A program made the position numbers and the translations under genes. A DNA stretch of 64,000 nt from Gautieria morchelliformis (Eukaryota > Basidiomycota > Agaricomycetes > Gomphales > Gomphaceae). The DNA lies in assembly GCA_015179125.1 (NCBI GenBank), contig WHVA01000107.1, forward strand, positions 124,001-188,000, read 5' to 3'. Positions 1 through 64,000 of the stretch are shown here, in pieces. Each line of letters begins with the position of its first letter. The first letter of the stretch is position 1. The notes beneath the pieces were generated by a model. It saw only the letters and a list, made by a program, of their open reading frames with translations, was not told where the DNA came from and made no database searches.

Positions 1-66
1 TGTGAGGACATGCTACATGTGAGGTAGGGGACATGAGACATGGGAGAAATGTGTAGAGTCATTACC

Positions 67-747
67 TGTTATGTATCAGGTTTGGATCTAAAAGGACTGC
101 AGCTTCAACTTATATGTTGCACCCCCAACTATCATCCTAAGTATTTTGGAGATCTGAGATTGGAAGTTGGAAGAGGCTGAGTATTGTAACTGAAGTAGTA
201 AGGGTTCAAGAATTGAGTTAAGTTGGATATGGAGAAATCAAGTTGGAAGACGGAGGTCAGAGAGACAGAGGCCTTGCAGGTCTAAGAACTGGAGACAGTG
301 CAAAGGGAGTCACGTATCAAAGTCGATTATCTGATTGCTGAACAGAGCCACACATGACTGGGTTTTATCCAAAGAGCTGAGACAACATGTCAGAAGGTAG
401 AGGTAAGCAATTCCAGTGCAAGCAAAAGTAACTAGGATAAATAGAGAAAGTAACTAATACGGAACAAGAGGAACTACAAGGGGGTGCCGGGTAGAACTAA
501 GGACAATCAATAGGCAAAAGAACAAGGGGAATGTGGGTCTAATTGATAGTGGAACAAATGGATCTCCTGATGCTCCGGACTTGCTATGCTAAGGGTCAAG
601 TAGGGAAGGATGGTGAATAGAGTCAAAAGGGGAAGTATGTGAATAGTAAAGAACAAGGGGATGAAAAGGTCAAAGTGTGGACATTGCGGAATTGAGCCAG
701 AGGAGGCATGGAGGTACCAGAGTTGGTCAAGCAGCATGGTCATAACA
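67..747 (+). mobile_element. Solo LTR, family C (older insertion)
   Basis: An LTR-like segment of about 680 bp starts TGTTATG and ends CATAACA. It is flanked by a perfect 5-bp target duplication TTACC (62-66 and 748-752). No internal coding region remains, so it is a solo LTR. The right-hand part of the same insertion, with the same flank TTACC, recurs in Helitron unit 2 (ending 3759), so it was already present when the units multiplied. Superfamily is not decidable from the LTR alone. Confidence 0.65.
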
Positions 748-918
748 TTACCTGCCTTGATGTGTTACTTAGAGCTACTTTCAATCAATAAGATGAGTTT
801 TACTTATCTGAAAGAAGTTTTCTTATCCGAATATGTTTGACTTATCCCAAGTTTTATTTACCCAAGGCGTTTGACCTTGCTGGTGCGTTTGACCTTACCG
901 AGGCGTTTGACTTGCACC

Positions 919-946
919 CCCGCGCGAAGCGCGGGTATCCACCTAG
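919..946 (+). repeat. Helitron 3' terminus 1
   Basis: Hairpin CCCGCGC-GAA-GCGCGGG at 919-935, then TATCCACCTAG, with the next base T. Identical in design to 3912-3939 and 5837-5861. Confidence 0.75.
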
Positions 947-1271
947 TTACACTATATGAAAGCGCCTAGGTGGGAGGTTGTGGGCGCGCTGACCAATGCT
1001 GACCAATGCTTGGTCATTAGTTTGTCAGCGGAGCGTGTGAGCGGCGCAGCCGCGAGCCAAGAACGCTGCGCAGCATGGTCACGTGACCGTTTGCGTTCCA
1101 AATTAGGTCAGCGGCGAGCGGCGCAGCCGCGAGAGAACGCTGCGCAGTGGTCACGTGACCCTTTCGCGACCAGAGCGCGCATACGCGAGTGTGGTCCGTG
1201 CACGACACGCGTGCACGGTATAAAGGCCGAACGGTAAGGACATAACGCCAGGAACCTGCCCAACCGGCGAT

Positions 1272-1445
1272 TCCTCTGTCTGCTGTCTGCTATGTGCTCT
1301 GTCTGCTCTGTGCTCTGTGCTCTGTGCTGTCTGCTCTGTGCTCTGTCCGCTGTCTGCTCTGTGCTCTGTCTGCTCTGGGTGCTGTCTGCTGTCTGCTCTG
1401 TCTGCTGTCAGCTCTGTCTGCTGTCAGCTCTGTCTGCTGTCACCT
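1272..1445 (+). repeat. CTGTCTGCTCTG-type microsatellite
   Basis: Irregular repeats of CTGTCTG, CTCTGTG and CTGTCAG. The open frames here, rich in Cys, Leu and Ser, are by-products of the repeat and not genes. Confidence 0.8.
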
Positions 1446-1679
1446 CCTCTAGCCGGCTGGCTGGCTATTGCTTTGGCTGGCTGGCTATCTATTGGTAGGT
1501 AATATCTTTTTGTTAATGCATTGCCATGTATTTTATTTTATTTGTGTTGGTAATTTTATTGGTTCCTTTTTTTTTTTCATCATATAGTATTGTCACATGT
1601 GCATTATATTTTTGTGATTTTTTTCGAAATTAGATTTAGATAACATCCCAAGACTGCTGAAAAAGATTGTTTTAATATC

Positions 1680-2270
1680 AATATTTTTTGGGTTTTTTTT
1701 CGAAAATAGACATCAATAAGTTTCCTCTAAAATTAATGACAATATGTTCTACATTTAAATGTGGTTTGTTTTATTGTTTTATTTACTGTAAAGCTGCTTA
1801 CCAGCCACTCCTCTCTGGCTATACTGGTGGCTGGCTTACTATGGCTTTGGCTGGGCTCTGGGTTTCTCTGTCAGTCTCTGGGCTTCTCTGGCTTTGGCTG
1901 GGCATTAATCACAGCTTCTGCTTCAATGTACTGTACTTTTTTGACATTTTTTCGCAGATAGATATCAATAAATTATCCTGACTTTGTGAAGATTGACAAC
2001 AGCTCCAGGTTAAATGTACAGTGCATTTTTTTGACATTTTTCGAAAAATAGATAGTCCTAACTTTGCTAAAATTAATAACAGCTTCAGCTTACATGTACT
2101 GGACATTTTCTTGACATTTTTTCACAAAATAGATAATCCTGACTTTGCTAAAAATTAATGACAGCAGCTGCTTAAATATGGTTTCCTTGACTATTTTATT
2201 TATGTCTGTATATGTCACAAAATAGATATTGATACATGTCCCTGAGTTTGCTAAAAGTTAATAAGTAGTA
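1680..2270 (+). repeat. AT-rich tandem repeat, about 90-bp unit
   Basis: The motif TTTTTGACATTTTTTCGCA followed by AATAGATATCAATAA and a 'tcctgactttgctaaa' segment recurs at roughly 85-95 bp intervals. The same repeat returns in Helitron unit 3 at about 4385-4770, which supports shared ancestry of the two units. Confidence 0.7.
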
Positions 2271-2334
2271 ACAGCCTCTGCTTGCTTCACTTTGAGGCCC
2301 TTGGGATATGCTACACATGCTATACTTGAGGGGC

Positions 2335-2727
2335 ATGCTACACACACTATGCATGGGGACACGCATGTTCTGCGTGGAGACATGCATGTTATGTGTGGAG
2401 ACATGCACGCTATGCTTGGGGACATGCATGCTATGTGTGGAGACACATGTTATGCATGGGGACACACACGCTATGCTTGGGGACATGCATGCTATGCATG
2501 GTGACACACATGTTATGCTTGGAGACACACATTTTATGCATGGGACATGCACCCTATGCTTGGGGACATGCATGCCACATGTGGGGACACACTATCCTTG
2601 GGGACAGACAGGCTATGCATGGGGACACACATGCTATGCGTGGAGACACGCATGTTATGCGTGGGGACAAGCATGCTATCCATGGGGACATACACACTAT
2701 GCTTGGGGACATGCATGTTATGCGTGG
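2335..2727 (+). repeat. 21-bp minisatellite (GGGGACATGCATGCTATGC type)
   Basis: About 19 imperfect 21-bp units of the form atgc(t/a)tggggacatgcatgct. Because 21 is a multiple of three, it creates overlapping open frames of 60-140 codons on both strands; these are judged non-coding. It lies where the 5' part of the older LTR-C would be expected by comparison with unit 1. Confidence 0.85.
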
Positions 2728-3759
2728 TAAGCAATTCCAGTGCAAGCAAAAGTAACTAGGATAAATGGAGTAAGTAACTAATACGGAACAAGAGGAACTA
2801 CAAGGGGGTGCCAGGTAGAACTAAGAACAATCAATAGGCAAAAGAACAAGGGGAATGTGGGTCTAATTGATTGTTACGTATTGGAATTCCCAGAGGTCGG
2901 AACTGGAAAGGACAACGGCTTCAACTTATGTGTTGCACCCCTGATGAACTACCGTCCTAAGTATTTCGGGATTGACTTGCGGATATCGGAGAAGGCAGAA
3001 GTCAGGAACAGAGTACTGAGAGTCCAGGTTCGAAGGTCGGAGAACAAAGGTCGGAAGAGCGGAAGAGGCGGAGGACAGAGGTTGAGAGCGGAAGGAGACA
3101 AGACTAGCAAAACCCGTTGTGCTAAGAACAGGAGACAGTGCGAAGGGAATCACGTATCGAAGTTGATTATCTGATTGCAGGAACGGAGACATACATGAGG
3201 GGGGTTTATACAAAGAGCTGAAGCAACAGGTAATGGTATGGTACTAAGCAAATTCCGGAGAGTGCAAGAATCGGATAGACATATGGGGCAAGTAACTAAT
3301 GCGGAACAATGGGATGACAAGTGGGGTGCAGGGTAGGGTAAGTACAATGGCAAAGAACAAGGCGAGTAAGTACAATAGGCCTCGGAAGAAACGGAATTAC
3401 GGAAATGGTATCTTGCTGTATTCAGGGTCGAGTACGGGGGCCGGTATCTGGAGGTGGCCAGGGGTACTGAAATCACAAGGGTCGAGGTAGAGGGTTGCGG
3501 ATGGTGCGGAGGATATGCGGATATGGTGGAGATGGTTGAGCAGAACAGTCGTAACATTGATATGGCACAAATGGATCTCCTGATGCTCCGGACTTGCTAT
3601 GCTAAGGGTCAAGTAGGGAAGGCCGGTGAATAGAGTCAAAAGGGGAAGTATGTGAATAGTAAAGAACAAGGGATCAAAAGGTCAAAGTGTGGACATTGCG
3701 GAATAGAGCCAGAGGAGGCATGGAGGTACCAGAGTTGGTCAAGCAGCATGGTCATAACA
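2728..3759 (+). mobile_element. Remnant of older LTR-C, interrupted by a younger LTR-C
   Basis: 2728-2871 matches about 400-548 of unit 1, and 3562-3759 matches about 550-747, ending CATAACA followed by TTACC as in unit 1. The remnant is broken: its left part is missing and it is split by the insertion at 2872-3556. Confidence 0.6.
2872..3556 (+). mobile_element. Solo LTR, family C (younger insertion)
   Basis: A 685-bp element with ends TGTTACG...CGTAACA and a perfect 5-bp target duplication TTGAT (2867-2871 and 3557-3561). Unit 1 has the empty site at about 545-552, where the flanking sequence runs on without the insertion. It therefore arrived after the two Helitron-like units separated. 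No internal region; solo LTR. Confidence 0.75.
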
Positions 3760-3911
3760 TTACCTACCTTGACCTGTTACTTAGAGCTACTTTCAATCAA
3801 TAAGATGTGTTTTACTTATCTGAATGAAATTTTCTTATCCAAATGTGTTTGACTTATCCCAAGTTGATTTACCCAAGGTGTTTGACCTTACCGATGCGTT
3901 TGACTTGCACC

Positions 3912-3939
3912 CCCGCGCGAAGCGCGGGTATCCACCTAG
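3912..3939 (+). repeat. Helitron 3' terminus 2
   Basis: Same 7-bp stem, GAA loop and TATCCACCTAG end as at 919-946; the next base is T and the following unit begins TC. Confidence 0.75.
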
Positions 3940-4774
3940 TCTAAGAGTTAAACGAGGGGGGTGGGTGGTTGTGGGGCCCGCTGACCAATGCTTGGTCATT
4001 AGTTGTCAGCGGAGCGCGCGAGCGGCGCAGCCGCGAGCCCCCGGTCTGTTAGGTCAGCGCCGAGTGGTGCAGCGCGAGCTACAAACGCTAGCGCTTTACC
4101 GGTTCACGACCATACGCGAGTGGTCCGTGCACGACCCTTCGCTTGGTATAAAGAGAGCGATGCTGCAGAACCGCACTCCCCACTGGTGTCCTCCTGTGTT
4201 CTGGCTGTGTGGGCTTACTACTGTTGGCTGGGTCTGGTGCTTTCTGTGTGTCTCTGGGTGCTTTTGGGTTCTGGGTTCTTCTGGTGTCTCTGGGTGTCTT
4301 TCTGTGTGTCTCTGGGTGTCTTTCTGTGTGTCCCTGGGCTTCTTTGGCTGTGACTTGACACACCTTCTGCTTCAATGTCCTGTATATTTTTGATATTTTT
4401 TCGCAAATTGCTATCAATACACCTAACTTGCTAACCTTAATAATAGCCAACTTAAATATCCTGTACATTTTTTGTTATTTTTCGCAGATAGAAATCAATA
4501 ATCTAACTTCCTAACCTTAATAACAGCCACTTAAATATCCTGTATGTTTTTTTGATATTTTTTCGCAAATAGATATCAATAACTTATTCTGACTTTGCTA
4601 AAGTTAATAACAACTTCTGTTTTAATGTAGTGTTTTTTTTTATCTTTTGCAAAAATAAATATAGATATCAATGAATTATCCTGACTTTGCTAAAATTAAT
4701 GACAACAGCTGCTTAAATGTAATTTCTTTTCCTATTTTTATATGTCACAAATAGATACTGATACATGTCCCTGA

Positions 4775-5450
4775 TATTGTGAGGACGCACTACCTGTGGG
4801 GACGCGCTACCTGTGAGGACACATTACATGTGGGGAAACATTATGTTGGGACATGCTACCTGTGAGGACACGTTATGTGTGGGGACACCTTTCGTGTGAG
4901 GACATGCTACCTGTGGGGACACGTTACGTTTGGGGACACGCTACCTGTGAGGACACGTTACGTTTGGGGACACGCTACACGTTACGTGTGGGGACACGCT
5001 ACCTGTGAGGACACATTACGTGTGAGGACATGCTACCTGTGAGGACACGTATTGGACATGTTATGTTGGGGACACATTACGTGTGAGGACACGCTACCAG
5101 TGGGGACACGTTACATGTGGGACACGCTACCGGTGGGACAGGCTACCTGTGAAGACACGCTACCTGTGAGGACACGTTACGTGTGGGGAGCTACCTGTAA
5201 GGACACGTTACTGTGGGGACACGCTACCTGTGAGGACACGCTACCTGTGAGGACACGCTACCTGTGAGGACACGCTACCTGTGAGGACACGCTACCTGTA
5301 CAGCTACCTGTGAGGACATGCTACCTGTGAGGACACGTTACGTTGGGACACGCTACCTGTGTTACGTTTGGGGACACGCTACCTGTGAGGACACATTACG
5401 TGTTATTGGACACGCTACTGTGAGACATGTTACCTTTGTGTGAGGACATG
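4775..5450 (+). repeat. 17-bp minisatellite (CTACCTGTGAGGACACG type)
   Basis: Dozens of 17-bp units alternating CTACCTGTGAGGACACG and TTACGTGTGGGGACACG. Non-coding; related in composition to the 21-bp array in unit 2. Confidence 0.85.
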
Positions 5451-5836
5451 CTATCCAACTGCACTTTGGGTCTCCCCCATTTCTGATTTGGTATGTGTTT
5501 CTGGTTCTGTGAGAGTGTCACTGGGATCAGCTGGCATATCCATATACACATTGTCAAAATCAGGATCCCAAGGTCATTATTGGATCTATTTCACAATGCA
5601 CAAGCTTTGAAACCTGTGGATTATGACAATAGGCGCAATCTTATAATCTCTGATGATTCAGTCAATACTTCACCACTTTCATGTCTAGAGTCGCTGGGAA
5701 AGCCATCCCAGGGTCAAGAGGGAGGTCTGCATGATCGGCTGTTCCAGGGGGCATACATGATTCATGATAAATAATTTGCATGATGCTTTTTATTTGCCAC
5801 AATGCACTTGACCTTACTGATGCGTTTGACCTACAC

Positions 5837-5861
5837 CCCGCGCGAAGCGCGGTACCCACTA
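5837..5861 (+). repeat. Helitron 3' terminus 3
   Basis: Stem CCGCGC-GAA-GCGCGG, then TACCCACTAG and T. One base pair shorter than termini 1 and 2, but with the same layout. Confidence 0.7.
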
Positions 5862-6905
5862 GTGGAAAATATAGACAATGAGACTGCGCATATGTTTGTC
5901 ACAATGGGGTGACACGGGGTGACGCGGCTGGCTTACGCGTTCACTCCTGCAGCTCATGCCAGATCTCACCAGAGGCGGTGTTAACTGGGGTTGAATAGGA
6001 CTACTACGCAGATGTCAGTGCAGTCACAGCACCGGGAAATCAGGTGGAAATGGCAGAATGCAGATGCGAATGCATGTGCAGACACGGGCAATCGAGTGAC
6101 GACGAGTGCGAGTGCATCCAGAAAACTCGAGTTGAAGCTGTCAAAGCAGACGTACCGGTATCAGTTGGTGGCAGATCTGAACCGGAAGCAACTAGGTTTT
6201 GTAAAATAGATTAGAGCTACCTCTTCATGCAAAATGTGGGCAAAGGCCTTCCGGTATCGGTTGGTGGCAGATCTGAACTGGAAGCGACTGTTTATTGTAA
6301 AACACGTCGGTGCGTCACCGGTATCTGCAGATTTAGCCATTCATTACCGGTATTTACAGCTACGCGCAGCCCTAATTCGAGCCGATTTCCACTGGGGTTG
6401 AAGCGCTGAGATCTGAGGAACGGATCGGATCCGCTGAGAGGGATTAATAGGTTTTGTTACCGTTTTTGGCGTCGAAATACAGGGCTCCATGTATCCGGGG
6501 CCTGCGGTATCATGGCGCCATGTCTGTAAGTTCAAAGTTGGCCAAAAGGCGCTGGCGACCACGATCGATCGCATGTGGCGTATAAGAGAGGCTTGGCTTA
6601 CTAAGCGGCAATGAATGCAACCGGCAATACGCCAAGCAGTTGGGGCCTTTACTGACATCTGGATGATGAAGCCGAGTACTACGTAGCGAGGGCGCTTGCC
6701 TGATTGACGCGAGGTGGTTCTAACTTTACGCTGTCTCCTCTGGGGAATTTGTCATGATAGCGCTCCACACACCCGATTAGTGCGATACCAGTGCTTCATC
6801 TCACTGTGTCCGCCTCCCATCGCCAACGACATTGTCCACGGCAAAGGCACGTATAATAGCGAGACTCAATCGAGGGATCGAAGCGTAGCGCTTAGCACCA
6901 TTACC
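5862..6905. other. Intergenic, with a small local duplication
   Basis: No gene recognised. A segment of about 40 bp, ccggtatcagttggtggcag and on, at 6154-6193 recurs with few changes at 6251-6290 (period about 97 bp). A TATA-like word (tataat at about 6851) lies about 55 bp before the ATG at 6906. Confidence 0.5.
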
Positions 6906-8703
6906 ATGGCCCTCGTCAACCTACAACCCACGTATGGATCTCTCTTTCTTGGAGTCGTTACTTCCGTGGGGTAAGCTGCCTCAGCTATCCTTCAGCATAC
7001 GCTTTCCCCCAGCTATATGAGCTGATGGAACCGGATTCAGCTTGATGGGAATCACCACTCTGCAAGCATGGTTATACTGGAACGCATACGGCTCCAAGGA
7101 TAGCCTCAGGACAAAGCTTATGGTCTATCTCCTCGCACTACACCCCACTATCTCATACTTATGTATACTGTGTTCATTGCATAGGTCGCGACTGTTTGGT
7201 ATTACACGATCCATTATTGTAAGCTCCTACGAAAAGTAATGCGGAATGCCTAGGACTTTGGAATTCCTGCGAGTTTGTTTGCGGTCCACGCCGTCTACCA
7301 TTACCTTGTTCTCGAATGGGGAAATCCAAAGGCCCTTGCGAGTTCCATCTGGTAAGCAACGCAGAAAGCCTTCCTCGCAGTGGTCTAACTGCCTCGTAGG
7401 AGCGTCGATGTGCGTACTGAATTTATTAATGCAGCGACTCGCTCAATGACGTGTAAATGATGCATAGATTAACCTGATTATCACCGTCAGTAGCCGCCCT
7501 ATCATGTGAGATGCTCGAGCTGTCTGATAGCTTTGAGCAGGCTTTCATCCAGCTCATTGTTCATTGCTACTTCGCCTACCGGGTCAAAGTCTGTGCGTGT
7601 AAACCACATTCTCGGTCTGTAAAATATATTAACCTTGCCTAGTGAGCGGGGGAAATTGGTACATGGTTTCTCTGATCGTGAGCTATCAAATAATGTGCAG
7701 CATGAATGATGACCATGACAATGTTCAGGATTCTTCGCTTTCGGAAATTGGGGTAAGTCTCATACTTCTTCGTTAGTATACACATCGCTGCAGGCATTCG
7801 CCGCTCCGTGTACCACACACTTACTGGGTGCTCACTTTCTCTTTGGTATGGTTAGCCATGACGATCGGTGGGTGCTCGTGCTCCCTCGCGGGAACCATTC
7901 GTGCTAAACCTATCGCGCAGCTACGTATGGCGCCACGTATGTCAACTAAGGTTTTTATCTGAAACGGTGTTATCACTGATATCATCCGACAGTATTGCAG
8001 CCGACACATTTTCCAAGATCCAGGCAGCAGACAACCTTCCTGGGGTAAGCACTCAATCTCTTCGGGCAGGGCCATCTGAGTGACCGTCTTCGTACAGAAC
8101 TTCGCCACCGCCGCATTGTCCTGCGCCATCGCCGCAGACGTGTCTATCACTGTGTTTCTCCTCTACTGTCTGAATCGCTACCGTGAAGCACACTCACCGT
8201 GAGTGACTTCTCAGGCTGGGCTGCGAACGCTTGCCAATGGACGTCCATGATACGTCTGGCATTGTACTTAGGTCTCTCTCACTTATCACCGACTGATGGT
8301 CTATTCCGTCAACGTCGGAATCCTCACTAGGTTGGCTGTTTTATACTTTCAATCTGTCAGCTCCCTCTGATCATCCGTCAGTCTGTCAGATATAGCAGTG
8401 CTCGTACTGGTACCCGCATTCGTTTGCCTGGCTATCTCATGCACTCATGTTCCTTTAGTCTGACGGGCCCTTGCATGGTGGTCTTCAGTACTACGCCATG
8501 TACGAGGTTGTTGGCAATTGTGGGTTCTTTCCCTTTTCTTCTGTTGTATACGTATTCAGCCTCGTCTGATGGCTTCATCCCAGTCTACGCCAATTCTTTG
8601 CTCGGAACGTACGTGTGGTCTCCTAATTTCTGCATGTGTGAATTCACATAGAAAGATGAACAGTCTAAACGCCAGGGAAAAGCGTACGAAAAATCCGCCC
8701 TGA
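6906..8703 (+). pseudogene. DUF6534-type 7-TM protein, copy A (probably decayed)
   Basis: Exon 1 (6906-6970) encodes MALVNLQPTYGSLFLGVV. After an intron (6971-7040), exon 2 gives LMGITTLQAWLYWNAYG, the typical first helices of the fungal DUF6534 family. Later blocks match the family and copy B: HAVYHYLVLEWGNP (about 7285-7325), LIVHCYFAYRVKV (about 7551-7590), AIAADVSITVFLLYCLNRYR (about 8125-8175) and VYANSLLGT-LNARE near the end. Relative to copy B (9688-11620), one base is missing near 7278 (in the exon before HAVYHYLV) and one is extra near 8680, so the reading frame breaks. The family is a set of membrane proteins of unknown function, widely expanded in Agaricomycetes. Exon borders in the middle are uncertain. 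Confidence 0.6.
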
Positions 8704-9687
8704 CGTTGCAATGTCTTCAGGTCCGCCTACACTGGGCACATTTCCGGTATTGTTGCTACTACTTCAAACTCCAGACTCCTTAATCTCATGACAATGATGC
8801 CGTCCTATTTTGCAGCGTGATACTGTCGTCTTCGTCCACCAGACATCTGCCGCTACAAGTCGACTGTCGAGGATTCGACAAAGATGGAGCTCCAGGTACT
8901 ACTAAACCAGTACCATGGCCAATGCTTGGTGGCTGATTATCATTTCGAACAGGACCTGTCTTCGCAAAGCTCAAATAGTGGCCATAGAAACTGAATGGCA
9001 GCTTATTATTAGCTTTAAATCAGTGTACCTGTTGTTATTCTTGTCATTTGAGCCAAGAAACCACTTGCGGTACCGTAACCTTGTGGTCCTAGTGACGACA
9101 ATGTGCAGTTAAACAGAACCAAGGCTATCCCTCAGTTGTTCTATATATGCTGTTGGTTTCTATGCCGTTTCTATGCTTCTGTCAGGCAAGTTTCGGCTAG
9201 AAAGGAACGTTGACGTCATTGCACTGGAATCATCTGATTAGATCACTGGGAAATACTATTACTCTGCGGCCCGGTATTGCTATCCAAAGTAGTAGTAAAG
9301 GTTCCCAACGATGTAATACCGGGCCTACCACACTGGTGCCTCAATGGACCATGCACTAACTCACTTTTATGTTACATAAAGGGAAAGAAAGAAAGAAAGA
9401 CAAGTTTGCCTCAGAAAAGACCCTGGAGTGCCGCAGCCCTGCTAGGCAAAATTTACTTGTTATGTAATCGATCATCCAATGGAGTCCTAGGCATAATTAC
9501 CCGAATCTGTCAATGGCCGTGATCAAATTTAATATTGAGGTACGTAGCATGCCGGCTGGTGAGTGGAAACCCCTGGTGGCGTTGCACTGTACTTATGTAA
9601 GCACCCACCTGCCAGTGAACTAACAAGTACCCTCAGTGATTCAGTCAATATCCCGGTCGCTACTGAAGCTCTGCTGGAGTGACGCAC
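8704..9687. other. Intergenic between DUF6534 copies
   Basis: The first part (to about 8900) still resembles the 3' end of copy B, as expected from tandem duplication. A short (GAAA)n tract sits at about 9383-9400. Nothing else recognised. Confidence 0.4.
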
Positions 9688-11620
9688 ATGGCTCCCCTCG
9701 TCGACCTTCGACCCACTTACGGGTCCCTGTTTCTTGGAGTCCTTGCATCCGTTGGGTAAGTGCGTCCAACGCTGTACTGGCTTACCAGACACAATGGCAC
9801 CCAATGTAGTTTGATGGGTATCACCACGCTTCAAACCTGGGTATACTGGACAAAATATTCTGCAAACGATGGCTTCAGAATAAAACTTATGGTGACTTAA
9901 TTCTGGTCACAACGCAGGGTCATTCTCGCGCAAATAGCTAAGATGCGGTCGTTGAATAACAGGTCGCAATCATATGGTATTGAAATTCTAGCTATATGAG
10001 TTCTTATGAATGATTTGCAACGTTCAGGACTCTGGAGTGTCTACGAACTTGCTTTGGGGTGCATGCCGTCAACAATTACGTTGTGATCGAATGGGGGAAT
10101 CCCAGTGCCCTTACCGTGTCAATTTGGTAATTGACAGCGGCATGTCTTCCTTTCGATGTTGCTGACTGTTCGCGTCCTGTAGGAGTGTGGACGTGTGTGC
10201 AGACGTTATTTTGTTTGTATCTCACTCAGTGACACGTTAATATCTAGATTAACTTGGTCATGACCGTCAGTTGTCGCCCTCCGTATATCTGTGACGATTG
10301 TGCGCCGATATCTTCCTATACAGGCTTTCATTCAGGTCATTGTTCATGGTTTTTTCGCCTATCGGGTCAAAGTCTGTTCGTTCAGCCGGCCTACCCTCAG
10401 ATTATGAGTATATTGATGTCGCTTAGTGAGCCAGGGGAACTGGTACATGGTTGGGAGACAATTGTAAGCAAGCATGTCGTTGTGTTTCTGCAGTACTAAG
10501 TCGGAACCTGGGTCAGGTATTTTTGTCTTTCGGAAATTGGGGTCAGTCTCGTGCTTCATCTCTAGGATACTCTCCCTCGAAAACCATATACCCATTGCTT
10601 ACTTTGAATCCTATGGGGCAGCCATGACGATCGGTACGTGATCGCGATTCCCGCCGCTTCGGGAACCACCGTACTAAGCCGGCCTGCCAGCTCTGTATGG
10701 CGCCACGTATGTCACCTAGAGCATGTATCGAAGTACTATTTTCATCGACAACGTGCTTGCAGTATTTCAGCCAAGTTTTTTTCTGGGATCCAGCCTGGGC
10801 CCGCAGAACCTTACCTCAGTAAATCTTCCATTGCGTTGCGTAAATACCATCATATTCATTATCGCCTTATGCAGAACTTCGCTAACGCTGAATTAGCCTC
10901 TGCCATTGCTGCAGATATGTCCATCACGGTTTTCCAGCTTCACTGTCTGAACCGTTACCGGTCAGATGAATCGCCGTGAGTGCTTTGGAGTGGGGTTGTT
11001 CCTGCAGTACAGGGAAACTGACGCGACGCCTGACCTTGTACTCAGGTCTCTGTCTATCATCAACCGTCTAATGTTCTATGCGGTCAACGTTGGAGTAATA
11101 ATGACGTTGGTAGCTTCTTATACCTAAAGCTGAAACCTCTGATCCTCCGTGTTAGCTTGGGAGATATCGCAGTGCTGATACTGGTACTTTCGTTCTGTCG
11201 CCAAATGATACGAGTAATTCTCATGCTTACTTTCAGTCTCTCGACGATACTAAGGGTCTTCAGTACTTTGCGGTGTACGAAGTGGTTGGCAATTGTGGGT
11301 TCTGTTCGGGATGGAGGCCACACTCTAATCTTATGGTTTCATTTCAGTATATGCCAATTCGTTGCTCGCAACGTACGTCTGTTTATTTCACACCATAACT
11401 GACCCTCAGCGCGTCCGAACAAATACATAGCCTCAATGCACGGGATAGCGTGAGAAAACTACGTCCTGGCTTTAGGATGTCTTCATTTGATGCAGCCTCA
11501 GTTGCTGGATATCCGGTATGGTTGACATTACCTCGGACCTTGGTAAAGTGTGGTGAATCGTATTTATCAGCCGGGGCACCCCAGCCTTGTCTTCGCTCAT
11601 CAGTCATCTACTGCCAGTAG
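9688..11620 (+). CDS. DUF6534-type 7-TM protein, copy B
   Basis: Start ATG at 9688: MAPLVDLRPTYGSLFLGVLA, phase-2 intron from 9758, then LMGITTLQTWVYWTKYS. Following exons read TLECLRTCFGVHAVNNYVV and IEWGNPSALTVSIW (about 10027-10130), VIVHGFFAYRVKV (about 10338-10376), AIAADMSITVFQLHCLNRYR (about 10905-10965), and a last exon SLNARDSVRKLRPGFRMSSF ending with TAG at 11618-11620. These match the DUF6534 pattern of seven hydrophobic helices with a C-terminal LNAR(D/E) motif. Copy A lies upstream in the same direction, so this is a tandem duplication. Function unknown; plasma or internal membrane location is inferred from hydrophobicity. Middle exon borders are approximate. Confidence 0.65.
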
Positions 11621-12185
11621 GACTATTGGAGGCAGGACCAAGATTGAGGTAGTGTGCAATTGATATGAAGGCCATGGACTCCCTGACGAGTGACCTCTCG
11701 AACAGGATGTGCCTGTCAGAAGCACTGCCTAGCTTACAGCAGTGGAACAGTATGACACCACCAGCCAGCTTGTGACTTCGTGTCTGCCACCCTGCGTTTG
11801 TTATAATTCTCTGCATCCGCACTCGTTGTTGCTTTCCTGTGCCACAACTGTCCTGTGTCTATCCTGTGTCTACCCTTGGTTCCAATGGCTTGTCTACTCT
11901 CGGTATACAAGTCGAAACCTGTCAAATTACTACCTGTATAATGATTACCAAGTTGACACTTTACGATATAATGCGGGCCAGTAGGAAGGTTTTATTGCCT
12001 TTGAATACTAGCAGGTCATCTGCACTGCCAAGCGGGACGAACATTATCATGGTTGACTTGGCTCATATTATGCGTTGCAAGAGAACAAATCTGATGAAAA
12101 GAGCAAAATAAACACCATACTCACTGAAAATGTTTCATAGAATCTGTTTTTGTCAGTAAATATGCTCTCTGAACCCATTCTGTAG
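11621..12185. other. Intergenic
   Basis: Low-information sequence between the DUF6534 gene and the retroelement relic. No gene, repeat or RNA recognised. Confidence 0.4.
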
Positions 12186-12411
12186 ACCTGATCCTGCTCC
12201 ATTTATTTGATGGTAGTACAAACTCAGTAATTACTGAAGCTGTATAGCTGTCTATCTGTTTCCCTGATGGTCACACCCATTCTGTAGACTTTTATGTCAC
12301 CCCCCTTGATTCATCTGTTTTGGTAGTTATCAGACATAACTGGCTCACCCACTACAATCTGTTGGTTGACTGGGTATTGGGTCATATTATGTTCCAAACT
12401 ACCCTTCCTGG

Positions 12412-13608
12412 TGTCATGACGCGGTTATTTCCCATACTTGCATACTCTATCCTCCCATTTCTCACTCCATTTCCGTGTTCGCTCCGATCGCCCTTGCCCT
12501 GTTTGGCAACCGATCTTCGCTGCTTGTGCCACTCACCATAGCCACGCCATCAACGCACGATCGACGTCTTTGGACTGACCTGGAGGTTCATCACTGGTCC
12601 TATCACCTCCTCTGCTCAACCCTCTTTCGATGGTGTTCCTATGATCAGATTGTCATGACTTGTGTATTTCCTGCACCTTGGTATCCTCGTCTCCCCTTTC
12701 ACCATACCTCCTCCGCCTTCGCTCGGCTTCGCCCCTCACTTCGACCACTCCTCCCCTATGTCCTCTCCGTTCTCCCTTCATTACATTCGCCGAACAGCCA
12801 TTCGCTGCTCGCATCATTCGCCAGCAGGCACGCCATCAAATACGAATCGATACCATTTACCCGGCGTGATGGTTCATCACTACCCCCATCATCTTCTCAA
12901 TCCAACCCCTTTGGGTGTTCATATGGCCAAAGTGTGTTCGCGGGACGTCCCTTCCATAGGTCGTGTGGGATCAACCCAGTAGGCGAAGAGTCCGTGCAGT
13001 GTAGCATGCATGCGGGTCCCAAGACATGGTTTCATACATAAGTGCCCTCGCCACCTTTACTCTCCATCGTTTCATGTCGCACTCTTCCCTCACTCTATTG
13101 TATGTTTATTCCATCTACTTAGTATCATGACTGCGCACCCCTATCCAACCCTGACTCACGACGGCCTCTTTCCTATTCGCTGATACCTTACGAGCATTCG
13201 ATCTAAGTAGTTTGCATTTGCATGTACATTCCTCAGTTCAATTATCATACGTTGTCCATCTTGTGCAAACTTGACCTCACTGTGATCATCGTTTTTGTAG
13301 TTACCTTAGCCTTCGAACTATTTTCTGTGCTGACGGTGAAGGGCTCCGAAGGAGCACCTTCGCCTGCAAAGGGATTGTCGCTACTTAGACAACCCTTCCG
13401 TGACACCTTGCACGTCACATCGTCAAGTGCCACGGGCTATTTCTCTACGACTGTAGATAGGGCAAGCTCCACTCAGGCAGCCCTCTTATCTTGTGAACAT
13501 TTATTGGTTCACCTATTCACCGAAAGGCATACTTATTCGCACAAGTCATTCGGGCATTCGCTGTGTTCACTAATACACGATATTAACGCCTAAAAACCAA
13601 TCTTGACA
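12412..13608 (+). mobile_element. LTR-A insertion (partial plus full LTR), inside the Gypsy relic
   Basis: A segment beginning TGTCATGAC and ending TCTTGACA, flanked by a perfect 5-bp target duplication CCTGG (12407-12411 and 13609-13613). It contains a partial LTR-A of about 240 bp (12412-12650) followed at 12651 by a complete LTR-A of 958 bp in the same direction. Both begin TGTCATGAC. Related copies lie at 16901-17929 (reverse) and 47771-50075. There is no coding region of its own. The doubled 5' part suggests a nested insertion or unequal exchange between LTRs. Confidence 0.7.
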
Positions 13609-14904
13609 CCTGGCAGTCCTGTGCAACCTCTTCTGGCTTTGGCTCACACCTCCATAGCTGAGACTGAGCCAACCCCGAGTCTGGAGGCCCATTGGGTTGC
13701 TCTTCTTAATGCAGCTGCATTTTACCATGCCTGCAAGTTAGAGGGTTGCCGATGCTTTCAGCTAAATCTGGTGATGCCTGAGACCAAGAGTTTGGCCCGC
13801 TCAGCTTCTGAACAATCTGAACCCATGGATCTCAAGGATGTCCCAATGGAGTATCACCACTTTGCAGATGTTTTCAGCAAGTCCAAAGCTGATGCCTTGG
13901 CTTCACACCAACCCTATGATTTCAAGATTGTTCTTGAGGATGGTGCTATGCTGCCTCAACCTCTGTTATACTTGCTCGCCACCATGGAGTTTGCCATGCA
14001 CCTAGCTTTTGTTGATGAGCACATGAACATGGGTTATGTTTGGCCTACTCAGTCTTCACATGGAGCCCCCATCTGGAAATCAGCCAAAGGAGATACTAAG
14101 GATAATAGCAGGGACTTACCAAGGATTTCGAGGAGATTGATGACGTACCAATTGTCGACCCTTTATCCTTCCCCTTCCCCTTCCCCTTCACCTTCATTCC
14201 CTATTCCCTTGCCTCAGCCTCCCTGGCATCCTTCTCCTCCTTTGCCTCGTATTCTAGACAAGGGACCAAAACTCCACATGAGTTCAGATAGTGAATGGAA
14301 GATTTGAAGAGATGATTACTCACCCTCTGGTGATATGCAAGCCTGGTGATTGCGAATACATCACCCACACATCTTCCCGGCCTGGCCACTACATGTGTGG
14401 CTGTAGCGGAGGCATCACCCGCACTTCGCTGGCTTCATAACCATCTCGGGATATGTATAGGGCTGCTGTCAGCTGTGCGAACACTGCAAAAACAATCGAA
14501 CACTTACCCCAATAAAAATATTCTAGCCTAGCAGGAAGGTGTGCTCAGGGTAGCCCTGCTTCACCACCGATTGTGGGATCTTGTCCGCTTCAGCAACTTG
14601 CGTGTTCACCCAGCCTTTTCAACACAGTGCAGTTGGTTGCTCAACTGTTAGGAGTTTGACCGAGGGACTCCGAGGCGCCTCTGAATGGGGTTGCCATGGA
14701 CCTGGCTCTATCCTGGCCTTTTTCAGCATCAGGGTGTTCTCTCCTTTGTCTTCTGATGATAGGAACATTGGTCGCTGCTTCGTGCGCACAGGCTGGACTG
14801 TGGCCAGTGGTTGAGGTGATTCGTGCGACACAGCAATAGGCTCAGTCACAGGAGCCGAAAATTCACTGAAATTCAAGTTAGATGGGTTAACAGTAGGGAA
14901 TTGG

Positions 14905-15433
14905 TCATGTATCTTCAGGATCCTTTGCAGTACTCCACTTGACCTTGGGCTCCTTCGACAGATGTCGCAACACTGTGGGACCAGGAACCAGGTTCATCTC
15001 AACATCGAGAAATGCTGGGTCAACTGTGAATGTCAAACTTCCAAGCCACTCCTTGGCTTCATTTACCTCCTTCGCCAGGTCATCCATGTCCAATGGTCGT
15101 TTGAACTCGGAGTCAACAATTGCCTCCACCTGTAATGCAGTCCGAAGTTCAACCTATGACAGAGAGGTCAACGAACAACCCATATGGTGACTATCTTACC
15201 TGGATCCCCTCCGCATCAATTACCCATTGCTCCACCTCCTCATGTAAATTTGTCCGAAGGTCAGGGCGAACCTTGACCGCTGCCTGTGTTCGCTTGATGA
15301 GTGAGGTGAGGGAAGACCCGTTAGTCGCAATTAGGAGTCGAATGTTTGAGATGACCCGACTCGTCCCTGCCATCCTTGGGTTACATCCCGAACACAGTGA
15401 TTGGACCACTCTCTTACACCTCGGTCCCTCCAC
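14905..15433 (-). CDS. Unrecognised two-exon frame
   Basis: On the - strand a frame from 15433 (starting MEGPRCKRVVQSLCSG) runs to a good donor at 15200. An intron of about 48 nt ending CATAG leads to a second frame, VELRTALQVEAIVDSEFKRP and on, closing at 14905. The predicted protein of about 160 residues is hydrophilic and acidic in exon 2, with no membrane segment. I do not recognise it. It lies within transposon debris, so it may be part of an element and not a host gene. Confidence 0.3.
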
Positions 15434-15800
15434 CAGGTGTCATTTTCTCGCCCACTCCTATTCCTAATCTTTCTGGTTATGAACAGACCTTCGACATGGA
15501 TGGCGAACCATTCCTTCCCTCAGTCAAAGCCTACCGAGAATCACTCCTCTGAGTCCTCCATATCGCTTCCTAATACTCGTCCCCACCATCCTTGGGTTAC
15601 TTCCCGAATGCGGCGATTGGACCACTCTCTTACATCTCAGTCCCTCCACCAGGTGTCACTTCCTTGCCCACTCCTATTCCAAATCTTGCTGGTTACAAAC
15701 AGACATTCGACATGGATGGCGAGCCATTCTTTCCCTTGGCCAAACCTATTGAGAATCACTCCTCTGAGTCCTCCATATCGCTTCCCTGTACTCTTATCCA
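15374..15800 (+). repeat. Two-copy tandem duplication, period about 217 bp
   Basis: ccttgggttac...gattggaccactctcttac starts at 15374 and again at 15591. Similarity continues through 'cttcgacatggatggcga' to 'tcctccatatcgcttcc'. The copies differ at roughly one base in ten by eye. Confidence 0.8.
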
Positions 15801-16900
15801 CCCATTTTCAGCCAAAGAAGAAAAGCTTAATAGAAAACCAAACTATTTGATCAAAAACAGCACCCGACCCCATTCGGAACCATCCTCACCCATGTACACC
15901 ATGTATAGAATGGCGGATGGTCACAACTTTTTATTACCTGTAGCCTCACCCATTTTATTCTCAGATTATAGAAAAGAAGAGGATGAAAGTACATGCCAAT
16001 CTTATTGTTGGGATATAAATAAATTTACGTTTGTCCCTCCCCGAGCGGCGGCTCCCCCGACGAGAATGCCTCTTCTTATTTTTTCTACCCACTTTTATGA
16101 TACACTATATCATTATAACTATTCATAATAATACTCCTACTCATATCTATTAGAAGTATCTATCCAACTATCTGTTATTCTGTCTTGTAGTCAGATACTC
16201 TCTCATATGTATATATATCTCCAAGATGTTTAAACATATACAGAATATTCTAATAACATCCATTATTCTCGTTATAAATACTACTATATATTCCTATGTT
16301 GTTATTAATACTCTTATAATATATATTATATACTCATATATGCTGTATCACATGACCATTTCGATTATCCTCCAATCGGTTACCGAAAACCACTCCCAAT
16401 GCCAAGTTCGATAGCCCGAACACCTATAAGGATTCAACTACATCACTCCCTACCGAAATGGGCAACTCGGCACCAAGCCTGATGCATTGACCCGTCAGGG
16501 CGACATGTACCTTAAAGGGGGGGATGGTGCTTGCGCATTGGTGAATCCTCACAACTTCCATTCAAGAGATCAGGCGATCCCTTTGCTTCCCACCTCTCCA
16601 AATTCGCCTACAACACACCCCTCTTCGCTACCAAGGGCTTCCATCCAAATTCTCAAGGACCTTCATCAGTACCTTCGAGATCAAATAAAGAAATCAATTA
16701 CCCAGTACACTTCAGCCACGCCCAGTCACCGCATCCCAAATTGCTGTGTTTCTGGTTGACATACTGACCCTCCACCTCCGATCAGAATCGACTCCGCCGA
16801 TGAATACAAAATCTTGAAAAATCCTTGATAACCATATCCACCAAAGGAGGCTGGAGTACCCAGCAGATTGGAATGGTTACAAACACACTCCTGAGACTAC

Positions 16901-17929
16901 TGTCAAGATTGGTTTTTAGGCATTAATATCGTGTATTAGTGAACACAGCGAATGCCTGAATAGCTTGTGCAAAGAAGTGTGCCGTTCGGCGAAGAAGGTG
17001 AACCAATAAATGTTCAGAAGGTAAGAGGGCTGCCTGAACGGAGCTCACCCTATCTACAGTCGTAGTGAAGTAGCCTGTGACACTTGACAATATAACGTGC
17101 AAGGTGTCATGGAAAGGTTGTTAAGCGGCAACAATCCTTTCACTGGCGAAGGTGCTCCTTCGGAGCCCTTCGCTGACAGCGCCAATAATAGTATGAAGGC
17201 TAAGGTAATGAAGGTGAAGCACAAAAACTCACCAGTGGTGCTTAAGTCCTCCTCTGGTCAAAGATAGGAATCTACAGGAGAGGGCTCAAGGTGATGGTCA
17301 CAGTGAGGTCAAGTTTTGCACAAGATAGACGTATGATAATTGAACTGCAGAATGTACATGCAAATGTAAATTACTTATACCGAATGCTCATATGATATCA
17401 GCGAATAGGAAAGAGGCCGTCATGAGTCAGGGTTGGATAGGGGTGCGCAGTCAGTATACAAATAGGTGAAACACATATACAATAGAAATAAGGAGGAGTG
17501 CGAATGTGAAATGACGGGGAGGAAAGAGGACAAAGGTACCTATGTACGAAAACACACCTTGAGACCTGCATACATGTTACCCTGCACCGACTCTTGGTCT
17601 GCTGGGTTGATCCCACACGATCTACGGGTAGGACATCCCGCGAATGCATTCCGGCCATAGGGATACCCAAAGGGGATCAGTCGGGAAGATGATGGGGCCC
17701 GTGATGAACCATCACACCGGGTAAAGGATGTTGATCATGTTTGATGGCGTGCCTACTGGTGAATGATGCAAGTAGTGAATGGTCATTCGGCGAATGCAGC
17801 GAAGAGCGAATGGAGCGAAGATAGAGGAGGAGTGGTGGAGGGGAAGGGTGAAGTCGAGTGAACATAGAGGAGGAGTGGTGAAAGGGAAAATAGGGATAGC
17901 TGGGTACAAGAAATGAATGGGTCATGACA
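16901..17929 (-). mobile_element. LTR-A, reverse orientation
   Basis: The reverse complement of the LTR-A seen at 12651-13608: it runs from TGTCATGAC (17929-17921) to AATCTTGACA (ending 16901) and shares the 'aaggtgctccttcggagccc' block and the 'attaatatcgtgtattagtg' end. It directly abuts the chromodomain end of the Gypsy relic. The flanks show no clear 5-bp target duplication. Solo LTR or one end of a rearranged element. Confidence 0.65.
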
Positions 17930-18174
17930 CATACCTGAAGGGATTCCCCCAAGTGCTGAACTACTTGACTACTCAATGTTTGCCTTCTCACACTTGTGAC
18001 ACTGAACTCCTTTCCAATGCGAAGGGGCGCATGTCAAGACTATATATCTGACTCCTGAAACCCATCTCCTTGCTACAGATACATCAGGAAAGCTTTTCCT
18101 GGACAGGCAAGACAGGCATACTGCTATGGATTCCCCACTCACACCTGCCTCAGCTCCACAATTGATACCAGATT

Positions 18175-18525
18175 GTGATTAGACCTGGAGTTGAGAAGGA
18201 AAGCCTCACATTCATGGTAGGAGCCACAGGAGATGACCCAACCATGCCCCTCATCAAGCAGATATTGTCCTTCATGGGGACTACCGTGAATCCATGTGGC
18301 AGACCTAGCCTTGGACTAGCTGCAAAGTTGTCGAACAACTATCTCTCCGGCTTGATTGCCCTCGCTACAGTGGAAGCTATGAATATGGGTATGTGTTGCA
18401 GTCTGGAAAAGGTGCTGTCGGATTGCTTTGCCACAAGTTCAGGAAGTAGCTGGGTTAATTCCACCATCAGCCAGTACCAGGTGTCTGCCCTGATGCAGTC
18501 TGTGAAGGCTTCCCCATGAAGGCCC
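18175..18525 (+). pseudogene. 3-hydroxyisobutyrate dehydrogenase fragment
   Basis: The frame from about 18175 reads ESLTFMVGATGDDPTMPLIK, then a CGRPSLGLAAKLSNNYLSGL block, then ATVEAMNMG. This is the end of the NAD-binding domain and the start of the C-terminal domain of HIBADH, a mitochondrial valine-breakdown enzyme, including the conserved K-x-x-N-N motif (KLSNN). After SGSSWVNSTISQ the frame is lost by a base change: the family's PVPGV...PDAV reads on in another frame near 18475. The N-terminal half and the rest of the C-terminus are not found nearby. It looks like a partial duplicate carried into this repeat-rich region. Only the middle quarter of the gene remains. Confidence 0.7.
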
Positions 18526-19321
18526 ACTTACTGCTTCCCTCCCAAACATCTCAACCATGAGCATCCATGCAAATCAACACCAAACACTAACACTAACACC
18601 AAAGACACCAACAACACCATGAAGCATCCAACTTATCACATAACACACACAATATGCACTGCCCCTCCATAGGAATCAGCTCCCTTGCAAGCCTATACAA
18701 ACCTTAAGCATTGTGGGAAGGTTTTTGCAGGATATTATATTGGAATGGTGCCATGGGATGTCATGGTGGGCGTGGAATGTGACCACCGCTGTGAGGATAT
18801 GAAGCCAAGGTATCAACACTGGTGGGTGCTGAAGGCCTCATCTGTATCTGGGTTGGGATTGTAGGGATTTGAATGTTTAGTTTTAGCTATAGACTTTGTC
18901 CAAAACAGATTTTCAGTGGGTTATTATACTACATGTACATTAATTAGAGTGTGTGCATCAGAGTGAGATACCGGTAAGTGAGCACAGGATTGTCCTCCAG
19001 CAGTGAAGTTGCTAGAGTGGCAGGAAATGCAATGTATCCACATTTCAATCAATGTTTGCCCAGGGAACTCATACGGGCTCTCTGCATTGCTTCCATGATG
19101 TGCCATGCACAAAGCGGCTGAGATCAAGCCTTGTGGACCCCTGCGTGATGACAGCGGTGTTGGCGGGCCACCAGAAACCTAATCGAGACCAGAGTGGTAT
19201 CCATAATAAAAGTTCTGTGGGCGAATTGAGTAACCAGCCATTTTCTAGCCATGAGGCATTCCAAAACCCAGTCCACATAGCTGTTCAAAGGATATCAGCA
19301 GATTTCGCCATGTTAGACAAA
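18526..19321. other. Intergenic
   Basis: An AC-rich patch (about 18560-18660, 'caacaccaa...' words) and otherwise featureless DNA downstream of the NACHT-WD40 gene. No gene recognised. Confidence 0.4.
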
Positions 19322-22300
19322 TCATCGTGACATCAACTGACCATCTTCTTGACCTAGGAATAGGCACGAACCCACCATGCATGTTTCCGAATCCCACGCA
19401 CGGATCACCTTGTCATCAGAGCCCGAGACGATGCGCTTGCCATCGGGCGAGAATGCCACCGACGTGACAGCGTTGGTGTGGCCTTCGAATGGTCCTGAAA
19501 TGACCTCACCGCTGTCTGCATTCCACATACGGATCGTCTCGTCAACAGACCCTGAGACGATGCGCTTGCCGTCGGGTGAGAATGCCACCGACATGACCCA
19601 GGCGGTGTGGCCTTGGAATGGCCCAGAAATGACCTCACCGCTGCCTGAATTCCACACACGGATCGTCTTATCTTCAGAGCCAGAGACGATACGCTTGCCG
19701 TCGGGCGAGAATGCCACCGACGTGACAGAGTCGGTGTGCCCTTCGAATGGTCCTGAAACGACCTCACCGCTGTCTGCGTTCCAAACACGGATCGTCTTGT
19801 CTTTAGAGCCGGAGACGATGCGCTTGCCGTCGGGTGAGAATGCCACCGACCAGACATAGTCGGTGTGACCTTCGAAGGGTCCTGAAATGACCACACCACT
19901 GTTTGCACTCCATACACGGATCGTGTGGTCACTAGAGCCAGAGAGTATGCGCTTGCCGTCGGGCGAGAATGCCACCGACAAGACCCATCCGGTGTGGCCT
20001 TCGAATGGTCCTAAAATGACCTCACCGCTGTCTGCATTCCACATACGGATCGTCATGTCATCCGAGCCGGAGACGACGCGCGTGCCGTCGGGCGAGAATG
20101 CCACCGACATGACGTAGTCGGTGTGGCCTTCGAATGGTCCTGAAACGACCTCACCGCTGTCTGCATTCCATACACGGATCGTCTTGTCTTCAGAGCCGGA
20201 GACGATGCGCTTCCCGTCGGGCGAGAATGCCACAGACGTGACATAGTCAGTGTGGCCTTCGAATGGTCCTGAAATGACCTTACCGCTGTCTGCATTCCAG
20301 ACACGGATCGTCATGTCTTCAGAGCCGGAGACGATGCGCGTGCCGTCAGGCGAGAATGCCACCGACGTGACAGAGTCGGTGTGGCCTTCGAATGGTCCTG
20401 AAACGACCTCACCGCTGTCTGCATTCCAGACACGGATCGTCATGTCTTCAGAGCCAGAGACGATGCGCTTGCCGTCGGGTGAGAATGCCACCGACATGAC
20501 CCAGTGGGTGTGGCCTTCGAATGGTCCTGAAACGACCTCACCGCTGTCTGCATTCCACACACGGATCGTCTTGTCATCAGAGCCAGAGACGATGCCCTTG
20601 CCGTCGGGCGAGAATGCCACTGACCTGACCCAGTCGGTGTGGCCTTCAAATGGTGCTGAAATGGCCTCACCGCTGTCTGCATTCCAAACACAGATCGTCT
20701 TGTCATTAGAGCCAGAGACAACACGCTTGCTGTCAGGCGAGAATGCCACCGACGTGACATAGTTGGTGTGGCCTTCAAATGGTCCTGAAATAACCTCACC
20801 GCTGCCTGCATTCCACACACGGATCGTCTTGTCTTCAGAGCCGGAGACGATGCGCTTGCCGTCGGGCGAGAATGCCACCGACGTGACAGAGCTGGTGTGG
20901 CCTTCGAATGGTCCTGAAACGACCTCACCGCTGTCTGCATTCCAAACACGGATCGTCTTGTCAGCAGATCCCGAAACAATGCGCTTCCCGTCGGGCGAGA
21001 ATGCTACCGACGTGATGTAGTCGGTGTGGCCTTTGAATGGTGCCGAAAAGACCCCACCGCTGTCCGCATTCCACATACGGATCGTGTTGTCACCAGATCC
21101 TGAAACGATGCACTTGCCGTCGGGCGAGAAGGCTACCGATGAGACATAGGCGTTGTGACCTACCAAGACGTCTTGAATAGCTGACCACGTCTCCAGCTTC
21201 CCTCTCTCTATACGGAGTAGTCTTGGAAATCCTGGGAGATACGTCTGCAACAGTTTGGAACTTTCAGGTGCAAACGGAAGTGCCGACAAATAGAGATGGG
21301 GAGCGCTCTCCGAGATTACACTCCAAAAAGTAGCTATAAACTTGCGGGTATCCCTTACAAATGCTGTAGTGTCATTATCCTGAAGTTCATTAGACTCACG
21401 TCGGAGCTCATAACAGCTTGGGCACTCACCTGACTCCAGTCTTTTATTGACGAGAGCGCTGCTGATGCATCAGGTACCTTTTTGATCAAACTCAGGACTT
21501 CTAGCCAGTAGAGGAGCTTAGTCTCGAAGAACCTCTTGACCTTTGCACCTATACCCGGCGTAAAGGTGGTGGCGCGAACATGGTGCATCCAAAAACGGCA
21601 AGAGTAGGAAAGTTGTGGTGATATGTACTTCTTGATCCGTGTCGGCAAGTCGACGACATCGTTGTTGCACAGGTGGGAAGTTTCAAGCTGACAAATGTTG
21701 AAACAAAGTTCCTCCGTCATCACGCGCAAGGATGAGAACGCAAGGCCATCATGATGTAAAGATGTATCGATGTAGTATAGACCACTCCGGTTGCAATCTG
21801 TCAAGAAGTCGCGAAAAGATGTGTGCAGCAGGCTGATTGGGTCAGATGTTTGAGTGACATCACTCAACAGAGATCCCATGGGCCCAACTATCAGAGCCAC
21901 TGCATTTCCCGATCCGGATTCACGCAACTTCTGGAGGACAGATATTGACAGGGGCTCTTTGGCTGCCAGCATGCAGCCCATGACCGATCGGAATTGATGC
22001 ACAATGCTATCGTTATTCCCCCGCCCAAATAACTGCGTGAGTATCTTAAGATACAACCCATCCAACAGGCTGAGGTGCGTGCTCTGCGATGCCAAAAGGA
22101 GTTCAAGTTGCTCGACAGGATCTAAACCCTTCAGGCCATCTCCTTTGACAAATAGGCAAGCAGTGGATGCCCATTGAAATAGGCCTTCCGATTTCTCGAC
22201 TACTAATCCACACCAAGCCTTGTTGGGCCATTTCTGCTCGAGGGCCGGGATGTCACCCAGCTGGGCTTGTACAAAGAGGGAAATGGCATTATCGGCAGAG

Positions 22301-24380
22301 TTGGGGTCAATGTCCTTTATGGATCTAGAAAGCACGTGCTTCTTGCCAAGAAGGGCGCCCTGGATGTCTTGTTCGGCACGGGATGTGATAAGAACACGGA
22401 AGTTAGATGGCAGCTTTGCAGCTTCGTTGCTCAGGACAGACAAGAGAGCCTGGCGATATTCCAAGTCTCCGCTCTCATCCAATGCATCAATAACGATCAC
22501 GCTCGGTCCAACGGCCGTTAGGTCCTTGGAGGGGTCCAGAATGAACTTTTGGAACTGCTCGCGAGGTGCCAACGTGGTCCGAAGTGCTTTCTGCTCCCCG
22601 ACGACTTTCAGCAATGATGCTTTTCGTGCTGGATCCTGATCAGCCAGATCACGAGCAATCGTGCTAAAGACATTGTCGGGGGATCGCTGTGCCTGAAGAG
22701 CACGGTCAAAAAAGTACGACGACCCAAGACGTTTGATGCTACTAAGTCGTTTAGCGACCTCGTGGGCGATGGCAGACTTGCCGGCACCCGCAACATCGTT
22801 CAAGAAAAATATGCGTGGGGCGTCCTCGCTATCCTGGTTGATCCAATCCCAGATCTCCGCAATAACTGTCTCCCGAGTATCCCGAAGACATCCTTTTTCG
22901 GGATTGAACTTAGCACCGTCTGCGTAGGGCATGTCAACCAGCAGAACTGCCCCAGCTGATTGCAAGGTGTATTAGGCTTGGGAAAGGCCTCAAATGAGAA
23001 AACTCACGGATGTCGCTCACGACATCCAGAACACGTAGTACAGTGATTTCAGTATGAATCGCTGCAGGTTGTTGTAGCTCCAACTGGAGTTTGTTGAAAG
23101 ATTCCTGATATTGTTTGACCTTGCTGTCGACATCCGACACTAGATTTTTCGGGTTTTTTTTCCCTGAACAAAGATCATCAGCTATGGCTACCTGACAGTG
23201 GGTCCAACATACAGAAATCCTTGTTTTTTGCGTAGGCGCGGATAAAGTAGCTGCATTCTAACGTCTGTTGCGCCAAGGATAGGATAATTGACTTTTGCGA
23301 TTCAATTTTCTTCAACGGCTCTGCCAGATGGACGAATGCATACGCGTCTCCAATAATTTTCGCCAGATCATGGATACTGTCGTCCCGGTCCATGTGATCA
23401 ATGATCGCCTAAAACCCCTAGACGTCAGCTATGTCTCCGCCCGGTTGGTGTATGTCATAGACGTACCTTGTGTGCAAGGGACAGGATGGACCATGCCATT
23501 TTCGCATAAGGATAGACCTAAAATCAAGCGCACCGTGTCAATGAGATGACCTGGGAGAAGACCAACCTACCATACCTCTGAGGCCTTATCCACAATTTCG
23601 ATGAACAGCCTGATATTGTCAACGAGGGGAGCCCAAACCGCCGATATTGTATTGAAAGTATTGATGGTGGAAGTGGCGACATCGGCCCCAGCACCTGCGT
23701 CGACAATTAGGGACGGTGCGGAGAACATTTCGTCGACCACTTTCGTTCCGCTGGCTGCTTCGTTCAACTGGGCCACTAGCGCCTCGTCGGACGTCGCGAA
23801 AAACGTGAGGGTGAACTCTAGCACAGTCACAACCTCATGCATCTTGCCTGATATATCTGATTTTCGCAGTTTGCGAGCAACGGCTGCTGTGTTCCATGAT
23901 TACGTGTGCATTCCGTCGATAAGCGAACGGACTGACCTCCAGTTGTCCCTTCTGCAAGCAGCAACTCAATCCTTTCCTTCGCACCGCCTATGTAGTCATC
24001 ACCCGCGAAGGTACGATGCCCATATACTTCAATTTCCAACATAGAAGACCCATTCAAGTGGAAGCTGTGTATGGATTTAAGATCACATCGAGACAATAAC
24101 ACTGGAATTAAACGCACAAATAGAATGGCTCATTCGACGAGGCAGTATTGCCTCTCGCAGGTAACGCAGCCTTCTGGATATCCTTATCGACGAAGATTTT
24201 CACGAAGCAGTGACTAGGACGCTTGCCGAACAGTGTGGTATTAGGAAGATGGTTGCATTTCAGGTCTGTGGTCGATCTCCAAGAGTCAGCATACAATAGA
24301 AAGTGCAAACGAACGAGACTTTCCTGCAACTTTGATTGCTGCAGGAATTCTTCAGGGTAGAGAGTGAACAGTTGGCTCAC
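19322..24380 (-). CDS. C2-NACHT-WD40 STAND/NLR receptor
   Basis: Spliced gene. The N-terminal exons (about 24330-23990) encode a C2-like domain (LFGKRPSHCFVKIFVDKD ... MLEIEVYGHRTFAGDDYIGG). Alpha-helical exons follow (23890-22990: KMHEVVTVLEFTLTFFATSD; AIIDHMDRDDSIHDLAKIIG). The exon ending at 21430 holds the NACHT NTPase with P-loop VAGAGKS and Walker B VIVIDALDES. A 50-nt intron (21380-21429, CAG|GTGAGTG) then joins DNDTTAFVRDTRKFIATFWS to 14 WD40 repeats; stop at 19322-19324. STAND proteins of this type are ATP-switch receptors; relatives such as HET-E act in fungal non-self recognition. The start codon is uncertain: the first in-frame ATG of the C2 exon is at 24378-24380, but a short upstream exon near 24430 is possible. 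No break in the frame was found after splicing. Confidence 0.8.
19383..21170 (-). repeat. WD40 repeat array, 14 near-identical 129-bp units
   Basis: Fourteen 43-residue repeats of the form VTSVAFSPDGKRIVSGS-xD-xTIRVWNADSG-EVxSGPFEGHT. Most of each unit is almost invariant, while the two residues before V-x-S-V (DY, SS, NY, DW, HW, DS, GW, AW, NA) and the S-x-D position vary. Such homogenised repeats with a few variable surface positions are known from HET-E/HET-D/HET-R of Podospora and suggest concerted evolution. Confidence 0.85.
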
Positions 24381-26089
24381 CAGAGAAGTGATCCTGGACT
24401 TACGCTACTGTGCTTTTAACGTTTCCCTTAACATTGCTCATTGTTCGCGGTGTTCGAGGTGGGTGATAGGATGGGAGTTACAGTGTCCACGCGCGTCTGA
24501 TATTGGGCGCCTCTGGGGGAAAACAAAAATAGGACGACGCGCCAGATTTTCTGAATACGCTGTAAGCTCTCGTACAGCACTATAAGGCAGATTTGTTTGT
24601 TGGTCAGCGAACTGCTGCTTTCCACAATTAGAAGTCATCTCAAGACTCCGTCCACGACGTCTCCATCCACAAGTGAGGGTGTCGACATCCCATGCCAGCG
24701 CTCACTTGGCGAGCTCTCCAGCTCTCCAACTCTGACGAAGTTACACCGCTGTCACACTACCCAGTGAGCATCGCAGTTGCAGTGCCTGCATGCATCAAAC
24801 TGTCTGCTGTCACTCGAGGACCATATCACGCCCGCGTAGGCCACATTCGGGAGCATGTGTGCGGATGTACTGTGCTGCTGGCGACGTCATGATCGGTGAC
24901 ACCAGGATGCAGACGTACGGATAAGGCAGGATGAGAGACAAGGAAATTGCAGAGGGGGGCTGAGGCGTATCGTGGGTAAGTCGTTAAGACGTCCTGGCGA
25001 AAAGAGCGCTATAACATGAGGATCCACCTGCATAAAACATCGAGCTACGTGCTAACTGTTAGCGTTGTCATAAAGGGGTGGAAACCTTGAAAGAGGGATT
25101 GTAAACTTGAAACATAACATTGTATATACGCACATTGGTCTTCCACGCGCAAAGGAGACGAGGAAAGTTAGGAACGAGCTAGTGACACGGTGAGACCACC
25201 CAGCCGCAGGTGTTGAGCATCGTGCGTATGCCAACACCAAGCCCTCAGACACAATGTAAAAGTTTACCATTTCTAGACGACAAGCAAGTATAAGAGACCC
25301 GTTCGTGCTTGGTCAGCCTGAGGTCAATTTTGGGTCTTACGGCACATGAAAATGGCCCGAATAGTTCTCCTGCCTCAGGTCTATTTGTGTTCGGAGGACA
25401 TGCGGGTTGCACTACTCGTGATCTCCAAGAGTGATATGCAAGAAACGACTTGGATTTGAGCTACAGAGCGTGTGCGGAATCTCCATACCACAGCGACTCG
25501 GACGCCGCGGGGAATGCTAGGGAAATTATGAGGTGAAGGCAAAGTGGACGGTTGGTCGGTATCGGGTGTAGAAATTTGTGACTTATCCACAGAATTTGAG
25601 GGAACCCTGTGAGCATGGTGACATCGGCGAAGTCAGCGGCAAACACCGTGTTGCGATGGGATGATAGTCCAAGCCAGAAAAAGGAATATGGCCGCTTAAG
25701 TCGCCACACAACAATCTTAGCGGCGCTAAGCAGCGAAGCTTTCTCAGAAGTCGGAACGCCGCAAATCTGAAGTACTGTAATGGTGTAGAATCGGAGCTTG
25801 AAGCTGTCGATTGGCGGTGAGTAGATTATTGCTTGAGATGACCAGTCGGGTTCAACGTGTATATGCGAGTGGTGCTAGACGCTGTCTATACTGTAGATGC
25901 GATTCGATCTTTTCTCCTCATACTGTATCCTCGTTCTATTCTTCAATTGTAGTCTGCAGGAAGCGGAGTTAGTTGGCTTCACGGGTGAAACATAGATCTG
26001 GATGATATGAACTATGATCCCACACAAACTCAAATCCAATCGTGAAGAGCCCAGATAAGAGCGCATCCTACATCCACATCCAGTTCTCG
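24381..26089. other. Intergenic / 5' regions
   Basis: Holds the uncertain 5' end of the NACHT-WD40 gene (about 24400-24640) and otherwise no recognised gene. Short open frames on both strands show no family resemblance. Confidence 0.4.
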
Positions 26090-27041
26090 ATGGCAAGCAA
26101 GGACATTGACCCTACGCTCGATGTAGCGGTTGTCGCTGAGACGCAGGTTGCTGCGGCTGCTGACTTGAGCGTCTTTGATGCGCGGGGGAACACGATTCGC
26201 TTTGGTGCGTTGTTTGAGCTCGAAAAGACTATCGTTGTGTTTATAAGTGAGTGGCCTGACTATGTGGTGTGCGATGTATGTGCTGAGGGCTGGACGTAGG
26301 ACACTTTTTCTGTGGAGTGAGTGCCTATTTCTTGTGCGTGCTTCTGACCCCCACATTGTTGCATAGAGGTGCCAGGTGCGCATCGGCAGGCTACAGGGTT
26401 GTGCTGTCGTTTTGAATGCATGGACAGGATTATGTGTCGCAATTGAGCACCGTGCGCTCCGAAGCACTTGAGCAGGCTGGTACAAAGATCATCGTCATCG
26501 GCTGTGGCGACTGGATCCTTATCAACAACTATCGCGGTGTGTACCCATTACTACCACAGCACTCCTTGCTGACGCTGACATTCCAGAGCTTACTTGTGCC
26601 ACGCCGCACCCACTCATATCGTACTATGCAGACCCTACACGCAATCTCTACCGCGCTTTGGGAATGACCGCGGAGAACCTCGCGACCACGCCAAAGGGTG
26701 GCCACCGACGGAGCTATGTTGACATGGGGAAATTTGTGAATGCTGCGAGGAGTGTCGTCGTGAGTGGCGTGGCCCTCGTTGCTAACATGGCTAATTTGAC
26801 ATGCTTGCCTGCAGCGTGCATTGAGAAACTGGCCTTCACAGGTCGGCAAACAGGGAAACCTTTCACAGCTGGGCGGCGAGTTGATCCTGGGTCCCTGTAC
26901 GTGCCATTGCCTTCTCGTGGGGAACACCCTCTGACGCCGTCGCCAGCCAATTCATGTCACTTCGCGCACTTTATGCGGCACACTGAAGACCATATCGACG
27001 TGCCAGAACTCTTTCAAAAGGCGGGTGTGGCGTACCCATAG
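26090..27041 (+). CDS. AhpC/TSA-like (PRXL2C/AAED1-type) thioredoxin-fold protein, copy 1
   Basis: Six exons: 26090-26246, a 17-nt micro-exon 26300-26316, 26428-26536, 26587-26759, 26815-about 26896, and a last exon ending with TAG at 27041. The spliced frame reads MASKDIDPTLDVAVVAETQV, then LSVFDARGNTIRFGALFELE, VVFIRHFFCG, TKIIVIGCGDWILI, ATPHPLISYYADPTRNLYRA, GKQGNLSQLGGELILG and HFMRHTEDHIDVPELFQKAG. This is the AhpC/TSA antioxidant-like family of thioredoxin folds. One Cys of the usual C-x-x-C position is visible in the micro-exon; the second is not. Enzyme activity is therefore uncertain. A paralogue lies at 54201-55132 with the same exon plan. Confidence 0.75.
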
Positions 27042-27230
27042 ATCCGCAAGCCTTTAAAAGCTCAGGCAATGCCCATACGCCCATACGCCATGCCCTGTAC
27101 CTCTACGTTCCTATGTATACCCTATACGTGCAGCTGTCAGCTGTCTATTTAGTTTTCGTTTAGCTGCTTTCGTTTATGGTTGTGACACATGCATTTCGTC
27201 CTTACGTAAACATAATTTTTTTGCGCGTCT

Positions 27231-27236
27231 TATAAA
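27231..27236 (+). promoter_or_regulatory. TATA-like box of the fusion gene
   Basis: TATAAA 34 bp before the ATG at 27270. The distance would give a very short leader; assignment is tentative. Confidence 0.35.
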
Positions 27237-27269
27237 CTCCCCGCTCCAAGCTTCGAGCAACGCTATACC

Positions 27270-30204
<2,935 letters not shown>

Positions 30205-31633
30205 GGAGGGGCGTTGTGTTGTGTCCTCTGACAGAGACCAAAGCGTTCTCTGGCGGTCGAGAGGAAGTGAAAAACTTTACCCTTAGCTGGTATTTTCTGT
30301 GAGTGGAGTAAAAACTGAGTACCCTGGTGAGCAAGCAAGTAGAGATAGAGAAATATGAAATTGAGCGACTTGGTAGTCTGTTTTGTCATTTTCTGAGTTG
30401 ATGTAAGGAGTCTACGGCACGGACACGGCGTGGAAATTCCAGCAGCTTACTTGTACTGTACTCCTCACCGGTAACATTACATGTAAGGATTACACTTCGC
30501 CGGGGCATATATATCTTACCCCTTCCCCGCCCGGCGACCAAATCGAAAGGCAGGTTGATCGCCCGTAACTAGCTTCACAGCTCTACTCAGTTCCTGGTGG
30601 TAGAATCGTATCGACGTTTCGGGCTATTATGTAATGGAGGTCTCGACCACCGCCACATTCGGATGTATAAGCCATCAAAGGTCTCCCATGCCAGTGTACT
30701 TGCGACAGCCTGAGATGCTCATCCCGATTCCCGGGCAGTGTGTTATTTCAGGCTACGTATCGGAAAAACTTACCTTGGACAAGACCCGCTTGGAAGTCTT
30801 ACGACGTTGACAGCTGCCCTTCGATCATGATTTATCATTCCTTATGGGATCGTTTACTCTGTTCCAGCATGAGCGCTTACTACATTTTCGAACAGCCAAC
30901 AGGACGACCACATCACATAATGGCCCCAGGCGGCAAATGGGATCAAAACCAGGTCCGCTATTACCTCCGCTGCTTCCATAAACCTTCCCTGTCCTGCAGA
31001 CTGAGTCTCGTGCCCGACATTGTAGAAGTGTTTCCCACTTCTTCCGGCCCGGGATGGCACCAGGTACCCTAACTGATTGCGAGGGAAACTAATCCTCCCC
31101 CAACACTCGTGTTAGTCTGCTTATCCAAGATAAGTAGTCCAGCCGCCGAGCATTAAGATTCAAAAGGCTCTGGCCACGGTTCACAGGCTACGGCATTGGC
31201 CACTTGGTGCCAATTGACAGCGCAGACATCAGCAACAGCGTCCCATGCCGATACAGATACACAGAAGATCCGGATCCAGCGGATCGCATTCAACTCTTTT
31301 CTGGACACGACAGGAGAAATAGCGAAGTATCTCTCGTAAGTGGCACGTCACGACGCCCTTCGTGTCGCAGATCATGTACCTCACCTCAGCACAACGCACA
31401 GAAAGCTGACATCATTGAAGGGTATAACTTCTCACCTCACCTCAGCATACCTCACAGAAAGCTGAACTCATTGAAGGGTATAACTGCACATCGGCTACAG
31501 AGCCCTTTGCTATCGTTTCTATCCCACGTCCAGCAATTCTGGTGGCCCCTTGCTAGGCCCACGTCGATTTATAGGGAAGTCGGCCAACAGAGACGAGCTT
31601 TTTTCTACACGACCCTAGGATACGGTGTCTGCA
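30205..31633. other. Intergenic, with a 55-bp tandem duplication
   Basis: A two-copy direct repeat, cctcacctcagca ... ttgaagggtataact, at about 31379-31431 and 31434-31486. No gene recognised in the remainder. Confidence 0.5.
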
Positions 31634-33231
31634 ATGGAGTCCACCGCGCTGGAACATGACGCCGTGATATGGAAGTCCATAGATAACGGCAGGCAGCTGG
31701 TACTCGCCTCGACCACACTCATCATATATGAGTACCTGATAACTCTTGATCAAGAGGTAATAACACACGTTATTCAGCAGTTTTCATGTACTAATGATTC
31801 TCCTTGGTCATTTTTTAGGTCAAATTCTTCTGGGGGGGGAAATGGACACCGTCACGGATACTGTATCTTTCAGTTAGTCGCATACCAGTGCGCGATTTCA
31901 TTGGCTATTTACGATGATTTCTTGTATAGAATCGTTATCTCCCTCCGTTGATTATGGCGTGCGCTTTGAGCTCTTTGTGGCATGATGATCACGCTGATCC
32001 CTCGCTTAATACCCAGTCTGGTGATGGCATGTGAGTAATAGTCACTGACACCTCCATGAAGGAGCATCTAAGGCCTCCCAAGGTTTTAACGCAAAAGTAA
32101 CGTTGGAAGTATGTGATCCCTAGTTTCCCACTCTTGTGCCTCAGTCACTAATTGCCCATGCGTAGTTGTGAGTGATTATCAGGCTCGAGTTGGCCGCCAC
32201 ATACTCTCTTGATCTGCTATTAACTGTGTCTCCAATACTAAGCTGCGACAAAGCTATCCGAGCAATATTCGGGTTGTCGACTGTTGCCTTGTTCGTCATT
32301 CAAGGTCAGTACTATGGTCCACTGCCAAAATTGTCCCGATATTCATGATCATGCAGGGATATTGGTTGTTCGAGTGTTCTACCTTTTCTCGCATAGCACT
32401 GTGGCTCGTTTTATCATTGCCGGGAGTTACGTCGTGTCTATAACCGCGACAATTGTCCTCGAGTATAATGCACTCCATGGAAGGCCTCTGCTTACGCCTC
32501 TTGCCGCGCTGGCAGAGCGTGTAGCTCTCGTTGGCTGTCCGGTGCATCAGATGAAGCTAATGTGGCATCTCTTCCTTCCCGCATTTTCCTTGCACACTGT
32601 CCTATACATTTTCACCCTCATACGTGTCTTATCGTGTGAGGACTCTCCTCAGGCATTGTTGATAAGAAGGCTCCATCGAGAGTAAGTGTTTGAGAATGGT
32701 ATTACTCGGGTGCCAACTACGATGTTTTTTGACAGTGGGGGCTTTTTCTATTTGGTCGTGATAGGTTTGACCCTCATCCCGTAATTCTTGAGAGGATTTG
32801 ATCACTGATGGCACTTACCGTAGCTGCTGTGGGTTACACAGAAATCGGTGCCGGGTTATCAAACATCCCCACGGTAAGGATCATGTGAATCCAACCGAGT
32901 CAGCTTCACAAAGCTTATATGATGTTAGATCACCATACCCGCGGTATTCGCAAAGTAAGCTTTTAGCCTCGTTCCTTGTAATCCTCATCTTCCTCTTCCG
33001 CTAAACCTGTCTTCTTCCTCAAATTGCAGCTTTATTTTAGTCGCCACGTCCATCAGCATCTCTCGTGTCATGCTGAGCTTCCATACGCTTGCGGACCATA
33101 TCCGGAATGACCCTTCAAGACGCGTTGTCAACGGCATTCCACTCAGCAGAGTCACTCATGCAAAGAGGGGTAGCAACCACGAGGAGCATCTAGTTGTTGG
33201 GGGCGCCAGTGTGACCATCCACCAAGGTTGA
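31634..33231 (+). CDS. DUF6533-type 7-TM protein
   Basis: Exon 1 starts at 31634: ESTALEHDAVIWKSIDNGRQ, then a helix and YEYLITLDQEV. After an intron ending TTTTTTAG the next exon gives KFFWGGKWTPSRILYLSV, the DUF6533 signature. Later exons read CDKAIRAIFGLSTVALFVIQ, GILVVRVFYLF with two more helices (to about 32682), GGFFYLVVI, AAVGYTEIGAGLSNIP, and a last exon FILVATSISISRVMLSFHTL ending with TGA at 33229-33231. The family has about seven membrane spans and no known function; it is expanded in Agaricomycetes. Some exon borders, especially between 31900 and 32220, are not settled, so intactness is likely but unproven. Confidence 0.65.
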
Positions 33232-34212
33232 CGCGTTAATGATCGTCAGATGCTCCACAGGAAGAAGGTCACTTTGATCCCTCCACCCCCAACCCACTTA
33301 GACATATCAGATGGCTCATATAGATATGACCTGCATGGTGTCTCTGTCGTGCAGTCGTAGCACATCATGTAAGAGGAGACGAACGTTCCCCCAAGCTTCC
33401 TGTGATAGTACATCAGGGTGTCCTGTAGAGCTTGTCATGTGGCTCATTCGACATGCAAAACAGTGCGGCTTCCCTTGCTCGCGTTTCGCTAGAGCTTTTC
33501 ATGCGTGTACACAGGAAGGACGTAAGTCATGCACGTGGTGCGACACGCTCATAGGGCTTCTCGTAACTACGTAGTGAGGTCTGCAAGACTGCACGCACCA
33601 CACTCTGGACGGTATATGACGGTTGTTTATGAGCTCTATGTAATCCCCGGTAGCCTCATCACAGCACACGACTGTTCGCCTGTTCCCTATGCGCCCAATG
33701 ACATGCGACATGGTGTCCTCTGTACTCATCCTAAAGGAATGGGCTGCCTGTGTATTCTTCTTCTAGGAGCGTATAACATAATTGGATCTGTCCTTCTCGC
33801 ATGGAAGGACTGTTATCATAAGGGTCCTCTCATGAGCCCAGTTAAAGGCTATATACTATGTATTACAGGAAGTGTGGACTTTGTGCCCGTACCTCAGGTC
33901 AGGATATGCGCGGTCCGGTGAGCAATATTATATTTCCGCTCGACTTTCGGCTCATTTCGTCGCGGGGAGCGTCACTTGGCGTTGCCCCGTTGCAAGAACC
34001 ACATATCACACGGAAGCGACTACAGAATTGAAGTGCATGCTTCGCGCGGTGTTGTGTGACGGTAAGTTAACTGCATTTAGGCATATGCGCCACCTGGTAT
34101 ATGAAAAATACACAAGAAATGAAGGATGATAGTGCAGCCAATTAACAGTTTCTGTGAGTGGGTCAAGGTCAGGCACGACAAAGTCCACAAGATAAAAGCC
34201 AAAAACAAGATG
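33232..34212. other. Intergenic, with a segment shared with 40280-40365
   Basis: About 85 bp at 33476-33560 (tgctcgcgtttcgct ... gcgacacgctcatagg) recurs with changes at 40280-40365 in the spacer of the inverted duplication. No gene recognised. Confidence 0.45.
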
Positions 34213-34339
34213 CAAAGACATCCACTGCCATTCCTCAAGTTGCTATGTCTTCCACCACCATCATTGTAGTGTGATGTAACTCCCTGCAAGTTGACCCCAC
34301 AGCATCAACAAGAGTTTCTTGTATGAACCAGTGGCATGC

Positions 34340-35866
34340 ACGTACATAAGCTCACACGCCCATCCATGCCACTTGTAGCCAGCATGTGCCCTGTCAGGCT
34401 CAGGTCAACTACACATTTGTGCATCCCCATGCACACATTGAGCAATGAGAAATGATGAGTTGCACACACACATGCATGCAAAGGCACTGGGACGTACCAC
34501 CAGACCTGTGCCCATGCAGGATGAGTTGCACTTCCCCTGTGCGCAGGTCCCAGAACCGTACACTCCGGTCATCTGAACCTGATACAACCCACTGGTTGTC
34601 AGGAGACACGGCAATGGAGCGTACCACATCCTACATTCACACTAATGAGTGTCACCGCTCGCGAAGAATGAAGATATGCAGCGAGCAAAGGAGAAGATGG
34701 AAATGCAGGGGAAATGGCCTGCGACAAACCTTGTGTCCCCTAAACTCAACCATACACACACACTCCCCTTTGTTCAGGCTGCCCTCATCCTTTAGCAGTG
34801 ATTCCATGTCCTCTACACCCACTTCACATGGCTGCCTCAATTCCCTTCTCTGCATATTCCTCAGCAGCGGCCCCAAATCCCAGTGCTTCATGGTCTGATC
34901 CTTGCTACCACTGATGAGACCCTTCCCGTCAGGTGTGAATGCCACACTGGACACGTTGTCAATGTGGCCCACAAGGCGATCGACGAGTTGCCCTGTCTGG
35001 ACATTCCACAGGCACACGATAGTGTCATGGTAGCCTGCAGCGACTAGGGCCCCATCAGGAGAGACAGCAACAGAGAGTATTCTGGTGCTGAGCTACATAT
35101 TGCAGGGCCAAAAACACAAAACATACCATACCCAGGCATCAACACCCCAAATAAGCAAAACAATGTGTGTCAGTATGCCACATGTGATGAGACGTGACAA
35201 TAACACGCACATGCACTGGTTCTGTCATTGACAGTGACTTGTGCTGTCCGGTCTCCACGTTCCAGATGTGCATGGTGTCATCCCAGGAGGTGGAGAAAAT
35301 GAGGCGGCCATCATGTGAGAAGTCAAGGGAAAAACAACCCCTTTGATTATCCTCAAGTATGGAGAGGACGCGCTTGTTGGCAATGTCCCAGATCTGAGAG
35401 TGATGTGGGGCGAAGGGATGTGCAAGTTGTGAGGGATAATGTGCAGGTGAAAGGAAACATATAGTCCATGGATGAGCATGGATTGCAGGAATTAGAGTGA
35501 ATTGAGGAGGCAAAGGGGTAAATAAAGTGTCAGCACACAACATGAGGAAACATGCAATCTAACCTTGATTTTGTACGAGCCTGTTGCGAGAAGCTTCCCA
35601 TCGGGGCTGAAGCACACACCATGATAGCTAGCGGTGTCATGGGCAAGCACACTTTGTTCAAGTGTGGTCAATGTGTGGGGGAGAAGAGGGAAAAGGGAGA
35701 GGTGCAGGAAAGATGAGGTGATCACTCACCATGTCCTTTCCCCCATGGCTGTGTCATATATTTGTGCAGAACGAAGGCGCCCTATCGCAAGGTAGCACCC
35801 ATCAACTGAGAAACGGATGCATGTTATGCTGCTAGAAATGCTGGGTTAGTATGGAACTGCTAGATG
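34340..35866 (-). pseudogene. Tup1-like WD40 propeller fragment (left arm)
   Basis: Exons on the - strand read [162 protein letters not shown] and VDLSLTGHMLATSGMDGRVS. The order and spacing, including the long insert before RSIAVSP, match the seven-blade C-terminal propeller of the corepressor Tup1. The N-terminal Ssn6-binding helix and a convincing start are missing, so I treat it as a partial or decayed copy. It follows the receptor gene on the same strand; whether they were ever one transcript is unknown. Confidence 0.6.
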
Positions 35867-35871
35867 GAAAG

Positions 35872-36351
35872 TGTCAGGGGACACCCTGTTTTCCATTTCC
35901 AGTTCCGACACCACACCCAGTTCCGACTCCATTTCCGACTCCGGTTCCGGTTCCGATTCCATCTCCGCATCCGCTTTCGGGAACGATTCCGCTTCTGGGA
36001 GAACTTCCACCAGTTCCGTTCGCCTTGCCAGTTCCACTCCAATTTCCGACTTCCGCCCCGGAACAGTGTCGGAAATCAAGCGACTCGCATAATAGGTGGC
36101 ATCAAGGGTCGATCAAGGGTCAGGGGGATGCAGGGTTGATGGCGGGTGCCAAGTGTTGTCCCTGGCTGCGCAGCGTAGTATAATACGGGCTCGCTGACAT
36201 TGGGGGTCCTTAGACTTTTCTCTTTGGATTTCCCCTTGTCAGGTGAGAACCCCCTCTCTTGTATGCTCTGTTCATTTATACATACTTTGGATTTCCCCTT
36301 GTCAGTTGTGTGGTAGTGTGATCTCCACGACTAGCCAGGGTTGCCCTTACA
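35872..36351 (-). mobile_element. Solo LTR, family B
   Basis: A 480-bp element, on the - strand TGTAAGGGCAACC...CCCCTGACA, with a perfect 5-bp target duplication (GAAAG at 35867-35871 and 36352-36356 on the + strand). The matching place in the right arm (about 44320) is uninterrupted. Its middle carries a TTCCGATTCC-type repeat that produces Phe/Pro or Ser/Asp rich frames. Other copies: 46577-47027 and 47571-50346. Solo and non-coding. Confidence 0.85.
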
Positions 36352-36514
36352 GAAAGGAGACAATGTGAATCAAATTGAAGCCTTATCTAGCCATCAAACT
36401 CCACAAACCAAACCAACTCAGCCATGGCAACTCACCGCATCCAAGGACCATGCTTCAGTGTATGCCTCAAATCCACATCTACTTGATGCTGTGGTACATG
36501 TTTGCAGAAAGTCA

Positions 36515-39500
36515 CTACCCATCCTGATCCCTAGAGAGGGGAATGAGCACATGGGGAGATAAAAAAGCAGAAAATGTCTGGCAAAAGCAGCAACACACCC
36601 ATTTCAACTCTGGCAATGCCGTATCTGGGTTCATGTTATGGACTGCTGCAGCTGTCTCCACCAGCAATGAGGCAATTGCATCATGACCATGCACCACTGC
36701 TGCCTGCAGTGCACCACCATATATGCCTCCTTGAGCATTGACATTAGCACCCCTCCTGATGAGCAGTTGAACTATTGTGTCACAACCACTTTCCACAGCT
36801 GCCTGTAGCGCATTGCCATAATATCCACCTTGGGCATTTACATCCGCATCCTTGTCTAGGAGCAACTGAACAGTTGTATCATGACCTCGTAATGCTGCTG
36901 CCTGCAGCGCACTCCTAAAGTGTCCTCCCTGCAAGTTCACGTTGGCACCATTCTCTAGGAGTAATCTGACAGTTGTATCATGACCCTGTAGTGCCGCTGC
37001 GTGCAGTGCACTACCATAGCGTCCTTCCTGCACTGCATTCACATCAGCACCCTTGTCTATGAGCAACTGGGCAGTCGTATCATGACCCTCTAATGCCGCT
37101 ACCACCAGTGCACTCCCATGCATTTTTCCATAAGCATTCACATCCGCACCATTCTCTATGAGCAACCAGACAGTCGCATCCTCACCCTGTCCTGCCGCTG
37201 CCTGCAGCGCACTCCCAATGTATCCTCTCTGTGCATTCACATCCACTCCCTTCTCTAGGAGCAACCGGACAGTTGTATCAGCACCCTGTGATGCTGCTGC
37301 CTGCAGTGCACTACCATAGCATCCTCCCTGTGCATTCACATCCGCACCATTCTTAATAAGTAACTGGACAATTGTATCATGATGCTGTGATGCTGCCGCC
37401 TGCAGGGGAGTGCCACAGTATCCTCCAGGTGCATTCACATCAGATCCTTTCTGCAACAGATATTGGCATGCTCTTTCCAACCCAGTTTCAGTTGCGACAT
37501 AAAGAGGCGTCTCCCCATCGCTCTGATCATAAAGCTGCATCCAGTTGGCATAAACAGCACTCATGGGTTCTAAGAGAGCAATGGTCAGCCGGTGTAGGTC
37601 ATCTGAGTCACCAGCCTTGTCTGCTCCAGCATGACCCATCCAGTGATTTGCAGCATAGTGAGATAGTGGATAGGACCTGGCTGTGTTTGAGTTTACACCC
37701 TTATTCTGGTCAAATTGCAGCAGGTATGCCAGACATGTCTTTGCAATGAATACATGTGCAACCTTTTCGTTAAAATAGTAACATGAAAGTGTGGTCATGC
37801 TTGTGCGAAGGGGTTCCGACATCAGATATTCTCGCACAGAAAAGTGTGCCAGTCTGACATCTCTTGCTTTAGTGAAGGGTACCTTGTCGTCATGGCGGTC
37901 AATACTGCCTTCACTATTGCTGTCCTCGTAGCCATCATCATCGGTGTTGCTACCCTCTTGGAATGTAATGGTGACAAGACTCGAGCATATAGTCAATATG
38001 TCGCCCGGATCCCGAAGCCGCTGACGCCGGTCAAACAGAGGTCCATCTCTTGCATCAGGATCCGTAGCGAGCACTTCCACAGCTTCATCCGTTGATAACG
38101 TGACCACAGAGAATGCGAGCCACTGCAGCAAACTCAGAGCATACCGCCTATCATCCTCATGGATAACAGCGAGAATTCGATCATACGTCTCGTTAAGCGT
38201 CTTTGGGAGACAGGTGAGTGCTTTCTCAAGCGCCGCAGGAGTTCTGCATCTCCGTAATGTGTCCAGTTGACAGACTGCCCATCGAAACCTTGCCATTCTA
38301 TCAGAAATCATTTACACACAAATAAATGACCACTCACATCCCATGCGCGCCTTGCGTCAAGGTAGTATTAACCATTTCCTTCCCATCTGCCGAGTACATG
38401 CTAAACTCGACATCCTCAACAAGTCTCCTGGAAACATACACTTGGATGTCGCCATCGACGAGACCCTCATCCATGGGTACCTCATGTGAAACCAAGCCAC
38501 TCAGCGCCTTTTGAATGTCTCCCTCTTTCCGACTTGTTGCCAGCAGGTGTAATGCATCCAGCTTCCAATCATGGCCCTCTCTGAGCACTTTCAGAAATCT
38601 AGATCGCTCTGGGCATTCGTCAAGCGCATCAAAAACAAGATATACGGCCTGGAAGCTCCCGATTACAGTTTTCAGGGTTGACATCAGGTCTTCGTGACTT
38701 GGGGCTCGCAGCGCATGACCCTGCTCATTCTTGGAGAATAGTGACTCCAGAGCGTGGGGGGTGCTCGCACATTGCATAGACAATTGCTCGATCAGAGATC
38801 GAAGCACGGCATCTGGCAGTGTGTCCTTGTTGTTAAAATCGAAGTAGAAAAATGCCATTGCTAAGGAGGAGTCGGAACGGCAGTGATCTGAAAGTTCTTC
38901 TATGATGGTAGAGCTGGATGGATTTTCGTTAGCATGATAGGATGGAGATGACGAAAAAGGTTATACACATACCATAGGATGCTTTTTCCCGCGCCAGCTG
39001 TGCCAGTGTATCAGCGGAAAGAACAAAACTCCCAGATTAGCTGACGCACGTATACCATGGAGCCAAAGGAACGAATGAGGGGTCTCTCTCCATTCCTGGA
39101 ATTGTTCTCCCTCTATGAACCATGAACCGGTCATCGCTTCTCGCATGTTACGGGCGTTTCTGTGCTTTGACGCGTGATCAGGAGCCGCCAGCCATTCATA
39201 GATCTTCTGACGATGTTCTTCTACATAACGAGGACGTCAGAAACGGAATCCCTTGGTGGGAGGCACTGGCGACGTGCGACTTACTCAATTTGGCCTGTTC
39301 CAAAGCCTGGCTTATCTCAGCAGTCTGTTCCTGCAAGGATTCGACGCCGCTATCTATCTTCACGGTCAAGCGACTGTCTACATAATCAGCACCGACTTGA
39401 AGGTAGCTGGTGCAACGTACGTCTGATCTACTTCCATGCTCATAGTCAACAAGTCTTGGAGCTTGCCTAGCCGGTCAAGAGTTTTGTGCACCTCGCTCTC

Positions 39501-39888
39501 CTTTAGGGGCCAGATCAAGGCTTGCATTCGGCGGCCTTTGCGTCCAAGCTCCCTTTGCAGGGTCGTATTGAGACTCTCCAGTTCGCCACCGCAACGAAGA
39601 AGTAGCTCATTCAAAGCCGGTAATCGGGAGGATGCCGCTGTCTCATCCTCTTCTACTAGTCGACGAATAGTCTCAAGTACTGTTTGGAGTCCAAGCAGCC
39701 GATGAATGATGATTTTCTTGTCCCTTGATGCATTCTTAACGCTACTCCCATAGCTGAGGCATGCACTGATAGTCGCTCCTGTGAGCTGGAGAACTGCAAT
39801 GACACTCGCTGATTGAGTGGTTAACACCCTACCAACGGTTCTGATAGGCTGTCGGTGACTCACCTGCTAATCCCAGAGCTGCAGCCAT
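36515..39888 (-). CDS. NACHT-ankyrin STAND/NLR receptor (left arm, apparently intact)
   Basis: Exon 1 39864-39888 (MAAALGLA), exon 2 39421-39808, exon 3 39285-39373, then about four more. The N-terminus reads SVIAVLQLTGATISACLSYG, like the HeLo/SesA-type N-terminal domains of fungal STAND proteins. Exon 4 ends WLHGI, and a 25-nt micro-exon completes the P-loop GIPGAGKS. Walker B is LVFDALDECPE. The last exon (38311-36515) holds a winged-helix-like region with KARDVRLAHFSVREYL, an acidic patch, and 9 ankyrin repeats of the type GADVNAQGG-YGSALQAAA. Predicted length is about 1030 residues. Splice phases are consistent in every junction I checked. Such proteins are thought to act as ATP-gated sensors in incompatibility or defence; ligand unknown. 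Confidence 0.8.
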
Positions 39889-39965
39889 AGTGTCGAGTTG
39901 ATTAGAGACTTAGAGTAGAGAGCACGGCGTTGCCGCGTGCAGTGTCCATATGGACCCACATCATC

Positions 39966-40659
39966 AAGGTCAAAAGACCGACGGCGCTTGCAATTCATGT
40001 TTCTGGTGCTTTTTCAGGAATTGCCATGAAAGAACAAGTAGAAACACCCTACTGAACTGCTTCGTCAAACCGGAGTTGGGGCCGACGCACTAGGAGTGCT
40101 GTTGCGAGCGTCGGGTTGCGATAGCCTATAAGGTGTCCGTCACTGATTAGCAATGTAAGCGATGTCGATGGGTTCCCAGTGCCTGATTGGCTATTCAGAT
40201 CGGGCTACCCCTCAGAGCCGCACAAATCACAATGCCCAAAAAGGACCTCACATTGACTCAATTGTCGTCATAGCCCCTCTGCTCGCGTTTCGCTACTTTC
40301 GTGTATACAGGAGATCCGAGAGACGCAAGTTATGTGCATGCTGCGACACGCTCATAGGCCTTCAGGGATGTCATAATGCATGACCTTCTGATAGAATTCA
40401 TAAGGATATCCTCCGCAATGGGTCGTATGGAAGACGTGCAGAGATCCCATCCCCTTGCCATAAAGCCTAGTGGCGTGTAAGGTCGGGTGAAGGTAAACTG
40501 GCATTCTTATACTTATTATCCCTTACGTATCATACACGGCGTGTAAACTCGGTGCAAGTTTCGCTGATGTGTGTACATGTGGAGAGAGAGAAAGTCAAGT
40601 ATAGTGCAGCCACCCTATGATAATATAAGGCAATAAAAGTAAGAGGGCGATGTACCCGC
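39966..40659. other. Spacer of the inverted duplication
   Basis: Contains receptor promoter-like sequence. About 40080-40270 (gttgcgagcgtcgg ... ctcaattgtcgtcatagc) matches 53940-54135 upstream of the third receptor copy. About 40280-40365 matches 33476-33560. No gene in it. Confidence 0.55.
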
Positions 40660-40732
40660 AGACTCATGGTGGCACCTGGGTCCATGTGGACACCAATGGC
40701 TTCTTCCATTCAAACTGGTCTTGAAATAATGA

Positions 40733-43700
40733 GACAGCGGCATCCTTCCGATTACCGGCTTTGAATCTCTTCGTTGCGGTGGTGAACTCGAGAGTCTCAA
40801 TACGACCCTGGAAAGGGACCTTGGACGCAAAGGCCGCCGAATGCAAGCATTGATCTGGCCCCTAAAGGAGAGCGAGGTGCACAAGGCTCTCGACAAGCTA
40901 GGTAAACTCCAAGACTTGTTGACTACGAGCATGGCCGTAGATCAGACGTACGTTGCACCAGCTACCTTCAAGTTGGTGCTGATTATTCAGACAGTCGCTT
41001 GACCCTGAAGATAGGTAGCGGTGTTGAATCCTTGCAGGAACGGACTACTGAGATAAGCCTGGCTATGGAACAGGCAAAACTGCGTAAGTCGCCATGTCGC
41101 AAGTGCCTCATACCGCGGGATGCCGTTTCTGACGGCCTCGTTATGTAGAAGAACATCGCCAGAAGATCCAGAAGATCTATGAATGGCTGGCGGCTCCTGA
41201 TTACGCGTCAAAGCATAGAAACGCCCGTACCATGCGACAAGCGATGACCGGTTCATGGTTCATAGAGGAAGAACAATTCCGAGAATGGCGAGAGACCCCC
41301 CATTCGTTCCTTTGGCTCCACGGTATACGTGCGCTAGCTCTGGGTGTTTTGTTCTTTCCGCTGATACACTGGCACAGCTGGCGCAGGCAAAACCATCCTA
41401 TGGTATGTGTATAACCTTTTTTCGTCATCTCCATCCTATCATTCTAACGAATAAATCCGTCCAGCTCTACCATCGTCGAAGAACTTTCAAATCACTGCCA
41501 TTCCGACCCTTCTCTGGCAATGGCATTTTTCTACTTTGATTTTAACCACAAGGACACGCCGCCAGATGCCGTGCTTCGATCTCTGATCGAGCAATTGTCT
41601 ATGCAATGTGTGAGCACCCCCCAAGCTCTGGAGTCACTATTCTCCAAGAACGAGCAAGGTCATACGCACCGAGCGCCAGGTCAAGAAGACCTGATGTCAA
41701 CCCTAAACTCTATAATCGGGAGCTACCAGGCTGTGTATATTGTTTTTGATGCACTTGACGAATGCCCAGAGCGATCTAGATTTCTGAAAGTGCTCAGAGA
41801 GGGCCATGATTGGAAGCTGGATGCATTACACCTGCTGGCAACAAGTCGGAAAGAGGGAGACATTCAAAAGGCGCTGAGTGGCTTGGTTTCACATGAGGTA
41901 CCCATGGATGAGGGTCTCGTCGATGGCGACATCCAAGTGTATGTTTCCAGGAGACTTGTTGAGGATGTCGAGTTTAGCATGTACTCGGCAGATGAGAAGG
42001 AAATGGTTAAGACTGCCCTGACGCAAGGTGCGCATGGGATGTGAGTGGTGGTCATTTATCTGCGCGTAAATGATTTCTGATAGAACAGCAAGGTTTCGAT
42101 GGGGTGCAGGACTCCTGCAGCGCTCGAGAAAGCACTCACCTGTCTCCCAAAGACACTTAACCAGACGTACGATCGAATTCTCACTGCTATCCATGAGGAT
42201 GATAGACGGTATGCTCTGAGTTTGCTGCAGTGGCTTGCATTCTCCGTAGTCACGTTGTCGATGGATGAGGCTGTAGAAGTGCTCGCTACAGATCCTGATG
42301 CAAGAGAGGACCTCTGTTTGACCGGCGTCAGCGGCTTCGGGATCCGGGCGACATATTGACTATATGCTCGAGTCTGGTCACCATTACATTCCGAGAGGGT
42401 AGCAACACCGATGATGATGGCTACGAGGACAGCAATAGTGAAGGCAGTATTGACCGCCATGACGACAAGGTACCCTTCACTAAAGCAAGAGATGTCAGAC
42501 TGGCACACTTTTCTGTGCGAGAATATCTGATGTCGGAACCCCTTCGCACAAGCATGACCACACTTTCATGTTACTATTTTAACGAAAAGGTTGCACATGT
42601 ATTCATTGCAAAGACATGTCTGGCATACCTGCTGCAATTTGACCAGAATAAGGTTGTAAATTCAAATACAGCCAGGTCCTATCCACTATCTTGCTATGCT
42701 GCAAATCACTGGATGGGTCATGCTGGAGTAGACAAGGCTGGTGACTCGGATGATCTACACCGGCTGATCATTACCCTCTTGGAACCCATGAGTGCTGTTT
42801 ATGTCAACTGGATGCAGCTTTATGGTCACAGCAATGGGGAAAATCCCCTTTATGTTGCAGCGGAGACTGGGTTGGAAAGAGCATGCCAATATCTGTTGCA
42901 GAAAGGATCAGATGTGAATGCACCTGGAGGATACTGTGGCACACCCCTGCAGGCGGCGGCATCACGGGGTCATGATACAATTGTCCGGTTACTCCTTGAG
43001 AAGGGTGCAAATGTGAATGCTCGCGAAGGAGGCAGTAGGAGTGCGCTGGAGGAGGCGGCATCGCGGGGTGATGATATGACCATCTTGTTGCTCCTCGAGA
43101 AGGGTGCAGATGTGAATGCTCATGGAGGACACTTTGGGAATGCCATACAAGCAGCAGCATTACGAGGTCATGATACAACAATCCGGTTGCTCATAGAGAA
43201 GGGTGCAGACATGAATGCGCAGGGAGGGCGCTATGGGAGTGCACTACAGGCAGCGGCATCATGTGGTCATGATATGACTGTCCAGTTGCTCCTTGAGAAG
43301 GGTGCAGATGTGAATGCACAAGGAGGACACTTTGGGAGTGTGCTGCAGGCAGTGGCATTACAGGGTGATGATGCAACTGTCTCATTGCTCCTCGAGAAGG
43401 GTGCAGACCCAAATGCTCATGGAGGGCGCTTTGGTAGTGCACTGCAGGCAGCAGCATTACGGGGTCATGATACAACTGTCCGGTTGCTCCTAGAGAAGGG
43501 TGCAGACCTGAATGCTCATGGAGGAGAGGATGGGAATGCATTAGAGGCAGCAGCATCAAGGGGTCATTATACTACTGTCCTGTTACTCCTAGAGAAGGGT
43601 GCAGATGTGAATGCTCATGGAAGAAAGCATGGGAGTGCGCTGCAGGCAGCAGCATCAGGGGGTCATGATATGACCGTCAAGTTACTACTAGAGAATGGTG

Positions 43701-44068
43701 CAGATGTGAATGTGCAGGGAGGACACTATGGGGGTGCACTGCAGGCAGCAGCATTACGAGGCCATGATATGACTGTCCAGTTGCTACTAGACAAAGATGC
43801 GGATGTGAATTCCCAAGGTGGATATTATGGCGATGCACTAAAGGCAGCTGTGGAAAGTGGTTGTGATGCAATAGTTCAGCTGCTCATTGGGAGGGGGGCT
43901 AACGTCAATGCTCAAGGAGGTGTGTATGGTGGTGCACTGCAGGCAGCAGTGGTGCATGGTCATGATGTGATTGCCTCATTGCTTGTGGAGATGGGTGCAG
44001 GGGTCCATAACATGAACCTACATATGGCATTGTCCGAGTTGAAGTGGGTGGGTTGCCACTTTTGCTAG
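40733..44068 (+). pseudogene. NACHT-ankyrin receptor (right arm, broken)
   Basis: Mirror of the left-arm gene. It starts in the middle of exon 2 (gacagcggcatcc), so the MAAALGL start is lost. The P-loop is completed as GIPGAGKT by the micro-exon near 41375, followed by the NACHT exon 41480-42042 with IVFDALDECPE. Relative to the left arm about 28 nt are missing near 42101 (the CQLDTLRRC region) and one base near 42306, so the frame breaks twice. The long last frame (42356-44068) stays open and holds 12 ankyrin repeats, three more than the left arm. Parts might still be translated as a shorter protein, but the full receptor is not encoded. Confidence 0.8.
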
Positions 44069-44329
44069 ACATCTCCCGTTTTTTTTTACCTCCCCATGTG
44101 CTCATTCCTCTCTCTAGGGATCAGGTTGGGTAGTGACTTTCAGCAACCATGTCTCGCAGCGTCGAGTAGATGTGAATTTGAGGCATGCACTAAAGCATGA
44201 TCATCGGAGGTGGTGAGTCACCATGGCTGAGTTGGTTTGGGGCTATTGGTTTGGTTTACGAAGTTTAACTGCTCAATAAGGCTTCAATTTTAATCATCTC
44301 ACTCGTCACCTTCTGTCTAGCAGTTCCAT

Positions 44330-45880
44330 ACTCACCCTGCACCATCTAGTGGTGTGGACTGTGTCTGTTTCTCAGCAGATGGACACTCTCTTGCAATGGG
44401 GTGCTTTCGTTCTGTGCAAATATATGACACAGCCACAGGGGAAAGGACATGGTGAGTGATTGCATTGTCTTTTGCTTTGTCTCCCCTGAACCTCTCCTTT
44501 TCCCCGCATCTACGTTGCCAATTGACCATGCTCAAACAAGTGTGCTTGCCGATGACACTGCTCTCTTCAATCCTAGTGTGTGTTTCAGCCCTGATGGGAA
44601 GCTTCTCGCGACAGCTGCACATGATTCCAGTGTTAGAGTGTGTTTTTCCTCATATCATGTGCTGACACTTTAATTACCTCTTCACCAACTCCCTGATTCC
44701 CTCTAATTTCCACAATCCATACCCATCCACTGACTATGCATTTCCTTTCACCAAACACCTACCCCTTACAACTCGCACATCTATTCGCCCCACATCATGC
44801 TCAGGTATGGGACATTGCAAACAAGCGCATCCTCTCCATATTTGAGGGTCATCAACAGGGTGTTTTCTCCCTTGAATTCTCACATGATGGCAGCCTCATC
44901 TTGTCACTATCCTGGGACAACACCTTGCACATCTGGAACAGGGAGACCAGGCAGCACAAGACACTATCTATCACAGAACCAGTGCCTGTGCGTCTTATCA
45001 TCATGTATTGTCACATGTGGCATGCTGATACATGGTGTCATGCTTATGTGGGGTGTTATGCTTGTGTGGGGTGTTGACACATGGGTATGGTGTGTTTTAT
45101 GTTGGTTTAATTGCAACATGTAGCTCAGCTCCAGTGTATTCTCTGTTGCCATCTCTCCTGATGGGGGCATAGTTGCTGCAGGCTACCGTGATAATATTGT
45201 GCGCCTCTGGGATGTCCAGACGGGGCAACTCATCAATCGCCTTGTTGGTCACATTGACTGTGTGTCCAGTGTGGCATTCACACATGATGGAAAGGGTCTG
45301 GTCAGTGGGAGCAAGGACCAGACAATGAAGCATTGGGACTTGGAGCCATTGCTAAGCAATATGCAAAGAAGGGCATTGAGTCAGTCATGTGAAGTGGGTG
45401 TAGAGGACATGGACTTGACACTAAAGGAGGACAGCAGCCATAACAAAGGGGAGTGTATGTGTACAGTTGAGTTTAGAGGACATGAGGTATGTAGCAGGCC
45501 ATTTCCCTTGTGTTTCATTCTTATCCTTTGCTTGCTGCCGGGGCTTGTAAATATTCTTTCTTCACATTGGTGATACTCATTAGTGTGAATGTAGGATGCC
45601 GTGCGCTCCATTGCTGTGTCTCCCAACAACCAGTGGGTCATATCGGGTTCAGATGACCGGAGTGTGCGGTTGTGGGACCTGCGCATGGGGAAGCACAACT
45701 CATACTGCACGGGCACAGGTCTGGTGGTATGTCCCAGGACATTGCATGCAACTCATCTCATTGCTCAATGTGTGCATGCATACATGCACATGTAGTTTGT
45801 TCTGTTGATCTGAGCCCAACAGGGGACATGCTGGCTTCATGTGGCTTGGATGGGCGTGTGAGATTATGTACGTCCCAGTC
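44330..45880 (+). pseudogene. Tup1-like WD40 propeller fragment (right arm)
   Basis: Mirror of 34340-35866: GVDCVCFSADGHSLAMGCFR, SVCFSPDGKLLATAAHDSS, VWDIANKRILSIFEGHQQGV, NTLHIWNRETRQHKTLSITE, VRLWDVQTGQLINRLVGHID, QTMKHWDLEPLLSN, RSIAVSPNNQWVISGSDDRS and VDLSPTGDMLASCGLDGRV. It keeps the characteristic Tup1 phrase on DNA-side blades (GHQQ-VFSLEFSHDG; KGLVSGSKDQTMKHWDL). It lacks the N-terminal part of Tup1 and an obvious start. No LTR-B between it and the receptor. Confidence 0.6.
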
Positions 45881-46012
45881 ACTCATTCCCACAATAAACC
45901 CTTGTTGATGCTGGGGTATTGACTCACAGGGAATTACACAACATTATAATGATGGTGCTGGAAACATATCAACTTGAGCAATGGCAGTGGATGTCTTTGC
46001 ATCCTCCCCACC

Positions 46013-46490
46013 TGTAAGGACCCGGCCTCTGGCTGGCACTTACCAGTTATACCTTTTAGCCACCCTCCCAGGCCTCATCCTAGTCTATCCTGAGCCCAAG
46101 CCTTACCTGAGCTTGAGTGTACGGTTTTTTTTCTATATTTGTCTTATTCTGTTATACATTGCCTACCATATAGTTGGTCAGGTCTGGGCCCTCTGCCATG
46201 TCCCCACATATCCTTTTCCCTGTTCTATATCCTCGCTCCATATATAAGTCCACCTGTATGCACTTGTATTCCTCAGTCTGAATATCAACTAAAGTACACC
46301 CTTTGGTCATTAGCTAGTTTCTAAGTCTTTCCTCTTGATCTAAACCTCACCTCTTATATCTTTGCCTATGAATTTGGGACTGGTATGTAGGGCCAGTGCA
46401 GCATATAAGCTGAAGCGAAGTCTTGCCCTGCAACCCTGGACCTTAGTCTGATTCCCGGTCAGCCTCTGCCTGAAGGGTCATGCCTTAACA
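46013..46490 (+). mobile_element. Probable solo LTR, unclassified
   Basis: Ends TGTAAGGACC...CCTTAACA, about 478 bp, with a TATATAAG box at about 46239-46246. It begins right where arm similarity stops. No clear target duplication, so the ends are tentative. Confidence 0.4.
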
Positions 46491-46576
46491 GTATATTCAG
46501 ACTCTCTACCCCCTGCATATCCTTCTCTTTCACCATATCTATGACTACCCATGCCCATACTACCTTACAAGCCATC

Positions 46577-47027
46577 TGTAAGGGCAACCCTAGCTGGTTG
46601 TGGAGGTCACTCCACCACACAACTGACAAGGGGAAATCCGAATTATATATCTAAATGAACAGAATACACAAGAGAGGGGATTCTCACCTGACAAGGGGAA
46701 ATCGAAAGAGAAAAGTCTAAGGACCCCCAATGTCAGTGAGCCTATATTATACTACACTAGTCTGCAGCCAGGGACAACACTTGGCACTCACCATCAACCC
46801 TGCATTGCCCTGACCCCTGACCCTTGACCAACCCTTGATACCACATACTACACAAGTCACTTGACTCCCAACACTGTTCCGAAGGCGGAAGTTGGAGAGT
46901 GGAGTGGAATTGGCAGAGCGGATCGAACTGGTGGGAGTTCCCCCAGAAGCGGAACCATTTCTGAAAGTGAAGTCGGAGATGGAACCGGAGTCTGAAATGG
47001 AAGTGGAACTCAAGGTGTCCCCTGACA
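46577..47027 (+). mobile_element. Solo LTR, family B
   Basis: 451 bp, TGTAAGGG...CCCCTGACA, with a perfect 5-bp target duplication CCATC (46572-46576 and 47028-47032). Solo and non-coding. Confidence 0.85.
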
Positions 47028-47032
47028 CCATC

Positions 47033-47308
47033 TCTTAACCGCATTGCTTCTCTGAGGTTCCAAAGGTTGCACCACCCTCGCCAGACCCCACCAAGCATAG
47101 TGACAAAGGTAAAAGCAGGGCTGATCCTGGTGACCCCTCAAGAGGAGATCCAGATGATGATGTTTAGCCCTCAGAACACCTGGCCGACATGTCAATCTCA
47201 AAGACCTCAAAGATAAAGACTTGTTTTGGAAAGTCTTTGTAGGCTTGCCAACCCTCATGAGTCAGAAGCCTGAGCCAAAGTTAAGGAACCAGACCAAATA
47301 TTTTGTTC
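47033..47308. other. Unassigned segment between LTR-B and LINE tail
   Basis: Frames here read, for example, SPDPTKHSDKGKSRADPGDP on the - strand, reminiscent of low-complexity retroelement proteins, but too short to assign. Confidence 0.3.
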
Positions 47309-48449
47309 TTTTTTTTTTTCCTTTTTTTTTTTTTATAATCCAATTTTTACATCTTTTGGGGCAGCACGCTATAAGACAGTGAATACAGTCCTCTATCCTA
47401 TTTGCCATTCCTTCTCACCCTTGGTTTCTCTCTCAGCTTGCGCTCTTTGGGCAAAGCCCTGAGCATGTCTGTGCCTATGTTGGTGGGGTGTGTCCTTGCA
47501 CCTCCACATTCCCATTATGCTGGATAGGTCTCCATGTGACTTCTCTAACCTCCACATATCATGCACATTCTGTAAGGGCAACCCTAGCTAGCTGTGGAGA
47601 TCACACTACCACACAACTGACAAGGGGAAGTCCAAAGTATATACATAAATAAACAGAATATACAAGAGAGGGGATTCTCACCTGACAAGGGGAAATCTGA
47701 AGAGAAAAGTCTAAGGACCCCCAATGCCAGTGAGCCCGTATTATACTACACTAGTCCACAGCCAGGGCCATGTCATGAGTCATTTATTTCTTGTATCCAG
47801 TAACCCCATTTTCCCTTTCATCACTCCACCTCTATGTTCACTCCATTCGCTCTTCGTGCCAAATTCACTGAACGGTTATTCACTACTTGCATCATTTGCC
47901 AGTAGGCATGCCATCAAACACAATCGACATCCTTTACCCAGCGTGATGGTTCATCACTGGCCCCATCACCTTCCCGACTCAACCCCCTTTGGATGTTCCT
48001 ATGGCCAGAATGCATTTGCAGGACGTCCTACCTGTTGATCGTGTGGGATCAACCCAGCAGACCAAGAGTCCATGCAGGGTAACATGTAGGTCTCAAGGCG
48101 TGTTTTCTTACATAGGTACCTTTGTTCTCTCCTCCCCTCTGTTGTTTCATGTTCACACTCCTCCCTTCCTCTATTGCACATATGTCTATCTTGTGCAAAA
48201 ACTTGACCTCACTGTGACTATCGTCTTGAGCCCTCTTCTATAGACTCGTATCCTAGACCAGAGGAGGACTTAAGCACCACTGTGAGTTTTCGTACTTCAC
48301 CTTCATTACCTTAGCCTTCATACTATTATCGGTGCTGTCAGCGAAGGGCTCCGAAGGAGCACCTTCAAAGGTGAAAGGATTGTCACTACTAGACAACCTT
48401 TCTGCGAGACCTTGAATGTTACATCGTCAAGTATCATGGGCTATTTTGA

Positions 48450-48758
48450 ATGGTTCCCATGCTCCGACCACCATCTGCCGGCGCAGAAAACAGTGAAACT
48501 ACTCCCTCTGTACCTACAGACACCATCCATAATACTCTCAGCACCCTATATGAGCTAATCCATAGCATAGCCATCCCTAAAACAAGGGCCGCAAAGACCT
48601 GCACTATCCCTATCGACACATTACATAGCACTCGCGATCTAATCTCCTCTGCATGGGAAACAATTGAGACGTCCTACTTCAGCTCACATGTTTCAAACAT
48701 CTGCCAAAAGCTGGATGCAATTTTGACACACATAGATAGGCCTTACAGCATCCCCTAA
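48450..48758 (+). CDS. LINE 1 ORF1, N-terminal frame
   Basis: 102 residues from an ATG one base inside the insertion (MVPMLRPPSAGAENSETTPS ...). A Ser/Thr-rich start is followed by a helical stretch (TLSTLYELIHSIAIPKTRAA). It ends at a stop at 48758; the next frame starts at 48844, so ORF1 is probably split by one frame change. Confidence 0.5.
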   Translation: MVPMLRPPSAGAENSETTPSVPTDTIHNTLSTLYELIHSIAIPKTRAAKTCTIPIDTLHSTRDLISSAWETIETSYFSSHVSNICQKLDAILTHIDRPYSIP

Positions 48759-48843
48759 CAAGCCCTCTTACGCGTCAGTCCTAGCCAGCCCACCAACACA
48801 CGCGACACATATCAAACCTCACCGCGACACCAAACACCATATC

Positions 48844-49647
48844 ATGCTGTCACAGATCGACCGACAGAACCCAGCCCTTGCGGGCTTCCTGGACTCAGAG
48901 TTGAGGAAAGAGATCAACAAAGCCCTGGTCCTGCGATTCTGGGACCCAGACCCTCAAGGAGAGGAGGAAGAGGAGAGTTTACTTTGTATCCGAGCTGCAG
49001 GACGACACCGAAGCGGCGATATATGGATAGCCGCAGGCTCAGAGCATGAGCACAATGCGATAATCAGGAAAGCTCACCGATGGCTCCCGGTCCTATCAAC
49101 AAACCTACGCATCACCCCAAAGACTTACCCGGTGATTGTTCATACCATTCCCACTTCGTTTAATCCTGATCGAGACAGTGATGACATCGCTACACTATTG
49201 GACAACAACAAGCACATCATTCCCCATCCTTCCATGCTGCAACATGCCAAATTCGTCTCCCGCTCTCCACAGCAACGCCAGAAGGCACACTCATCCCTTG
49301 TCCTATACCTAACTGACCATAATGCATCCAACAACTGCATCCAACAACATGTTGCATACCGAGGGTGTCTTCACTCAACAGAACAGTTCATACGGCATCC
49401 ACCGCAATGCTTCAACTGCCACCAGTTAGGTCACTTTGCACAGTCATGCAAGAATGCCCCAAAGTGTGGAACATGTGCTGGTCTACACTCTACACGTGAC
49501 TGTAAGTGCCCAAACCAGAGTGCATGCCAAGAGGCGGTCTGCCCGCATGTGACGCCGAAATGTGCACTGTGCGGAGGCCCCCTATGCAGCGACCAACCAC
49601 AAGCTATGCAACACCCGCAAATCTATCATCAAGCAGCATGGCCGTGA
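48844..49647 (+). CDS. LINE 1 ORF1, RNA-binding and zinc-knuckle frame
   Basis: 267 residues. The middle (RSGDIWIAAGSEHEHNAIIR ... PVIVHTIPTSFNPD) resembles the RRM-like part of fungal LINE ORF1. A CCHC knuckle (CFNCHQLGHFAQSC) is followed by CGTCAGLHSTRDC and further Cys pairs. The role in the family is binding the element's RNA. It ends 250 bp before the tail. Confidence 0.7.
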   Translation: MLSQIDRQNPALAGFLDSELRKEINKALVLRFWDPDPQGEEEEESLLCIRAAGRHRSGDIWIAAGSEHEHNAIIRKAHRWLPVLSTNLRITPKTYPVIVHTIPTSFNPDRDSDDIATLLDNNKHIIPHPSMLQHAKFVSRSPQQRQKAHSSLVLYLTDHNASNNCIQQHVAYRGCLHSTEQFIRHPPQCFNCHQLGHFAQSCKNAPKCGTCAGLHSTRDCKCPNQSACQEAVCPHVTPKCALCGGPLCSDQPQAMQHPQIYHQAAWP

Positions 49648-52600
49648 CAACATGAAAGAGGATGGACTGTACCACATATAATGACAGAACCGAATGGTTG
49701 CGCAAGAGACGCAACAAAACTAACACCCTCGCCCACACAGGCATGGACATGCCCAGGGCTTCGCCCATGGTGCACAAGCAGAGATAGAGAACTAAAGGCT
49801 AGATAGAACACATGTTGACTGGCACACTGTAGCAATCATCTTACATAGGGCCATGCCCCAAAAGACGTTAAATTGGATTTAAAAATATAAAAATAAAAAA
49901 ATGGGCTATTTTGCTACGACTGTAGATAGGGTGAACTCCGTTTGGGCAGCCCTACCTTCTGAACATTTATTGGTTTATCTTATTCGCCAAACTACACACT
50001 TCGTTGCACAAGCCATTCAGGCATTCGCTGTGTTCACTAATACACAATATTAATGCTTAAAACCTGATCTTGACAGGCCAACACTTGGCACCTGCCATCA
50101 ACCCTGCATTTCCCTGACCTCTCTGGCCCTTGACTGACCCATGATGTTGCATACTACACAAGTCACTTGACTTCTGACACTGTTCCAAAAGTGGAAGTTG
50201 GAGGATGGAGAATGGAGCCGAATTGGCAAAGTGAATGGAATTGGCGGAAGTTCTCCCAGAAGCAGAAATATTTCTGAAAGCAAAGTTGGGAATGGAAATG
50301 GAACTCGGGATGGTGTCTGAACTGGAACACAGGGTGTCCCCTGACAGATGGGCCCATCAGTGCTGGGCCATGCATGCCTGGATTTGTGTCACACTTGACT
50401 ATCAAGCCTGCTATGTTATCAGTACAAAACATGTTGTCCACTCTAGTCTAGTTTTTTGTGGACATCGACTGGAGGGTTGGGATGTGTTTCAGCAGTGCCA
50501 TGGTCATGATTTAGTCGGCCAGGAGTGTGATCAGCTTTTCTGCCTCTCTAGTTGCCATGGCTGTGAACAGGTGATGGTTTTGTTCTTCATCCCACATAGG
50601 GTGGTGGCAGTTGAAGTCCTCACACCATAGCATAGCATCTGAGTCAACCTGAATGATGTTGTGCCTTTCTCCGTCAATGAATTGATCCAGGTGGTGCATG
50701 GTGTCCAAGTGCATGCAGTTGTTGTATACGTTGAAGATTGTGGTCTTGCCCTGTGGGTGTTTGATCTGAATGACTGTGACATTGTTTGAGCCTGTAAAAG
50801 AAAGTTGTGTCCATGAGTTGGTGTTGAGTGCCCCATTCACTAAGATAAGCAAGCACTTTGCAGAGTCATTAGTCAAGTGAGACGTGGGGTAAAGTACATG
50901 CCAGTGGTGATTGGCTCTAGTGTTGCCCAGGGTATTGGTGTAAGGTTCTTGGAGAAGCAGCAAGTCCCAGTCTTTGTGGATCCGCGAGTTGATGAGGTCA
51001 TATTGCACTTTGTTGGATTCATCCAGGTTTTATGTAGATTTTCAGCCTCTTTGGTGGGCCTAGCTCAATTCGATTTGGCATGGTGGCGGGGGTGATTTGT
51101 CATTGGGATGGTGGGGCCCCCAGTCGGTTGCCATTCGTTCTTGCACTGAGGGCTGGAAAGTAAGGGTAGACTGTCTGTGCGTACCTTTGCGATATGACAC
51201 CGTTTCCCATCCTTCTGCGTTGGACAGACCAATTGGTGGAGGTAGCATTAGCATCGGAGCAGCTATTCTGGGTGGTTGCGATACATGCGTCCAGGTCTGT
51301 TATAAGGTAGTATGGCATGAGGTTCTCCAGCAGCCTGTCGTCCATCTCGCTGCACCTGCATATGAAGGAGGGGCACAATCTGTCCCAGCTGGCATGAGTG
51401 CTAGCATCACATGAGACACAATGGAATTTGCTGGGGTTGGCGAAGGCCAACATCCTGTATCTGTTGCCACACGTGCCACAGGTGTAGGACATGTGTCCCC
51501 ACCCCTGACACTTCAGGCATCAAGTCGGCTCTTTTTGCACTTCTACTCTTTTTTGGCAGATGGTTATCCCATTGGTCAGAACCTTGTCTGCGACCTCTGG
51601 GCTGGTGAGTGTGATGAGCGCATGGCCGCACATCTGGTCAGCGATCGGCGGTGCGTGGGCTTCAGCCATTTGGCCCTGTCAATGGCACCGCAGGGGAGCC
51701 TATTGACGTTTTTGACGTGCCTGTGTTCATTGTCCTTGTCCGGGCCGAGGTGTAGGGGGATGAACAGGATCACTAGTGGGAACAGCCTGGTTTTACCCTT
51801 GCTTCTGGTGCTAGCGCTTCAGTGAATAGTATTCTGTGCTGAGCTTCGTTGATCCACAAGGCCGCCCCCTCTGAGTCCAGCTCGAATAGGACCCCCCCAT
51901 TGACCAGTCGTGCTGACGACGGTATGCGTGTGTTCTGACCCTATGGCGCTCAGGACCTCGTTGGCCCTCTTAGCCAGGCCCGCATTGTCCATCTCCGCCA
52001 AGATCTGTGTGCCGGCGTCCGCAGCATGGACTAGGATCTGTCGCTGCTTGACTCCTTCCCGCACACGGACCCTCGCGACGAGGGTTGATGCCATTGTGAT
52101 GGTGGCTGATGCGGCTTGGGGCAGGGCGGCTGCTTTGGTCACCGCGTCCTTGTAGGTGGTGGTGGTTTCTCTGAGCTGCGACACCATCGTAGTGACCGTC
52201 GACGTTGCTGCTTGGATGGACAGCACTGCCGCTGCCACGTCCTCCGTGACCTTTTGTGCTGCGTGGACTACACATTCCATCGCCACCTTCATATTCTTGA
52301 CTACTGCTTCGGCCTCTTGTATTTTCGCCATGAGCGCACTGCTTTCCCCCATGAGCTGGGTCTTTACGCGGTCGGCAATTCTATCTCCTTTAGAATCGTC
52401 GTCTATCGGTTCCAGCACAAAAGCTATAGACCTCCGCGCGGCTGATCCCCTTGTATTGTGTGACTTGGAGTATAGCCGTGGTCATGGTGTCGATTGTCCA
52501 CGGTGTTCCTGGTACGGTCAGTAATGTGTGTTCTAAGTAGCGTTTACCTTCCTCTATGTTCTTTATCTCTTGGTCTGGTAGTTCTCTTATCATCTCAAGC

Positions 52601-52958
52601 GTAAGCACTTCCGGCTCTGTAGCTGTGCCCCTGGTGGTGGGCCGGTTGGCAGGCGGCCTCTTTTCAGGCGGCGGGGCTGTCTCCTTCGTGCGTTCTGTCT
52701 GCTTCTTTCTCTTGGCTAACAGGCGTTTCGGCCTTATTCGTCCCTGATTGTCGAGCCTTGCCTGTGCTAGGGTGGGGGGTTGCGTCTGCTGGTGGGCGTG
52801 TCCCCGGCCCCCGTCCGGCTGCCGACATTGTGGCTCCGGGTCGACTGGGGTCGGGCTGTAGCTGTAGCTGGGAGCTTTAGGAGCGTGTATGTGTAGGAAT
52901 CTACGTGAGATGTAGGAAAAGTCCTTAGGCATCCTGGAGATGGTGGTGGTCGGAGTGC

Positions 52959-53701
52959 AAAAGGGTTCATAGACTTACCATAGGATGGTTTTCCCCGCGC
53001 CTGCTGTGCCAGTGTATCAGCGGAACGAACAAAACTCCCAGAGTAGCTAGCGCACGTATACCATGTAGCCAAAGGAACGAATGAGGGGTCTCTCGCCATG
53101 CTTGGAATTGTTCTCCCTCTATGAACCATGAGCCGGTCATCGCTTGTCGCATGTTACGGGCGTTTCTATGCTTTGACGCGTAATCAGGAGCCGCCAGCCA
53201 TTCATAGATCTTCTGGATCTTCTGGGGATGTTCTTCTACATAACGGGGCGGTCAGAAACGGCATCCCGCGCTAGGAGGCACTGGCGAGCTGCGACTTACA
53301 CAATTCCACACAAGAAATTGAGTATTCAAGCCAATTGGTGCGCCTGTTCCTGCAAATATTCGACACCACTATCTATCTTCACGTGAGACTCTCCAGTTCG
53401 CCGCCGCAACGAAGAAGTAGCTCATTCAAAGCCGGTAATCGGGAGGATGCTGCTGCCTCATCATCTTCTACTAGTCGACGAATAGTCTGAAGTACTTTTT
53501 GGTCCAAACAGCCGATCAATGATGATTTTCTTGTCCCTCGATGCATTCTTGACGCCGCTCCCATAGCTGAGGCATGCGCTGATAGTCGCTCCTGTGAGCT
53601 GGAGAACTGCAATGACACTCGCTGATTGAGTGGTTAACACCCTACCAACGGTTCTGATAGGCTGTCGGCGACTCACCTGCTAATCCCAGAGCTGCAGCCA
53701 T
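52959..53701 (-). pseudogene. Third NACHT-ankyrin receptor copy, 5' fragment
   Basis: The start codon is at 53701-53699 (MAAALGLA again), with SVIAVLQLTGATISACLSYG at about 53620-53560 and PALNELLLRCGGELESL at about 53440-53390. After that the piece of exon 2 encoding LNTTLQRELGRK...VDQT is missing and exon 3-like sequence follows. Exon 4 (RQAMTGSWFIEGEQFQAWRE) and the P-loop micro-exon region (about 52990) are present. LINE 2 then begins in the next intron. Nothing of the rest of NACHT or the ankyrins is found beyond LINE 2. Broken and truncated. Confidence 0.8.
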
Positions 53702-54200
53702 AGCGTGGAGTTGGTTAGAGTAGCGTGCACAGCGTTGCCGCCTGCATTGCCACTTCGATGGAGAAGCCATCGTGTCCACATGGACCCACTAGAAAACTCA
53801 CAAAATTTTGTAAAGACCGACGGCGCTTGCAATTCGTTTCTGGTGCTTTTTCAGGAACTGCCATGAAAGTACAAGCCTGAAACACCATAATGAACTTCTT
53901 CATCAACCCACAGTTGGGGGCTGATGCACTAGTGGCGTTGTTGCGGGCGTCGGATACGATAGCCTATAAGATGTCCGTCGAAGCATGCGATGGGCGTTGT
54001 CCACTTCTGTGACTGATAAGCAATGTATGTGATGGGTTCCCAGTGCCTGATTGGCTATCCAGATCGGGCTACCCCTAAGAGCCACACAATCACAGCCCAA
54101 AAAGGAACTCACATGGACTCAATTGTCGTCATAGCACCGTGAATCTCAAACACAACAACTAGCCTCGTACGACCACCTCCACCTCGAATTCCTCTCTGAA
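53702..54200. promoter_or_regulatory. Shared 5' region of receptor copy 3 and AhpC/TSA copy 2
   Basis: The two genes are head to head, 499 bp apart. About 53760-54135 matches 39940-40270 upstream of the left-arm receptor (cctgattggctatccagatc... and the CCAAT-like gattggct). A divergent promoter is inferred from layout only. Confidence 0.45.
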
Positions 54201-55132
54201 ATGTCTGGACGGGACGTCATGCCTGTGTCCGAAGCGCAGATTGCTGTTGCTGCAGGGCTCAGCCTGTTCGATGCGAGGGGAAACAGAATTCGATTTGGGG
54301 CTTTGTTTGAACTGGAAAAAACTGTCGTTGTGTTTATAAGTAAGCGGCGTGTTTTCATGGGCTTGACCTGTGTGCTCATAGAGACAGGGCACTTTTTTTG
54401 TGTGGTGAGTAGTTGCTTTTATGCTGAGTGCTGAGTTTATCGCTGCCATAGAGCTGTCAGGTGCGTATGTATGTTTTATGATCTATGCTGCCTACCTGAG
54501 TTCATGGGCAGAAATATGTGTCCAACCTTACTGCCGTACGCCCGGATGCACTCGAGCGAGCGGGCACCAAGATCGTCATCGTGGGCTGCGGTGACTGGCT
54601 TCTTGTCAAGAATTACTGCCGTACGCCCTCCCCTGTAGACCCTCAACCTAGGTCTCAGCTTACCCTCATCATACCCAAGGACTTACTTGCGGCAAACCCC
54701 ACCCGCTCATATCGTATTATGCAGACCCTAACCGCAACATATATCGTGCGCTGGGGATCTCCACCCAGTCTACACACAATAATAAACGCAGAGGACGGTG
54801 TATCCTTATGAATACCGTAAGGAGTGTCATGGTGAGTCGTGTGGTGCTGTGCTTGTGCAAGATGTGAACACCCTGATATTATGTACCCAGTCTTTTTTGC
54901 GAAACCCTTTACATATCGGGAGGCAGGGTAGTAGTTCCCAGCTTGGGGGGGCGTTTATCGTAGGCCCAAGTACGTCTCCAATCTTACTCCAACACACGTC
55001 TACATACATACCCGTCACTTCCCAGACAATAAATGCTCCTTTGCGCACTACATGCAGCATGCTGAGGACCACATCAACGTTCCAGAGCTCATCCGGAAAG
55101 CCGGCGTCAGAATCGCATACCCACAAGCTTAG
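54201..55132 (+). CDS. AhpC/TSA-like (PRXL2C/AAED1-type) thioredoxin-fold protein, copy 2
   Basis: Same exon plan as copy 1: 54201-54339, a 17-nt micro-exon 54388-54404, 54512-54620, then three more exons to TAG at 55130-55132. It reads MSGRDVMPVSEAQIAVAAGL, LFDARGNRIRFGALFELEKT, VVFIRHFFCV, TKIVIVGCGDWLLVKN, KPHPLISYYADPNRNIYRAL, HIGRQGSSSQLGGAFIVGP and FAHYMQHAEDHINVPELIRK. The single micro-exon Cys is kept. The stretch after LGIST is more diverged than in copy 1. Likely functional, but the join after NYC (54620 to about 54676) gives an altered codon and deserves care. Confidence 0.7.
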
Positions 55133-56361
55133 GGTGGTTTCCTTTTCCCAGCTTGCGCTTCAGCAGGAGCATTGCGCACCACACGTCTTAGACCATACCC
55201 ATATATTTGTCTATCTCTCGGGAAACACTGAATGTCGATTGGCGAGAAACCTCCTACAAAAGTACCCCTAGCTATCCAACGGGCGCCTTCCGTGCTCGTT
55301 CTCCATGTCACTTCTTTGCAACACTTAGTTCTCGTACTAAACCAACACGTAAATCTGTCCATCATCACTCATACCCGGGTGTATTCCTTCGAAAACGTAG
55401 GAAATTCGGGCGTAGGTACGGCTCACGGTAAATTTTGCGGATACAGCGCCAGATTTGTATGCTTGAATCCGCGGCGGTGTACTGCTGGAACGTTGCAATG
55501 CCGATAGGTAGATGATGACGGATCAATGGTGTTGATGAATCCTGGAATAGTATTGTACTAGTTGCAACGATGGTGGGGTTGTCCGATATTGCCAGAAGCT
55601 ATGATAGGTACTGGCAGATGTCATAACATCCATGAACGGGCGGATATAGTCACACATGACGCTTCCCATGAGTAGTCAGAAACCGTAAGAACCACAAGGC
55701 TATGGTACGATGGACTCTTATGTAACGTCCTTGCAGGTCAAAAGATGGGTTCAAGTGTGCGTGCCCATTGCGCGAGTCGGTGCAGTTAGGCTCCGTTGGG
55801 AGACTGCGAATCAGAAAAAGATGACCTACCACTGGGAACGCAGCAATATTGTTAGTTCTTGAATTGATCTGTCGTCTGTGTGTGTTTACCAGTCCGTTCG
55901 TGCTCAGTCTCACGGAGGCGATCCTTGTTTCTTCTTTGGTAAGTCCAGAGAAATCCCACAGATGTCTCACGTGTGGCCAAGGTGGTAGAGCGTTCTGACT
56001 GCACATGTCTCCAGCGACCCGGGATTGACGTCTTTCTCGCTAAATCGTGCATCTGGAGGGTGCTTTACTGTAAGCATTATCACCAGCGAGAACTGAATAA
56101 AATTTCCACACTACTTATTAGACCCGGGCATGGTAATCAGCAGAAATGGCATGCCCTCTCCCATGATATGCACAAGTCGACAGGTGGGCTAGTCAGGCAG
56201 AGTGCTGACTGGTTCAATCGTACAGGGCACAAAAAATGGAACTTATGGGCAGTCCAAAAGCCAGATTAGCACGCAGTTGTCGCGAACAGACCTACGCCGA
56301 TTCAAAAATTACATTGGATGTCGCCACAATCACAAACGAAGGTGTTAACTAGAGCGTGACG
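55133..56361. other. Intergenic, with a tRNA-like stretch
   Basis: At about 55970-56035 there is an A-box-like tggccaaggtggtagagc and a degraded B-box-like cgacccgggattgacgtc. It does not fold into a full cloverleaf by eye and may be a tRNA-derived remnant. Nothing else recognised. Confidence 0.35.
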
Positions 56362-57636
56362 TTAGTTTCTCCCTGTACCTTCCAGCATGCCAGTGACCAA
56401 GGGCTCTGCCAGAAATTGCGTAATAAGTTTTACCACCTCCTCTGGTCTTTCCTGCTGTACCCAATGCCCCGCACCCTTTACAAAATGGCACCCATCTGGA
56501 CCCATGTGCTCGCATACCTGGCGCATCCGCACCATACTCCCTGGGGCTTGATATGGTCCCCAGTCGAACTCTCCGGCAATAAATTGGGCAGGCACATTGA
56601 TAAGCTTCTCTGAAAACACCCGGAGCTCAGGTGATATACTGAATTGGTACCAATTGAGCCCCCCCTGGAAAGTTGTGCGTGAGAATTCAGCAACGTAGAC
56701 GCCCAACTCTGCGTCAGTGAGCCAGAAAGGCTCTGTATGAGGAAGATGTGGCGCAACAGTTTCTGCCATCGTCTTGTCGGCGTGCATAATGTAATACTCG
56801 GGCATCTGCGCGATGACGGGTGCTGACCAGGATGTGAGAGGGTGAGGTCTATTCGGAGTCCAATCGGCGCTTTTCATATGGTAGTAAGCGCGGAGGAAAG
56901 CAGAGAGCCCTTGCGGGGCTTGCAGCATGTGTTCATTTGCATGGGATGTGGGCGAGGCGAAGTAAAGCTGATAGTGTTTCCGAGGGGGGTCTAACGCTGC
57001 AAGTTCCACGGGGAGTGTGTCGGCGGGAGGGATACACGGGCCGGTGGCGGGGACGAAGGATGGTGGTCCGAGAAATGGGGCGCTCATAAGGACGACAGAA
57101 CGAAACATGTCCGGACGAACTAGGGAACAGTGACCTGCGACGAGTGATCCAAAATCGTGTCCTACAACGCATGCAACACTGCGGCGGCCTAGCGCGAGGA
57201 CAAGGGCCACCAGATCAGCGACAAGATGAAGCACGCGGAAGGACTCCCCATTTGATGTAGACCAACCCGTGGTACGGCCGTAGCCACGCTGGTCGGGAGC
57301 AACTATGTGGTATCCCTTCATAGCCAGAGGCACCATTATTTTGCGAAAAGAATACGCTCTAAAAGGACAAGGTCAGAGCGGACGCGTGCGGGTCCTAACG
57401 ATGTACTACATTTCTGGAAACCCATGTAACAGCAGAAGAAGGGGTCGTTCAGCAGCTGGTAATGGCGTAGCCGTGCCTTTCAGTGGTGGGTCTAGCATCA
57501 CACGGTGTGAGTCTGACGCTGGCGATGGTTCCGAAACTCCAGCTTCGAGGATATGCATGTCGAGGCCATTTATGTGGGGAACGATGCGAGATGTGATGCC
57601 ACTCGGGAGAGGGAGGGGTTTCAGTCCTTCAGACAT
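56362..57636 (-). CDS. Epoxide hydrolase (alpha/beta-hydrolase fold)
   Basis: Two exons, 57410-57636 and 56362-57358, with a 51-nt intron (57359-57409). The protein of about 407 residues starts MSEGLKPLPLPSGITSRIVP. It has the oxyanion motif HGFPE, then APDQRGYGRT, the nucleophile motif VGHDFGS, a cap domain with YYHMKSADW and GGLNWYQFS (candidate ring-opening Tyr), and the C-terminal AGHWVQQERPEEV with the catalytic His. It has the hallmarks of soluble epoxide hydrolases, which open epoxides to diols; the substrate is unknown. No signal peptide is seen, so it is probably cytosolic. The gene appears intact. Confidence 0.9.
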
Positions 57637-58610
57637 GAGACATGAGATAAGATGTTATGTAAGGGGTTAATTGATCAGCCGGCTGATGATACCCGATCAT
57701 ATCTAAGGTAACGTAGATATGCCCGTCCTCCTCTAAACGCGTCCATGGCATCCGTTGCCAGCCTAACGCTGAGATCGTCTACGAACTGCTTCGGATAGAT
57801 TCGACCAGCTTTCGACTTGTCATCATTCCGCTTACAACCTAGAACGGTCAAGGGCTCCTGCAGGGTAAGGAAACAAGCTTTGTTCTACTCCCTCAATTAT
57901 TGCTCGCTCGTGGCACCTTGATGTCTAGATGCAACAGCGAGTAAAACACCATCGACATATGTACGGTGCCATTGGTGCCAATGGCCATCATATGATGATC
58001 GGATTCTCAAAGCTAAACACGTGTACACGATCGACGCCTTCCTTCCCTAGTGATTTCGACGGCAGAGCCCGCCGTCGTCTGGCTAATATTTCTCCCATTC
58101 GATGCCTTAAGCCCGTGTCGTGCCTCACGGCCAGTTTAGCGCTTACATGCGCCGCGCAGGGTGTTGGGAAAACCTGATGTCTGAACGTCATGAGAACCAC
58201 AGCTCGGATCAGCGTTGTAACGTATGTAATCTAATGTGGTTACTAGAAGGCCCCAATCCAAGTGACTTGCGCTCTACTCTCTACAGGGTAACTACTCTAG
58301 AGGGTGACTAGAACTAGCCTTTGTGAAAAAAGTCTACTGTCTCCAATACTTAACGCATGACTAGGTGGTGGCACGGGCTCCGTCGTGCCCTCTATGTGGT
58401 CTTAATGGCATCATACGGCATTTTTACATCGGCGCCGCCCACCGCAACAAATTGAGATTGAATTTGCCTCTTTTCACTACTCTGCAGGGGTAGCGAAAGG
58501 GCCGTTCAGGAAAACGGCGCTACAATAAAGGGTCTCTGCATCAGATCAAATATTCTCAGCAGGCCAGTGCGCTCCTTATAATTTTTCCAATTCATCGTAT
58601 TGGCAACAGC
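57637..58610. other. Intergenic
   Basis: No gene recognised between the epoxide hydrolase start and the DUF6534 gene; short frames only. Confidence 0.4.
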
Positions 58611-60315
58611 ATGCCTCTCACTGCTGTTAATGCCACTTTTACAGCTGAGGTTCCTCCGAATCTCTCCGAACTGTGCGCTTCCGATTTTTCTCCCAATTGT
58701 TTGGACATGTTCACATCGCCTTTATTTGTCCAGGCTTGGGCCTCCGGTAGGTGACTCCGTAAGCCACGGTCAGCCCCGCATATGTTCACATTATCTCCAG
58801 CTCATTGGTATTTTCCTGAACTGGGGTCTCTTGGGTATACTGGGGAATCAAGTGTGTAAGATTCTAGTCACAGTTCAGTACCTGACTGCAAAAGCTTACG
58901 ATGATCATAGATATTTACTACCTTTGCTTCCCGAGGGATTCTCGCTACACCAAAGCCTTCGGTGCGCTACAATCAGCGTCTCGCATTATTGCCGATTTCA
59001 ATGGTTTCAACAGTATATGGTCTATTCCTATTGGAAATAGCACAGACTGTTATGATATCCCGCGATGGTTGGGAATGGCTTATCACTTCATGGGGGCGGC
59101 CTGACCAGATATTGAACTATCATTTGACCTGGTTCGATATCTGTGTATTGGCTGGGATAATATCAACAAGCGTGCAGATCTTCTTTGCCTGGAGAATTTG
59201 GATGTTATGTAAATCGCGGCTACTACCAGCATTCCTTGTCACTGTGAGGCAACCTTGCCCACGCTGATAAAATGGTTCCTGACCCAAGTGCACGGGAAGA
59301 TATCGCTCATGCAAGGAGCTGCTGCCATAGCCGCTGGAATTATGGTTCGCTCCATCTGTATAGTTCTGAACGTAATTATAACTCAATGTTCATGTCGAGG
59401 TGCGACGTCTTCCCAGCTTGGCTGACATTGGAGACCTGTTTCCCGTTGTTTCGGTGGGTAGTGTATAGGCAGCTTTGGTGTTCGAATAGTTCACCCTCCT
59501 GGCGTAGATATGGCTTGGAGGAAGCGCGGCAACGGATATTTGGATAGCAGTCATCATGACGTATCTGGTGGGTTTCATAGGCCATGGATCTTGCTATTTT
59601 CACGAAGAGAACTAACAAGTGATTCCCAGCTTACTCGAGAAAAAAATAAGACCACTTTCAAAAGGTCGAATTATATTCTCAGCCGTCTAATGAGACTGAC
59701 TATTGAGACTGGAGCACTTACAGGTAATGTTCTAGCATGTCGGAAACTGCAGGTGTTAAATTTCAATACAGCTACTGTCGCCACTGTTGATGTCGTGGTC
59801 TTCAATCTATTCAAGGTATTTTGTTTCTGGTTACACACTTTGCACTTTCCATTGACCTTGCGTGATGTTCGATCTTCAGCATAATAACATTCACCTCTGC
59901 CCGTCAGTCATGCTCGCCTACACCGCCTTATGACGCAGACTAATCGTCTATAATCCAGTGCGATTGTCCTGGGAAAGCTGTCAGTATTCAGGTTTTGTCT
60001 CTCTTTGTTTCCAGAGAAACGTACATCATTCCTTCCAGGTACACCACCACGTTGATGGCGGTGTTTAATAACCGAATGTTTTTGCATCGGGATATGCCAA
60101 AATTGCCATCCGCGTCGGCGTCCACAGGGATAGAAGATCATTTTGCCACAATCAGAGACGCCATTTCTCGCAACAGTTCCATGCCTCAGGCCAACAGATC
60201 TTTTCGAGAGACATCCGAGGAAACGGACTCGAAAGGCAGCAACATCCCGCTGAAGCAACTGGTATGTTGCGATGGTGCCCTTGGGAAGTCAGAAACGCCT
60301 AACCCACATGTGTAG
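58611..60315 (+). CDS. DUF6534-type 7-TM protein, copy C (apparently intact)
   Basis: Starts MPLTAVNATFTAEVPPNLSE. An intron of about 50 nt precedes LIGIFLNWGLLGILGNQVYI, then IYYLCFPRDSRYTKAF, VYGLFLLEIAQTVMISRDGW, YHLTWFDICVLAGIISTSVQ-IFFAWRIWML, SLMQGAAAIAAGIMVRSI, WLTLETCFPLFRWIWLGGSA, ATDIWIAVIMTYL, FKRSNYILSRLMRLTIETGA, ATVATVDVVVFNLF, TLMAVFNNRMFLHRDMPK, and a hydrophilic tail ending with TAG 60313-60315. All junctions have GT...AG ends and keep frame. It closely fits the DUF6534 family (seven helices, LIRLT(M/I)ETG motif). Unlike copies A and B it stands alone. Function unknown. Confidence 0.8.
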
Positions 60316-62087
60316 GGACAGAGTTCAAGCACGGTGGGGGAGGCACAAGACAAACATTTGACTCCTATGGGAGTAGTCGAACGGGAGACTTACGTTTAAA
60401 ACAAAATTTGCTTTCATGGTGGCATCATCGCTCTCTATGGATCTCTGTACGTTCTTATCAATTTATAAGCAACCTCGAGAGATTGCTGATATCGGATGAC
60501 ATGTGGCCCAGTCAGCAAAAATATTGTGCAAAGGCGTTGGGGGAGCACAATTTGTTGCTGGCTGTGGGGGCGGTAGTTTGAGGTTCACCGGAGGGACAGG
60601 GTCAAACGCAACAGGGTCGGTCTGTGTTTGACTGTCCACCATTGTGTTACTTTCGGACCTGTCCAGTACGTACTGACCGATGCGGTCGCATATAATTAGC
60701 AAACGATCCACTATGTGAGCGTCGACGTCTCAGCCAGCGACAACTTCGAGGGATCTAATCGTGGGGTGAGTGGACTCGTGCCAACTTACGCTGTGAATGA
60801 CGCCACTCGATCCGTTCTTTGACTCGACCATTTCCACCTTACGAGGGCATTCGGAAGGTTCTCGATGTATGTAGATACTCTATCTCGTTCACTCACATAT
60901 CAAGCTAGTGACAATGTTTTCCATGGGAGGAATGAGAAGTAAAAGGCTCTGGTCGACGACGATTAAGTAGTAGGCTGATGCTTCAACGTAACGGCATTGT
61001 CAAATAGCCTGGCTAGCAGCCAGGGAGTCGCTTTTATTATGGAGATTTTCGACGACATCATGATGTTCTAAGACTTTGGACTGGAATAAATTGACCCTTG
61101 ATCAACGCTCTCAGTGGATAGAAGAATGTCAGTTAAACAAGGCCATAGTGAACGAGGGCGAACCTCTTCCAACTCATGATTATCATAGTTTACATTTTTA
61201 GAGCTCATTGTCCATGCTCTCGTTTGGCTTCGTATGTATTGTCAAATCGTTACAGTTAAGTCGCATAGCAGACAAAAACATGATTTGCACTTCACCGACT
61301 GAGCCCTTTTGTAACATGACCGAGACATCCTCCTTTTCGTATGATGTATATCTGTGTAAACGCTGAAATATTAATGCAAGTGCGTATTCCGCGTCATAGT
61401 ACGCCCCAGTCATTGCACTCATCGTTCCCCCTTACGCACCAGAAATGTGTCAGTTCTCTTTCCAAGTTCGCGCATCCGCGAACTTGTCTGTTAGAGTACA
61501 GTAAGCCAACGAGGATTATTTACTTGGTATGAAAATATTACCACGATCGCAACTAGTAATATTCGGACGTGCCTATTGTGTACTAAATATAATGTACTTA
61601 CAGCAATCAATAGTTGTTTCTGTAGCTGCACTCCTCTATTGTCCTGGAGTATTAGGTGTCCGGATGTTATGTAAATGAACTGGCAGCAGCAGCCGAGCTG
61701 GGCGTGGAGTTCGCTTAGAACAAAGAGCAACGCTGGCACATGAGAATGGTTCTATTCTTTTAGGGCGCGAAGGACAAAAGACATATCCGTCGGTGTGTAA
61801 GCAGAAAAGAAAAGAAATCCTTGCTTGCTGTCTTGCGTGCAAGCCTCGACTTCTGTCTTACGTGATGATATGAAGTGCCGATAGCGGGAGCCCCTCGTGC
61901 CGGGAAGCGAGGGCCGGTGCCAAACAAAGACAAAGGAAGCACGAACAACGAGTCACGTGGGAATACAGGGTCATACAACGTGTCCTATGTACACGACAGC
62001 CCTTTATCGTTCGTTACCAACAGCTGGCTGAGTTCACTGCACCCGCCGGCGGGGCATAGCCGTCGAGCTCAGATATGGCTACGCTGG
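60316..62087. other. Intergenic, no gene recognised
   Basis: Small frames on the - strand (60463-60711, MDRLLIICDRIGQYVLDRSE; 61198-61422, MSAMTGAYYDAEYALALIFQ) could be exons of an unrecognised gene, but no family resemblance or convincing splice chain was found. Confidence 0.35.
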
Positions 62088-63573
62088 TTACCTCGAATAC
62101 CTCTTCCCCTCGCTGCGCTTGCCTGTCCACAAAACGGTTCTTAGTACCCCTCCATGTCGTCGAACGGGACTCGAGGGCCCTCGTGGGCACGTCTCTACCA
62201 ACACACGCTTCCGACGGCGGTACCGGCGAACTGCGGTGTCTCCAGGCTCGGCACGAGGCTGCAAAAACATCCCATTCAGTTCGGCGTCGCTGAACGATAG
62301 CGTGTTGGGGTGAAACGAGACGTCGATCTCACGATCTCACGACAGCCATCGAATAATCCAGTGTCGATGTTGATGTCATCCATGTAGAAAGCGCGAAGGT
62401 CGTTCGTCTGGACAGGGTTACTGTTGAAATGCGTGGTATGGTCGTCAGGGGCCGATGGATAACAGGGGGGTGCGGATGCGGGCGCGGGGATCGGGACTGT
62501 CAGATATTGCTATGCACGTCGTTAATAAAATGATTTTTGAGTGCAAAAATACTAAATAAACCAACCTGTGGACCAGCAACGCGTGGCATCTCAGGGAGCG
62601 AGGCCCAGAGAGCGTTGAACTCGTCGTTCAGTTGCGTCTCTGGGAGTGGTTGTGGATAGGGCCAGTAGGACGCCGAGCGCGGGTACAGCAGCACACTGTC
62701 CTGAGGCGCGACCATGGAGGGGATTGCGCTATGCTGAGGGTGGAAGTGGGACGCCCAAGGTGGACGCTGCTGCGCACTGTCCTGCGGCGCGACCTGAGAC
62801 GGGATTGCTCTATGCTGATGGTGCAAGTTGGACGCCCAAGGTGGATGCTGCTGCAAACTGGCCTGAGGCGCGACTTGAGACGGGATTGCGCTATATTGGT
62901 GGCGCCTGTCGGACGCCCAAGGCAGACGCTGCGGCACGATGGCCTTAGACGCGACCGGAGACGGCATTGTAGTGGTGGCAGGCGGAGGCGGGTATGAGGA
63001 AGGGCTGGAATGAGGCAGGCTAGAAGGCCGATCGCCGGGTGGGGTGGGATAGCCGGGTGGGGTGCGGTAGTCGGTGGGTGGCATGGCGGCAGGAAGCCGC
63101 TGGGGGGGCGTTTGGTCGACTCCAAACGTAGGTGGTGAAGATGGGCCGGCAGGGCCAAAACGCGCTCCGGTGGTGTACAGCGGCGGCGGGTCCTGGGTCG
63201 CCCTGGCACGCGTACCACTTGGTTTACGCGCAGCGCGCTTCCGCTCCTTCTCAGCGTCCTTCTCGGCGCGCAGACGTTCTCTGTCCGCCTTCTTCATGGG
63301 CTGGAAACGGTAGTTGGGGTATGCGATCTTGTGCTCGGCCTTCTTGTCGTCGCTGAGACGTTGATAGTGAGTACGTACTTGTGGGGTTTCGTTCCTCCAC
63401 ATTCTACCGATTGTCTTTGAAATTTCGGACTGAGGCATACCATGGAGTAGGGTCAACTCCTCAAATTTGGCACGACGATAAAGGATGAACGCATTAGGCG
63501 GACGGGTTGGGTTGCCCCCAGAGCCTGTAGGAGAGGAGCGATGGGTAGAGGCGGCTTTGGGCGCTGGAGGCAT
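62088..63573 (-). CDS. HMG-box protein (MATA_HMG type)
   Basis: Exon 1 63573-62566 starts MPPAPKAASTHRSSPTGSGG. The HMG box spans residues of about 24-95 (RPPNAFILYRRAKFEELTLL ... ISKTIGRMWRNETP ... AYPNYRFQPMKKADRERLRA), followed by a basic region and a long Pro/Ser/Gln-rich part with three tandem PPWAS-type repeats. A 56-nt intron (62510-62565) leads to exon 2 with HFNSNPVQTNDLRAFYMDDI. Around 62325-62340 an 8-bp direct duplication (GATCTCAC twice) either shifts the frame or is part of a second intron (donor at 62332, acceptor near 62259) before PRAEPGDTAVRRYRR, ending at 62088. Likely a nuclear DNA-binding regulator; basidiomycetes have several such genes and its target is unknown. Confidence 0.75.
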
Positions 63574-64000
63574 TGAGGGCCGTGTGGTGTGGGAGAAGGC
63601 GGATGAGGACAGGGCGTCGTGGTAGTGGTAGATAAAGGGAAGGACAATGCTTTACACCAAAAAGGTGTAACAATAGTAGCCATAGTTCGAGGACGTTGAC
63701 TATGTAGGTCCATGTTTTTCAGGTGGCCCCCGGAAAATGAGGTCAGCGCGGATCGCAAGCGAGGCGGCGGCGGGCGGCGTGCCACATACCGTCCATGGAC
63801 TGAACAAAGCGAGCTATAAGCAACGGCCATCAACTACGCTATGTTGCTGTGGATGCTGTGTAAAGGATAAGACGCCTGGAGGCGCGACAACGGCAAGGTG
63901 AGTGCGCAACTGGGCGAGTAAAAGGATGGCGGAGGCGGTAAAAAATGTAATGGCGACTAAGACCGCGTCTTTATAGGTGCAGCGTCCGGATCCAGTCGTG
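63574..64000. other. Upstream region of the HMG-box gene
   Basis: GC-rich flanking DNA; no other gene recognised. A palindromic ttacaccaaaaaggtgtaa lies at about 63652-63670. Confidence 0.4.

What the first reader, a model, noticed from the sequence alone, without database searches (positions are those of the whole stretch)
34213..46003. Large inverted duplication of an NLR plus Tup1-like pair
Arms of about 5.5 kb mirror each other around a spacer of about 0.7 kb. Both carry the same gene order. Near-palindromes of this size can drive gene conversion and hairpin-mediated rearrangement, a ready source of new receptor alleles.
Basis: seen in the sequence. Interest (0 to 1): 0.75.

Follow-up and report, generated by a model that had tools for sequence, protein, structure and literature searches.

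The report
Fungal immune receptor with captured Tup1
The mirrored DNA is real, but each arm reads as one gene: a fungal immune-type receptor fused to the propeller of the gene regulator Tup1, with much of its binding face changed; the right-hand copy is broken.

Summary
The inverted arms are real (34209-39646 against 40729-46003; NLR part 88%, Tup1 part 79% identical). The "NLR plus Tup1-like pair" is best read as one gene: the left arm gives a 15-exon, 1,335-aa open model, N-terminal domain - NACHT - ankyrin repeats - Tup1 propeller. The supposed gap is an intron inherited from Tup1; 8 of 9 Tup1 introns recur. The right arm is a pseudogene. Of 44 Tup1-start loci, 31 have a NACHT upstream on the same strand; controls give 2 and 2 of 44. 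Blade positions -4 and +12 are identical between the fungus's Tup1 and yeast TUP1 (14 of 14), yet fused copies match Tup1 there at 0% and 6%. Both are among the codons under positive selection in HET-D/HET-E-type receptors. Likely reading: a captured Tup1 propeller turned into a variable sensor. Two arm-to-arm conversion tracts exist; no second head-to-head pair was found among 130 NACHT loci. No RNA evidence; positive selection is not proven; function is inferred.

The parts
34261..39888 (-). Left arm: one 15-exon gene model, 1,335 aa: N-terminal domain, NACHT (NPHP3_N), winged-helix-like region, ankyrin repeats, Tup1-derived WD40 propeller
   Evidence: GT-AG at all 14 introns, one terminal stop; Pfam
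39864..39888 (-). Exon 1, MAAALGLA start
   Evidence: a comparable start in 11 of 14 loci modelled
39421..39808 (-). Exon 2, N-terminal helical domain (weak PigL_N match, below curated cut-off)
38973..39050 (-). P-loop WLHGIPGAGKSIL, split by the intron between exon 4 (39220-39050) and exon 5 (38997-38973)
38338..38913 (-). Exon 6, NACHT core
   Evidence: NPHP3_N E 1.4e-21
36599..38288 (-). Exon 7, winged-helix-like region and ankyrin array, ending ...ALPELKW at a GT donor
   Evidence: Ank_2 E 3.5e-65
36531..36598 (-). Fusion intron (68 bp, phase 0), position and phase of the Tup1 intron between ELKKE and GSDW
36436..36530 (-). Exon 8, Tup1 linker GSGW...VDVDLRHTLKH
34261..35831 (-). Exons 9-15, seven-bladed Tup1-type propeller ending WSYITLQ-stop (Tup1: WSYTTLQ-stop)
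35952..36353 (.). Repeat-element insertion inside the intron between exons 8 and 9, absent from the right arm
40737..46003 (+). Right arm: 5'-truncated, frame-broken copy of the same fused gene (pseudogene)
39889..40736 (.). Centre: left gene's upstream DNA (similar to 53812-54135); no other genome match for about 40364-40736, in a search that skips common words
38384..38624. Gene-conversion tract 1, left side (right side about 41754-41994)
37699..37958. Gene-conversion tract 2, left side (right side about 42394-42653)
52959..53720 (-). Third fragment of the NLR 5' end (N-terminal and linker exons only)

Best explanation
Each arm is one gene of an amplified NLR family in which the C-terminal half of the corepressor Tup1, with its introns, was joined in frame to the end of a NACHT-ankyrin receptor. 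The left arm is an intact-looking member; the right arm is a 5'-truncated, frame-broken copy in inverted orientation, partly homogenised by gene conversion. Shown by sequence: arms, reading frames, shared introns, genome-wide association, altered top face, conversion tracts. Inferred: the gene is transcribed and spliced as one mRNA; the propeller binds a non-self or altered-self protein; binding drives NACHT oligomerisation and lets the N-terminal domain trigger cell death or restriction, as in HET-D/HET-E-type receptors.
For: 15-exon, 1,335-aa open model with GT-AG at all 14 introns. In 10 of 10 loci aligned, the end of the ankyrin exon meets a GT donor and an AG acceptor at the Tup1 intron position (C846 has a stop just before it). 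8 of 9 Tup1 introns recur. Of 11 fused copies read, 9 keep an open propeller frame (the left arm) and 5 are open end to end: L, C338, C352, C444a, C444b. 31 of 44 Tup1-start loci have a same-strand upstream NACHT; controls 2 and 2 of 44. Main NACHT and propeller clades agree and the fusion point is shared in 11 copies. dN/dS at 28 literature-defined sites 1.03-1.59 against 0.35-0.41 elsewhere. Yeast and own Tup1 agree 14 of 14 at -4 and +12; fused copies match at 0% and 6%. The tandem-WD40 NLR in the same window varies at -7, -6, -4, +12, +14. Conversion.
Against: No transcript data; a second promoter in or near the fusion intron is not excluded, and 2 of 11 copies (L, C134b) have an in-frame ATG in the last codons of exon 8. 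The dN/dS intervals at the variable sites include 1 (0.64-1.87, 0.82-3.04, 0.77-1.58, 0.87-2.09). At +14 the face pattern fails: yeast matches own Tup1 in 1 of 7, fused copies at 33%, and +14 (0.49) varies less than +5 or +15; the HNWD position 39, at +21 in my register, is not raised (0.31). In the C134 and L clades the propeller's dS also exceeds NACHT's (L-R 0.517 against 0.138), so part of its extra change is age or NACHT conversion. The left gene's ancestral exon-10 donor reads TT; my model uses a GT 6 bases upstream. The N-terminal domain reaches PigL_N only below cut-off. Of 130 NACHT loci only 31 were linked to a Tup1 start, and 13 of 44 Tup1-start loci have no linked NACHT, 3 of them in the Tup1 cluster on C419.
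Confidence: 0.65

Rival explanations
1. Two separate, linked genes (NLR and Tup1-like WD40), kept adjacent as a receptor-guardee or sensor-helper pair.
For: Constant gene order and orientation at 31 loci would also fit a conserved pair; no RNA data; an in-frame ATG lies at the end of exon 8 in 2 of 11 copies.
Against: The Tup1-like part opens at an acceptor in Tup1's own intron position and phase, with the ankyrin exon ending at the matching donor in 10 of 10 loci; 9 of 11 copies show no in-frame ATG in exon 8 (models). Tup_N was found only on C419 and C1048.
Confidence: 0.12
2. Integrated decoy: the NLR carries Tup1's propeller as bait for an invader protein that attacks Tup1, and so keeps the Tup1 ligand face.
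For: Candidate integrated decoys, such as a CHK-2 kinase domain, are described in fungal NLRs (PMC12258605, passages); plant SNC1 works with the corepressor TPR1 (PMC3801107, passage).
Against: A bait should keep the bound surface. Fused copies match Tup1 at 14% of the 28 core face positions (yeast 71%), but at 73% of other blade positions (yeast 59%). An arms race could also alter a bait, so this is not decisive.
Confidence: 0.2
3. Decaying duplicates: the family is drifting, and propeller divergence is relaxed constraint.
For: Right arm and C846 are broken; C134a, C134c and C349 carry breaks. Propeller dN/dS is 0.39-0.73, above NACHT's in 12 of 12 matched pairs; intervals at face sites include 1.
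Against: 9 of 11 propeller frames are open; other blade positions keep dN/dS 0.35-0.41; change is concentrated on the top loops (0.59 against 0.28 in bottom loops, 0 of 10,000 permutations). General decay would not single out the binding face.
Confidence: 0.12
4. Assembly artefact: the inverted arrangement is a mis-join.
For: No reads available; some contigs look like duplicate haplotypes (C15/C1023 give hits at a constant offset).
Against: Arms differ at 12-21% of positions, with lesions private to the right arm and centre DNA not matched elsewhere. Mirror artefacts give near-identical arms.
Confidence: 0.05

Closest known systems
HNWD/NWD receptors of Podospora anserina (HET-D, HET-E)
   Same: NACHT receptor with a C-terminal WD40 sensor. 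Their codons 7, 9, 25, 27 (strong positive selection) and 8, 26 (purifying) correspond by spacing to -6, -4, +12, +14 and -5, +13 here (PMC1805685, passages; seven-position list in PMC12222747, passage); -6, -4 and +12 are among the most variable here.
   Different: Their repeats are near-identical and evolve in concert; here seven unlike blades carry Tup1 introns. +14 and +21 do not stand out here. No HET domain matched; an ankyrin array precedes the propeller.
Fungal NLRs with non-canonical C-terminal domains (SPRY after ankyrin; CHK-2 kinase as candidate integrated decoy), Sordariales
   Same: A domain of another gene at the C-terminus of a NACHT NLR; SPRY always with ankyrin repeats; a single integration was considered for the kinase (PMC12258605, passages).
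   Different: The captured domain is Tup1's propeller, linked to 31 NACHT loci in one genome, with much of its ligand face changed.
Tup1 corepressor (yeast TUP1, PDB 1erj)
   Same: Homologous propeller (phmmer E 5e-51; repetitive WD40 chains such as 2ymu and the chain 5afu_3 score higher, and 5afu_3 aligns as a Tup1 sequence), 58.6% identical to this fungus's own Tup1, shared introns and C-terminal tail.
   Different: No Tup_N domain in the fused gene; ligand-face residues largely replaced; fused to an NLR.
Head-to-head NLR pairs
   Same: Divergent neighbouring NLRs; 13 of 225 two-NLR clusters in Sordariales (PMC12258605, passages).
   Different: Here both come from the same gene family and the right one is broken and lacks its start, so not a sensor-helper pair.

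Membership tests
Fungal NACHT NLR | NACHT/STAND nucleotide-binding domain with P-loop | tested here: met
   NPHP3_N E 1.4e-21 on the exon-6 frame; WLHGIPGAGKSIL across exons 4-5
Fungal NACHT NLR | C-terminal superstructure-forming repeats | tested here: met
   Ank_2 E 3.5e-65 and WD40
Fungal NACHT NLR | N-terminal effector domain of a known class | tested here: inconclusive
   PigL_N (PF17111; its earlier name Helo_like_N is my recall) 19.2 bits against cut-off 27.2; 13.2 and 15.8 bits in two paralogs
Tup1 | C-terminal WD40 propeller, homologous and with shared introns | tested here: met
Tup1 | N-terminal Tup_N tetramerisation domain | tested here: not met
   Tup_N found only on C419 and C1048: 3 matches, 4 of 4 candidates scored
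HNWD/HET-E family | N-terminal HET domain | tested here: not met
   no HET match at E up to 1 in 3 N-terminal sequences
HNWD/HET-E family | WD40 repeats of high internal identity | tested here: not met
   self-BLAST lists no internal repeat of 100 bp or more within the Tup1 part; seven unlike blades
HNWD/HET-E family | variation focused on top-face codons 7, 9, 25, 27 under positive selection | tested here: inconclusive
   clear for three of the four (-6, -4, +12), not for +14; dN/dS above 1 not significant
NLR with integrated decoy | domain of another host gene in the same open reading frame | tested here: met
   from genomic sequence only
NLR with integrated decoy | captured domain keeps the surface an invader would attack | tested here: not met
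   core face match 14% against 71% in yeast; assumes the top face is the attacked one
NLR with integrated decoy | binds an invader protein | not testable with these tools
   needs binding assays

The most novel reading that the evidence does not exclude
A housekeeping transcriptional corepressor was captured once by an NLR, and its propeller was converted into an allorecognition-type variable sensor, arriving independently at top-face residues that HET-D/HET-E also diversify, in a seven-blade propeller that does not use repeat shuffling.
Probability: 0.52. Interest if true: 0.85.

Novelty: new variant of a known kind. Interest (0 to 1): 0.72.

Why it matters
If right, it shows where a fungal NLR sensor can come from: an essential host protein whose scaffold is kept and whose binding face is changed. 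Because the parent gene is present in the same genome and a yeast structure exists (1erj), each changed residue can be placed, which makes the origin of new recognition specificity directly testable. It also warns that intron-blind reading splits such fusions into apparent gene pairs. Overlap with the HET-D/HET-E positions would support those residues as a general recognition surface of WD40 NLR sensors.

Tried and rejected
Palindrome as a recent local inverted duplication: rejected. Against this, the NACHT tree joins L and R with support 0.999, but its stretch includes both conversion tracts; the propeller tree joins L with C846 at only 0.749. Divergent promoter serving two receptors: rejected, the right copy has no start. 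Two-gene pair: less likely after the intron comparison. The first pairing count from DNA hits, 23 of 56 NLR loci, was replaced by the protein count, 31 of 44 Tup1-start loci. Model troubles: my first exon 11-14 borders gave 14 stops, corrected; one search needed a frame skip in L (query opened inside the ankyrin array) and near blade 7 in C134a and C338, which one search did not need for those two; itself split L's long intron and needed a skip near L's blade 7, where one search has none. In one search some paralogs took a different phase at one intron (C338, C444b). Structure prediction was not run, because spliced proteins are not given letter for letter by the window. The organism was not identified. 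Rows dropped: one search excluded R and C846 (9 of 11 used); one search left C399 out of the NACHT tree and cut C846's propeller before its unrelated end; my sums leave out the three tract windows and the two last propeller windows, where C846 no longer matches. The hot positions were picked after seeing the data; their pooled dN/dS was 0.99 over four pairs, 0.71 for C349-C352 and 0.66 for L-R. One search uses only the four literature positions, in a register I assigned from spacing and the conserved V and D. The plant SNC1-TPR1 link is analogy only. Rivals are not mutually exclusive.
Full report
OBSERVATION. The window lies in a 122-Mb assembly of 1,113 contigs, at C80:124001-188000. Self-comparison confirms the inverted arms, 34209-39646 against 40729-46003, at 88.2%, 82.3% and 78.8% identity in three blocks (100-column profile). 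The centre without homology between arms is about 1.08 kb. Identity is lower in the Tup1-like part. At 12-21% divergence a simple mirrored-assembly artefact is unlikely.

ONE GENE, NOT TWO. Aligning ten loci from the end of the ankyrin array to the start of the WD40 region (both arms, C846, three on C134, C349, C352, two on C444) shows in 10 of 10 a GT donor after the ELK-like codons and an AG acceptor before GSGW-like residues; the spliced models place it in phase 0 in 10 of 11 copies, and in L. The fungus's own Tup1, found on C419 through its Tup_N domain, reads ...PSELKKE, intron, GSDWCAVFSKHVPQRRLDVNLVHTLEHE..., with the same phase-0 intron. Further introns follow in phases 2, 2, 0, 0, 0, 1, 1 in fused copies that are modelled to the end; Tup1 has these and one more. 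So 8 of 9 Tup1 introns in this region recur; in L one donor is displaced by six bases. Tup1 and L both end in WSY.TLQ and a stop. Exon 8 has no in-frame ATG in 9 of 11 copies; L and C134b have one in its last codons (models). The left arm yields a complete model of 15 exons, 1,335 aa, GT-AG throughout and one terminal stop. Weak point: the ancestral donor of exon 10 is TT in the left arm, and the model uses a GT six bases upstream.

THE RIGHT ARM IS BROKEN. Homology starts at 40737, inside exon 2, so the start and first 64 codons are missing. A spliced alignment needs three frame skips in the NLR part and one in the propeller.

THE FAMILY. A protein search with the first two Tup1 exons gave 70 matches (117 of 117 candidates scored), merged to 44 loci; a NACHT search gave 132 matches at E up to 1e-12 (150 of 191 candidates scored), merged to 130 loci. 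Of the 44, 31 have a NACHT upstream on the same strand within 12 kb (range 1.6-8.1 kb; 29 within 4 kb); 2 of 44 have one downstream on the same strand and 2 of 44 on the opposite strand. Three of the 13 unpaired loci are on C419, at and near the canonical Tup1. NACHT counts are lower bounds, and both may include uncollapsed haplotypes (C15 and C1023 give hits at a constant offset). Of 11 fused copies read, 9 have an open propeller frame (L) and 5 are open end to end: L, C338, C352, C444a, C444b. NACHT and propeller trees recover the same main clades, and the fusion point is shared, which fits one capture followed by amplification. In the 10 kb read, C204, C197, C584, C689 and C670 show no Tup1 part by their NACHT and C399 has one only on the opposite strand; C250, C222 (two loci) and C316 showed only N-terminal pieces. 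C748, which no call fetched, has a weak Tup1 start 6.7 kb from its NACHT.

HOW IT PROBABLY WORKS. Relative to the F of FSPDG in each blade, nine propellers vary most at -8, -7, -6, -4 and +12 (0.65-0.85); top loops average 0.59 pairwise difference against 0.28 in bottom loops (0 of 10,000 permutations). In Podospora HNWD receptors codons 7, 9, 25 and 27 are under strong positive selection, 8 and 26 under purifying selection, and the four lie on the interaction platform (PMC1805685, passages); PMC12222747 lists positions 10, 11, 12, 14, 30, 32, 39 (passage). The spacing fits -6, -4, +12, +14 and -5, +13. The tandem-repeat NACHT-WD40 receptor in the same window varies at -7, -6, -4, +12 and +14, also at +27, and little at -8. 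Between this fungus's Tup1 and yeast TUP1, -4 and +12 are identical in 7 of 7 blades each; fused copies match Tup1 there at 0% and 6%. Over the four literature positions yeast matches 20 of 28 (71%), fused copies 14%; over other blade positions yeast matches 109 of 186 (59%), fused copies 73%. So the scaffold was kept and much of the face replaced. Against this: +14 is variable in Tup1 itself (yeast 1 of 7, fused 33%) and is not outstanding in the fused set (0.49; +5 is 0.55, +15 is 0.54), and +21, the HNWD position 39, is not raised (0.31). dN/dS at the 28 literature sites is 1.03 to 1.59 across four groupings of pairs, with intervals that include 1, against 0.35-0.41 elsewhere. Random six-position sets never reach the hot-set dN (0 of 2,000). 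In 12 matched pairs the propeller's dN is 2.4 to 5.4 times NACHT's and its dN/dS is higher in 12 of 12; but in the C134 and L clades its dS is also higher (L-R 0.517 against 0.138), so only in the C349 clade, where dS is mostly similar, is the comparison clean (C349-C444a dN 0.118 against 0.045, dS 0.202 against 0.198). A sensor is therefore favoured over a conserved bait, but positive selection is not proven.

ARM-TO-ARM CONVERSION. With C846 and C204 as outgroups, two tracts are identical between arms (38624-38384 and 37958-37699), where the arms differ from C846 at about 9-15% of sites. The longest agreeing run is 30 polymorphic sites against a mean of 7.2, 0 of 5,000 shuffles; the other five pairs give p of 0.075 or more. 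Outside the tract windows the three copies are close to a star (80, 74 and 63 pairwise agreements in the NLR part; 113, 149 and 129 in the propeller; my sums). One search finds one divergent NACHT pair within 8 kb among 130 loci, the present one; C689 has a diverged winged-helix/ankyrin remnant on the opposite strand upstream, which that count does not see.

LITERATURE. Searches for NLR+Tup1+fungal+ankyrin+NACHT, NLR+integrated domain+fungi+Tup1 and NOD-like receptor+fungi+fusion+WD40+corepressor found 0 papers each; Tup1+NACHT found 8, none of whose titles concerns such a fusion (listing seen only, except PMC1805685, passages). The main texts of PMC4986451, PMC12258605 and PMC9815663 hold 0 occurrences of Tup1 (passages seen). 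The library is open-access only, so absence there is not proof of novelty.

VERDICT. New variant of a known kind: a fungal NLR carrying a captured Tup1 propeller with a changed face. The palindrome that drew attention is one broken, partly converted neighbour of an intact-looking member.

Noticed in passing
window 19322-22965 (-): A NACHT-WD40 receptor of the NWD kind with 13 anchored, near-identical 43-aa WD40 repeats, variable mainly at the sensor positions.
   Followed up: partly
window 35952-36353, 46575-46989, 47568-47770, 50076-50346: A dispersed repeat of about 200-400 bp, one copy inside an intron of the left-arm gene.
   Followed up: no
window 48736-51519: Zinc-knuckle-like and endonuclease-reverse-transcriptase-like frames on both strands, below Pfam cut-offs, probably remains of retrotransposons.
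   Followed up: no
window 12694-17886, with pieces at 47811-48446 and 49903-50076: Inverted and dispersed copies of another repeat, about 76-88% identical.
   Followed up: no
window 2340-2727, 4778-5453, 62655-62969: Short tandem-repeat arrays.
   Followed up: no
G000:C419:36591-47993: Canonical Tup1 with two further Tup1-start matches in the same orientation within about 11 kb, possibly tandem copies.
   Followed up: no
L039 (C1048:118844-121951): A second, degraded-looking Tup_N match.
   Followed up: no
L018/L019 (C204) and L020 (C399): NLR copies whose nearby Tup1 pieces lie on the opposite strand 4-14 kb away, as if rearranged.
   Followed up: partly
L032 (C689) 221-1115 (-): A diverged winged-helix/ankyrin remnant running away from the NLR at 1663 onward on the other strand.
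   Followed up: no
G000:C522:5301-5831 and C583:30207-30728: NACHT matches inside unusually long open frames (1,402 and 917 aa), with Tup1 starts downstream.
   Followed up: no
G000 C15/C1023, C362/C1053, C276/C484: Near-equal hits suggesting duplicate haplotypes in the assembly; family counts may be inflated.
   Followed up: no
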